From NCBI GenBank assembly GCA_963921795.1, contig OY997653.1:6244104-6308103 (forward strand): a stretch of 64,000 nucleotides of DNA, given 5' to 3'. Source of the stretch: Nannobrachium achirus (lineage: Eukaryota; Chordata; Actinopteri; Myctophiformes; Myctophidae). The position numbers and the translations under genes are program-made. The notes beneath the pieces were generated by a model, which searched no databases, was not told where the DNA came from, and saw nothing but the letters and a program-made list of their open reading frames with translations. Each line of letters starts with the position of its first letter. Within the stretch, counting starts at the first letter, position 1. Below, one piece after another: positions 1 to 64,000 of the stretch.

Positions 1-219
1 GGACCCAAGCGAACAGAGAACCGTAAATGGCAACCTCGGTAAGACGCGTCGGGTCAGCCGATTTGCTTTAAGTGCCAAACAGCTGGCCATATTGCGCGGA
101 ATTGTGTGGCGCCGCGGCCTAACCAGAGTCGTGAGCGTTCAGCGCATGCAGTGCCCGCCGGGCATGACGGAGCAGTGCAGATGTTAGAGCATCAGGGAAA
201 CTGTCCCCCCCTGTGGTGA
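1..219 (+). pseudogene. gag: gypsy gag C-terminal fragment with CCHC zinc knuckle
   Basis: In the frame starting at base 1, positions 64-108 encode CFKCQTAGHIARNC, a classic CX2CX4HX4C retroviral-type zinc knuckle that binds genomic RNA in nucleocapsid. The reading frame carries an in-frame TAA at 40-42 just before the knuckle and stops at TGA 217-219. Pol lies in another frame downstream. The N-terminal capsid part is outside the window. The premature stop marks this copy as degraded. Confidence 0.75.
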
Positions 220-334
220 AGAGTCAAACCACAGGTGGGGTGCAGCCAGGCTCAGTAACTGTCCCTCACATTGACCCACAAGTGTACGAGTGTTTGGTGG
301 GGAAGTGTGACACTGTGGAAGTTTCAATGGGGGG

Positions 335-3300
335 GTGAAGTTTCATTGCTTAATCGATTCTGGATCAAATGTCTCGTCAGTTACTGAGAGTTTTTTCTTT
401 AAGCATTTACTGCCAAAATGGGGAAAAAGGTTGTCTGAATGCGGGTGGTTAACATTGAGTGGGGCTCATGGGTTGAATATTCCATACCTGGGCTACTTTA
501 CAACCGATGTGGAGGCGGTAGCGCTGGGTAGGACCATACCGCAGAGAGGTATATTAGTGGTGAAAGACCCAATTGGACAAGCTGCAAAAGAGCGTAAACA
601 AGCAGTGCCGGGCTTGCTCGGGATGAATGTCATTAAGACATGTTATCAGCTATTGTGTCCTGCGCAGGGTCCTAGCCCACCGCTGCCCCTCCCAGACGCT
701 CCTGGTTGGCAGACTGCCTTGGCAGCCTGTCAAAACGAACAAGCCGTTACATTGAAAAGTAAAATGTTTGCTGCAGCCGCCTCTCCTTTTACGGTGCCTG
801 CGGGCTCTGTGTGTTTTGTTCCAGCGACCGGACCTAATAGTCTGTGCCTGTCGAGGGCATCAGTGTTAGTAGAGCCGTTAGGGTTGGAGGAGGGTAGCTT
901 GCCAGGGGGGTTGCTGGTCTCCAACACGTATGTGGAGGCGAGCAATGGACATTTGGCTGTCCCGGTAATCAATGTGGGCTCCTCAGACATTAGGTTAGAG
1001 CCACAGACACGCCTCGCATCGCTGCATCTAGCTGAGGTGGTGGCTGGGGAGGTTGGCGCTGTTCATTTTGAACGGGTGGGTCCACAGGAAGAGCAGGTTA
1101 TGATTAGGGAGCAGCATGGTTCACAAGGAGACGGGGAGCTGTCCCTTGAGATCGCTGCACTGCGCTTCCCGGGTTTCTCGGAGGATCAGGCAAGACAGGC
1201 AAGGCAACTGTTGGGCAAATTCTCTCACGTATTTGCATCCTCAGACAGTGATCTAGGATGCACAAACCTTATTTCTCATGGGATCCCAGTTGTTGATGAC
1301 GTCCCTGTGAGCCAGAGGTACCGAAGGATCCCGCCCAGCCAGTATGAGGAAGTTAAAAACCACATTAAGAAGTTGTTGGAGCAGAAAGTGATTAGGGAGA
1401 GCAGTAGCCCGTACTCTTCCCCATTGGTGATTGTTCGAAAGAAGGATGGCTCGATGCGATTGTGTGTAGATTATAGGCGGTTGAACGCAAAGACCCGCAA
1501 GGATGCATTTCCGCTTCCACGCATCGAAGAGTCTTTAGATTCACTGAGTGGCGCAAGGTGGTTCTCTACGTTGGACTTGGCGAGCGGGTATAATCAGGTG
1601 GAGATGGTCGAGGGTGACCGGTCGAAGACGGCTTTCTGTACGCCTTTTGGGTTGTACGATTTCAACCGAATGCCATTTGGGTTGTGCAACGCACCGGGAA
1701 CTTTTCAAAGGCTTATGGAGCGCATCTTGGGTGATCAGCGATTTCAATCCTTGTTGCTTTACCTGGACAATGTCGTGGTCTTTTCTTCCACCTTTGAAGA
1801 GCACCTACGTCGGTTGGAGCTGGTCTTGTTACGGTTCGAGCAGTGTAACCTGAAAGTGAAATTCAGTAAATGCTCGTTTTTCAAGTCAGAGGTGTCATAT
1901 CTTGGGCATGTCATCTCCTCGCAAGGGGTGTCGACTGACCCGGCTAAGATACGTGCAGTGGCAGAGTGGAAGAGTCCCCGGAACGGGGCGGAATTGGCCT
2001 CATTCTTGGGTTTTGCCTCCTTCTACCGCAGGTTTGTAAAGAACTTTGCGGGTCTGGCAGCGCCCCTTCATGCTCTTTCTGCACTTGGTTCCCCAAAGAA
2101 AGGTGGGCGTCCTCTTCCGACGCACGTATTCCAGAGGCACTGGAGCCCAGCGTGCGAAGAGGCATTCCAGAACTTGAAGCAGAAGTTGGTGTCTGCACCA
2201 GTCTTGGCATACGCGGACTTCGCTAAGCCGTTCACGCTGGAAATAGATGCCAGCCACCAGGGGCTGGGAGCGGTGCTGTCCCAAGAGTCTGGGGGCCGAA
2301 GAAGACCAGTGGCGTATGCCAGTAGAGGGTTGCGGTCATCAGAGCGGAACATGGAGAACTATAGTTCAATGAAGTTGGAGTTGCTCGGTCTTAAATGGGC
2401 AGTGACAGATAAGTTTCGGGAATATTTGATCGGGAACAAGTTCACCGTGCTGACGGATAACAACCCGCTGAGCCATTTGCAGACGGCACGGTTGGGGGCC
2501 GTAGAGCAGCGATGGGTGTCCGAGGAGTTAGCGCGGTTTGATTATGAGATTGTTTATCGACCTGGTCGGCAGAATGGGGCTGCAGATGCGTTATCGAGGC
2601 AGTATTCGAACGTGGTCTCGGAATTAGAGCCTGTACTGAGTTGCCCGGGCTTACACCCGAGGGACGACTCCCCCAGGCCAGAGGAGTTACGCGCTGCATG
2701 GAATGAAGAGCAAGCAGTGGTGGACACTCCAGCAAACGTTTCTACGACTACCTTTCCGTCGTACAGTATGGATTATCTGGCTCTGCTTCAACAAGCGGAC
2801 CCGGATGTGGCGTCGTTCCTCAAGTACTGGCGGCGGGGGGAAAGGCCAGATAAGGGGGCGAGACGGACAGAGTCCACTAGGGTTCTAGAACTGTTGCGTC
2901 AGTGGGAAAGAGTGGTAGAACGGGAGGGAGTTCTGTACAGGATGCGGACCAATCCGAGAGAGGGCCAGCAAGAGCAGGTCATCTTGCCGAGGGCTTTGCA
3001 TAAAGAAGTGTTGGTCCAGATGCACGGTGGGCATGGCCACCAAGGGATTGAGCGAACCTTTAAATTGGTAAGTGGAAGGTGTTATTGGCCCGGGATGTAC
3101 CGTGATGTAGAGGATTTTTGTAAGTCCTGTGAGCGGTGTATTGTGTCCAAGGCCCCGCAACCAAGGGTGGTGACAGCAATGGGAGGCTTGCTGGCATCCA
3201 GGCCACTTGAAGTGGTAGCCATGGATTTCACTGTCCTGGAGTCGTCGTCTGACGGAAGGGAGAACGTGTTAGTCTTAACCGATGTGTTTACGAAGTTTAC

Positions 3301-4057
3301 AGTTGCAGTTCCGACTCGGAACCAACAGGCTGTCACGGTGGCCAAGTGCCTGGTTAAACACTGGATCCAAACTTATGGGGTCCCAGCCCGGCTGCATTCC
3401 GACCAAGGCCGGTGTTTCGAAGGTGAGGTGGTGCGGTCGCTTTGTAAGTTGTATGGGATGAAGAAGAGTAGGACGAGCCCTTATCATCCACAGGGCAATG
3501 GGCAGTGCGAAAGGTTTAACCGAACCCTCCATGACCTGCTCCGGGCTCTGCCCCCGGAGAAGAAGAGGAGGTGGGCGGAATACCTGCCGGAGGTGGTGTA
3601 TGCTTACAATACGACAGAACACCAGAGCACGGGATATTCCCCATATTTTCTCTTGTTTGGCCGGTCTCCTTGCACTCCCCTAGACCTCATGTTGGGGGGA
3701 GCGGATGAGGAGGTGGGAGGTGTGGGAGAATGGGTGCAGAGGCATCAAGAGCGACTGCAGGTAGCTTACAAGCAGGCTAGTGGCCAGATGCAAAAGGCAG
3801 CAGAGTCTCGCCGTCGGCATTGGGGGCCAGCATCCAAGGATGCAGATTTACAGCCAGGAGAGTTGGTTTATGTGCGGAATCGGAAGGTGGTTGGTAGGAA
3901 TAAGATTCAGGACTTATGGCTCTCGATTCCTCATATAATAATCAGTCGGTTGAGTCCCAAAAAGCCGGTGTATACTGTGATGCCTGCTGATGCGATGGGA
4001 CCGCCCAGGACTGTGCACCGCTCGGAGCTCCGGCGGTGTGGTAAGGGCGTAAGGTAA
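335..4057 (+). CDS. pol: Ty3/gypsy Pol polyprotein (protease, RT, RNase H, integrase)
   Basis: The 1,240-codon frame encodes the replication enzymes of a metavirus-type retrotransposon. Visible in order are the protease LIDSGS motif (residues 6-11), the RT fingers and palm from about residue 325 including LDLASGYNQVEM (about 414), RNase H with IDAS (D638) and LTDNNPL (about 706), an integrase HHCC zinc domain (about 897-935), and an integrase core with D964, D1023 and E1059, giving an exact DD35E spacing. The RT catalytic box reads YLDN at residues 476-479 instead of YLDD, which should abolish polymerase chemistry. The protease frame opens directly after a run of seven G at about 327-333, where the preceding frame (about 229-334) meets a TGA, so the first Met is probably not a real start. 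A TAA at 4055-4057 ends the frame, but similar coding continues in phase afterwards. The family call is firm; activity is unlikely. Confidence 0.92.
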   Translation: MKFHCLIDSGSNVSSVTESFFFKHLLPKWGKRLSECGWLTLSGAHGLNIPYLGYFTTDVEAVALGRTIPQRGILVVKDPIGQAAKERKQAVPGLLGMNVIKTCYQLLCPAQGPSPPLPLPDAPGWQTALAACQNEQAVTLKSKMFAAAASPFTVPAGSVCFVPATGPNSLCLSRASVLVEPLGLEEGSLPGGLLVSNTYVEASNGHLAVPVINVGSSDIRLEPQTRLASLHLAEVVAGEVGAVHFERVGPQEEQVMIREQHGSQGDGELSLEIAALRFPGFSEDQARQARQLLGKFSHVFASSDSDLGCTNLISHGIPVVDDVPVSQRYRRIPPSQYEEVKNHIKKLLEQKVIRESSSPYSSPLVIVRKKDGSMRLCVDYRRLNAKTRKDAFPLPRIEESLDSLSGARWFSTLDLASGYNQVEMVEGDRSKTAFCTPFGLYDFNRMPFGLCNAPGTFQRLMERILGDQRFQSLLLYLDNVVVFSSTFEEHLRRLELVLLRFEQCNLKVKFSKCSFFKSEVSYLGHVISSQGVSTDPAKIRAVAEWKSPRNGAELASFLGFASFYRRFVKNFAGLAAPLHALSALGSPKKGGRPLPTHVFQRHWSPACEEAFQNLKQKLVSAPVLAYADFAKPFTLEIDASHQGLGAVLSQESGGRRRPVAYASRGLRSSERNMENYSSMKLELLGLKWAVTDKFREYLIGNKFTVLTDNNPLSHLQTARLGAVEQRWVSEELARFDYEIVYRPGRQNGAADALSRQYSNVVSELEPVLSCPGLHPRDDSPRPEELRAAWNEEQAVVDTPANVSTTTFPSYSMDYLALLQQADPDVASFLKYWRRGERPDKGARRTESTRVLELLRQWERVVEREGVLYRMRTNPREGQQEQVILPRALHKEVLVQMHGGHGHQGIERTFKLVSGRCYWPGMYRDVEDFCKSCERCIVSKAPQPRVVTAMGGLLASRPLEVVAMDFTVLESSSDGRENVLVLTDVFTKFTVAVPTRNQQAVTVAKCLVKHWIQTYGVPARLHSDQGRCFEGEVVRSLCKLYGMKKSRTSPYHPQGNGQCERFNRTLHDLLRALPPEKKRRWAEYLPEVVYAYNTTEHQSTGYSPYFLLFGRSPCTPLDLMLGGADEEVGGVGEWVQRHQERLQVAYKQASGQMQKAAESRRRHWGPASKDADLQPGELVYVRNRKVVGRNKIQDLWLSIPHIIISRLSPKKPVYTVMPADAMGPPRTVHRSELRRCGKGVR

Positions 4058-4320
4058 AGTGAAGGTAGGGTGGTACCCCGAGCAGAAAGCCTAGGTGAGG
4101 AAAGTGAAGACGACAGCTTGTTGTGCGTAGGTATTGGTAGTGGGTCAGAAGAGGGTCGAATGGTGAACGCCGATCCCGCAGATGAGGGGCCGGAAAGGGA
4201 GTCGGACGACTCGGAGGAGGAGGAGCAGTCCATTCAAGGGGCGCAGGGCGCAGGCTCTGAACCAGTGGAACTGTCTCCACGCCCTGATAGTAGAGGAAAA
4301 AATAGGCCAGAAGTTGACCA
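4058..4320 (+). pseudogene. gypsy polyprotein acidic tail, first part
   Basis: Downstream of the pol stop, the same reading frame stays open and encodes a strongly acidic Ser/Glu/Asp-rich stretch (for example DDSEEEEQS). Fish gypsy polyproteins commonly carry such a linker after the integrase C-terminus. Because the phase matches pol, the TAA at 4055-4057 looks like a nonsense mutation rather than a natural end. The segment is cut at about 4,320 by the inserted TIR transposon. Confidence 0.55.
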
Positions 4321-4322
4321 TA

Positions 4323-4965
4323 CCCCTACCCGGGGTAGAACAAAACGCGACATAGTTTTTTCATATCTTTAGGATGTCCCTTTCATGAAATGGATTGTCC
4401 CGAGTTTTGCTTTTACTGCAAAAGTCATGAAATTGATCCATGAAGGGACTCACCACATAAGCAAAAAAACGCCTTTCCTGAAAGATGGAGTTCCAAGTCA
4501 AACCTTTGTCATTTTCTACCTGCAGGTTGTTTTTACCTCATACTTGCACAGATGGTCTACAGGTAGTGTCCTTACATCCCAGAACAATCAGAATGCAAAA
4601 ATATGGTTCTGTTTTGAATCTGCTGCCTTTTATATAAGGACTTTCTATAGGCGGAAATGACGTCCCTAAGGAAAATTCCCCTGTAATCCTTCTATAAGGG
4701 GTAGTACAAACTATGACAAAGTTTTTTCATAACTTTTACTTGTCCTCTTCATGAAATGGATGGTCAGTAGTTTTGCTTTTACTGCAAAAGTCATGAAATT
4801 GATCCATGAAGGGACTCACCACATAGGCAAAAAACGCCTACCCTGAAAGATGGAGTTCCAAGTCAATCCTTTGTAATTTTCTATTGCTGGTTGTTTTTAC
4901 CTCATACTTGCACAGATGGTCTACAGGTAGCATCCTTAAATCCCAAAATAATCAGAATGCAAAAA
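4323..4965 (+). repeat. Left subterminal repeat units of the nested transposon
   Basis: Two tandem diverged copies (about 4,342-4,700 and 4,700-4,965) share CATGAAATGGAT, TTTACTGCAAAAGTCATG and TGGTCTACAGGTAG blocks. They are inverted relative to the units at the right end. Small reading frames through these units are by-products of the repeats. Confidence 0.75.
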
Positions 4966-6115
4966 AGTGATTTACCAAGAAAGTGCAGAAATATCCTCAC
5001 AAGTTATTCATACACCATTTCCACTTACTGGTAGGGAAGGAGCTGGAAACATGGGCCTATAATAAACTTTGGGCTTATCAAGCTTGTTATTAAGCATAGC
5101 GGCCCATGACATCATGTTTAAATAATCAAGACAAGAGGCGATCAATACATTGTTACAGTACTATTCATAATATATAGCCATTTAACACTTACTGCACACT
5201 AATGAATGATTTTCTAAAGATATTAAATGACAATATTTTTTACTTTTGTCAATTCTCATCCTCATAGACAAACTCAGACTCACAACAACTGGCCAATACA
5301 AAAAGATACCAGTTCTGTTCAGAATCTCACATCTCACACAAAATATTAAAGCGCTCAACAGTGGGCTCGATAAAAGCCCATGGGTCAATAAGCAGGATCG
5401 ATAAGGTGCTCATTATCAATACAAATTAACAAACTCCATTCAGATTGTCAATAGGGAATACACCAACAACCAAAAGAAACCAGAAGAATATGTCATAATA
5501 TGCTTGTATTGTAAATCAGGAGTTTTTCTATATATGTGTGCCATTCTTACTGCATGCCAAATAATCAAACAGCAGCTTTTTCTCATTTTAATTTATTTCG
5601 TTTATTTCTTTTTCAATATTTTCATATCAACAACTAATTTGAGTGTGATGGGGACTGACCAATTTGCAAAGCTGGTCAATGGATACAAAGCTGTGATCTC
5701 CCAAATTCTGACATAATTTTGTCAGGAGATTTCGTGACGTAATCGGCTGTGTATCTATTGGTCAATGGCTGGTCAATGGATTAATTGAATTCCGTCTTAC
5801 TATTTATGTTATGGTAATAAATATGGTATGATGGTATATATTATTATAATATAAACAGTAAGAAGGAATTCAGTTCCCAGTGGATTACAACCTAGGGCCA
5901 CTACAATGCTCCACAGTCAAGGCTGGTCCACAAGGCACAAGCTGGTGTAAAAGGATTGTGTCATTTCTAGTTTATGTACTGTTACTGTAAATACAGGAGC
6001 AATATTATGTACAACACAATCCCACAGAGAGACATTGAGGCACGTACTACTTTGACTGCAACAATCCTTATCATAGCAGTAGAGTTGGGTGAGGTCTCTT
6101 ACTGCTTGGTGGAGG
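4966..6115. other. Interior of nested transposon, no gene recognised
   Basis: AT-rich sequence with no supportable gene. A segment at about 5,530-5,670 recurs inverted at about 6,775-6,885 (shared TGCCAAATAATCA and GACTGACCAAT blocks), so the interior includes an older internal inverted repeat that brackets the broken gene. Confidence 0.5.
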
Positions 6116-6433
6116 CTATTTTTTGAACAGGACAGGCTTTAGTGATGTATCCTTTAGCATCCAACCCTTCCCAACTGGATTCCACAAAAGGGGTTTGGGG
6201 ACATCATTGTGGCACCATATACTGTACCAGTTTGGTACATAGCCTGTTGAACATTCAAAAATATCCTCAGTGGGAGGCAGATGTGAGACTGGCATGTCTG
6301 TCGTTGATGCAAGAATACAACGGAGCTCATCAAGACTAGAACCCACCTGGCCCTTTGCCTTCTTTTTTAGGCCATAGAGAGTGAGGGCATATTGTCTTGA
6401 ACATCCTGAAGCCTCAGGTAGACTATCTGTCAA
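6116..6433 (-). pseudogene. C-terminal half of a transposon-associated gene, inverted
   Basis: The minus-strand frame contains LPPTEDIF followed by a Trp-containing stretch and GKGWMLKD, which resembles the C-terminal region (LPPT...W...P...GHGW) of a family frequent on fish and invertebrate transposons, the same family whose N-terminal half carries DTDVL and HAFTGCD. The partner half lies immediately to the right on the opposite strand at 6,455-6,770. The gene has therefore been split head to head by an internal inversion. Recognition is from memory of the motif pattern; the biochemical function of the family is not established to my knowledge. Confidence 0.5.
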
Positions 6434-6454
6434 GCCAAAGGTTCTCAGACCCTG

Positions 6455-6770
6455 ACCTAATTTATATGTACAGTACTATGGATATACTTGTGTTGCTCGT
6501 CTACTATGTCAGTCAACAACTCCTTGGAATAGCTGCCATTTTCATGCATGCTGGTCATGGGATAGACAACGATACATCCCAATGTCTGATATTACAAATA
6601 CATTGGGAGTGGCTTTGTGTGAGAGTCTTCTAGCATGGCACGCATGGACTGGATGCAATGCAACGAGCAGCCTGTTCAGAATAAGCAATAATACAGCTTT
6701 CAACAAGCTGGCGAAGCACATTAATGAACTTCAGGATCTGAGAATCTTTGGCTTACTGCATGCCAAATAA
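6455..6770 (+). pseudogene. HAFTGCD-type transposon protein remnant (putative nuclease-like)
   Basis: The plus strand encodes a degraded MDILVLLVYY stretch (family pattern DTDVLVLL), then FMHAGHG, and LAWHAWTGCNATSSLF, matching the family pattern LPAFHAFTGCDxTSAF. The spaced acidic residues of this family suggest a PIN/FEN-like nuclease fold, which is inference. Here the usual Asp after TGC is Asn, the pieces occupy two frames, and the C-terminal half is inverted next door, so the gene is dead. Confidence 0.55.
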
Positions 6771-6984
6771 TCAAATATTGGTCAGTCTCCCTTACACTGC
6801 TCAAAATAGTTGTTGATTGAAAAAGAAATAAATGAAAATGAGAAAAGGCTGCTGATTATTTGGCATTAAGAATGGCGCACAAAGTGTAGTGTATTCTACT
6901 GAATATAGGCTTACATACATACTGTACTGCATTTAAGTCTGAATACCATAGACTGCTTATAGAACAATATGTTTGCTTCTTTTG

Positions 6985-7996
6985 AGGTGAAGAGAATTAG
7001 GCCTTGGGATGTAGGGACATTACCTGTAGACCATCTGTGCAATATGAGATAAAACAACCAGCAGGTAGAAAATGACAAAGGATTGACTTGGAACTCCATC
7101 TTTCAGGGTAGGCTTTTTTATGGTGAGTACCTTTATGGATCAATTTCATGACTTCTGCAGAAAAAGTAAAACTACTGACCATCCATTTCATGAAGAGGAC
7201 AAGTAAAAACACTGTCAGGGTTTGTACTACCCCTTATAGAAGATTATCTCCAGGATCACAGGGGATTCTTCCTTAGGAATGTCATTTCCGCCAATAGAAA
7301 GTCCTTATATTAAAGGCTGCAGATTCAAAACAGAACCATATTTTTGCATTCTGATTGTTCTGGGATGTAAGGACACTACCTGTAGACCATCTGTGCAAGT
7401 ATGAGGTAAAAGCAACCTGCAGGTAGAAAATGACAAAGGATTGAATTGGAACCCCATCTTTCAGGGTAGGTGTTTTTTGCCTATGTGGTGAGTCCCTTCA
7501 TGGATCAATTTCATGACTTTGGCAGTAAAAGTAAAACTCGGGACAGTGCATTTCATGAAGGGGACATCCTAAAGATTTGAAAGAACTATGTCCCGTTTTG
7601 TTCTACCCCTTATAGAAGATTATCACCAGACTTACAGGGGAACATTCCTTAGAAATGTAATTTCCGCCTATAGAAAGTCCTTATATAAAAGGCTGCAGAT
7701 TCAAAACGGAACCATATTTTTGCATTCTGATTGTTCTGGGATGTAAGGACACTACCTGTAGACCATCTGTGCAAGTATGAGGTAAAAGCAACCTGCAGGT
7801 AGAAAATGACAAGGGATTGACTTGGAACTCCATCTTTCAGGATAGGCGTTTTTTTTGCCTATGTGATGAGTCCCTTCATGGATCAATTTCATGACTTTTG
7901 CAGTCAAAGTAAAACTTGGGACAATCCATTTCATGAAGGGGACATCCTAAAGATATGAAAAAACTATGTCGCGTTTTGTTCTACCCCGGGTAGGGG
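6985..7996 (-). repeat. Right subterminal repeat units of the nested transposon
   Basis: Three consecutive copies (about 6,990-7,245, 7,245-7,615 and 7,615-7,996) of the left-end unit lie in inverted orientation. The shared blocks include TGTAGACCATCTGTGCAA and TTTCAGGGTAGG. The copy number differs from the left side (three against two), so unequal exchange or slippage has acted on the terminal units. Confidence 0.75.
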
Positions 7997-7998
7997 TA

Positions 7999-8423
7999 CC
8001 TCAAAAACTAAGGCTCTTTTTTAGGGTTTTTTCCTCCTCTATGAGGTGCGTCGGACACGGCGATGCAATGCGGGGACGCATTCTAATCCCTATAATCTAC
8101 CGCGGTCAGCCATCCGTAGCCAAGGTGGAACGAGTACGGGGGTAGGAGTTAGGGCTGTGCAGTTGGAGCAGTGGCATACGGGGGCGGGGTCCTTCGGTGC
8201 CAAAGGCAAGCAGGGATATCAGTGGGACACTGATAAGTTCTCTAGGGGGGTGAGTGTGGCCAGGTCAGGGTACACTGGGGTTGATAAAGAGTATTGTGGG
8301 TGGGCTCCTGGCGTCAGCGCGAATTTCAGCGCAGCCAGCGGACAGTTGGAACACACTTCCGTGAGAGGCGGCAGCAACAAACTGTTCCCGAGGGACACAC
8401 GTCTCGAATGCGTGCGGAATTGA
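7999..8423 (+). pseudogene. gypsy polyprotein tail, second part
   Basis: To the right of the inserted transposon, the frame in phase with pol encodes RRTRRCNAGTHSNPYNLPRS, matching the RR(S/T)xRxxAGxHxNPxxLPR signature that ends many fish gypsy polyproteins. An in-frame TAG lies at about 8,022. The frame then runs to 8,423 through a Gly/Ser-rich stretch that I do not recognise. Confidence 0.5.
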
Positions 8424-9230
8424 TATTACGCTGGTGAGTTGGAATTGCAGTTTACTCCCGCACTATCGCTAAAAGACGTGTAGGTTGCCTGTCATCTTTC
8501 GCCTAGTTTGACATGTTGATTGCGTCGTATTCTCTAGGGAGAAAAGCCGCCAGCCGATACAGGGACGGGAGAAACGGCTGTGAGAGCTGTGTGTAAAAGA
8601 CAGCGTGCCGTGGCCCATGGTGGCGTGTCGTAATGCCGGGCGTTAAGTCATTTATTGAAACGTAAGTCTCTGTTTTGCTATATGGCTGTGTGGCTACTGG
8701 GCTATGGTAACGATATGTACTGTTATTCTGAGTAACTAAATGGGACAACATGTTTGTGGTTCTGTCTAGTGCACAGCACAAGGAAGCGTGAAGCCACGTT
8801 GAGTTTCGAGTGTGAATCAGTCAGCTGTTGTGTCTCGGTGAGTCCGTGGCTAATTCATATGCATGTGCTGTGTAACATATGATAATGAGGGTTCATAAAT
8901 GGTCATTGTGCTCATGTGCTGTGATGTTTATTATGTTTATTTCTGTGCCAATACAGGTGGTGATCATCCGTGGTCACTGCTTTTAGTTTTGCTTTATTAG
9001 ATCAGAAACAGGGGTTTGTTAGGTTGAAGTTGATTTATTGTAAAGTTCCATTTGTCTCTATTATTATTGTTGGTATTGTGAATTGTGATTACTGCACTGT
9101 GCTTAATCTTATTGTTGAAACATATTCTTGACTCTATATTTTTATATCTTACTATCATTAATAAAGATTATATATTTTAATATAAAGTCGTTGTATTGCC
9201 TGTTACATGTCCGACGCCTCTTGTCACATA
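8424..9230 (+). promoter_or_regulatory. Probable gypsy 3' UTR / 3' LTR
   Basis: Non-coding, becoming AT-rich towards the right, with AATAAA at about 9,160 followed by a GT-rich downstream element, as in LTR R/U5 regions. No second copy is in the window, so the TG...CA ends are undetermined. A candidate right end is the CA of TTGTCACA at about 9,228. Confidence 0.45.
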
Positions 9231-9825
9231 TGTATGTAAACCGTTCTTCCTACCGGCACGCGCGTTCTCCAGATATGGGCATAAAACCAGTAAGACTCCC
9301 TAATCGGGAGATAAGCGACCGTAGGTGGCTTATCTTCACAAATAGGGCAAAAATTTGTTTTTCCAAAATCTTCCTGATCCATGTTGATGACATGAGTGTA
9401 GACATGCTGTGTAGTGATATTCGTGATTTTAGGGCAAAAACTGTAGGTGCAGTGTCCAAAAATGTGTTTTAAAAATTGGCCTGAAGGTGGCGCTAGAATA
9501 GGGCCATGTGAGAAATGAGGGGTGGGGTCTCCGCGTTGCCTTGGCGGACGAATAGGTACCGGCCCCGGCTCTCCCGGACGCTCCTAGCCCGAGTTACGGC
9601 ATTTTATGTGCGCTGCAGTGGCAGGGGGTCCTCCACTGGGGGCGCCACCACTTTTGCATCCATTCTGGAGCACCAGGAGTCGGTGGTCCCCGGGAATTCC
9701 CCGTGAGCAGCCCCGTTGGGGTGGTCATTTGGTCATTTTTGCACATTTGGTCATTTTTTACATATGGGGGTCCCCCAGGTCCTGGGGCTCCGGGGGTCCT
9801 TGGAGGTTGTAGTTTGGCAGGCAAG

Positions 9826-9870
<45 letters not shown>

Positions 9871-10284
9871 CTGGCATGGATCGGGTCAACGGGTGAGGAG
9901 ATATAAGCAGGGGAAAAGTGTGACGTGTGACGTGTGAGCACATTTGGTCATTTTTTACATCTGGGGGTCCCTGGGGCTCTGTGGGTCCTTGGAGGTTGTA
10001 GTTTGGCAGTCAAGGAGTGTGTGTGCAAAAATTGGCAAGGATGGGGGCAACGGTTGTGGAGATATGAGCAGGGCAAAAGTGTGACGGACGGACGGACTGA
10101 CTCACTCACTCACCCACGGACAGCCGGTGGAGGTTTTGGTAGTAAATGCGACCTACGGTCGCAATGAATGCCCGTTTGCGGAGCTGATGTCTGACATCAG
10201 AGTTTTCAGCAACCGGTACTGTGTGTGCAAAGATCTCCATACATGGGCATAAGGGGACAAAGGCAAACAGATGGTCAAAACGGG
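9231..10284. repeat. Dispersed fish repeat copy (GGTGGCGCTA / GACGGACGG family)
   Basis: The region contains AGACTCCCTAATCGGGAGAT (about 9,291), a block like GGTGGCGCTAGAATAGGGCC (9,487), a GC-rich block at 9,520-9,790, GACGGACGGACGG at 10,083, and a GGTGGAGGTTTTGGTAGTAA end. Related copies lie at 28.1-29.4 kb and 54.7-55.7 kb. The block at 9,520-9,790 recurs inverted at about 31,060-31,290. No gene is supported. Confidence 0.7.
9829..9865. repeat. (TG)n microsatellite
   Basis: Uninterrupted TG dinucleotides within the dispersed repeat. Confidence 0.95.
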
Positions 10285-10292
10285 TCCTATGA
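10285..10292. other. Target-site duplication, left copy (TCCTATGA)
   Basis: TCCTATGA immediately precedes the left terminus GTAGTCTTATTATACACTAT of the 17.8-kb element and is repeated exactly at 28,087-28,094. The sequence AAAACGGGTCCTATGA containing it also occurs uninterrupted at about 30,277-30,292 in a related repeat. Confidence 0.9.
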
Positions 10293-10559
10293 GTAGTCTT
10301 ATTATACACTATATGTGTGCAGAATTCCTACCACTAGGGGGCGCTGTTTTAATTAATGCATAATTAATTAGATGGATTAAAATATTTTAATTAATGAATA
10401 AATTAGTATAAATTAATTGAATAAAAATTTTAAAATCTGCATATTTAATATAATCATAACTAATATTTTATAGTGTTATGGTTTTATGTTTTATATTGTT
10501 GGTTTATAAGTTTTTAAAAGTACTACAGTATGCAAGAGTTGAGGAGAGGAGGAGAAGAC

Positions 10560-10660
10560 AGGAGGAGAGAGAGAGAGAGAGAGGGAGGGAGAGAGGGAGG
10601 GGTGGTGAAAGGGAAGGGGGGTAAAGTGACAGCAATCATGGATGTCACAATAATCGGTTG

Positions 10661-10742
<82 letters not shown>
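10560..10742. repeat. (GA)n and (TG)n microsatellites, left arm
   Basis: A GA/GGGA-rich tract (about 10,560-10,605) is followed by about 40 TG dinucleotides (10,663-10,742). The mirror tracts in the right arm have a different length and composition. Confidence 0.95.
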
Positions 10743-10743
<1 letters not shown>

Positions 10744-10961
10744 CAATCAGTCAATGGTGTGGGTTGTTTCTAACTGTAACATTACAGCAACATGATTGGG
10801 GCAATGGAATATTGTATGATGTGTATGTAATAAATAGATAATGTACTACATCTAGGCCATCTGTGTCTGTCCATCTGTTTGCAATATTGCACCAACTTCT
10901 TTTTCTCGTTCCAACGTACGTTGTCTGTATAAAGAGTGATAAGAAAACAATACCTACTGTA

Positions 10962-11036
10962 TTAAAAATAGCCAATCTACAAACTCACAACATTACACTG
11001 CAATATCATATTATGCATTGTGTATCTGATATTTTA
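10962..11036. repeat. Palindromic motif copy in left arm (diverged)
   Basis: AAAAATAGCCAATCTACAAA is followed by a variable middle and a degenerate reverse complement ending at GATATTTTA. It belongs to the same palindrome family as the hairpins at 36-58 kb. The mirror copy is at about 27,352-27,425. Confidence 0.6.
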
Positions 11037-11277
11037 GGCATCAGTTCTACAGTGTTAACAACTTTATAGTAACTCTGAGGATATTATCTGACATTAAGCA
11101 ATAAGCATATTTAACCACATGAACCCTTCTAGGCAAAAGCTTTATTGCTTATAATGTGTATGATTTGACACATTCACGAGGGGATACGGTCAGAAATGGT
11201 ACTGCAGTTGTATAGTTTTATTAACTGTTTAATTCGTGTGCATGTTTTAATGATGACATAGAGTGGAGGAGAGATGA

Positions 11278-11325
11278 GAAGACAGGAGGGGAGGGGGAGA
11301 GAGCGAGAGAGAGAGCGAGAGAGAG

Positions 11326-11363
<38 letters not shown>

Positions 11364-11370
11364 AGGGAGG
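11278..11370. repeat. (GA)n microsatellite, left arm
   Basis: GAGAGCGAGAGA-type tract. The mirror is a CT tract at about 26,996-27,100. Reading frames across it are low-complexity artefacts. Confidence 0.95.
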
Positions 11371-11924
11371 GAGGAACGGGAGTCCCTATCAAAAAAGTAG
11401 CACCAGGTGGCTATAGACTTATCTTTTAAGATCTCCGGGGGGTCTGTGTCTGCATGTTAGTGTTGGAGAGAGAGAAGTAGAGAGAGAGAAGAGAGAGAGA
11501 AAGTGCATGTGTAATGATAACTGTCATACCTGTGCAACTCCTTGTAGATGTGCAACTGTTGACCAACTTTTATTCTGAGCTAGAAATAACTAGAATAAAA
11601 ACACTGATAGTGTGTTGTCATGGTAGGGTCATAGGGATATGTATGGCCACTAGTGGTACTGCATGAGAGGTCTTTGCATGAGAGGTAGCGTTTTCAGGCC
11701 ATCGGCTCCTAGTTGAGAGAGATGAAGTAGGGACCATCGCAACCTTTTCAGAGATTCATATAGTTTCAATGTTTGACCGCTCAGACATCAGTGTATTTTG
11801 GATTCATGTCAATGGCTCTTTTTTCATACTGTATATTTAACCACTTGAGCCATCATTACCTAATAAATTGGTATTATAATATGTACTCGGTCTGCTATTT
11901 TGTCCCCCTACACCAAACCTCTTT

Positions 11925-12000
11925 GCGAAAATAGCCAATCTGCAAGCTCACAACGTCTCGCAGTGCGAAACATTGTATGCATGTAGATCTGCTATTTTTG
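11925..12000. repeat. Palindromic motif copy in left arm
   Basis: GAAAATAGCCAATCTGCAAG begins the left half and ATGTAGATCTGCTATTTT ends the right half, with a CpG-containing middle. The mirror copy is at 26,369-26,443. Confidence 0.7.
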
Positions 12001-12949
12001 TGTACAGTTCTACAGTGTTAATATAAAATGATTGGAAGCTTTTGAGGACCCCCTTTACTAACTCTGAAGCCCTTAGTTGATATTAAACCTACATTATAAT
12101 TTAGTTTCATCTACACCTGTGATTTCAAAACCCTTCCACCCATGCATAGTCATATTGGGTACTGTATGACAGGGTGCACAAATATATTTCCTTATCAAGG
12201 TATCTAATTACCCTTATCTGACCCCCCACAGATGACACCAAGAGGGTACTCTATATCTTTATCTCTGATCATACTAGCAGTAGCTGATCTGTCATTTGAA
12301 AGTGTTACACGACAATCAACCTTTCGATAAAACATAATATGATCATAGGCCATACCATGGTTTTATAGGGTAAAAAGAAATAAAATCATGTGTAAAAGTA
12401 GGTGAAATAACTACATGTTGTACCAAGTGTCCCAACTGTGCTTAGTTAATCCTAAACTTCCTCATTTTTCACAAGTATTCTTATCTACACTACCCAGATG
12501 ACACCAAGTAGGGTACTATGCTATCTTTATCTCTTATCACACTAACATTAGGTAGCATGTTATTTGAAAGCTTCTCATAACTAATCAGCCATTCGATAAA
12601 ATATAATGTGATCATAGGCCATACCATGGTTTTATAGGGTAAAAATAAATAAAATCAACGTTTAAGTAAATGATATAACTACATATGTTTGCTAAGGGTC
12701 CCAACTGTGCTTAGTTAATCCATTTCTTCTATACAAAGTTCCTCATTCTTCAACCACCAAGTTTTTTCTTATCTAATTTTCATCACAGATACTAGGAAAG
12801 AGCTTTTAATATAATCACTAACAGAGTTCTGAGGTATTGTTCTTCAACCCATTCTGTACGGACATGGGAGGTTTTTCGGGGTTTTTACTGACACTAGAAA
12901 ACAAAATCATTGCATTTTGGAATTTGCTTATTTCTTGAACATAATTCAA

Positions 12950-14400
12950 GTGACAGATACACAAACAAGCAGGGATTTTGTGATTTTTAGCACCAGCATG
13001 TAGATCTGCTATTTTATGTGTTTAGGCATTTGTTAATATAAAAATGATTGGAAGATATTGATTACCCTCTGTTGTAACTCTATTTGATATTAAAACTACA
13101 GATAGTTTCATCTGCATCTATAATTCAAACCCTCCCCACCTCAAACTCTGACATAGTGGTCAGTAGTGGTACTACACATGACAATGTCCTAATGTTACAA
13201 AGATGACATGTTAGCAGGGGTGGATTTGGTATTGTCATAGGAACATGTGTGGTCACTTATGGCCACTAGTGGTACTACACCGCTAGAATAATAACTATTT
13301 CTCATTAACATTACATAAATGAGAGAGGAATCCAGCTTGTAGATAAGCTATTTTCACTAGTTTGACTAACTATACTACTTATAGTTGTATTGTGGAGGTC
13401 TAATCTGTGTTCTCAAGACACTAGATTATTCAAACTATTTACCTCAACATGACCAAAGTGTTGCATAGTAATACATTTAACTTAGATATGCTGTCAACCA
13501 AACCGGGTTGTCCCAGTCATGTATATATTAGGTGTTTTGCACTGAATGCAATGATATTGGATAGAACTGACAATACACATGACAATGTCCTAATATTAGA
13601 AAGAATTATAGAGTGTCAGCTTGTAGATCTGCTATTTTCACATTTGTTTTTTCTTTGTTGCACAGACGTGCATAGACCCAGGGGGAAGGGTGCTTATCTT
13701 TAGAATCCATACACCTGATTGCAGTAAAAACAGTTTAAAGACTATGACACACTAATGCAACTCCTTGTGTCACCCCATCTTACATTTATTTTGTATAATA
13801 ATTAAATTAGATGTACAGTATGTTAGTTTTGTAGATTTGTGATTTTTAACCCCGGGACTCCAAGATAGGAGATGTGTTAATTGTGGACATAGCTTATATC
13901 TATTATTTCCATTGGGTGGTTGGTATGAAACATGACTATGTCCTAATGTTACAAAGATGACAAAGATTTGGTATTGTCATAGGAACATGTATGGTCACTA
14001 ATGGTCACAAGTGGTACTGCAGCTGTGAAATTGTATTTCTATTGTCCATTAATAATTATATTTGCATGTAGCTTGTAGATTTTGTTATTTTGAGTACCAG
14101 CTTGTAGATGAGCTATATTGAACCCATAGGCTAACAGCTTTGCAGATGTGTTATTTTGGGGTAATACCTTGCCTACCTATTATTTTCACTGGGATGTGAT
14201 GTACGTGGGGTTGTCCCTGTTGAATAATATATTGGAATATGGTGTGATTTAAGGGTTAGGGTTAGGGTTAGGGGGATTATTTGTATGGCCACTATAGTGG
14301 TACTACACCGCTAGAATAATAACTCTATTTCTCATTAACATTACATAAATGAGAGAGGAATACAGCTTGTAGATCAGCTATTTTCACATTTATTTTTTCA
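12950..14400 (+). repeat. Cluster of half-palindrome motifs in left arm
   Basis: At least seven copies of an AGCTTGTAGATCTGCTATTT-like motif lie here in the same orientation (about 13,000, 13,334, 13,618, 14,067, 14,097, 14,364 and weaker ones). They are interspersed with CACTAGTGGTACTRCA and AATGTTACAAAGATGACA blocks. The stretch looks like a decayed higher-order array. The mirror is at about 23,980-25,420. Confidence 0.6.
14253..14273 (+). repeat. Telomere-like (GGGTTA)n run
   Basis: About three and a half TTAGGG units. The mirror CCCTAA run is at 24,095-24,117. Confidence 0.8.
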
Positions 14401-15164
14401 TTGTAAGAACATGGGTGGTCACTAGTGTCCACTAGTGGTACTGCAGCTGATGTAAAACAATTGTATTGTTTGTTTGTTTATTTTTTAGCTATTCATGGTC
14501 ATCTCAGAGAGATGAAAAATAACCTTATACTTAGCATTGTAGCCACTTGAACCCTATCTAAGCAAAAACGGCCTATCTACAAAGGTTATCTAAAATACAA
14601 TGGAGGGGCATTACATGAACAGTTTAAAATTTTTAAAGTTTTGTGCCATTTGTCCAATACGCTGAAAACATGTATTAGTAGTAGTATATTATGGGGTTCA
14701 AATACTAGGTATTCCTTAAAATATTAAAACTAAATATTGTGTTTAACCTAAAGATTTATCTTTACATACAGCACCTTTACATATAGAATTCCAGGTATGC
14801 TTATGCAATGGGAAATTCAAATCCGTCATATGAAATTATGGATTACTAAGTTGACAGATGTATGTGAAATAGCGATATCTGTTGGGGTGAATCACTAACA
14901 ACAGCATGTGTATTTCTTGTAATTGATGGAATAGGGAGATTATATATTATTTTTTGACAAACTAAATTGAAATGCCATTATATTTACCGTACAACCCTAT
15001 TATTTTATCCTGTTACTTCCATCCTATATGGTAGATATTCACTAAACGTGTAAGCCTTAGAAACGCCTTAATGGACTTAGTATTTTTAAAGCAAATAATC
15101 GTTTCACTCATACAATAGTTTAGTTTTATTTAAAAATAATACTTTGACAGTAGTTGGGAAAATA

Positions 15165-16830
15165 GTGCCATCTAGTGGATATAGTTTTTCTACCCTGAAC
15201 TTTGCAGCTTGAATGACTGATGAGGGAAAATACTGCCCTCTGGAGGATGTAGGGGAAATACCACCCCCTGGAGGATACAGGGGGAATACCAAATCATACT
15301 GTACATACATATAATGAACTCGAATGTATGACACCATCCACTCACTCATCACTAAGAATTTCAACTAACACAAAACAGACAAAACTAAATATTACTGCAC
15401 AAACATCTCTAAGAAAATTTAAACTAATACAAAACAGACAAAAATAACGCTACTAAGAAATTTAAACTAACACAAAAACAGACAAAAACATCACGAGTCA
15501 TCTAGATTACCATAGGTTCCGCAACTATCACTATTGCAGAGTCAGTAGCTTAGGTTACTCGTTGTGCTAAGGTATTGTTAATCTTTGAATTTGTAGATAA
15601 AACATATTTCTAGTGTTAGTGGTTAGATCATACATAATCTCACAATCTCTCTCTCCAACACAATTTCACTCATAATTTCTGTTTTCTTTTTTTTGTTCTC
15701 CTTTTTTTCCCTCTAAGCCATAACAACTAGTAAACATAACTAATACGGTAGTTGCTCAGTACACCGTTTCACTCATACAATAACTTATATTATTTAGAAA
15801 TAATGCTTTGACAGTAGTAGGGAAAATAGTGCCATCTAGTGGATATGACAAGTTTCTCTACCCCTGAACCATGTCACCAGAAGGATATAGAGTGGAAATA
15901 CTGCCCCCCTGGAGGATGTAGGGGAAATACCATGCATACTCATATTTAGGGATTGAATCCTTTTAGCAATAAGCTACAGATACAGATAACTAGAAAAACT
16001 AGCAGATCTATAGTCCCATCGAATATCAATACAATTAACATACAATGCTTTCCCCCTTCATCCCTATCCCACTGGTCATGTGTAACATAGTTTTTCTTTT
16101 CCTGGGGTGAGACACTAGCTAGATCTGTCTACACAAATCATACTCAGTAAATCAATTTGGTAGACATACTGGTTTGCCACCAACATAATTATCTTACACT
16201 TTATATTCTGACACTCTGGTCTACTCGTTACACGATGTGTCACTACTCTGCATAGCAAAACACTATTCATCTGTACAAACCATGCACTTCCTCATTCAAC
16301 ACTAAAACGCACAAAACATAAAATATAGCCACCTAACAGAAAGTATTACAAAAAATAACCACTGAGATTTCCAATGAGCACACAAACCGTACATAAACAG
16401 CAAATATTGCAAACATAACATCACAGAGATTTACAAACTAACACAAAACAAAAACAAAAACAGTAAATATTGCAAACAACGTCACTGAGAAGTAGAACTA
16501 ACACAAAACCAATGCACTGTACAAACATCTCTAAGAAAATTTTAACTAATACAAAACAGACAAAAATAACACCACTAAGAATTTCATTCAACACTAAAAC
16601 GCACAAAACATACAACTTTACCACATAACAGACACATTTTACAAAAATAACACCACTAAGAATTTTCAACTAGCATAAAAAACACAAAACATAAAACTTT
16701 TGCAATACAACAGAAAGTATTACAAAAATAACATCACTAAGAATGTTCAACTAGCCCCTAAAACTTTGCAACATAACAAAAATATTTAAAAAAAATAACA
16801 CCACTAAGAAATTGAAACTAGAAACTAGAA
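15165..16830. repeat. Minisatellite-like blocks, left arm
   Basis: Two mixed families are present. One carries GTGCCATCTAGTGGATAT and CCTGGAGGATGTAGGGGAAA blocks (about 15,165-15,290 and 15,820-15,930). The other consists of roughly 40-60-bp units built on ACTAAGAATTTCAACTAACA and ACAAAACAGACAAAAATAAC (about 15,350-15,495 and 16,300-16,830). The mirrors are at 21,530-23,200. Confidence 0.7.
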
Positions 16831-17801
16831 AACATGTTGGACTCTCTTTCATACATAATCTCTCAATCTCTCTCTCCAACACAATTTCACTCATAATTTC
16901 TCTGTTTTCTTCTTTCTTTTTTATCTCTCTAAGCCATAACAACTAGTAAACATAACTAATACGGTAGTGCACAGTACACTATTTCATCAAAATCGGTAAC
17001 CTATTTGGTAATAACTTTATGGTTATGATTCTATAAAATCTAAAAAACATTTGTAATTCAACCAAAATGTAATTCTGGAGTTTACTAAAATTGTACAATG
17101 GGAGCTAAATCAAAATAGTATATATCTATTAATACAAATATATATATTTTTTTAAGTTGTCTGATTTACACATTATTGTAGTAATTTAGTGTTGAGAATT
17201 GTTGTGTCACCACATGTGTGGTGAATTGTAACTTGAACGATATTACGGTGATATATACTTTTTACTATTATTGATGCCTTACAATTGTCTAAATAACTAT
17301 ATGAATATGGGGAATAAATCACTGATACTGCTAATATTTTACTTTTGTAGTTTATTCTGTTAGGTACACTGCATTATTCAAGTTAGTAACAAGAAAAAGT
17401 ACACTCTGATTATGCCCACCAACACCATTCAATATTTTATCAATCATTTCAGATACTCAAATACTAATATAATAATAATTATGAGGTCTCTAAAATGCTT
17501 CTAAGTGCTAGGTCTGTTTACTGACCTGTGCTTTTCCTATGCACATTTTCTAATAAAGTACCCTATTCAATCAATCTAAGGCTAGCTAATATTAGTATTC
17601 TTTTTTTTTTTTTTTTTTTCATATAGGGAGTTATGAATCAACATACTGTTTAACAAAACCATTTGTTTTGAAAAGTACAGTCAATAAAGCTGTTACTGTT
17701 AAGGTAAGAAATCTGGTTGCCAAGAAAGGATAAAGAAAAAATAACCATGTTTTAAACACGTGTTTTTTTATTTTTTTCCAAAGAATGTACATATGATCAC
17801 A

Positions 17802-18251
17802 CCGAGTGTGTTTCATACTAGGACCTATGCAGGTTACCCGTACTGTTACAGTATGGGATATATGTAGGCCTATTGGTAAAATATTTGCACACAAAACATT
17901 ACTAGTCATATTATGCACATAGGATAACATTAATATACTCAGTGATCATTAAATATATTTTCTCCCTCATTATTACCCGTATGAATGAACACCATAGCTA
18001 TTGAAAATGGTGTAAAATACATGTATATCATTTTTGGTTACATTAGAAGTGAGCTAGCTGACCCCTCTAGTGAAACAAAACTAATTTCAAAGCTATTGCA
18101 GTAAAACCAACATTTAATTGAACAAAATACTACCAATACCAAATATTCAGTATATCAGTATATTTTATTTTGACAAGAAAAACATGAACAAGTATTTACA
18201 TGTATAATGATGCACAATGTCACCGTATAATCACGGTTGTTAGAACTCTAA
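17802..18251 (-). repeat. Core 3' block, copy 1 (downstream of gene 1)
   Basis: About 17,836-18,210 is a direct repeat of 19,198-19,562, sharing GGTAAAATATTTGCACACAA and AATGAACACCATAGCTATTG. Read on the minus strand, it follows the gene at 18,252-19,085 and supplies the AATAAA signal at 18,164-18,169. Confidence 0.85.
18164..18169 (-). terminator. Poly(A) signal AATAAA for gene 1
   Basis: AATAAA on the minus strand, about 83 nt past the gene 1 stop codon, inside the duplicated 3' block. Confidence 0.6.
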
Positions 18252-19085
18252 CTATAATTTTAATTCGAGAAGCCCGTTGTTAAGGCTATGTATGAGTTCT
18301 GTCATTTTTTGGTAACAGTTTTGTACATGATTACCAGCTGAACGTCCGCATAAGTAACACCATTCCTGTGTTGCCAGTGTCACATATATCCTGTTTGTTA
18401 ATTTCACTTCGGGTAGTTTCCATGCATCGGGGGCTGTGATTATGTTTGGATGTGCAATAAATCCTCTGCGGAATCTCTCCTGACCAATTGCAATCTTTAG
18501 CCGGTCGGGTGTATAGTTTGCTTTGAGATACGGACATTCTCCTCTGCTGTAGAATGCATGTTGATTTAAAAGTGTATCGCCTGGCAGAAACTTTGAAAGC
18601 AGAAGGCGGCAGGCTCCGCAGCGATGATTATCCCCTACCCCTGTATGCTCCATGTTAGCCGGTTCCCCTAACCATGCAAACTGTGATGATTTCAAATTGA
18701 AAACACTATCATTGTTTGAATTGCTGTCGGATACGTGCTGTGGTGGAAGACCACATAGAAAAGCTTCAGATGTGTATATTGAATGATCATCTGGTGGGAT
18801 ATTTTTCCCTCCATTAGTATCATTCATCCATTTAATTCGACCATGCATAAGTCCATCAAAATAGGGATCTATGCCTGTGGGGACATATTCTCCATCTTTA
18901 AAAATGATTCCTGGGAAGATTGTGGGCTTTCCATCTTTCTCGTTAAAGTCGAAGGATTTTTCTACATCTTTAGCGAAGGTGTAAAATGCATTGGTCGCTG
19001 CTTCGCCAGAATCCTGTTTTTCTAGCCCCAATTCACGGGTGTTATCCATTTTTTTTGAAAAAAGAGACTGCAGCAGACTTCCCAT
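18252..19085 (-). CDS. Unassigned Cys/His-rich protein, core gene 1 of the palindromic element
   Basis: An uninterrupted 277-codon frame with mixed, non-repetitive composition. Two putative zinc-binding clusters are visible: CGAC followed by a His and a Cys (CxxC...H...C, about residues 158-187), and CYLCGRSAGNHVQNC near the C-terminus (CxxC, H, C; about 244-258). No signal peptide or membrane segment is evident. The longest start (19,085) has A at -3 and G at +4, but a TATAAAAA box ends only about 8 nt upstream. Transcripts starting 25-30 nt below it would use the second Met (19,049), also in good context, giving 265 aa. The gene is single-exon, TATA-driven and has its own poly(A) signal, a compact layout typical of DNA viruses and some transposons. 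I do not recognise the family. Confidence 0.7.
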   Translation of the reverse strand: MGSLLQSLFSKKMDNTRELGLEKQDSGEAATNAFYTFAKDVEKSFDFNEKDGKPTIFPGIIFKDGEYVPTGIDPYFDGLMHGRIKWMNDTNGGKNIPPDDHSIYTSEAFLCGLPPQHVSDSNSNNDSVFNLKSSQFAWLGEPANMEHTGVGDNHRCGACRLLLSKFLPGDTLLNQHAFYSRGECPYLKANYTPDRLKIAIGQERFRRGFIAHPNIITAPDAWKLPEVKLTNRIYVTLATQEWCYLCGRSAGNHVQNCYQKMTELIHSLNNGLLELKL

Positions 19086-19092
19086 TCTCCTT

Positions 19093-19100
19093 TTTTATAT
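19093..19100 (-). promoter_or_regulatory. TATA box of core gene 1
   Basis: Minus strand GTAGATATAAAAAAGGAG, with a GGGGCGTTGA element about 25 nt further upstream. Confidence 0.5.
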
Positions 19101-19515
19101 CTACAGCTTTTCAACGCCCCTTAATGCGTTGTACCGAGCATCCGGCGCATACTATGACATAGGCTATTACATAGGCTATAGGCTATTACATAGGCTATTA
19201 CCCATCTGTAACAGTATGGGATATGTGCATTGGTAAAATATTTGCACACAAAACATTACTATATGACAAATGGAATAACATTAATATACCCAGTGATCAT
19301 TAAATACATTTTCCCCTCATTATTACCCATATGAATGAACACCATAGCTATTGAAAATGGTGTAAAATACATGTATATAATTTTGGCTACATTAGAAGTG
19401 AGCTAAACTGACCTCTCTAGTGATACAAAAACTAATTTCAAAGCTATTACAGTAAAACCTCCATTTAATTGAACAAAATACTACCAATACCATATATTCA
19501 GTATATCAGTATATT

Positions 19516-19521
19516 TTTATT
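19516..19521 (-). terminator. Poly(A) signal AATAAA for gene 2
   Basis: AATAAA on the minus strand, about 190 nt past the gene 2 stop, in the same relative place of the duplicated block as the gene 1 signal. Confidence 0.55.
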
Positions 19522-19713
19522 TTGACAAGAAAAAACATAAACAAGTATTTACAAGGATAATCATAGTCAATACAACTGACAAAACATTACTATATGTCAA
19601 ATGACACAGTGGTAACAAAATATACACAGAGTTCATTAAATAAATGAATATGAACATGATCACCAGTGAAATATACATTATATTCTTCTCAGTAAAATGT
19701 ACATTATTGAGAA

Positions 19714-20415
19714 CTATTGTTCAGTACTTGGTTCTACAGATGGTGAGTTCTTCCAAAAAGTAACAAGATTGTTCAGTACATCATGTTTCTTTGAGTTTCC
19801 ACCCAACACATGTTCGAAATTAATTGTCTCTTCGATCTTTTCTGGAATATCTTCCACCTCCTTCAGATCGTGTAGAAAGGCTTCACACATCCCTTGAACT
19901 CGGGATGGTATGACATCGAATCCATGAGTTTCCAGCACACTCATGACCCCCAATATGAATCGACCATTCCAAAGTCTTTTGATTAATTCATTAAAATGAT
20001 TGAATACATAATATCTTGGTAATGGATACAGACATTGATGGTTTGTCTGACTAGGATGATCTGTTTGACAACCGTAGCAGGCTTCTTTCATCTGGTCAAA
20101 TATTACCACATCCAATAGCTTCGAGACACATACTTTTACAATGTCAAGAAGCATTATATTCCCCAGACAATCAGGCTGGCTTAGAGTCGAAAATGAATTA
20201 GATGGTCTGGGTGGTGAAGGCGGTGGTGAGAAGTAGGGTGTAGAATAGCCTACAGGTGATGGTGGAGGAGTACCAGGGACTGGATAGTATTCTTCATTCG
20301 TTTCAGACATGAAATCCGCCCATGGCCCAAATTCTACAGCTTCCTCTGGAAGAGTAGTGGTAGAGTCAGGCTTGTCATTGTCAACTTCTTCTCTTCTTTC
20401 AGTAGATTCCTCCAT
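19714..20415 (-). CDS. Unassigned protein with Pro-rich linker and CxxC/HPSQ/HxC motif, core gene 2
   Basis: The protein is 233 aa from the Met at 20,415, chosen because ACCATGG is a strong Kozak site and a GATATAAGG TATA-like box lies about 40 nt upstream; the frame is open upstream to 20,499, but that part looks like promoter sequence. The N-terminus is acidic and disordered, followed by a Pro-rich stretch (TPPPSPVGY, SPPPSPPRPS). The C-terminal half is globular and carries CYGCQTDHPSQTNHQCL, a compact Cys/His motif (CxxC, HPSQ, HxC) suited to zinc binding. No membrane segment or signal peptide is apparent. It shares promoter style, strand, single-exon form and a duplicated 3' block with gene 1, suggesting the pair arose by duplication of an expression unit or functions together. 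The motif seems family-like, but I cannot name the family. Confidence 0.7.
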   Translation of the reverse strand: MEESTERREEVDNDKPDSTTTLPEEAVEFGPWADFMSETNEEYYPVPGTPPPSPVGYSTPYFSPPPSPPRPSNSFSTLSQPDCLGNIMLLDIVKVCVSKLLDVVIFDQMKEACYGCQTDHPSQTNHQCLYPLPRYYVFNHFNELIKRLWNGRFILGVMSVLETHGFDVIPSRVQGMCEAFLHDLKEVEDIPEKIEETINFEHVLGGNSKKHDVLNNLVTFWKNSPSVEPSTEQ

Positions 20416-20449
20416 GGTTACTGGTGTAGAGCACCGTACGCTGAATACC

Positions 20450-20460
20450 CTTATATCGTG
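20450..20460 (-). promoter_or_regulatory. TATA-like box of core gene 2
   Basis: Minus strand CACGATATAAGGGTATT, about 40 nt above the chosen ATG. A CCACGCCTATTCCCC element lies just upstream, comparable to the GC-rich element in front of gene 1. Confidence 0.45.
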
Positions 20461-21529
20461 TATGGGGAATAGGCGTGGTTGGTAGGGAGGGTGGAACAAT
20501 AAGGGGGGTGTATGACCCTAGCTAGATATAGGTAATTAGTTCAACCCATGTTAACCCATCATTAATGTGATCATATGTACATTCTTTGGAAAAAAATAAA
20601 AAAACACGTGTTTAAAACATGGTTATTTTTTCTTTATCCTTTCTTGGCAACCAGATTTCTTACCTTAACAGTAACAGCTTTATTGACTGTACTTTTCAAA
20701 ACAAATGGTTTTGTTAAACAGTATGTTGATTCATAACTCCCTATATGAAAAAAAAAAAAGAAAAAAAGAATACTAATATTAGCTAGCCTTAGATTGATTG
20801 AATAGGGTACTTTATTAGAAAATGTGCATAGGAAAAGCACAGGTCAGTAAACAGACCTAGCACTTAGAAGCATTTTAGAGACCTCATAATTATTATTATA
20901 TTAGTATTTGAGTATCTGAAATGATTGATAAAATATTGAATGGTGTTGGTGGGCATAATCAGAGTGTACTTTTTCTTGTTACTAACTTGAATAATGCAGT
21001 GTACCTAACAGAATAAACTACAAAAGTAAAATATTAGCAGTATCAGTGATTTATTCCCCATATTCATATAGTTATTTAGACAATTGTAAGGCATCAATAA
21101 TAGTAAAAAGTATATATCACCGTAATATCGTTCAAGTTACAATTCACCACACATGTGGTGACACAACAATTCTCAACACTAAATTACTACAATAATGTGT
21201 AAATCAGACAACTTAAAAAAAAATATATATTTGTATTAATAGATATATACTATTTTGATTTAGCTCCCATTGTACAATTTTAGTAAACTCCAGAATTACA
21301 TTTTGGTTGAATTACAAATGTTTTTTAGATTTTATAGAATCATAACCATAAAGTTATTACCAAATAGGTTACCGATTTTGATGAAATAGTGTACTGTGCA
21401 CTACCGTATTAGTTATGTTTACTAGTTGTTATGGCTTAGAGAGATAAAAAAGAAAGAAGAAAACAGAGAAATTATGAGTGAAATTGTGTTGGAGAGAGAG
21501 ATTGAGAGATTATGTATGAAAGAGAGTCC

Positions 21530-23200
21530 AACATGTTTTCTAGTTTCTAGTTTCAATTTCTTAGTGGTGTTATTTTTTTTAAATATTTTTGTTATGTTGC
21601 AAAGTTTTAGGGGCTAGTTGAACATTCTTAGTGATGTTATTTTTGTAATACTTTCTGTTGTATTGCAAAAGTTTTATGTTTTGTGTTTTTTATGCTAGTT
21701 GAAAATTCTTAGTGGTGTTATTTTTGTAAAATGTGTCTGTTATGTGGTAAAGTTGTATGTTTTGTGCGTTTTAGTGTTGAATGAAATTCTTAGTGGTGTT
21801 ATTTTTGTCTGTTTTGTATTAGTTAAAATTTTCTTAGAGATGTTTGTACAGTGCATTGGTTTTGTGTTAGTTCTACTTCTCAGTGACGTTGTTTGCAATA
21901 TTTACTGTTTTTGTTTTTGTTTTGTGTTAGTTTGTAATTCTCTGTGATGTTATGTTTGCAATATTTGCTGTTTATGTACGGTTTGTGTGCTCATTGGAAA
22001 TCTCAGTGGTTATTTTTTGTAATACTTTCTGTTAGGTGGCTATATTTTATGTTTTGTGCGTTTTAGTGTTGAATGAGGAAGTGCATGGTTTGTACAGATG
22101 AATAGTGTTTTGCTATGCAGAGTAGTGACACATCGTGTAACGAGTAGACCAGAGTGTCAGAATATAAAGTGTAAGATAATTATGTTGGTGGCAAACCAGT
22201 ATGTCTACCAAATTGATTTACTGAGTATGATTTGTGTAGACAGATCTAGCTAGTGTCTCACCCCAGGAAAAGAAAAACTATGTTACACATGACCAGTGGG
22301 ATAGGGATGAAGGGGGAAAGCATTGTATGTTAATTGTATTGATATTCGATGGGACTATAGATCTGCTAGTTTTTCTAGTTATCTGTATCTGTAGCTTATT
22401 GCTAAAAGGATTCAATCCCTAAATATGAGTATGCATGGTATTTCCCCTACATCCTCCAGGGGGGCAGTATTTCCACTCTATATCCTTCTGGTGACATGGT
22501 TCAGGGGTAGAGAAACTTGTCATATCCACTAGATGGCACTATTTTCCCTACTACTGTCAAAGCATTATTTCTAAATAATATAAGTTATTGTATGAGTGAA
22601 ACGGTGTACTGAGCAACTACCGTATTAGTTATGTTTACTAGTTGTTATGGCTTAGAGGGAAAAAAAGGAGAAAAAAAAAAAGAAAACAGAAATTATGAGT
22701 GAAATTGTGTTGGAGAGAGAGATTGTGAGATTATGTATGATCTAACCACTAACACTAGAAATATGTTTTATCTACAAATTCAAAGATTAACAATACCTTA
22801 GCACAACGAGTAACCTAAGCTACTGACTCTGCAATAGTGATAGTTGCGGAACCTATGGTAATCTAGATGACTCGTGATGTTTTTGTCTGTTTTTGTGTTA
22901 GTTTAAATTTCTTAGTAGCGTTATTTTTGTCTGTTTTGTATTAGTTTAAATTTTCTTAGAGATGTTTGTGCAGTAATATTTAGTTTTGTCTGTTTTGTGT
23001 TAGTTGAAATTCTTAGTGATGAGTGAGTGGATGGTGTCATACATTCGAGTTCATTATATGTATGTACAGTATGATTTGGTATTCCCCCTGTATCCTCCAG
23101 GGGGTGGTATTTCCCCTACATCCTCCAGAGGGCAGTATTTTCCCTCATCAGTCATTCAAGCTGCAAAGTTCAGGGTAGAAAAACTATATCCACTAGATGG
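21530..23200. repeat. Minisatellite-like blocks, right arm
   Basis: Mirror of 15,165-16,830. Low-complexity frames such as the one at 21,699-21,947 arise from these units. Confidence 0.7.
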
Positions 23201-24094
23201 CACTATTTTCCCAACTACTGTCAAAGTATTATTTTTAAATAAAACTAAACTATTGTATGAGTGAAACGATTATTTGCTTTAAAAATACTAAGTCCATTAA
23301 GGCGTTTCTAAGGCTTACACGTTTAGTGAATATCTACCATATAGGATGGAAGTAACAGGATAAAATAATAGGGTTGTACGGTAAATATAATGGCATTTCA
23401 ATTTAGTTTGTCAAAAAATAATATATAATCTCCCTATTCCATCAATTACAAGAAATACACATGCTGTTGTTAGTGATTCACCCCAACAGATATCGCTATT
23501 TCACATACATCTGTCAATTTAGTAATCCATAATTTCATATGACGGATTTGAATTTCCCATTGCATAAGCATACCTGGAATTCTATATGTAAAGGTGCTGT
23601 ATGTAAAGATAAATCTTTAGGTTAAACACAATATTTAGTTTTAATATTTTAAGGAATACCTAGTATTTGAACCCCATAATATACTACTACTAATACATGT
23701 TTTCAGCGTATTGGACAAATGGCACAAAACTTTAAAAATTTTAAACTGTTCATGTAATGCCCCTCCATTGTATTTTAGATAACCTTTGTAGATAGGCCGT
23801 TTTTGCTTAGATAGGGTTCAAGTGGCTACAATGCTAAGTATAAGGTTATTTTTCATCTCTCTGAGATGACCATGAATAGCTAAAAAATAAACAAACAAAC
23901 AATACAATTGTTTTACATCAGCTGCAGTACCACTAGTGGACACTAGTGACCACCCATGTTCTTACAATGAAAAAATAAATGTGAAAATAGCTGATCTACA
24001 AGCTGTATTCCTCTCTCATTTATGTAATGTTAATGAGAAATAGAGTTATTATTCTAGCGGTGTAGTACCACTATAGTGGCCATACAAATAATCC

Positions 24095-24117
24095 CCCTAA
24101 CCCTAACCCTAACCCTT
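24095..24117 (-). repeat. Telomere-like (CCCTAA)n run, right arm
   Basis: Mirror of 14,253-14,273. Confidence 0.8.
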
Positions 24118-26368
24118 AAATCACACCATATTCCAATATATTATTCAACAGGGACAACCCCACGTACATCACATCCCAGTGAAAATAATAGGTAGGCAAG
24201 GTATTACCCCAAAATAACACATCTGCAAAGCTGTTAGCCTATGGGTTCAATATAGCTCATCTACAAGCTGGTACTCAAAATAACAAAATCTACAAGCTAC
24301 ATGCAAATATAATTATTAATGGACAATAGAAATACAATTTCACAGCTGCAGTACCACTTGTGACCATTAGTGACCATACATGTTCCTATGACAATACCAA
24401 ATCTTTGTCGTCTTTGTAACATTAGGACATAGTCATGTTTCATACCAACCACCCAATGGAAATAATAGATATAAGCTATGTCCACAATTAACACATCTCC
24501 TATCTTGGAGTCCCGGGGTTAAAAATCACAAATCTACAAAACTAACATACTGTACATCTAATTTAATTATTATACAAAATAAATGTAAGATGGGGTGACA
24601 CAAGGAGTTGCATTAGTGTGTCATAGTCTTTAAACTGTTTTTACTGCAATCAGGTGTATGGATTCTAAAGATAAGCACCCTTCCCCCTGGGTCTATGCAC
24701 GTCTGTGCAACAAAGAAAAAACAAATGTGAAAATAGCAGATCTACAAGCTGACACTCTATAATTCTTTCTAATATTAGGACATTGTCATGTGTATTGTCA
24801 GTTCTATCCAATATCATTGCATTCAGTGCAAAACACCTAATATATACATGACTGGGACAACCCGGTTTGGTTGACAGCATATCTAAGTTAAATGTATTAC
24901 TATGCAACACTTTGGTCATGTTGAGGTAAATAGTTTGAATAATCTAGTGTCTTGAGAACACAGATTAGACCTCCACAATACAACTATAAGTAGTATAGTT
25001 AGTCAAACTAGTGAAAATAGCTTATCTACAAGCTGGATTCCTCTCTCATTTATGTAATGTTAATGAGAAATAGTTATTATTCTAGCGGTGTAGTACCACT
25101 AGTGGCCATAAGTGACCACACATGTTCCTATGACAATACCAAATCCACCCCTGCTAACATGTCATCTTTGTAACATTAGGACATTGTCATGTGTAGTACC
25201 ACTACTGACCACTATGTCAGAGTTTGAGGTGGGGAGGGTTTGAATTATAGATGCAGATGAAACTATCTGTAGTTTTAATATCAAATAGAGTTACAACAGA
25301 GGGTAATCAATATCTTCCAATCATTTTTATATTAACAAATGCCTAAACACATAAAATAGCAGATCTACATGCTGGTGCTAAAAATCACAAAATCCCTGCT
25401 TGTTTGTGTATCTGTCACTTGAATTATGTTCAAGAAATAAGCAAATTCCAAAATGCAATGATTTTGTTTTCTAGTGTCAGTAAAAACCCCGAAAAACCTC
25501 CCATGTCCGTACAGAATGGGTTGAAGAACAATACCTCAGAACTCTGTTAGTGATTATATTAAAAGCTCTTTCCTAGTATCTGTGATGAAAATTAGATAAG
25601 AAAAAACTTGGTGGTTGAAGAATGAGGAACTTTGTATAGAAGAAATGGATTAACTAAGCACAGTTGGGACCCTTAGCAAACATATGTAGTTATATCATTT
25701 ACTTAAACGTTGATTTTATTTATTTTTACCCTATAAAACCATGGTATGGCCTATGATCACATTATATTTTATCGAATGGCTGATTAGTTATGAGAAGCTT
25801 TCAAATAACATGCTACCTAATGTTAGTGTGATAAGAGATAAAGATAGCATAGTACCCTACTTGGTGTCATCTGGGTAGTGTAGATAAGAATACTTGTGAA
25901 AAATGAGGAAGTTTAGGATTAACTAAGCACAGTTGGGACACTTGGTACAACATGTAGTTATTTCACCTACTTTTACACATGATTTTATTTCTTTTTACCC
26001 TATAAAACCATGGTATGGCCTATGATCATATTATGTTTTATCGAAAGGTTGATTGTCGTGTAACACTTTCAAATGACAGATCAGCTACTGCTAGTATGAT
26101 CAGAGATAAAGATATAGAGTACCCTCTTGGTGTCATCTGTGGGGGGTCAGATAAGGGTAATTAGATACCTTGATAAGGAAATATATTTGTGCACCCTGTC
26201 ATACAGTACCCAATATGACTATGCATGGGTGGAAGGGTTTTGAAATCACAGGTGTAGATGAAACTAAATTATAATGTAGGTTTAATATCAACTAAGGGCT
26301 TCAGAGTTAGTAAAGGGGGTCCTCAAAAGCTTCCAATCATTTTATATTAACACTGTAGAACTGTACAC

Positions 26369-26443
26369 AAAAATAGCAGATCTACATGCATACAATGTTT
26401 CGCACTGCGAGACGTTGTGAGCTTGCAGATTGGCTATTTTCGC
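26369..26443. repeat. Palindromic motif copy in right arm
   Basis: Mirror of the copy at 11,925-12,000: AATAGCAGATCTACATGC ... GCTTGCAGATTGGCTATTTT. Confidence 0.7.
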
Positions 26444-26995
26444 AAAGAGGTTTGGTGTAGGGGGACAAAATAGCAGACCGAGTACATATTATAATACCAA
26501 TTTATTAGGTAATGATGGCTCAAGTGGTTAAATATACAGTATGAAAAAAGAGCCATTGACATGAATCCAAAATACACTGATGTCTGAGCGGTCAAACATT
26601 GAAACTATATGAATCTCTGAAAAGGTTGCGATGGTCCCTACTTCATCTCTCTCAACTAGGAGCCGATGGCCTGAAAACGCTACCTCTCATGCAAAGACCT
26701 CTCATGCAGTACCACTAGTGGCCATACATATCCCTATGACCCTACCATGACAACACACTATCAGTGTTTTTATTCTAGTTATTTCTAGCTCAGAATAAAA
26801 GTTGGTCAACAGTTGCACATCTACAAGGAGTTGCACAGGTATGACAGTTATCATTACACATGCACTTTCTCTCTCTCTTCTCTCTCTCTACTTCTCTCTC
26901 TCCAACACTAACATGCAGACACAGACCCCCCGGAGATCTTAAAAGATAAGTCTATAGCCACCTGGTGCTACTTTTTTGATAGGGACTCCCGTTCC

Positions 26996-27004
26996 TCCCT
27001 CCCT

Positions 27005-27074
<70 letters not shown>

Positions 27075-27100
27075 CTCTCTCTCGCTCTCTCCCCCTCCCC
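26996..27100. repeat. (CT)n microsatellite, right arm
   Basis: CTCTCT tract mirroring the GA tract at 11,278-11,370 but longer and with fewer interruptions. Confidence 0.95.
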
Positions 27101-27351
27101 TCCTGTCTTCTCATCTCTCCTCCACTCTATGTCATCATTAAAACATGCACACGAATTAAACAGTTAATAAAACTATACAACTGCAGTACCATTTCTGACC
27201 GTATCCCCTCGTGAATGTGTCAAATCATACACATTATAAGCAATAAAGCTTTTGCCTAGAAGGGTTCATGTGGTTAAATATGCTTATTGCTTAATGTCAG
27301 ATAATATCCTCAGAGTTACTATAAAGTTGTTAACACTGTAGAACTGATGCC

Positions 27352-27425
27352 TAAAATATCAGATACACAATGCATAATATGATATTGCAGTGTAATGTTG
27401 TGAGTTTGTAGATTGGCTATTTTTA
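27352..27425. repeat. Palindromic motif copy in right arm (diverged)
   Basis: Mirror of 10,962-11,036. Confidence 0.6.
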
Positions 27426-27644
27426 ATACAGTAGGTATTGTTTTCTTATCACTCTTTATACAGACAACGTACGTTGGAACGAGAAAAAGAAGTTGGTGCA
27501 ATATTGCAAACAGATGGACAGACACAGATGGCCTAGATGTAGTACATTATCTATTTATTACATACACATCATACAATATTCCATTGCCCCAATCATGTTG
27601 CTGTAATGTTACAGTTAGAAACAACCCACACCATTGACTGATTG

Positions 27645-27717
<73 letters not shown>

Positions 27718-27850
27718 CAACCGATTATTGTGACATCCATGATTGCTGTCACTTTACCCCCCACCAACCCCCTCCCTTTCACCACCCCTCCCCTTCTTCC
27801 CCTTTTTTTTTCTCTCCCCTCCTCTCCTCCTCTCCTCCATTCTTGCATAC
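27645..27850. repeat. (CA)n and CT-rich tracts, right arm
   Basis: (CA)n at 27,647-27,714, then a CCCTCC/TTTTTTTTCTC tract. It differs from the left-arm counterpart both in CA count and in the homopyrimidine part. Confidence 0.95.
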
Positions 27851-28086
27851 TGTAGTACTTTTAAAAAACTTATAAACCAACAATATAAAACATAAAACCA
27901 TAACACTATAAAATATTAGTTATGATTATATTAAATATGCAGATTTTAAAATTTTTATTCAATTAATTTATACTAATTTATTCATTAATTAAAATATTTT
28001 AATCCATCTAATTAATTATGCATTAATTAAAACAGCGCCCCCTAGTGGTAGGAATTCTGCACACATATAGTGTATAATAAGACTAC

Positions 28087-28094
28087 TCCTATGA
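28087..28094. other. Target-site duplication, right copy (TCCTATGA)
   Basis: Exact repeat of 10,285-10,292, directly after the right terminus ...ATAATAAGACTAC. Confidence 0.9.
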
Positions 28095-28540
28095 CCAGTA
28101 AGACTCCCTAATCGGGAGATAAGCGACCGTTGGTCGCTTATCTCCACAAATAGGCCAAAAGTTTGTTTTACCAATTATCAAGACATACGGGCAGTTGACA
28201 GTTTGCCATGGTTACTCATTGAAGTTGAATCTCCATATATGGAGATAACCTACGCATCACACTAAGTCTGACCTCACCAGCCCATATTTGGGCATGAGCA
28301 ACTTATGTCTCCATATATGGAGATATGATGACATCACACAGTCCTCAGCCGATGATGTGGCGTGATGTCATACAATACACAAACGAGCCCTACAGTATAA
28401 AGGGGCAATTCTTGCCAGGAAAGAAGCATTTCTTCGACTCAGACCTTATCGCCAGGGTTGGCTTATAGCAGCTGTCGGTAGGACCATATATGGATTCTGT
28501 TAGTGTGGATCTCCTAACAGGGCATCATCTGGGATATAAT
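28095..28540. repeat. Dispersed repeat, right flank of the palindromic element
   Basis: It begins CCAGTAAGACTCCCTAATCG, the same block found at about 9,286 in the left flank. CCATATATGGAGAT hairpin-like units are scattered through it. No gene is seen. Confidence 0.65.
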
Positions 28541-29045
28541 CCCTTTTATGCCCATATATGGAGATCCCTAACAGAATCCCTTTCATGCCCATATATGGAG
28601 ATCCCTAACAGAATCCCTTTTATGCCCATATATGGAGATCCCTAACAGCATCCCTTTTATGCCCATATATGGAGATCACTAACAGCTAACAGAATCCCTT
28701 TTATGCCCATATATGGAGATCCCTAACAGAATCCCTTTTATGCCCATATATGGAGATCCCTAACAGAATCCCTTTTATGCCCATATATGGAGATCCCTAA
28801 CAGAATCCCTTTTATGCCCATATATGGAGATCCCTAACAGAATCCCTTTTATGCCCATATATGGAGATCCCTAACAGAATCCCTTGTATGCCCATATAAG
28901 GAGATCCCTAACAGAATCCCTTTTATGCCCATATATGGAGATCCCTAACAGAATCCCTTTTATGCCCATATATTATGGAGAAATCCCTGCTCTGAGTATC
29001 TGACATCAGTGTGATGTCACCTGTTTATGCCCATATATGGAGATC
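28541..29045 (+). repeat. 37-bp tandem array (CCCATATATGGAGATCCC)
   Basis: About twelve near-identical 37-bp units consisting of TATGCCCATATATGGAGATC plus CCTAACAGAATCCCTTT. Each unit contains the small palindrome CCATATATGG. Units are contiguous with no spacers, so this is a minisatellite and not a CRISPR. Confidence 0.95.
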
Positions 29046-29049
29046 CCTG

Positions 29050-29190
29050 CTCTGCGTATCTGGTTGCTATGGTAAACAGTTGGTTGCTAGGGTAAAAAAA
29101 CATGGTTGCTATGGTAAACAGTTGGTTGCTAGGGTAAACAGTTGGTTGCTAGGGTAAAACCATGGTTGCTAAGGTGGTTGCTAACGTACA
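29050..29190 (+). repeat. Short minisatellite (GGTTGCTAGGGTAAACAGTT)
   Basis: About six imperfect units of roughly 20 bp alternating GGTTGCTATGGTAAA and GGTTGCTAGGGTAAA. Confidence 0.85.
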
Positions 29191-29398
29191 CTAACAGACC
29201 AGCAACAACAGACTGTTGCCACAGCAACGTACACAAAGGTTTGTGTACACATGTGGTGTGATGTCATACTGATGCGGAGATATGAGCAGGGCAAAGGTGT
29301 GACGTGTGACCGACGGACGGACGGACGGACGGCCGGTGGAGGTTTTCATAGTAAACTGCTCCCTGACGGTCGCAACAACAGGTATATTGGGGTTTGCA
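29191..29398. repeat. End of dispersed repeat (GACGGACGG family)
   Basis: It contains GTGTGACCGACGGACGGACG and GGTGGAGGTTTTCATAGTAA, the same end as at 10,080-10,160, and then ACAACAGGTATATTGGGGTT, which recurs at about 30,285. Confidence 0.7.
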
Positions 29399-29404
29399 TT
29401 AAAG

Positions 29405-29902
29405 TTGTACTATGTAACTTTTTTTATAAAACAAATCTTAAAATTCTCCTAACTATTAAATCACAAAAGTTTTAGAAGATCCGCGCCGTGAATTTCAGCC
29501 TGTAAAGCCTTCTCTGTATGTAAACTGAGATCCTTGCCGTGGACCGGATCTCGCGCCAAAATTGCGTCATCACACTACCGGCCAATCACAGCGAGGGTTA
29601 TACAACTGCCGGCCAATCACAGCGCATCTTGAAGTGGGGTCGCTATGGCAGCCATATTTGTTGTCGCCCGTTTGTACCATCCCTTCTCTAGGTAATTTCG
29701 CCTACCAGGCAGGGTGAAGGAGTCCGTATCTCTGGAATTACTGAACGCACAGGAACAAGGGACCCCTTAAAAGATAGATCTCAGCGAGGTGGAGGCAGAC
29801 GCGGGGGTCTGAAGGTACGAAAAACGTCCGAAAGACGCGGACGCGACCGCGGTTTGCTATAGGGCTAATGACCACTAGTTGGGCATCTTACACAGTATGG
29901 CT
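29405..29902. mobile_element. 498-bp insertion with TTAAAG duplication
   Basis: TTAAAG occurs on both sides (29,399-29,404 and 29,903-29,908). The ends TTGTACTATGTAAC and TTACACAGTATGGCT are imperfect inverted repeats (TACTATGTAA against ATACTGTGTAA when reversed). The outside sequences GGGGTTTGCATTAAAG and GGGGCATTC are contiguous at about 30,300-30,330, an unoccupied copy. The interior is GC-rich and includes two GCCGGCCAATCACAGCG repeats, but no coding region is evident. Confidence 0.65.
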
Positions 29903-29908
29903 TTAAAG

Positions 29909-30600
29909 GGTGGGGCATTCATGGGGTCTGCTCCAAAAAAGAAAAAGAAAATAAAAGAGACAAAGACAAACATAAGACAAGCAACAAAGCGTGGGACTGG
30001 GAGGATGACTTGAATGATGCAGATTTAAGCAGGCTGCGTAATATTCTGCTTAAAGAAGAAACAAACAAAAAGCGACAGAGATCTCATATATGGGCATAAA
30101 ATGGACGCAGATAAACAGATATCTCCATATATGGCATATATGGGCATAAAATGGACCCAGAACTGTATCTGCAGTGATCTCCATATATGGACATAAAATG
30201 GACGCCGACAGATAGATACAGAGATATCTCCATATATGGGCATAAATGGACACAGGCAAACAGATGGTCAAAACGGGTCCTATGACAACAGGTATAATGG
30301 GGTTTGCATTAAAGGGCGGGGCATTCATTCCCTATTTACATTGTTCCGAGTTGGCCAGGTCGCCGACTAGACGGCTTCTAGTAATAATAATGGTAATAAT
30401 AAGGGTAGTAACAATTGTTTTTGGTGTCTACGGCAGGCAGTTTCAATGTTAATGACCATGGCCTGTGTACCCTTTGGAGCCGGTGTACAGTCATTGTACA
30501 TGTCTCATAGTGACCATGGTGCGTGATCACTCGCTGGCTGCCTTTCGTGTACAATTCTGTGCCGACTATGTTTTATCAATGGGGGGCAGCAGAGAGCCAT
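29909..30600. repeat. Dispersed repeat with ATATATGGGCATAAA units
   Basis: 30,070-30,290 has four loose copies of ATATATGGGCATAAAATGGA spaced about 50-60 bp. The rest (30,330-30,600) shows only a short TAATAATAATGGTAATAATA tract. No gene is seen. Confidence 0.6.
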
Positions 30601-30609
30601 AGTCTAGCC

Positions 30610-31500
30610 TACTACTGCCTGGTTGGTTCCCAAAGTGTGGTTTGGGGACCCCGGGTTTCCAGGGGGTCCCTGGCTGGTTCCCAAAGTGTGGTTTGGGGAC
30701 CCCCAGGGTTTCCATGGCTGGTTCACAACAGCCTAGTACATTCATGGCTGGTTCCCAAAGTGTGGTTCGGGGACCTCTGGGGGGGCCCTACAGGGTTTCA
30801 AAGGGGTCCTTGGCTGGTTCCCAAAGTGTGGTTCGGGGACCTCTCTGGGTCCCTGAGGGGTTTCTGGGGCCTTGGCCTCGGACTGCAGAGTCCGGGGACT
30901 ACCGATCAGGGACCACCTCCAGGGACCCCTGGCGATATGACTGTGGACCTGGGATATGGCTTTGGGGAACCAGACGGGCCGCTGCTCCGCTCCTGTCCGA
31001 CTTTGGGGCCTCGGCCTGGGACTGCAGAGTAGCCAGGGACCCCCTGGAGCTCCGGGGACCCCCGGGGACCACCGCCAAAAAGCTAAAAAATGACCAAATG
31101 ATCCCCCCAAAGGGGCTGCTCACAGGGAATTCCCGGGGACCACGACTCCTGGTGCTCCGGAACGACGCACCAGGTCGCGCCCCTAGTGGAGGACCCCCCG
31201 CCACTGCAGCGCAAATAAAATGCTGTAACTCGATCTAGGAGCGACCGGGAGAGCTGGGGCCGGTACCCACGCGTCCGCCTCGGCGGCCCGGAGACGGCCG
31301 TTCATAGAGCGCCACCTAGTGGCAGACCCCTGCAACTGCAGTCCGCTAAAAATGCTTTAACTCGGCCCCGGAGCGACCGGGAGAGACGGGGACGGCACCC
31401 AGGGGGTCCCCGGCGGCAGGGCCACCGCCTGGGCCCCGAGGGACCCCTGGAGCTCCAGGGACCCCCAGGGACCCCAGCGCCACCGGGAAAAGAAATATGG
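30610..31500. repeat. GC-rich repeat block
   Basis: Four copies of GGTTCCCAAAGTGTGGTT lie at 30,622-30,830, followed by GGGACCCC/GGAGCTCC-rich sequence. About 31,060-31,290 is the inverse of 9,520-9,790 (shared TCCCGGGGACCACGACTCCT-type block). Long frames here are compositional. Confidence 0.7.
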
Positions 31501-31599
31501 AAAATACTCAATTAGCCGATCTACAAGCTATTGCTCCACTTCAAGGACCGAGGCCCGGGCGGGGAGGGGACCTCCGCTTCTCAGGAGGGTCTCCCGGGG

Positions 31600-31785
31600 G
31601 TAAAACGTATATATTACACTATAAGTGTAATAGTGTAATAGCACAATATGTGTAAATAGTGTAATAATGTAACAGGTTTAATAGTGTAATAGGTGTAATA
31701 GTGTAATAGTGTAATAAGTCTAATAGTGTAATAGTGCATTACATGTAATAGTGTATTAGTGTAATAGGTTTAATAGTGTAACAGC
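31600..31785 (+). repeat. 9-10-bp tandem repeat (GTGTAATAG)n
   Basis: About 18 imperfect GTGTAATAG units with TTTAATAG variants. Confidence 0.9.
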
Positions 31786-32575
31786 AGAGGCCACCAGAGC
31801 CCAATGCAGCCCAATAGAGTCCAGCACACTTAAGTCCAGCCCAGTCCTGCACAGTGGGAGTATAGACAAGGGAAGGGGGTGCAGTTATGTATGCACCAGG
31901 CCATTACAGGCCGGATCCAGCTGGAATAGGCCAGACCAGGGTGCACATGACTGAATCAGACTCCAACAGTCTCCACCAGGCTGCTCCAGGCTCCCGCCAG
32001 GCTTGTAGCTCCTGGCACATGTGATTAACCGCTGTGTACACGGGCAACAGTTTTATATGACTTTGTGTACACGACCAATAGTTTTACGTGAACATGTGTA
32101 GGGTTTATTACAGTACTGCCTCGTATAGCCCAACAGAGCCCAGCCCAGCACAACACAGCCCACCAGAGCCCAATACAGCCCACCAGAGCCCAATGGACTC
32201 CAGCACACCTAATTCTAGGCCAGTCCTGCCCAGTGGGAGTATAGACCAGGGAAGGGGGATAGTTAGATGGATGCACCAGGCCATTAAAGGCCGTACCTGG
32301 CTGGAATAGGCCAGACCAGGGTGCACATAATTGTACCAAACTCCAACAGTCTCCACCACACTGCTCCAGGCTCCCACCCGCCCTGTAGCTCCTTGCACAT
32401 GGGATTAAACACTGTGAACACAGGCAATAGTTGTACATGAGTTTGTGTACATGGCCAATAGTTTTACATGAACATGTCTAGGCTTTAGTAGAGTACTGCC
32501 TTGTATAGCCCAACAGAGCCCAGCACAGCATAGCCCACCGGAGCCCAATACAATGTAATGGCCTGGTGCAGGCCA
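31786..32575 (+). repeat. Diverged ~360-bp satellite copies, plus orientation
   Basis: About two divergent units of the GCCCACCAGAGCCCAATA / GGCCAATAGTTTTACATG satellite. The orientation flips at about 32,575, where GGCCTGGTGCAGGCCATTAC forms the junction. Confidence 0.85.
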
Positions 32576-34312
32576 TTACAATGTCATGTTCATGTCAAAC
32601 TATTGGCCGTGTACACAAACTCATGTAAAACTATTGCCTGTGTACACAGGGGTTAATCACATGTGCAAGGAGCTAAAGGCTGGCTGGAGCCTGGAACAGC
32701 CTGGTGGAGTCTGGTGGAGACTGGTGCACCCTAGTCTGGCCTATTCCAGCCGGATATGGCCTGTAATGGCCTGGTGCAGCCATCTAACCAGCCGGATATG
32801 GCCTGTAATGGCCTGGTGCAGCCATCTAACTACCCCCCTTCCCTGGTCTATACTCCCACTGGGCAGGACTGGGCTGGTCTTAGGTGTGCTGGACTCTATT
32901 GGGCTCTAGTGGGCTGTATTGGGCTCTGGCTATATACTCCCACTGGGCAGGACTGGACTTAGGTGTGCTGGACTCTATTGGGCTCTATTGGGCTGTATTG
33001 GGCTCTGGTGGGCTGTGCTGGGCTCTGTTGGGCTATACGAGGCAGAACAGTACTAAAGCCCAGACATGTTCATGTAAAACTATTGGCCGTGTACACAAAG
33101 GCATGTAGAAACTATGGCCCGTGTACACAGTGGCTTTTTCCTTGACCGTTCGAGTTAGGAGTGCCGTGTACACAGGATCTACAGAGCTGGCTGGAGTATG
33201 GAGCAGCCTGGTGGAGTCTGGTGCAGTCCTGTGCACCCTGGTCTGGCCTATTCAAGCCGGATCTGGCCTGTAATGGCCTGGTGTAGCCATCTAACTACCC
33301 CCCTTCCCTCGCCTATACTCCTACTGGGCAGGACTGGGCTTGACTTAGGTTTGCTGGACTCTATTGGGCTCTGGTGGGCTGTATTGGGCTCTGGTGGGCT
33401 GTGCTGTGCTGTGCTGGGCTCTGTTGGGCTATACGAGGCAGAACAGTACTAAAGCCCAGATATGTTCATGTAAAACTATTGGCCGTGTACACAAAGTCAT
33501 GTAAAACTATGGCCTGTGTACACAGTGGCTTTTTCCTTGACCTTTCGAGTTAGGAGTGTCGTAGAGACACAAGACCGGGTTTGTTGGATTCAGCGTCAAA
33601 AAGTAAGTCAGAATAAGTGTCTTTTATCCGAAAGAATGTGTAATCGTGTTGGTGGCGTGCAAATTTCGTGGCTTTTTCGCAATCGTAAAGGGTTCAAATT
33701 GTCGGAGAGACACGAAACCCATTCCATCGGATCAGGCATCCTTCAAATATGAAAAGTGTTTCCTGCGTGAAACAAACAGATTTTTTTTTATTTTTTTATT
33801 GATTTTAAGGACAAAAATCCGGGTTTCGGTGTCTTTTTCGCAATCGTAAAGGGTTCAAAGTGTCGGAGAGACACGAAACCCATTCCATCGGATCGGGCAT
33901 GCTTCAAATATGAAAAGTGTGTCCGGCCTAAAACAAAAAATATTTTTTTGATTTTTTTATTCATTTTAACACATTGACCGCCATTTTAACATACCTCCGT
34001 ACTCCCACCTGCCATTCGTCTCCATAGACTTCCATGTAATTGGGTGTGCACGGATCATGCACACCCATGCCTAGATAATGCACCACGTGTGTCCACCTTG
34101 CTCACAGCTTTCAAACAAAAAAATCCGAATGGAAATCCGTTCAGGCATTCCTGAGATAACAGCCACTATGTTTAACAAAGATGGCTGCCAAAATGGCTGC
34201 CATGCTTGAAAGATGGGGTTGCTATGGGGGTTAAACATGAAATTTCGCGATTGCTATCATGCCTACTCCATTTTTTGGGGTCAAAATTTAAAAAAAAAAA
34301 AATTTTTTTTTG

Positions 34313-34351
<39 letters not shown>

Positions 34352-36290
34352 CTCGGGACTATCGGGCCTGGCGGGGAAAGACATTGGAATAATCTCGGGA
34401 CTATCGGGCCTGGCAGGGAATGAGTTAAGGACAAAGGGCCCGTTTTGACGCCTAAAACGACCCTTTCCCTTGACCGTTCGAGTTAGGAGTGCTGTGTACG
34501 CAGGATCTACAGAGCTGGCTGGAGTATGGAGCAGCCTGGTGGAGTCTGGTGCAGTCCTGTGCACCCTGGTCTGGCCTATTCAAGCCGGATCCAGCCTACT
34601 GTAGGCTAGTGAAGCCATCCAACCTCTCCACTTCCCTAATCTATTCTCCCACTGTGCTGGACTTGGATGTGCTGGGCTGTGCTGGACTGGACTCTATCAG
34701 GCTCTGGTGGGCTGTTTTGGGCTCTGGTGGGCTGGGCTGGGCTCTGGTAGGCTATACAGGGCAGTGCTGTAGTATAGCCTAGGCATGTTCATGTAAAACT
34801 ATTGGCCGTGTACACTAAGGCATGTAGAAACTATGGCCCGTGTACACAGTGGATAATCCCATCAACGAAGAGCTACAGGACTGGCGGGAGCCTTGAGCAG
34901 CCCGGTGGACACTGCTGGAGTCTGGTGCAGTCCTGTGCACCCTGGTCTGGCCTATAACAGCCGGATCCAGCCTACTGTAGGCTAGTGAAGCCATCTAACC
35001 TCTCCACTTCCCTAATCTATTCTCCCACTGTGCTGGACTTGGATGTGCTGGGCTGTGCTGGACTCTATCAGGCTCTGGTGGGCTGTTTTGGGCTCTGGTG
35101 GGCTGGGCTGGGCTCTGGTAGGCTATACAGGGCAGTACTGTAGTATAGCCTAGGCATGTTCATGTAAAACTATTGGCCGTGTACACTAAGGCATGTAGAA
35201 ACTAGGGCCCGTGTACACAGTGGATAATCCCATCAACGAGGAGCTACAGGACTGGCGGGAGCCTTGAGCAGCCCGGTGAAGACTGCTGGAGTCTGGTGCA
35301 GTCCTGTCTATCCTGGTCTGGCCTATTCAAGCCGGATCTGGCCTCTAATGGCCTGGTGTAGCCATCTAACTACCCCCCTTCCCTCGCCTATACTCCTACT
35401 GGGCAGGACTGGGCTTGACTTAGGTTTGCTGGACTCTATTGGGCTCTGGTGGGCTGTATTGGGCTCTGGTGGGCTGTGCTGTGCTGTGCTGGGCTCTGTT
35501 GGGCTATACGAGGCAGAACAGTACTAAAGCCCAGACAAGTTCATGTAAAACTATTGGCCGTGTACACAAAGTCATGTAAAACTATTGCCTGTGTACACAG
35601 TGGCTTTTTCCTTGACCTTTCGAGTTAGACGTGTCGTAGAGACACGAGACCGGGTTTGTTGGATTCAGCGTCAAAAAGTAAGTCAGAATAAGTGTCTTTT
35701 ATCCGAAAGAATGTGTAATCGGACAAAAATCCGGGTTTCGGTGTCTTTTCCGCAATCGTAAAGGGTTCAAAGTGTCGGAGAGATACGAAACCCATTCCAT
35801 CGGATCGGGCATGCTTCAAATATGAAAAGTGTGTTGACACCTAAAACGACCCTTTCCCTTGACCGTTCGAGTTAGGAGTGCCGTGTACACAGGATCTACA
35901 GAGCTGGCTGGAGTATGGAGCAGCCTGGTGGAGTCTGGTGCAGTCCTGTCTACCCTGGTTTGGCCTATTCAAGCTGGATCCGGCCTGTAATGGCCTGGTG
36001 CAGCCATAAGAATACCCCCCTTCCCTGGTCTACAATACCACTGGGCAGGACTGGCCTAGACTTAGGTGTGCTGGACTCTATTGGGCTCTAGTGGGCTGTG
36101 TTGTGCTGTGCTGGGCTCTGTAGGGCTATATAAGTCAGTACTCTATTCAAGCCTTGACATGTTCATGTAAAACTATTGGCCATGTACACAAACTCATGTA
36201 TATCTATTCCCTGTGTACAAGTTGTTAATCTCAAGTGTGGGGAGCTACAGTGCTGGTGAGATCCTGGCACAGTGTTCCAGCCAGATCCAG
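32576..36290 (-). repeat. Diverged ~360-bp satellite, minus orientation, with insertions
   Basis: Several units of the same satellite are reversed (GGGCTCTGGTGGGCTGT, AAAACTATTGGCCGTGTACA). They are interrupted by a second repeat at 33,530-34,470 and 35,625-35,865. Frames such as 33,198-33,452 and 35,264-35,527 are duplicate readings of satellite units. Confidence 0.85.
33530..34470. repeat. Second repeat family inserted in the satellite
   Basis: AGGGTTCAAAGTGTCGGAGA / GAAACCCATTCCATCGGATC blocks occur at about 33,680 and 33,850 and again at 35,760, next to TTGACCGTTCGAGTTAGGAG junctions. A poly(A)/poly(T) stretch lies at 34,287-34,346. No gene is seen. Confidence 0.7.
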
Positions 36291-37160
36291 CCTTGTATAC
36301 CTTATAAGTCACTGGTTAAACTGTGGGTCAGTAGCCCCAGAGGGGTCTCCAAATGAACTTGGGTGGTCCCAAATGATTAGCTTAATGTGAACATTGTTTT
36401 TTTTTCCACTCAACAGTGTACAGAGGCTATCTGCACATTTTTTATGATACAATTTAAGGACCTTTTTAATACCTTTAAAATGACAAATTAAATATTAAAA
36501 TGTTGAAAATAGCAGATCTACAAGCTCACGCCGCCTTGCGTTGTGAGGCATTGTGAGCATGTATATCTGCTATTTTCACAAGACCGTGTTTTACAAACGC
36601 CTCAACTCTGTTTGTGCTACCAAACAGGACAAACTGTCAAATATTAAGTGAGAAGGTTTTGCCCAGCAGGACTTTCTCACAAGTTAGGCGATGTGCATAT
36701 GCTATTCCTTTGGTCTTGGTTGCAAACACACCAACAAAACACAGTAAGTCCAAATGGAAAACAAACACACTTTGCACTGAGCTCAAACATGCTTCTCTCC
36801 TAGTGAACTCCAAAGAAAGACTGAGGCCACTTGGCAGGAGGCACTGATCAAAAGACAGGCACTAATTGACCACTCCTGGCTTGGTGACCTGATTGGTAGG
36901 CAGGTGATGGTTGGTGTAGTAGTGTGTTGACAGCAAGGCTTATGCAGGCCAACCAAACTGTGTCCCTGGCAGGTGCTTGTAGATATGCGAGGTGCTTGTA
37001 GATCTGCTGTATTGGGTTGAGCCCCCCTCACCCAAAAAATATTTATGGAATAAATACATTAAATATATATGAATACGTGAAGGACAACTGACTGACCATA
37101 CTATATGGACAGTTTTTTCTGCATGTCACTATGATGGAAAGCATCTTCAGCCTCACAATA
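36291..37160. other. Spacer between opposite satellite arrays
   Basis: Largely single-copy sequence carrying one palindromic motif copy (36,504-36,579) and two half motifs GTGCTTGTAGAT at about 36,970-37,010. About 36,418-36,620 is a diverged copy of 46,985-47,215. No gene is supported. Confidence 0.6.
36504..36579. repeat. Palindromic motif copy (about 75 bp)
   Basis: GAAAATAGCAGATCTACAAG...CTCAC, a 23-nt middle (GCCGCCTTGC...), then GTGAGCATGTATATCTGCTA. The arms are nearly perfect inverted repeats. Confidence 0.85.
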
Positions 37161-40100
37161 ACCATATTGAGTGCACCCTACAGACCAGGGTGCACAGGAC
37201 TGCACCAGACTCCAGCAGTCTCCACCGGGCTGCTCAAGGCTCCCGCCAGTCCTGTAGCTCCTCGTTGATGGGATTATCCACTGTGTACACGGGCAATAGT
37301 TTCTACATGCCTTAGTGTACACAGCCAATAGTTTTACATGAATATGCCTAGGCTATACTACAGTACTGCCCTGTATAGCCTACCAGAGCCCAGCCCAGCC
37401 CACCAGAGCCCAAAACAGCCCACCAGAGCCTGATAGAGTCCAGCACAGCCCAGCACATCCAAGTCCAGCACAGTGGGAGAATAGATTAGGGAAGTGGAAA
37501 GGTTAAATGGCTTCACTAGCCTACAGTAGGCTGGATCCGGCTGGAATAGGCCAGACCAGGGTGCACCGGACTCCAGCAGTCTCCACCAGGCTGCTCAAGG
37601 CTCCCGCCAGTCCTGTAGCTCCTCGTTGATGGGATTATCCACTGTGTACACGGGCCCTAGTTTCTACATGCCTTAGTGTACACGGCCAATAGTTTTACAT
37701 GAACATGCCTAGGCTATCCTACAGTATATTGCCCTATATAGCCTACCAGAGCCCAGCCCAGCCCACCAGAGCCCAAAATAGCCCACCAGAGCCTGATAGA
37801 GTCCAGCACAGCCCAGCACATCCAAGTCCAGCACAGTGGGAGAATAGATTAGGGAAGTGGAAAGGTTAAATGGCTTCACTAGCCTACAGTAGGCTGGATC
37901 CGGCTGGAATAGGCCAGACCAGGGTGCACCGGACTCCAGCAGTCTCCACCAGGCTGCTCAAGGCTCCCGCCAGTCCTGTAGCTCCTCGTTGATGGGATTA
38001 TCCACTGTGTACACGGGCCCTAGTTTCTACATGCCTTAGTGTACACGGCCAATAGTTTTACATGAACATGCCTAGGCTATCCTACAGTATACTGCCCTAT
38101 ATAGCCTACCAGAGCCCAGCCCAGCCCACCAGAGCCCAAAATAGCCCACCAGAGCCTGATAGAGTCCAGCACAGCCCAGCACATCCAAGTCCAGCACAGT
38201 GGGAGAATAGATTAGGGAATTGGAAAGGTTAAATGGCTTCACTAGCCTACAGTAGGCTGGATCCGGCTGGAATAGGCCAGACCAGGGTGCACCGGACTCC
38301 AGCAGTCTCCACCAGGCTGCTCAAGGCTCCCGCCAGTCCTGTAGCTCCTCGTTGATGGGATTATCCACTGTGTACACGGGCCCTAGTTTCTACATGCCTT
38401 AGTGTACACGGCCAATAGTTTTACATGAACATGCCTAGGCTATCCTACAGTATACTGCCCTATATAGCCTACCAGAGCCCAGCCCAGCCCACCAGAGCCC
38501 AAAATAGCCCACCAGAGCCTGATAGAGTCCAGCACAGCCCAGCACATCCAAGTCCAGCACAGTGGGAGAATAGATTAGGGAAGTGGAAAGGTTAAATGGC
38601 TTCACTAGCCTACAGTAGGCTGGATCCGGCTGGAATAGGCCAGACCAGGGTGCACCGGACTCCAGCAGTCTCCACCAGGCTGCTCAAGGCTCCCGCCAGT
38701 CCTGTAGCTCCTCGTTGATGGGATTATCCACTGTGTACACAGGCCCTAGTTTCTACATGCCTTAGTGTACACAGCCAATAGTTTTACATGAACATGCCTA
38801 GGCTATACTACAGTACTGCCCTGTATAGCCTACCAGAGCCCAGCCCAGCCCACCAGAGCCCAAAACAGCCCACCAGAGCCTGATAGAGTCCAGCACAGCC
38901 CAGCAAATCCAAGTCCAGCACAGTGGGAGAATAGATTAGGGAAGTGGAGAGGTTAGATGGCTTCACTAGCCTACAGTAGGCTGGATCCGGCTGGAATAGG
39001 CCAGACCAGGGTGCACCGGACTCCAGCAGTCTCCACCAGGCTGCTCAAGGCTCCCGCCAGTCCTGTAGCTCCTCGTTGATGGGATTATCCACTGTGTACA
39101 CGGGCCCTAGTTTCTACATGCCTTAGTGTACACGGCCAATAGTTTTACATGAACATGCCTAGGCTATCCTACAGTATACTGCCCTATATAGCCTACCAGA
39201 GCCCAGCCCAGCCCACCAGAGCCCAAAATAGCCCACCAGAGCCTGATAGAGTCCAGCACAGCCCAGCACATCCAAGTCCAGCACAGTGGGAGAATAGATT
39301 AGGGAAGTGGAAAGGTTAAATGGCTTCACTAGCCTACAGTAGGCTGGATCCGGCTGGAATAGGCCAGACCAGGGTGCACCGGACTCCAGCAGTCTCCACC
39401 AGGCTGCTCAAGGCTCCCGCCAGTCCTGTAGCTCCTCGTTGATGGGATTATCCACTGTGTACACAGGCCCTAGTTTCTACATGCCTTAGTGTACACAGCC
39501 AATAGTTTTACATGAACATGCCTAGGCTATACTACAGTACTGCCCTGTATAGCCTACCAGAGCCCAGCCCAGCCCACCAGAGCCCAAAACAGCCCACCAG
39601 AGCCTGATAGAGTCCAGCACAGCCCAGCAAATCCAAGTCCAGCACAGTGGGAGAATAGATTAGGGAAGTGGAGAGGTTAGATGGCTTCACTAGCCTACAG
39701 TAGGCTGGATCCGGCTGGAATAGGCCAGACCAGGGTGCACCGGACTCCAGCAGTCTCCACCAGGCTGCTCAAGGCTCCCGCCAGTCCTGTAGCTCCTCGT
39801 TGATGGGATTATCCACTGTGTACACGGGCCCTAGTTTCTACATGCCTTAGTGTACACGGCCAATAGTTTTACATGAACATGCCTAGGCTATCCTACAGTA
39901 TACTGCCCTATATAGCCTACCAGAGCCCAGCCCAGCCCACCAGAGCCCAAAATAGCCCACCAGAGCCTGATAGAGTCCAGCACAGCCCAGCACATCCAAG
40001 TCCAGCACAGTGGGAGAATAGATTAGGGAAGTGGAAAGGTTAAATGGCTTCACTAGCCTACAGTAGGCTGGATCCGGCTGGAATAGGCCAGACCAGGGTG

Positions 40101-42897
40101 CACCGGACTCCAGCAGTCTCCACCAGGCTGCTCAAGGCTCCCGCCAGTCCTGTAGCTCCTCGTTGATGGGATTATCCACTGTGTACACAGGCCCTAGTTT
40201 CTACATGCCTTAGTGTACACAGCCAATAGTTTTACATGAACATGCCTAGGCTATACTACAGTACTGCCCTGTATAGCCTACCAGAGCCCAGCCCAGCCCA
40301 CCAGAGCCCAAAACAGCCCACCAGAGCCTGATAGAGTCCAGCACAGCCCAGCAAATCCAAGTCCAGCACAGTGGGAGAATAGATTAGGGAAGTGGAGAGG
40401 TTAGATGGCTTCACTAGCCTACAGTAGGCTGGATCCGGCTGGAATAGGCCAGACCAGGGTGCACCGGACTCCAGCAGTCTCCACCAGGCTGCTCAAGGCT
40501 CCCGCCAGTCCTGTAGCTCCTCGTTGATGGGATTATCCACTGTGTACACGGGCCCTAGTTTCTACATGCCTTAGTGTACACGGCCAATAGTTTTACATGA
40601 ACATGCCTAGGCTATCCTACAGTATACTGCCCTATATAGCCTACCAGAGCCCAGCCCAGCCCACCAGAGCCCAAAATAGCCCACCAGAGCCTGATAGAGT
40701 CCAGCACAGCCCAGCACATCCAAGTCCAGCACAGTGGGAGAATAGATTAGGGAAGTGGAAAGGTTAAATGGCTTCACTAGCCTACAGTAGGCTGGATCCG
40801 GCTGGAATAGGCCAGACCAGGGTGCACCGGACTCCAGCAGTCTCCACCAGGCTGCTCAAGGCTCCCGCCAGTCCTGTAGCTCCTCGTTGATGGGATTATC
40901 CACTGTGTACACGGGCCCTAGTTTCTACATGCCTTAGTGTACACGGCCAATAGTTTTACATGAACATGCCTAGGCTATCCTACAGTATACTGCCCTATAT
41001 AGCCTACCAGAGCCCAGCCCAGCCCACCAGAGCCCAAAATAGCCCACCAGAGCCTGATAGAGTCCAGCACAGCCCAGCACATCCAAGTCCAGCACAGTGG
41101 GAGAATAGATTAGGGAAGTGGAAAGGTTAAATGGCTTCACTAGCCTACAGTAGGCTGGATCCGGCTGGAATAGGCCAGACCAGGGTGCACCGGACTCCAG
41201 CAGTCTCCACCAGGCTGCTCAAGGCTCCCGCCAGTCCTGTAGCTCCTCGTTGATGGGATTATCCACTGTGTACACAGGCCCTAGTTTCTACATGCCTTAG
41301 TGTACACAGCCAATAGTTTTACATGAACATGCCTAGGCTATACTACAGTACTGCCCTGTATAGCCTACCAGAGCCCAGCCCAGCCCACCAGAGCCCAAAA
41401 CAGCCCACCAGAGCCTGATAGAGTCCAGCACAGCCCAGCAAATCCAAGTCCAGCACAGTGGGAGAATAGATTAGGGAAGTGGAGAGGTTAGATGGCTTCA
41501 CTAGCCTACAGTAGGCTGGATCCGGCTGGAATAGGCCAGACCAGGGTGCACCGGACTCCAGCAGTCTCCACCAGGCTGCTCAAGGCTCCCGCCAGTCCTG
41601 TAGCTCCTCATTGATGGGATTATCCACTGTGTACACGGGCCCTAGTTTCTACATGCCTTAGTGTACACGGCCAATAGTTTTACATGAACTTGCCTAGGCT
41701 ATACTACAGTACTGCCCTGTATAGCCTACCAGAGCCCAGCCCAGCCCACCAGAGCCCAAAACAGCCCACCAGAGCCTGATAGAGTCCAGCACAGCCCAGC
41801 ACATCCAAGTCCAGCACAGTGGGAGAATAGATTAGGGAAGTGGAGAGGTTAGATGGCTTCACTAGCCTACAGTAGGCTGGATCCTGCTGTTATAGGCCAG
41901 ACCAGGGTGCACAGGACTGCACCAGACTCCAGCAGTCTCCACCGGGCTGCTCAAGGCTCCCGCCATTCCTGTAGCTCCTCGTTGATGGGATTATCCACTG
42001 TGTACACTGGCCATAGTTTCTACATGCCTTAGTGTACACGGCCGATAGTTTTACATGAACATGCCTAGGCTATACTACAGTACTGCCCTGTATAGCCTAC
42101 CAGCCCTACCAGCCCACCAGAGCCCACCAGAGACCAAAACAGCCCACCAGAGCCTGATAGAGTCCAGCACAGCCCAGCACATCCAAGTCCAGCACAGTGG
42201 GAGAATAGATTAGGGAAGTGGAGAGGTTAGATGGCTTCACTAGCCTACAGTAGGCTGGATCCGGCTGTTATAGGCCAGACCAGGGTGCACAGGACTGCAC
42301 CAGACTCCAGCAGTCTCCACCGGGCTGCTCAAGGCTCCTGCCAGTCCTGTAGCTCCTCGTTGATGTGATTATCCACTGTGTACACGGGCCATAGTTTCTA
42401 CATGCCCTAGTGTACACGGCCGATAGTTTTACATGAACATGCCTAGGCTATACTACAGTACTGCCCTGTATAGCCTACCAGAACCCAGCACAGCCCACCA
42501 GAGCCCAAAACAGCCCACCAGAGCCTGATAGAGTCCAGCACAGCCCAGCACATCCAAGTCCAGCACAGTGGGAGAATAGATTAGGGAAGTGGAGAGGTTA
42601 GATGGCTTCACTAGCCTACAGTAGGCTGGATCCGGCTGTTATAGGCCAGACCAGGGTGCACAGGACTGCACCAGACTCCAGCAGTCTCCACCGGGCTGCT
42701 CAAGGCTCCCGCCAGTCCTGTAGCTCCTCGTTGATGGGATTATCCACTGTGTACACGGGCCCTAGTTTCTACATGCCTTAGTGTACACGGCCAATAGTTT
42801 TACATGAACATGTCTAGGCTATACTACAGTACTGCCCTGTATAGCCTACCAGAGCCCAGCACAGCCCACCAGAGCCCAAAACAGCCCACCAGAGCCT
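37161..42897 (+). repeat. 361/363-bp satellite array, about 16 units, with two alternating unit types
   Basis: The spacing of GTAGCTCCTCGTTGATGGGA (or close variants) is 361 or 363 bp for the first 12 intervals and 371-378 bp for the last three. Type A (361) carries CTATACTACAGTACTGCCCT; type B (363) carries CTATCCTACAGTATACTGCC. The order is roughly A B B B A B A B A B B A A, so dimers and larger blocks have been amplified. Units also share GTGTACACGGCCAATAGTTT. No coding sequence. Confidence 0.95.
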
Positions 42898-44035
42898 TTG
42901 TGACAGGTGATAGATTATAGAGCTACAAGTTATGGTATGGAACTGCCGATGGAATTAGATCTACAAATCATGGGGATGTGACTAGTTTTAGAATTAGATC
43001 TACAAATCATGTGGATGTGACAGGTGATACATTTTGAGCTACAAATTATGGTATGATTAGATCTACAAATCATGGGGATTGGAATGGTTTTAGAATTAGA
43101 TCTACAAATCATGTGGATGTGACTGGTTTGAGAATTAGATCTACAAATCATGTGGATGTGAAAAGTGATGGATTTAGGGCTACAAATTATGGTATGGAAC
43201 TGCCGTTGGATTTAGATCTACAAATCATGTGGATGCGAATGGATTTAGAATTAGATCTACAAATCATGTGGATGTGACAGGTGATAGATTTAGAGCTACA
43301 AATTATGGTATGGATTAGATCTACAAATCATGTGGATGTGAATGATTTTAGAATTAGATCTACAAATCATGTGGATGTGACTGGTTTTAGAATTAGATCT
43401 ACAAATCATGTGGATGTGACAGGTGATGGATTTAGAGCTACAAATTATGGTATGGAACTGCTGATGGAATTAGATCTACAAATCATGGGGATGTGAATGG
43501 TTTTAGAATTAGATCTACAAATCATGTGGATGCGACTGGTTTTAGAATTAGATCTACAAATCATGTGGATATGACAGGTGATAGATTTAGAGCTACAAAT
43601 TATGGTATGGAACTGCCGATGGAATTAGATCTACAAATCATGGGGATGCGACTAGTTTTAGAATTAGATCTACAAATCATGTGGATGTGACAGGTGATAG
43701 ATTTAGAGCTACACATTATGGTATGGATTAGATCTACAAATCATGTGGATGTGAATGGTTTTAGAATTAGATCTACAAATCATGTGGATGTGAATGGTTT
43801 TAGAATTAGATCTACAAATCATGTGGATGTGACTGGTTTTAGAATTAGATCTACAAATCATGTGGATGTGACAGGTGATGGATTTAGAGCTACAAATCAT
43901 GGTATGGAACTGCTGATGGAATTAGATCTACAAATCATGGGGATGGGACTGGTTTTGGAATTAGATATACAAATCATAGAAATGAACTGTCTGTAAAGTT
44001 AGATCTACAAATCACGGAGATGGGATAGTCTATCA
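42898..44035 (+). repeat. 39-bp satellite (AGATCTACAAATCATGTGGA)
   Basis: Units of about 39 bp consisting of AGATCTACAAATCATGTGGA plus TGTGACTGGTTTTAGAATT are mixed with variants containing GAGCTACAAATTATGGTATG, which recur every few units as a higher-order pattern. Because 39 is divisible by three, long repetitive frames appear on both strands; they are not genes. Confidence 0.95.
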
Positions 44036-44640
44036 AATTAGACAGTCATTTTTTCCATTCAGTAATGCTGGCTGTGTACACATGTCCACTTCCAATAGTT
44101 TTGGAAAATAGCCTGCCGCCCTGTGGAATTATGCTTGAACTGCAGAAAAGGACCCTAAATTAAAAAAAAATAAACAAAAATCATCCGTGGGACTGATGGG
44201 CGAACAAGTGGTGTCCACACGCAGAGGGGGCCCCAGAGGACATTTTGAGTCCACCCGGTGAATTTTCACACCCCCACAGTCCGCACAGTGGGGCCCGGAA
44301 ATTTGGCTGTGTACACCGGCAATAGCTGATTGACTTCAGAGACACCAAAAACAATAGGGGTAATAATAATAATAATAATAATAATACATAAAAAAGTATT
44401 GAAAACCGTATCGAAAAAGGTATCGTATCGATTCCCAGGTATCGAAAAAGGTATCGTATCGATTCAGAGGTGAACAATACCCATCCCTACGCGGCGTTGA
44501 ATTCTTGTGGGACCCATAAAATATCCCTGGGACTCATCCGAAAGACCCTTCTTGGGTCCCGGGACTCATTACATTAAAAACCTATTAACATCACTGATGA
44601 GAACTTATTTTCTAATTTCCAATCAAATGGCAGCATTTGG
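44036..44640. other. Non-coding, microsatellite and TE fragments
   Basis: It contains (TAA)n at about 44,359-44,385 and two GGTATCGTATCGATTC repeats (44,425-44,470) of the kind seen at ends of fish transposons. No gene is seen. Confidence 0.5.
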
Positions 44641-45028
44641 AGCGCCCGCCTCACACCGCTCCTGATTGGTCGAGCGGCTGCTGCACCTCTCACATTTTGT
44701 AAACAAACATGGCGGCCCCCATACCCGACGTGAGTTCAAATTGCAAATAAAAGCTGCATTAAGCAATGTTTTATCTGAAATCACGGCATCTCAGAACTTA
44801 AAAAAGAACAGTTTGCAATTTTCCGACGATGTTTTGAGGCTACTGACTGGACCTGTCAGTCAGTGTGAGTAACTAAGTCATCGTAATGAGTTGTCTATGG
44901 ACGGGTCCCAGACTCGAGTCTGGCTGTTGCGATGCTAACCGCTGTGAGCTTGTAGATCTGCTATTCTCTGTCGCTCCCTGCACGCTATGGGGGCATAAAT
45001 GATAGGCTGGAGTGCGGGCAACACTGTT
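44641..45028 (+). other. Possible orphan exon region and half palindromic motif
   Basis: ACATGGCGGCCCCCATACCC (from about 44,708) is a good Kozak start followed after seven codons by GTGAGT, a splice-donor-like site. An overlapping frame, 44,666-44,872, is open for 68 codons. Neither can be tied to a downstream exon. GTGAGCTTGTAGATCTGCTA at 44,944 is a half copy of the palindromic motif. Confidence 0.25.
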
Positions 45029-45036
45029 TTCAAGAC

Positions 45037-45355
45037 TAGGGGTTCCCAAACCTTTTTGGCTCAGGGCACCCCTATGAATATTTCTTTCATCCGAGGCACC
45101 CCAACATTATATTCATAATTTTCACTCCCAGCACCTTATATTTATGGCATATTTTAGTGATTATTTTGTGAGGAAAAGTTGAGATAATAGACGTTTTGGT
45201 TAGAACTGACTGAAAATAACTTTGTACTTCAAGTTTAAAATGATACTAAATATGTGTCCAAATAAATTCCAAATATTATCAAATTATCTCGATCCACCCC
45301 TGGACTGCCGTCATGGCACTCCAGGGTGCCCCGTCACCCACTTTGAAAACCCTTG
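45037..45355. mobile_element. hAT-type MITE, 319 bp
   Basis: The ends TAGGGGTTCCCAAACC and TTTGAAAACCCTTG are imperfect inverted repeats of hAT type (CAGGGGTTCCCAAAC-like). A perfect 8-bp duplication TTCAAGAC lies at 45,029-45,036 and 45,356-45,363. No transposase. Confidence 0.85.
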
Positions 45356-45483
45356 TTCAAGACGTATGGATCAAAGTAAACAAACTAAAAGCCTGCTTCC
45401 TCTGCGATATGGGGGGAACAAAAGCAGGCGTTGTTGACAGCAATCTAAATACATTTTATTAGTTTATAGTTTTCCATTCTGAC

Positions 45484-45597
45484 CTCTGATCAGTAGAGTG
45501 GTGTCCATCTTTGTAGTCCATTTGTCCTCCCTTGGACTGGTCACTCTTCATGGACACACAGCTGGGCACAGGAGACTCTGCTCTCTGCTGGTCAACC
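45484..45597 (-). pseudogene. NLRC3-like exon fragment
   Basis: On the minus strand, 114 bp encode QRAESPVPSCVSMKSDQS and a downstream HHSTDQR, matching the repeated SPxPSCVSMKSD exon upstream of the FISNA-NACHT region in fish NLRC3-like innate-immunity proteins. An AG acceptor precedes it (TGTCAG) and a GT donor follows (CAGAG/GTCAGA), so it may be a real exon. No NACHT or LRR exon is recognisable in the window, so this is either an edge exon of a larger gene or a stranded fragment. Confidence 0.5.
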
Positions 45598-45599
45598 CT

Positions 45600-45782
45600 G
45601 ACACCATGACAACCAACATCAAACATTACATTTATTCATCATCAACACCAGTGAACACACTTTGATAGCCAATGACTTAAATTTCAAATGGACATTGATG
45701 CTATTGTGCTATTTGATTGATTGAATTTTTTAGACAAAAATGAAGCCATACAACATCTCTATACTGATGACTGAAGGACTCT

Positions 45783-45832
<50 letters not shown>

Positions 45833-46430
45833 AGAAATTTCCATAGGAAAAGGTACAGTTGCATGACAGTACAAGTTCACTGGTACAAGGTCAACTAAAA
45901 GGATAATCTAAGGAAAGCTGTGGCTTATTTACATTGAGATCCTTTTTTTTAAAAACTCATATAACATTGAATGACGGAACACAGTAATGTAATATACTAG
46001 TCATAAAGCGGCTGCCCATGTACTGTATGGGCATAAAGGGACAAGCACTGACAGATACAGAGATCTTATAATTATGGACAAATCGGTTAGATCAGTGGTG
46101 AGATGTAGGTGTGAGAGTTGTGTAGCGGCCCGAACCTTTAGTTTAACAAAGGTGTTTGAGAAACAGTAGCTTATTGAATTGAACACTTAAGAATGAGAAA
46201 CAGTAGTTTATTGAATTGATCACTTACCCTGTAGTTGGTTGACTAGGATCCATGTTGCTGCTGTGATCTTGTCCTTATGGTCATTCACTCTGCTCTGAGC
46301 AATGAAAACATTGGAAATAAGAGTTTAGACCCAGACAAAAGACCGATGTTACCCACATTAAAACACAATATGGACAAACCTGTCAAATCTGACTTGACAC
46401 TGTTAGTTCACTTTAGTTCGAAATATTATA
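45600..46430. other. Non-coding; (GATT)n and possible exon-like segment
   Basis: (GATT)n occupies 45,788-45,832. At 46,215-46,295 the minus strand has an AG-bordered open stretch ending CTACAGGGTAAGTG, which is donor-like; with the exon at 45,484 it might belong to the same degraded gene, but the product is not recognised. Confidence 0.3.
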
Positions 46431-46433
46431 ATC

Positions 46434-46655
46434 CCAGAGGAAATAAATGAAAAGGAATGAAATATTATAATCCCAGTAGGAAATAAATGAAAAGGAATGA
46501 AATATTATAATCCCACTAGGAAATAAATGAAAAGGAATGAAATATTATAATCCCAGTAGGAAATAAATGAAAAGGAATGAAATATTATAATCCCACTAGG
46601 AAATAAATGAAAAGGAATGAAATATTATAATCCCAGTAGGAAATAAATGAAAAAG
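46434..46655 (+). repeat. 40-bp minisatellite, six units
   Basis: Units of ATATTATAATCCCAGTAGGA plus AATAAATGAAAAGGAATGAA. CCCAGTAGG and CCCACTAGG alternate from unit to unit, giving an 80-bp higher-order period. Confidence 0.95.
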
Positions 46656-46714
46656 GCATGGATCATTTCAGAGGAAGAGGGTCTCAAAGACCAGAGTTTG
46701 TGACATTTGCGGTG

Positions 46715-46990
46715 AATATTCTCTCATTGCACATTGTCACTTCTACTCCACTACATCTCGGATGCAAATTTTGTACTTTTACTCCACTGTATGTATTTGG
46801 AAACTTTAGTTACTAGTTAAATTTCAGATATAAATTATAATAGGCTACTATAAAACATACATAAACCTCTTTGGTCCCATTTTATACCTAGGCTATTTGA
46901 AAAAAGCCAATCAAGCTCACAACGTGTTGCATTGTGACGCGTCGTGAGCTTGTAGATCGGCTATTTTCAAACATTTTGTGTGTGTGTATG
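46715..46990. repeat. TACTTTTACTCCACTACAT-type MITE fragment
   Basis: Related to 49,155-49,655 (shared CTTCTACTCCACTACAT and TTAGTTACTAGTTA). It contains a palindromic motif copy at the same relative place as the 49.4-kb relative. Confidence 0.65.
46898..46971. repeat. Palindromic motif copy
   Basis: The left arm is slightly deleted (AAAAAAGCCAATCAAGCTCA), followed by a 23-nt middle (AACGTGTTGC...) and GTGAGCTTGTAGATCGGCTA. Confidence 0.8.
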
Positions 46991-47096
46991 GAGGGTATCT
47001 ACACATTTCTAAAGTGACATTTTAAGGACTTTTTATACCTCTAAAATTACAAATTAAACATTGGCCAAATTGTCAAATATTAGAGGCAGAAATAGT

Positions 47097-47171
47097 GAAA
47101 ATAGCCGATCTACATGCTCACAACGCCTCGTAACGCGAGGGGTTGTGAGCATGTAGATCTGCTATTTTCAC
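47097..47171. repeat. Palindromic motif copy
   Basis: GAAAATAGCCGATCTACATG, a middle AACGCCTCGTAACGCGAGGG, and GTGAGCATGTAGATCTGCTA. It lies in a repeat shared with 36,418-36,620, yet the middle differs from that copy. Confidence 0.85.
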
Positions 47172-47750
47172 AATAGAACCGTGTTATACAAAATGTAATG
47201 CCTCAACTCTTAGTGCTCGTCAGGGTGGGGGGCCTCCAGTTAAAACATGATTATTTTGAGCTATAGGGTTTAGTGTACATAGTTGACTGTGGATTCTACT
47301 GTATTAACAGTTCTCCTATACCAGACTGAAGACAGTGCTTACTGTTCATCCATCCAAGGAACGTCAACAGGAAGTCCTGGCTCAACATCCTGCAGACTGA
47401 ATGAAACACATGATGTGTCAATCACCTGTTGTCATGGTAACACATCACACATACCACCATCATGATGTGTCAATCACCTGTTGTCATAACAACACATCTT
47501 GAGTACAATCAAACTTGATCCACTGTGTTCTCACATCATTCAACATAATATGTTTACTTAACTTTGTTTTTAAAATAATATACTGGTAATACCACTAGGA
47601 AATGAAAGAGGCATCCACATTCATTAACTGAACTGCTGTTTATGCTGTTACTACAATGACCAGAGTCATGTACCGGTATAGAGGACAGACAATGTTTCTA
47701 AAGAATGTATGCAGTTGATTGTGGATTATAATAATATTGAATATACATAC

Positions 47751-47846
<96 letters not shown>

Positions 47847-48079
47847 TGTGCAACAGTTCTCCTACCACACTGAAGAGAGTCCACCAAGGCACGTCAACAG
47901 AAAGTCCAGGCTCTCACATCTTCACACTGGGCAGCTCAACATCTTTGGTTGCGAAGAGCAGGTCTGAATGAAACAAATGAAACATAAAAACCTGACCCAT
48001 CATGACGTGTCCTTTACAATCAAACTTGAGCCGCTGTGTTCTCTCATGAGACAGCATACGTTTCACCTTCACTCTGACC

Positions 48080-48123
<44 letters not shown>

Positions 48124-48154
48124 GCAAATTGTGCAACATGTCCCTTCCCCCCAT
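47172..48154. other. Non-coding with (TG)n, (CTGT)n and an internal duplication
   Basis: (TG)n at 47,755-47,834; (CTGT)n at about 48,080-48,122. CAGTTCTCCTA...AACGTCAACAGGAAGTCC at 47,310-47,380 recurs in modified form at 47,851-47,905, and CTGAATGAAACA recurs too, so two copies of a segment about 540 bp apart are present. It may be degraded exon duplicates, but no product is recognised. Confidence 0.5.
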
Positions 48155-48812
48155 AGCCGGGGAGCCACAGGCCCAAAAGCTCAAAGAATAGGGTTTTACC
48201 TGTGACGTCATGACAAACTTTTTATTTTTGTTTTTTCTATTCATTTGGTCATTAAGGTACACAGAATGAGAGGCCTGCTCTGCCAGAAACTCTGTGAAAA
48301 AAGGTTATGGCCATTTGTATATTCACTCCATCGACTTCACTATACAGGAAATAAACACACCAAAATAAATATGCTTTACGTAGCATGTGAGGGGTCAAAC
48401 TAGGGGTTCTTGATGATTCTGAATCCATTGCAAGCATTTGTTTTGCATGAAAAACATTCCTTGGGCTAGAAAGCGGACCAAAATAACTGTGAAAAGTCAT
48501 CACTTTTCACAGGTTTGAGAGGCTGAAATCTAGCCCAAGCAATGTTTTTCATGCAAAACAAATGCTTGCAATGGATTCAGAATCATGAAGAACCCTTAGT
48601 TTGACCCCTCACATGGTACTTTTTTTGGTGTGTTTTTTTTTTCCAGTATAGTGAAGTCAATGGGAAACTTTTTTTTCGCAATGTTTCCGGCAGAGCAGGC
48701 CTCTCATTCTGTGTACCTTATTGACCAAATTAATATGAAAAACTAAAGTTTGGAGTATGTCATGACACCACAGGTCTTCTCTCATTTTGGCACAGTGGCT
48801 CCCTGGCTACCA
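48155..48812. mobile_element. Fold-back MITE, about 660 bp
   Basis: The two halves are inverted copies over almost their full length: TAGCCGGGGAGCCACAGGCC at the left against GGCACAGTGGCTCCCTGGCT at the right; AGGTACACAGAATGAGAGGC at 48,256 against its complement at 48,700; and a centre at about 48,497 (AAAGTCATCACTTTTCACAG). No coding region. Confidence 0.85.
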
Positions 48813-49150
48813 GGGCGTTGACGACCTGCAACTAGTTCAGACAGGTTGATCTGGTCCTGTCGTTCACCAAAGCTGACTATAATGATGATGAATGATCTCC
48901 TTTTAAAAGTTTTCTCTGTTTCTTTTTTTTTTATTACAGTAAGTGAGGGGATATGACTGAAGGGTTGAATTATCTCACTTTCGGGTGATGAAAACAAATC
49001 TTTTCAATAATTTCGGCCACAGTGTACAGTTGTTCAGGTGTTTTGTACAGGTGTTTTTCTTTTGTTGTGTGAACACCATAAACGGAGTTCCTTGCCTGGT
49101 TACGTCACCCTGTGCTCCTCCTCCTTGCTACGATGAGGAAGTCTGTGGTC
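48813..49150. other. No feature seen
   Basis: Single-copy-looking sequence with a short T-run at 48,922. Nothing supportable. Confidence 0.4.
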
Positions 49151-49154
49151 TCTG

Positions 49155-49655
49155 TGTAGGGTGATGTAAAGTAACTAAATACATTTTACTTAAGTACTGT
49201 ACTTAAGTACGATTTTGAGGTATTTGTACTTTACTTGAGCATTTCTGATTTCCAGTACTTTTACTTCTACTCCACTACATTTCAGATCCTATATTGTGCA
49301 TTTACTCCACTGCATTTATTTGAAAACTATAGTTACTAGTTACTTATTTGCAGATATAAATAATATAGAATATACATTAACCACTTAAACCCTATTTTAT
49401 ATTTAGGCTGTTTGAAAATAGCCAATCTACAGTACAAACAAGCTCACAACATGTTGCATCACGACCTGTTGTGAGCTTGTAGATTAGCTATTTTCAAACA
49501 TTTTACTTTAGGTACTTTTAGTACATTTTGATTCCAATACTTATGTTCTTTACCCAAGTACATTTTGAATTCCAGACTTTTACTAACGGAGTACTTCTAC
49601 ATTGTAGAATTAATACTTTACCACCTTTGAGTACTTTTTCCACCACTGTTTCTTG
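49155..49655. mobile_element. AGTACTTTTTCCACCACTG-type MITE
   Basis: It ends with GAGTACTTTTTCCACCACTG, complementary to a degraded start TAGGGTGATGTAAAGTAACT. It is rich in TTTGTACTTTACTTGAG/AAGTACTTTT blocks typical of this very common fish MITE. It carries a palindromic motif copy in its middle. The target duplication is not clear. Confidence 0.65.
49413..49499. repeat. Palindromic motif copy with small insertion in the left arm
   Basis: GAAAATAGCCAATCTACAGT then ACAAACAAGCTCAC (an extra AGTACAAA-like insertion), a 23-nt middle, and GTGAGCTTGTAGATTAGCTA. Confidence 0.8.
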
Positions 49656-49966
49656 CAAGTCTAGAAACACAATGTCTGTCCACGTTGGTCTTGTGGAGCA
49701 GAAATACATTGTGCTGTATTTTATTTTTATTTTTTTCTATTCATTGCGTTCGCCAGAATCGCCACTATGAATGAATAAGACGCACAGAAGTTGGACTGTG
49801 TACTGAGTTGACTCTGCCTATGAGGGATGTGACATTAATGAATTACCTTTAAACCATAATGCTTTTTTGCATCCCAATTAATGGGACACAAACAATACAC
49901 CTTGATGAATTTGATGATAAACATCAATCAAAAATAGAAATCTAGGACATGTTATAGAAATACCTG

Positions 49967-49969
49967 CTC

Positions 49970-50048
<79 letters not shown>
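49967..50048 (+). repeat. (CTGT)n microsatellite
   Basis: About twenty CTGT units. Confidence 0.95.
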
Positions 50049-50049
<1 letters not shown>

Positions 50050-50164
50050 CAGTGAGAGAAATAGATCAAAGAGTGTCAACGTATATACAGTATATGTTTA
50101 CACTAGTGTGTTCATGTTACTTTTAAAGGATTCAAAGGTACAAATTGCACTACACCAATACTAG

Positions 50165-50234
50165 TGAGAATTGCAGATCCACAAGTTCACAATGCACCGC
50201 ATTGCAAAACTTTGTGGACCTGTAGATCAGCTAC
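50165..50234. repeat. Palindromic motif copy, diverged
   Basis: GAATTGCAGATCCACAAGTT, a 23-nt middle AATGCACCGCATTGC..., then GTGGACCTGTAGATCAGCTA. Confidence 0.7.
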
Positions 50235-50429
50235 AGATCAGCTTATACATGCAGTTCAGCTATGTATTGCATTTCAGGGAAGAAGGGGGAGGAGGAGGGG
50301 GGCCCTGGGGGGACACCACCAGTGGATGAAGTACTGTAAGTAGAGTTGTGGTGGTTCAACTAGTTCAGGCCTGCAGAGAATTCCACCCCGTTCTGTTTAC
50401 TAACATCTTGTAGTCAACTGTGTCCCAAG

Positions 50430-51350
50430 TAGGACTGCACGATATATCGTTATCATGTTATTATCTCGATATATGAACATGCGCGATATGCATATCGCAA
50501 AAGTCAACAATGTTTACGATATCACATTTCTCCAGCATGTACCGCTCAGCCTATGAAAACATACGTTTTTACACTTGGCCTAAATGTACAGCTAAGGCCA
50601 GCCAACCACAAACCTTTCCTTTATTAGACAGACAGCCAAAGCCAACCAATCAAACATCCCCTTGTAGTCCAGGAGCCATCCCCAGCCCCGAGCCCTCTGA
50701 ATGTTCTCTGCTTACATTTTTCACTATTATTTCTTGTTAGCATATACCTTGGGCCATCACAAGTTCATACAGCATTTTGTTTTTCTTTTTTTCTTTTGTT
50801 TCTGGGGATGTTGTGGGTGATATCTTAAAATACATTGGTAACAAGAACTAGCATCCTATTTTGCAACAGGATACTCCATACCAAGTTTCATGTGTGACAA
50901 TGTATGTAATTTTAGTTATATATTTTATACATACACATAATGTCATAATTTACAAAAAAAAAAAGAAAAAAAAGGGGGTTTTGGGGCCCCTGCCCTGACA
51001 TTCAGAGAGCAAGGCCTGGCTTCCTGCCAAGGCAGGAAACATGCTGCTGCACAGCCGTGCACAGCGCAGTGAGAGTCAGTCTGTCTCACACTCGTTTCAC
51101 ACACAGACCACAGAACGGAGAAATGATAAGCATAGAGAGATGGATGAGGAAGTCAACGCCGGTGCAAAATCTGCTGATTCTTCAGAATTGGTCGTGAAAA
51201 ATACGTCCCAATGTTTCCCCAGGTCATCAAATCTCTTTGCCAAAAATAGTCCATCTACAAGCTCAGTGCGCACTTCGAAACTTTGTGAGCTTGTAGATGA
51301 GCTATTTTCAACAACTGATCACCCCAGAATACGCTAGGGTCTATTTGGTT
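50430..51350 (+). mobile_element. hAT-like element remnant (GACTGCACGATATATCG end)
   Basis: It starts with GGACTGCACGATATATCGTT, a terminus of a common fish hAT group. At 51,149-51,250 the plus strand encodes a Met-start acidic/Ser-rich peptide with ELVVKNTSQCF, reminiscent of the N-terminus of BED-type hAT transposases, but it is diverged. No catalytic region is visible, so this is a truncated copy. Confidence 0.45.
51243..51312. repeat. Palindromic motif copy
   Basis: AAAATAGTCCATCTACAAGC, a shorter middle (about 18 nt, GTGCGCACTTCGAAAC), then GTGAGCTTGTAGATGAGCTA. Confidence 0.8.
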
Positions 51351-51479
51351 AAAGATGTTTTTTCATGTGTCTATGAGATTGACATTACCCCATTACACCC
51401 CCTGATGTGGTTTTTAGGTGTAACAATGTCTTCTCTTGTATCTTGGGTTTTTTCCTGTAAGCTGACATCTTTTGAGTCA

Positions 51480-51600
51480 AAATAAGTGTCAACTAGAAGC
51501 AGTGCTCTTTCGAGCACAGGTCTCCACCAGGCCAGGCGTCCTGGTGGTGCTATAATAGGCCAATGTAAAAAGGGTGGCATGTGTTCTTTTTTATTTTATT
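51480..51600. repeat. GGTGGTGCTATAATAGGCCA repeat fragment
   Basis: CCTGGTGGTGCTATAATAGG matches the unit found repeatedly at 54.7-55.7 kb and at 9,487. The SINE appears to have inserted into or beside it. Confidence 0.55.
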
Positions 51601-52096
51601 TATAATTTTTATCCCACGATTTTGCAACCCATTTTCACCCAGTGCCAATTGCCTATGTAATCCTGGGCTCTGCTCTCCCTCTGCCACGCCTGGGGAGACA
51701 ACGGACTGACCTCATGCTTCCTTCTATGCATGAGGAGTCCAAGTTGTTTCTTTTCACCTGACAGGGGGGATTTCCCCGGGATGGACGTAGCACGTAGAAG
51801 GAACACGTTATTCCAACCAGTTCCTTTCCCCTCCATCAAGCGCCCCGGCTGGCCAGGGGGAGGCATTATTGAGACCAGGATTACTGCATGTTTTTGTGAG
51901 GGTATCAACCCTAGGAGACACGGGGAGAACATGCAAACTCCACACAGAAAGGCCCTATCGCCAACCCCACCTAGGGTGTGGGCGCTGATGACGCGGAGGG
52001 AGAAACACGCCCCCAGCACCCACAGCGTCCCCCGGCGGGAATCGAACCCAGGACCTTCTAACTGTGAGGCAAAGCGCTAACCACTGCGCCAAGGCC
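51600..52096 (-). mobile_element. tRNA-derived SINE (fish V-SINE-like)
   Basis: Read on the minus strand from 52,096, the head is tRNA-like: GGCGCAGTGGTTAGCGC (A-box region), then GGTTCGATTCC (B box, at about 52,040), both RNA polymerase III promoter elements. Further along is TGTGGAGTTTGCATGTTCTC, a block conserved in many fish SINEs. The 3' end near 51,600 is approximate. Small frames overlapping it are not genes. Confidence 0.85.
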
Positions 52097-54240
52097 ATCG
52101 CGTGTTTGTCGAGGTCGCGGCAACAGAAAATGATACGCTCCGCCAATCATAGTAAACCACACACACCCGACATCAAGATCAAGTCCAGACGGAACCTTTA
52201 TACCATAACGTAACCATAACACATTAACATGAACGTGACATGAAGCAACAAGTAATACTGCCCTGTCCCTGTGATTTTTATATGCAAACTGCTATTAAAG
52301 TATTCAATCAAAAGAACGAGAGATGTATCTGGGTGACTTACAGTGCGTGCGCTACAGTGGGTGCATGCACGTTTCTTTCTGACAACCACCTAAATATTGT
52401 CCGGTTACCGTGCAGACGCAATTTATATCCGACATCATTGATTAGACGTTTTCCTGGCTGGGACCCAAACTAGTGAAAACAGCAGATCTACAAGCTCACA
52501 ACGCGTCTGGACTTGATGTGAGCTTGTAGATTGGCTATTTTCAGTAGGCCTAGCCTACTTCTTCTTATTCTTTTTATATGTAATTTCTTAGATGTGTTTG
52601 CTTGTTTGAAAAACATATGAATAGGCACATAATCACGTAGGCTATAGGATATGCGGTGACCATATAGCCTAAGCTTTTTATAGTCTTGAAATAAAATATA
52701 TTTTGACAGACAACACTATAGCCTGTTGCCATGTAGGACTACTGACCACTGTTATTGCAATCGGGGTTATATAAATGTCCATGACGCGCCATGAGCGCCA
52801 CAGCCACACAGGCGTGATGTTTAATTGATAGCATAAATAGAAAGGGAGATAGGTCCCGTCCTATACTAACACATGTCATACAATAAAACAAATAGAGAGT
52901 TCACAGAATAAATACAAATTTGACTAAGAGTAGCCTAATTGTTTGAGAAATGACCATATAGGGTCTGGGAATTAAAGCAGCTCGGGCGATCAACATTAAC
53001 CTTCAACCCACCTTTACTCTATAGTTTTTTATTGCCTTTTTATAGGCTGTCAGCCTATATTTTTCTTTATAGACTATAGGCTATTTATAGGATATGGTTA
53101 AACCATGCTTGATCATTTGCATTTGTTGCGTTGCCTAATAGCCTAATAAAAACACTATTTCTGTTAGAAGCCGTTGTCATTGATTGTTCTTTAGATTCAG
53201 GAAACATCTATGAAGTGTTTTACTAGCTCAGAAATAAATCAAATAGTCTATGAAGTGTTTTGTAGCCTTATTCTATAGATTATTAACCGCAATCTACTTG
53301 CGTTCTGCAGTCACCGAAATGTCGGGTTGATGCGCTGCCGTCTCCAAATCTCTCCATGACCATGTGTCCAAAATAACAGATGTATAAGCCGTCGACACGC
53401 CATGACACAATGCGTTGATATCTTGTAACTTTGTTTTTTTGTGTGTGGCGCGCCGCGCATTACGCAGCTAGGGAGCAACACCGTCTATTCAATCATGCCT
53501 TGGTCAAGTAAGTTGGTCATTATGAAGCGATTTAAACAAAACAAAAAATGTCTCCTCATTCCTAGAAGCAGAGCATGACCAATGACTGTATTGTGTCCCT
53601 ATTAAATCTGTATATGTATATTGAAACGTTGGCATTTGAAAATAGCCATCTACCAGCTCTCCAGTGTTGCGCTCCAAATGGATATTCCCCGACATTGATT
53701 CTCAAAGCTCTGAGCTTTGCTTGCCTTTATATAAAACCATAATTGATATGATATAAATTATAACTATCATCTACAATTACTTGTTATAGAAAACGTTTGT
53801 AATCGGGTCTTTATTTGCTGTGCAATGAATTAATCAAACTGAAAGAGTGAATGTCAACAATGCTAATCATTTCTTTGAATAGAATTGACACAAGGAGGAA
53901 CTGACACTATCACTTCTGATAATTACAGTATAGGTATTCTAGGTAGGCTACTATTATTAACTGAATGAGTGGTTGGTTTTATTTATTTGTAATGAAATTG
54001 AAGGCAAAAACAAGCATTAATTGAATTAATAATTTAATCGTGCACCAGCCCAAATCGCGCAATAAAGGAAACCCAGCATGCGGAGTTATTCATCTATAAA
54101 TAAAGTGTTTGTGCTTCTTCTCAAACAGACTACACATAGTACACAAATAAAATAACTGGAGCATTTAGGCCTGCAGCAGGAATAATAATTCCAGGGGTGA
54201 TGTTTCAACCAGACAGTGTTTCAGTTCAGATGCAATACGC
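52097..54240. other. Mostly AT-rich, no gene recognised
   Basis: Apart from palindromic motif copies (52,474-52,544, and degenerate ones at about 53,370 and 53,640), nothing supportable is present. Confidence 0.4.
52474..52544. repeat. Palindromic motif copy
   Basis: GAAAACAGCAGATCTACAAG, a middle of 18 nt (AACGCGTCTGGACTTGAT), then GTGAGCTTGTAGATTGGCTA. Confidence 0.85.
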
Positions 54241-54700
54241 GACATGCAGCAGCAGCAGCAGTCCATAATCAAAGCGATCGGCTGTAAGCCTGTAACATTA
54301 ATGATCAGTCAATCAAATTGAATATTAAAATGATTCCCACGCAGTCTGTGTAGTTTGGCAGGTCCTGTGCAATACTGTATCTTTTATTTATTCCTTGGCT
54401 GGCTTCTGCGTGCAGGAACGCGGAAGAATGGCTGTCGAGTGAGTGTCTGTTGATTCTGGAGGTGGAGGGGCTTGCTTGATTGCTGGTAATCCCGCAGCTG
54501 GTCCGTTTTCCAGCAAAGTTCAGGGAAACAACGATCGCGCCGCCGAGATTGGCCGTTTTGTCAGAGGCGCGAGAGATTTGTTTGGTCCTTTTTCTAAGAC
54601 ATTTCAGGGAAACGGGGACAGCGATTGGCGGCCCAACCTCGACAGAGAAGTCACAGCAGGCGCCACCGTGCCCCCGGTGGCATGTGTTCTTCACCAATCT
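54241..54700. other. GC-richer segment with overlapping open frames, unassigned
   Basis: Two plus-strand frames and one minus-strand frame (54,305-54,712, 135 codons) overlap over 54.4-54.7 kb. TTTCAGGGAAAC-like words repeat. None matches anything I know, so a CpG-rich non-coding segment is equally likely. Confidence 0.25.
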
Positions 54701-55690
54701 TAGACCTTTCATGGCACCTTTGAGGCATTGTGTTACAAAAATGTGTTTTGCTAAAGTCTACCTGCTGGTGGCGCTATAACAGGCCAATGTGAAAAGGGTA
54801 GCATTTGTTCCTTGACGTAGTGGGAATATGTGTGGCAAATTTCACGGTAATCGCAAGATGCGTTGATGATTTGAGGCATTTTGTTCTAAAATGGAGCAAT
54901 CCTGCAAACTTTGGAAGCCAATATTAGCCAAATAGGATAGAATATGAAATATTGGACAGATCCGTATTGATCACATGACTATTGAGATACTGTGTACTGA
55001 TTTGTGTACATTTTGGATAAAATCTGATGGAGCAAAGAATGTGTTTTACATAAGTTGGCCTCCTGGTGGCGCTGTATAAGGCAAATGTGGTAAATGCAGG
55101 GCAAAAGTTTTTTTTCTTAGCCTCTAGGGAGTGCACAGACAAACTTTTCCACTGATCGGTGGAGTTAAAGGTAATGGGCCTGTTATAGTGCCACCATGAG
55201 GCTGATTTAAACATTTTGAAGTGGAATTTCTTCCTCTGCCTAGTGGGAACGTGCACGCCCAATTTCACCAAGATTGCACGCTGTGTTCATGATTTGAGGC
55301 ATTCTGTTCAAAACGGACAAATCCTGCAAACTTCGGAAGGCAATTTTAGCCAATCAGGATCGAATATGGAAAATCGGACAGATCCATGTTGATCACATGA
55401 CTGTAGAGCTACTTTCTACCGATTTGCATGATGTGTGGACAAAATCTGTAGGAATAGTGTCTAAAGATGTGTTTTGCAACCATCGGCCTCATGGTGGCGA
55501 TAGAACAGGACCATGTGAAAAATGTGGTGCAGAGGTTCTGAATTGGCATTCAGGGAGTGTGTCTGCTCAGTTTGGCCGTGAATGGGCCAACAGCACCGGA
55601 GATTAGCTGGTAACAAACTACCCGGTCAGACGGATGGACACATGGACAGACGGACAGGGGTGAAAACATACTCTTCTGGTAGCCGCAAAT
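54701..55690. repeat. Dispersed repeat copy (GGTGGCGCTATAACAGGCCA family), internally repeated
   Basis: GGTGGCGCTATAACAGGCCA-like blocks recur at about 54,765, 55,055, 55,180 (inverted) and 55,490, each with TTGATCACATGACT and ATCCTGCAAACTT relatives. The copy ends in a GACAGACGGACAGG tract at 55,640, as at 10.1 and 29.3 kb. Confidence 0.75.
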
Positions 55691-56440
55691 TGCAACACAA
55701 GATTGTTTTTAATCTGTTGAATCTAGGGTTGCAATACCTCCAATAGGGATTCAATGCATCCAAACAGTTTTTGCTATCTGATTGTTTTAAACAATGTCAA
55801 ACGCACCAATATTGGCCTGTATGTAAAGCTTGAAGTATCCTCTTTCTATCTGCAAAGTGTTTGTTTCATAAAAACCCAGAGTAGACATGTTATGAGTTAC
55901 TATCTGTCAATAAATCCGAGCAGACATGTTTTTCTTTTTCTAAGTCTAACTTTGGAAGCGCTCGTCTTCTATACCGCAAAGTCCCGCTGCCTCCTGCATT
56001 ATGTGACATTTAGAACCAGCTGGTACACAGGGCCGCTGAGTGACTTCCCACGAGCGCTTCCAAACTCCAATAATCACCTGAACTGAATTTCTTGATAGAA
56101 AGTAAACTCATAACATGATTTCTATTAACCCATTCAGGCCGGGAACACATTGTGCTGTTTGGGAGGGGCTTACAGTTCATGTACAGTATGTAGCAACATA
56201 TTTGTTTTTGTAGGCTAATTTCTGATTTGGCCCTAACTATAGGTTAGGCCTACTTTGCAGATAGAAAGAAGATACTTCAACCTTTCCATACAGCCCCAAT
56301 ATTGGTGAGTTTGACGTCGTCTAATACAATCAGACAGCAAAAAAATTTAAATAAAAATGTTTAAAAACAATCCTATTGGAGGTATTGCAACCCTAGATTC
56401 AACCGATTAAAAACATCTAGTGTTGCAATTTACGGCTACT
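55690..56440. mobile_element. Fold-back MITE, about 750 bp
   Basis: The left half (AATCTAGGGTTGCAATACCT at 55,718; AAGCTTGAAGTATCCTCTTT at 55,826; GGAAGCGCTCGT at 55,953) is mirrored by the right half (GAGCGCTTCCAAACTCC at 56,053; AAGATACTTCAACCTTTCC at 56,268; AGGTATTGCAACCCTAGATT at 56,380). It folds about a centre near 56,005. The frame at 55,754-56,086 is incidental. Confidence 0.8.
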
Positions 56441-57060
56441 CTCCTGGCTGGCGGAGACAATGAGCTGCTGCAGACAGTCATGAGTCATTGCACAAGCACT
56501 GGATACTAGTTTAGCCTACTAGTTATTTAGCAATAGCAACAGAGGCAGCCAGCTAGAGATATACAACACAAGTTTCAGTTCAACTTACCCACCATGATGC
56601 TTCATGCTTCAGCTTCAGTCAATGCACATAGGCCTATACTAATGAACTAACAAAATCCCTGTTGAAATCATTTTAGAAAGGCTATGCAAAATGTCACTGT
56701 CTATTTCAACATGACAGAGTCTCATGTCATGTTTATTTGCCAACAATGCCTCGCTGGCTCGCTTCCTTAAATTAAGTTCCTTCCTCACAGTCTGCTTTCA
56801 GTTTCTTTCACAGCTTTTTGGGTTGCCAGTTAAGTACACGTACATCCCCCATTTAGGCACCAGCCAGACACAATGTGTGTTGTTTAAGTGCAGCATGAAG
56901 AAAAAAACAAAATAATAAAACTGAGTGTCTTCCAACAACAAACGATCATTAGCATCATTAGCAGTCCTCAACCAGAGTCAGCTAACATGCAACACGGACC
57001 ATGTGACATTCACTCACTCATTAACATACATGAATAATTACAATAGGCCTATGGCATGTA
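56441..57060. other. No feature seen
   Basis: Single-copy-looking AT-rich sequence with no recognisable gene or repeat. Confidence 0.4.
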
Positions 57061-57064
57061 TCTC

Positions 57065-57198
<134 letters not shown>

Positions 57199-57433
57199 TC
57201 TTTATTTGAGTCCACATTTATAAAATTACAAGGGACACAAATATTTTTCAGTTGCTTCTGATGTCCCACATGCTTAAAACAACATGTCAGTGCCCAAATC
57301 CAAACAAGTCCAGACTGTACAGAATCAACACATGAGCTTATTCACAGTCATTATTGGTCATACATTTCAGTCTGTGATATCAACACTGGATAAATAATTA
57401 CACTAATATATAATAATTATGGGTACAAATAGC

Positions 57434-58164
<731 letters not shown>

Positions 58165-58450
58165 CAGTGGTTCTCAAACTTTTTCATGTGAAAGACCCCC
58201 AAACTGATGTATTTGGCCACGGACCCCCATCTCAAAATATCTAGTTCCAGGGACCCCCCAGAAGCAAAATTTGAGTTAACGTTCGCTTTAAAAATACATA
58301 AGATTGGCACACATTTTCACGACTTAAAAAAAAAAGAAGAAAATAGCAGATCTACAAGCTCGCAGTGCGGTGCCGCGCTGTGAGCTTGTATATCTGCTAT
58401 TTTTCAATAGTTAAAGTGTTAAATAATGTTAGGCCTAAATGGGTTAAACT
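58165..58450 (+). mobile_element. hAT-type terminus fragment
   Basis: CAGTGGTTCTCAAACTTTTT is a textbook hAT (Charlie-like) terminal repeat, followed by the GACCCCCAA-type body of a fish MITE. No matching right terminus was found, so it is probably truncated. Confidence 0.6.
58339..58406. repeat. Palindromic motif copy
   Basis: GAAAATAGCAGATCTACAAG, CTCGC, a 16-nt middle AGTGCGGTGCCGCGCT, then GTGAGCTTGTATATCTGCTA. The middle is itself nearly self-complementary. Confidence 0.85.
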
Positions 58451-58700
58451 GATGCTTTTTTGGAGGTATGGTCCCCCTTTCTGGACTACTGTATTTGGAA
58501 GGGAGTAACTGATTTAGGTTTGAACTTTTATATGAGCTGTCTTATTGTGAGGTAATCAATTGTGCACACACTAGAAATTCGCGGCCGCTGGCACGGCCGC
58601 TCCATTCCTAGGACTTCGCAAATATCCGTGCCGTGTGTCTCTTTCCCCCCTCCTACTCCGTGAGGCTCTGTCCTGACTGCTCATAGAGGGGACTGCTGTG
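58451..58700. other. No feature seen
   Basis: Nothing supportable, apart from a GCGGCCGCTGGCACGGCCGC palindrome-like stretch at about 58,580. Confidence 0.35.
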
Positions 58701-59324
58701 TTACCCCCCGGCTCCACAGGCGGCGTCGCGCTGCTCTGCGTCTTGACGGCGTCATTGACGCCGTCACTTTGACGTCCGACCGGCTCCACCGCAGCGCAGC
58801 GGCTGTGACTGTGAGGTATTCATTCTATGGCCAATATAGCCCATTTCCAAAACAACATGATAATCACTTTCAAACAGGAATATAACTATTTGTGATGATC
58901 TGAATGTGAACGTATAGAGCACACTATGTTCACAGCAGAGAGCAGCAATGCACCACTGACCACTTTGTTTTGTCATGATTATAGCCTGTTGTGTTTATAC
59001 ATAATTGTATCAAAGTAGACCGCTGTAATTACATAATTACATTTGTGACATCTAGTCACCCTTGTGAATGGATAGCCAACAGCAGAAACGCACGTATATA
59101 GCCTACATTTAATACACAAAGCATTTATTCATATTTTATACATGACTGGACGTTGTGGACGCCGTCAAAAAATTGAACCGGGGCGATTTTTGAGTTTGGA
59201 CGCCATCAAGGGAGCGTCCGACGCGGACGTCGGCAGTGGAGCCACCCTTCATTGATTAAAACGGGAGCATTCCCAACGTTGACGTTGACGCGACGCTCGA
59301 CGCCCCCGGTGGAGCCGGGGGGTC
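58701..59324. mobile_element. MITE with CCCCCCGGCTCCAC termini, about 620 bp
   Basis: CCCCCCGGCTCCAC (58,704) is mirrored by GTGGAGCCGGGGGG (about 59,309). Subterminal GACGGCGTC/GACGTCCGAC blocks recur inverted. The target duplication is not clear, and there is no coding region. Confidence 0.6.
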
Positions 59325-59614
59325 AACGCTGTTAGCTGCGCCCCCCTCCCCCTCCCTCCCTCCCTCTCTCCCCTCGCTGCTTGAAGCAAACTGTACTTAC
59401 TGGGCTTTTGGGTGACAATTCGAAAATTGCGGCGTGCGTGATTTGTTGTTTTATATACTGTTTTTAGGTGATTCACACAGACAGAGGAAATATACACTCT
59501 CTTTCTCTCTCTCTCTCGTTTCTCTCTCTCTCGTATTGGGTGCCCCACCAAAAGGCAACTAAATTAAATATGTCCTTTTTTGCTGTAAGCTGCATTAAGG
59601 CGGAAGGTTTATTC
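59325..59614. other. Non-coding, (CT)-rich tracts
   Basis: CCCTCCCTCC at 59,345 and TCTCTCTCTC at 59,500-59,530. Nothing else is supported. Confidence 0.4.
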
Positions 59615-59618
59615 TATA

Positions 59619-60866
59619 TGTGACCAGATGGACACGAATAGTATTGTTGAATGAATTAAAGTGACAACGCCACTCCCAATTACAGGGTGGGAGACCCGCC
59701 TATCTTATACATGTACTGTTATCGTTACGACCAAATGCATAAACTCCCCACTCAGGATAGCATGACAGACAGAGGCTTTTGTGTGTACAAAACCATTAAC
59801 ATCTTTATTCACATAATGGTATAAAAAGAATCCATAATTCACATTGTGCCACTTCCTGGACCGGGGGAACAATAATAACACTTCATAAAATCACACCACT
59901 GCAAAAGGGGTTAATGTCTAAATAACACTGCACACTGTTAATAAAAACTGCGACTTATAATGCGCACACAAATCACATTAAGTGAATACTTGAAGCACTG
60001 CAAACTTAACATGGGGAAGGGGCATGGGGCACGGTCACTAAGTAGGTGGTACAGTTAAGTGAGAACTCTTATAAAAACCTAGTACAAATAAGGGAGGCAC
60101 TTGAGCAGCAACTATTTCAAAACTAAAATGAAGAAAAGAGCAATGGCTGCCTTGCTGACCACATCCGTGTCACCAATACAGCCTGCAATATACAAATGCA
60201 CTAATTAGTTCCCATATACAATTCACATTACATAATGCATATTATACTGGAGAGCTCAGCCTCATACCTCTTGGCCCGAAGCGCTTGGGCACCCAACAGG
60301 TAGGAACCTGAGCTGACCAGGAACATCTGGGTATAGCGATGGCCCTCTATAATATAATACAGAACATAATTAGTTAAACACCCAAAACGGTATAAAGGTT
60401 TAACTCCCATGAACAATGGTTGAACACCATAAACCATACAGCAACAATATATGCACATGGACTTTGTTGCTAAAGTACAATGAACATAATTTACTGCCTA
60501 CCTCAAGACTCTGCTAGTGCATGTGTGTTTGGTTTCTGTTTATCACACCAAACACAGCAAGTCCTGTCCAAGACCACCAGAGAATCTAGAAGTACAGTAA
60601 CATCAATGAGTACTTGTAAAACTCGTCATAAAACCAACAAAAGATACATAATCTACAGTGTCAGGCATTTGGTAACATACCTCTTGTAGTTATAATAATT
60701 TGCACGCAGCACCGGCACCTGCCGACGCTCACAGCTCCAGGCAACAGCCTCGGTGCACGAGAACAAACGCGACTCAGCTATTCTCACGAGAGCTCTCTTA
60801 TAGACGCTCTGCTGTGCTACCGTAGCCTGTTCTGAGCTCCCAGGTCCTAGAGTCCCACCCGTCACA
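59619..60866 (-). repeat. LTR (3' LTR in element orientation)
   Basis: TGTGACC...GTCACA, 1,248 bp. It differs from its partner by a 2-bp indel (GAGCAGC against GAGCATAGC) and about three substitutions near 60,570-60,595. AATAAA on the minus strand lies at about 59,814. Confidence 0.95.
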
Positions 60867-61024
60867 TACACCCCCACTTTAAAAGGTTGCCGTCCAGGCA
60901 ACATCAAACTCGGGGCCAACGCACAGTGGTAAAAACCCAGTCGTAAAGCAGCAGGGGGTGAGTCTTGACTCAAAAGAAAGGGGATGCCGTATTTCCCCCC
61001 CATTCAATTTTCCTCAGAACACCA

Positions 61025-61385
61025 TTGAAACCAACTTATTGACTGTTCAGCTCCTCTGGCGAAGATATTTGAAAAGGGACAGACTGTTCAACTCCACTGG
61101 AGAAGACATTTGAAAAGGGACAGACTGTTCAACTCCACTGGAGAAGACATTTGAAAAGGGACAGACTGTTCAACTCCACTGGAGAAGACATTTGAAAAGG
61201 GACAGACTGTTCAACTCCACTGGAGAAGACATTTGAAAAGGGACAGACTGTTCAACTCCACTGGAGAAGACATTTGAAAAGGGACAGACTGTTCAACTCC
61301 ACTGGAGAAGACATTTGAAAAGGGACAGACTGTTCAACTCCACTGGAGAAGACATTTGAAAAGGGACAGACTGTTCAACTCCACT
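61025..61385 (+). repeat. 41-bp minisatellite inside the LTR element
   Basis: About eight to nine near-identical units of GACTGTTCAACTCCACTGGA plus GAAGACATTTGAAAAGGGACA. The first unit is diverged. Confidence 0.95.
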
Positions 61386-61670
61386 GGAGAAGAACACATT
61401 TGAAACTGTAATACTGATCAACTCCACTGGAGAAGAACACATTTGAAACTGTAATACTGATCAACTCCACTGGAGAAGAACACATTTGAAACTGTAATAC
61501 TGATCAACTCCACTGGAGAAGAACACATTTGAAACTGTACTACTGTTCAACTCCACTGGAGAAGAACACATTTGAAACTGTACTACTGTTCAACTCCACT
61601 GGAGAAGAACACATTTGAAACTGTACTACTGTTCAACTCCACTGGAGAAGAACACATTTGAAACTGTACT
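61386..61670 (+). repeat. 43-bp minisatellite inside the LTR element
   Basis: About six to seven units of CAACTCCACTGGAGAAGAAC plus ACATTTGAAACTGTACTACTGTT. It shares its core with the 41-bp array, from which it probably derives or vice versa. TACTGATC and TACTGTTC variants form two blocks. Confidence 0.95.
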
Positions 61671-61715
61671 TTCTCGAATCCTCCACCCAATCCTCTACAG
61701 TTAAACCATCCTGCA

Positions 61716-61928
61716 CTAAAAGCATGGGCATTTCCTCTCCCTTGGTGCATATACATAAGCCCCCTCAGGAGGCACATTGCTGACATTGTTAGCAGCTACA
61801 TGGCTAGATAGACCAGGGGCCTCTACATTCACCGTCTCATTAACCTTGTCTTTAAGACGATTATCCTCTGCCTGTAGCAGTTTCACAAGTTCAGTCAAAG
61901 CCTGGATTTGTTGCTCAGTTTCAGTCAT
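61716..61928 (-). pseudogene. gag: gag N-terminus of the LTR element, truncated
   Basis: The 70-codon frame starts about 240 nt inside the 5' LTR (minus strand), the expected leader length. It begins MTETEQQIQALTELVKLL, an amphipathic coiled-coil-like helix, and ends in APRERKCPCF. The PRERKxPxF pattern matches the start of the capsid region in fish gypsy Gag proteins. The frame then stops at the boundary with the minisatellites, which have replaced the rest of gag and all of pol. Confidence 0.6.
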
Positions 61929-62171
61929 TTTACTTTTTTCACAGCCAAAATGTCAATACCCTGAGCAAAGGAGCTAAAAAAAACACCAGAAATGTCCACA
62001 GGGTGCACCCGGATGGTACTGCAGCTAGAGGGCGGTGGGTGTCCTCTTGTTCTCCTCCTGGACAACCACTGCTCTTTTCCTCCCAAACCTGTTGCTCTAC
62101 AAACTCAGTGCCTCCAAATAAAAATAAAAAAAAACACAAAGCCTCTGTGTCTACTGCCGACTAACGCCAAA

Positions 62172-63421
62172 TGTGACCAGATGGACACGAATAGTATTGT
62201 TGAATGAATTAAAGTGACAACGCCACTCCCAATTACAGGGTGGGAGACCCGCCTATCTTATACATGTACTGTTATCGTTACGACCAAATGCATAAACTCC
62301 CCACTCAGGATAGCATGACAGACAGAGGCTTTTGTGTGTACAAAACCATTAACATCTTTATTCACATAATGGTATAAAAAGAATCCATAATTCACATTGT
62401 GCCACTTCCTGGACCGGGGGAACAATAATAACACTTCATAAAATCACACCACTGCAAAAGGGGTTAATGTCTAAATAACACTGCACACTGTTAATAAAAA
62501 CTGCGACTTATAATGCGCACACAAATCACATTAAGTGAATACTTGAAGCACTGCAAACTTAACATGGGGAAGGGGCATGGGGCACGGTCACTAAGTAGGT
62601 GGTACAGTTAAGTGAGAACTCTTATAAAAACCTAGTACAAATAAGGGAGGCACTTGAGCATAGCAACTATTTCAAAACTAAAATGAAGAAAAGAGCAATG
62701 GCTGCCTTGCTGACCACATCCGTGTCACCAATACAGCCTGCAATATACAAATGCACTAATTAGTTCCCATATACAATTCACATTACATAATGCATATTAT
62801 ACTGGAGAGCTCAGCCTCATACCTCTTGGCCCGAAGCGCTTGGGCACCCAACAGGTAGGAACCTGAGCTGACCAGGAACATCTGGGTATAGCGATGGCCC
62901 TCTATAATATAATACAGAACATAATTAGTTAAACACCCAAAACGGTATAAAGGTTTAACTCCCATGAACAATGGTTGAACACCATAAACCATACAGCAAC
63001 AATATATGCACATGGACTTTGTTGCTAAAGTACAATGAACATAATTTACTGCCTACCTCAAGACTCTGCTAGTGCATGTGTGTTTGGTTTCTGTTTATCA
63101 CACCAAACACAGCAAGTCCTGTCCAGGACCACCAGAAAATCTAGAAGTGCAGTAACATCAATGAGTACTTGTAAAACTCGTCATAAAACCAACAAAAGAT
63201 ACATAATCTACAGTGTCAGGCATTTGGTAACATACCTCTTGTAGTTATAATAATTTGCACGCAGCACCGGCACCTGCCGACGCTCACAGCTCCAGGCAAC
63301 AGCCTCGGTGCACGAGAACAAACGCGACTCAGCTATTCTCACGAGAGCTCTCTTATAGACGCTCTGCTGTGCTACCGTAGCCTGTTCTGAGCTCCCAGGT
63401 CCTAGAGTCCCACCCGTCACA
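62172..63421 (-). repeat. LTR (5' LTR in element orientation)
   Basis: 1,250 bp, nearly identical to 59,619-60,866. Confidence 0.95.
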
Positions 63422-63425
63422 TATA

Positions 63426-64000
63426 GGCTGGCACCATGGCGACGGCTAGCGAATCAGCGGACGGCTGTTCCGTGCATTCTACCGACATCTGAGCTAGCTA
63501 TGAGTTGAAGTGGAGGCGGAATGGGCGTGTATGGGCTTGGAAGTGTGATGCGGCTCTAAGAAAAATGTAATAGTAGATACAGAGGGCCATGCAGATTTCT
63601 GACCTGCGACCCACTGTTCCATTGTGGGAGGAGTGAGACGCAGACGGCCACAGGGTCTTTACTCCTCCCATCAGCGTGGAGAGATACCGGCTTTGCGCAC
63701 TCTTTCTCTGAAGCTTTTTACCACTTCTATTATTAGCCTATCTGTATGGATGCTTCCTTGTATGTTTCTTGTCTTGTGTCCATAGTCTGTCAGTCTTGTT
63801 TGTCTGAAAAATAAAAAATACAAATACAAAAATAACTGATGCTTAATTTTTGTTTAATTCTACCTGATGCACTTCTGTGTTCCAGGTTGTTCGGTCAAAT
63901 ATTCCCTGTAAATTTGTCTTTTCCAGATAGAAATTCCAAAAGTGCAAACCCTGTAGTTATTGTTTTAAAGTTCTGAGACATACACACATTAATTAGGGGA
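63426..64000. other. Right edge; Kozak ATG with 16-codon frame, otherwise nothing
   Basis: GGCACCATGGCGACGGCTAG at about 63,431 starts a short frame that ends after 16 codons at TGA. It could be a leader exon or chance. The sequence from about 63,580 on shows no feature beyond an AATAAA-like AAAAATAAAAAATAC stretch near 63,810. Confidence 0.25.

Follow-up and report, generated by a model that had tools for sequence, protein, structure and literature searches.

A putative foldback-type transposable element with 7.5-kb inverted arms and a two-gene core in Nannobrachium achirus

A 17,794-bp segment of the Nannobrachium achirus genome, at positions 10293-28086 of the 64,000-nucleotide stretch of contig OY997653.1 analysed here (hereafter, the window), consists of two inverted arms around a unique core, and raises the question of which class of mobile element, if any, is built in this way. 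An earlier description of the locus, made without database searches (the sequence-only reading), had reported nearly identical inverted arms of 7.5 kb, exact shared termini, an 8-bp target duplication and a two-gene core, and had found no class that could be named for it. Our analysis confirmed the structural part of this description. The left arm (10293-17801, plus strand, 7,509 bp) and the right arm (20566-28086, minus strand, 7,521 bp), which is an inverted copy of the left, form most of the element (15,030 of 17,794 bp) and enclose a core of 2,764 bp (17802-20565). The duplication TCCTATGA flanks both ends and reads on the plus strand (left copy, 10285-10292; right copy, 28087-28094). The termini (GTAGTCTT) begin with GTAGTC, and a search of the window for the 20-base terminus, tolerating as many as three mismatches, gave two occurrences (0.01 expected), one at each end and in inverted orientation. 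The outermost terminal repeat block on the left (10293-10537, plus strand) begins with GTAGTCTTATTATACACTAT and is followed by a GA-rich stretch which differs between the arms. No second copy of the element was found in the other 46 kb of the window, where only miniature-repeat matches are shared with it; the ends and the duplication of this one copy suggest that the element is mobile.

The alignment of one arm with the other contained 7,499 aligned columns, 44 mismatches and 32 gap columns. Thirty-nine of the mismatches fall in three GA/TG simple-repeat stretches, and outside the simple repeats the arms differ at 5 of 7,259 positions (99.9% identity, 0.07% divergence), an extreme identity which could be due in part to consensus smoothing by the assembler. 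The inverted-repeat blocks include 6,360 nt at 100% (rounded), 701 nt at 99% and 240 nt at 98%. The arm-specific differences concern the TG length (10 bases), the GA length (20 bases) and 5 other bases, and the GA stretch at about 10538-10615 diverges between the arms. The arm sequence is mostly AT-rich and carries degenerate direct repeats, minisatellites, GA/TG tracts and host miniature repeats. The left arm appears to be non-coding because its longest open frame (92 codons) is no longer than shuffled DNA gives; 142 of 200 dinucleotide shuffles had a frame at least as long.

The host miniature repeats give information on the history of the arms. A hairpin repeat of 64-71 bp is dispersed in the flanking host DNA, and its ends are also present in both arms. 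Allowing up to three mismatches, we counted 33 matches to the repeat ends (8 in each arm and 17 outside the element), with a mean of 0.00 in 100 shuffles, and the matches sit at mirrored places in the left and right arms. One complete copy of the repeat lies in the left arm (11928-11998) and is mirrored in the right arm (26370-26440); its identity to the host copies is 69-82% (matches of at least 64 bp). Since this repeat identity is set against an arm divergence of 0.07%, the hairpin insertion is old, and the equality of the arms recent or maintained. The simplest account of the mirrored positions, which we infer, is that the repeats were probably inserted first and that one arm then served as the template for the other. 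A growth step of the terminal repeat would be directly visible at this locus, because the trapped and mirrored host repeats serve as time stamps.

As for the class of the element, elements with long and often repetitive inverted arms do form a named group, the foldback-type elements, so the statement that no class could be named did not stand, and the interpretation given by the sequence-only reading is partly supported. The locus shares with this group inverted arms which make up most of the element, internal repeats in the arms, and a terminal target duplication, although the duplication lies at a boundary of flanking repeat modules (described below). The duplication length of 8 bp also agrees with the hAT superfamily, and its form, TCC-TA-TGA, has the central TA that we take to be characteristic of the Buster group of hAT. 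The GTAGTC termini do not fit the ends of hAT and P elements, which presumably start with CA.. or CA(G). We scanned the two core ORFs and 20 of the 40 left-arm open frames of at least 50 amino acids against Pfam (the remaining 20 were mostly simple-repeat or overlapping frames). The left-arm frames gave four weak matches below the cut-off and no transposase, polymerase or integrase, and the earlier statement that such proteins are lacking is upheld for the frames scanned. Neither a hAT nor a P/THAP transposase was found in these core and left-arm frames, as would be the case for a non-autonomous member of either superfamily. We place the element among elements of the foldback kind; as the scanned frames contain no transposase and the termini differ from the presumed hAT and P starts, it may belong to hAT, P or another superfamily. 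The same frames gave no Pfam match to the protein-primed polymerase or integrase of Polinton/Maverick elements, and this class was rejected since the duplication is 8 bp rather than the 6 bp that we assume for it. Teratorn/piggyBac was also rejected, as the duplication is TCCTATGA and not the TTAA target; Teratorn, a piggyBac-herpesvirus element of medaka, further differs in its size (41-182 kb) and in carrying a transposase and about 90 other genes.

The flanks, when joined across the element (ACGGGTCCTATGACCAGT), are near-palindromic: within 18 bp, symmetry is seen at 7 of 9 positions. Among 46,172 stretches of 18 bases from the flanking sequence, this degree of symmetry was reached by 101, and, again out of 46,172, a symmetry of 5 of 6 positions over 12 bases by 292; note that the comparison concerns a single site and that its symmetry was spotted post hoc. 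A local paralog at 30226-30285 follows the left flank as far as the end of the duplication, after which it reads CAACAGG. The right flank starts with CCAGTAAG and matches a local repeat at 9287-9366 from the exact base after the duplication. Because these flank paralogs diverge or begin exactly at the duplication, the insertion point is also a boundary between host repeat modules, and the ancestral unbroken site is putative.

The core was found to contain two long ORFs of 280 and 267 codons from stop to stop, both longer than the longest frame (203 codons) in 200 dinucleotide shuffles. Both genes are single-exon and lie on the minus strand. In line with the sequence-only reading, the Pfam scan of the two ORFs gave no transposase, polymerase or integrase match; that reading did not name the BIR domain of one of the products. 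Gene 1 (18252-19049, minus strand) encodes 265 amino acids if read from the start that P0001, its closest relative, uses, whereas 19085 is the start of the longest ORF. Its product is a BIR-domain protein with a nearly invariant C-terminal Cys/His motif. Fourteen database relatives are 52-97% identical to it, and each of the 15 aligned rows keeps the four zinc ligands CX2CX16HX7C unchanged; this spacing fits CX2CX16HX6-8C, which we take to be that of BIR domains. The match of gene 1 itself to the Pfam BIR family (E = 9.1e-4, 20.2 bits) is 2.7 bits under the cut-off of 22.9 bits. Seven of the 14 relatives were scanned, all of them matching at E of 0.001 or less, with three above the cut-off and one level with it. 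The AlphaFold model of gene 1 is poor (mean pLDDT 52), with ten-residue blocks covering residues 141-200 at 63-79. The Foldseek matches listed for this model (50 of 196) were all IAP/BIR entries with a best E of 2.7e-3, and none of the matches listed was to a PDB structure at E of 0.001 or less. Judging from the BIR domain, gene 1 probably restrains cell death. We presume that TATAAA at 19094-19099 (minus strand), some 45 bp upstream of the start codon (19049), is its TATA box, and that AATAAA at 18164-18169 (minus strand) is its polyadenylation signal.

Gene 2 (19714-20415, minus strand) encodes 233 amino acids, with a Pro-rich N-terminus, a CxxC...HPSQ..HxC motif and a helical C-terminal part. 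It has three database relatives, the third of which is partial, and neither gene 2 nor its relatives matched a Pfam family. Its structural model is helical (mean pLDDT 60) and gave no convincing structural match. A presumed polyadenylation signal (AATAAA) is located at 19516-19521 (minus strand). A TATA-like box (GATATAAGG) was read by eye ahead of the gene. A 3' module of 366-376 bp lies behind each gene on the minus strand, at 17843-18218 behind gene 1 and at 19206-19571 behind gene 2; the two modules are 92% identical (332 of 362 aligned positions). Since the same module stands behind each gene, the core resembles a pair of cassettes, and this duplication suggests that the cargo may have grown as two gene cassettes.

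Among the known systems that we compared, Galileo, a foldback-like element of the P superfamily in Drosophila, is the closest in kind. In the sections of the published accounts compared, Galileo resembles the present element in its long, internally repetitive arms, duplications of 7 or 8 bp and many transposase-less copies; its target is palindromic (PMC4168063, PMC3573991), to which the one near-palindromic site here may correspond. Copy 112, the largest in D. willistoni, is given there as 9,021 bp long with arms of 4,246 and 4,680 bp; it lacks a transposase segment, its duplications are identical, and duplications of 8 bp are listed for three other copies (PMC4168063). The same account attributes the growth of Galileo arms to tandem repeats, to other transposons that have inserted and to recruited internal sequence (PMC4168063), and the excerpts on D. 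mojavensis, where the arms measure 18-1,250 bp, include the proposal that long arms attract recombination and conversion (PMC3573991). Differences from Galileo are also clear. The arms reach at most 4.2-4.7 kb in the D. willistoni data compared (PMC4168063), so that arms of 7.5 kb with 99.9% identity outside simple repeats exceed the largest Galileo copy in these descriptions. The Galileo duplication consensus given in them, GTANTAC, is unmatched at the present insertion site; no P transposase was found in the element frames scanned; and Galileo is without conserved cargo genes in the published descriptions compared.

Other systems share fewer of these features. Tm1, a Mutator/Foldback family of root-knot nematodes, has composite arms of variable length, a similar duplication length and a non-transposase gene inside one member, but according to the part of its description compared it differs in its 9-bp duplications, its predicted Phantom/Mutator-type transposase and its cargo (PMC3169594). 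Tetris/DAIBAM of Drosophila virilis is apparently non-autonomous and foldback-like with repeats inside the arms, whereas these repeats are tandem units of about 220 bp and the portion of the report compared mentions no genes (PMC4079207). Mutator-like elements that bear multiple long terminal repeats have also been reported from plants, according to the excerpt compared (PMC3310237). The P and hAT superfamilies resemble the element in their duplications of about 8 bp, which lie within preferred 14-bp target motifs in the section of the study compared (PMC3706591). Long-armed foldback elements with 7-9-bp duplications and transposase-less copies are thus already published in the accounts compared (Galileo, with arms up to 4.7 kb, and Tm1). 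What is unusual against the known foldback elements is the arm length of 7.5 kb, the arm identity of 99.9% outside simple repeats, and the core with a BIR gene and a second gene. Among the open-access literature matches listed (titles and abstract openings), there was no description of a foldback element carrying a BIR gene or of the gene 1/gene 2 pair.

The reading that we favor, with a probability of roughly 60%, is that the element is a non-autonomous, foldback-type cut-and-paste DNA transposon of a group with 8-bp duplications, which carries a conserved gene pair. Against this reading weigh the single copy found, the lack of a transposase match in the frames scanned, the GTAGTC termini, the module boundary at the insertion point and the share that consensus smoothing may have in the arm identity. 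In the proposed mechanism, the transposase would be supplied by another element, probably of a group with duplications of about 8 bp (hAT or P-like), and would bind the outer few hundred bases; the element would have been inserted at the near-palindromic site GGTCnTAnGACC. The arms may have been extended to 7.5 kb when repair of an excision break copied one side by template switching between the inverted ends, or alternatively by conversion between these ends. Through such copying, DNA that was once internal, together with host miniature repeats, would have become part of the terminal repeat, and the arms would be held at their 99.9% identity. The genes would be conserved cargo, and the cell-death restraint predicted for gene 1 could favor the survival of cells in which the element has broken DNA. 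A conserved BIR gene in a transposase-less element would then be a cell-death regulator kept as selfish cargo.

A tentative further reading, which we consider possible but doubtful, is that the locus represents an undescribed family of giant-arm elements, whose hallmark would be, rather than a transposase, a conserved module of two cassettes (a BIR cell-death inhibitor and a helical Cys/His partner) kept under selection. If this were the case, the element would itself bring protection to the cells whose DNA it breaks, and each transposition cycle would include a copying step that keeps the arms identical.

It is unlikely that the element is the remnant of an integrated DNA virus, with the arms as large terminal inverted repeats and the two genes as the last ones left. 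In favor of it, the genes are compact with close control signals, and the matches of the gene 1 model among viral structure models include BIR/IAP proteins of many insect, crustacean and molluscan DNA viruses, the best being granulovirus Iap-3 (E = 5.4e-4, the one viral match at 0.001 or less). However, none of the frames scanned matched a capsid, polymerase, packaging or integrase protein. Viral contigs, scanned at the protein level, contained no relative of gene 1 or gene 2, and prokaryote genomes scanned in this way contained none of gene 1. The host miniature repeats in the arms also argue against a viral origin, and the 8-bp duplication points to insertion of the transposase type.

An ordinary transposon with 8-bp duplications, which took up two host genes, one of them a BIR gene, as functionless cargo, also has a low probability in our estimation. 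Cargo capture is common in transposons, the BIR domain is an animal domain family, and the family profile of gene 1 best matches cellular NAIP BIR domains (NAIP chain, E = 5.2e-5). Nevertheless, each gene is a single open frame, and relatives of gene 1 at 54-97% identity keep all four zinc ligands, which may point to selection over a long time and not to a recent capture. No Pfam family was matched by gene 2 or its relatives.

An assembly or sequencing artefact, or a plain inverted duplication of host DNA, is very improbable: assembly errors are common with near-perfect palindromes of 7.5 kb, and the flanks are rich in repeats, but the arm-specific differences (TG and GA lengths, the diverging GA stretch and 5 other bases), on which the assembly artefact was rejected, together with the unique spacer of 2.76 kb and the end of the inverted repeat at an 8-bp direct repeat on both sides, are not expected of a fold-back read artefact.

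Exact matches to what we take to be the CTCF core consensus were also present near the two ends, at 10331-10344 (plus strand), 38 bp inside the left end, and at 28035-28048 (minus strand), 38 bp inside the right end and facing the left site. If the element belongs to an undescribed family, these facing CTCF-like sites might insulate it as a chromatin loop.

The DNA flanking the probable foldback-type element has paralogs within the window, pairing the right flank (28095-28174) with 9287-9366 and the left flank (10233-10292) with 30226-30285. On both sides the similarity to the local paralog ends exactly at the insertion point, that is, the edge of the 8-bp target duplication, which places the target at a junction of host repeat modules. 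A short hairpin immediately outside the right end of the element (28115-28145; GGAGATAAGCGACC and the reverse complement of GGAGATAAGCGACC, separated by a loop of 3 bases) sits within a host repeat with another copy near 9307. The locus also contains many copies of a near-palindromic miniature hairpin repeat of 64-71 bp, with termini resembling AAAATAGCAGATCTACAAGC (11928-11998, 36506-36576, 47098-47168, 51243-51308, 52476-52541 and 58340-58403).

Allowing at most one mismatch to the CTCF core consensus, we found ten CTCF-core-like sites in the whole window, against 0.84 expected; eight of the ten lie inside the element, where copies in the two inverted arms are not independent of each other. 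The outermost pair (10331-10344 and 28035-28048) faces inwards, 38 bp from each element end, and two interior sites of the left arm (15165-15178 and 15829-15842) are mirrored in the right arm (22526-22539 and 23190-23203). Three TTAGGG-like units, read by eye at about 14251-14273 in the left arm and present as a mirror copy in the right arm, are a putative interstitial telomere-like stretch.

Elsewhere in the window, 311-4057 is occupied by the pol of a Gypsy-like retrotransposon, in which a single long open frame encodes the reverse transcriptase, RNase H and integrase domains. Satellite and minisatellite arrays lie at 28538-28973, 37201-42897, 42952-43977 and 61041-61651, the largest consisting of 15.6 copies of a 363-bp unit with 97% matches.
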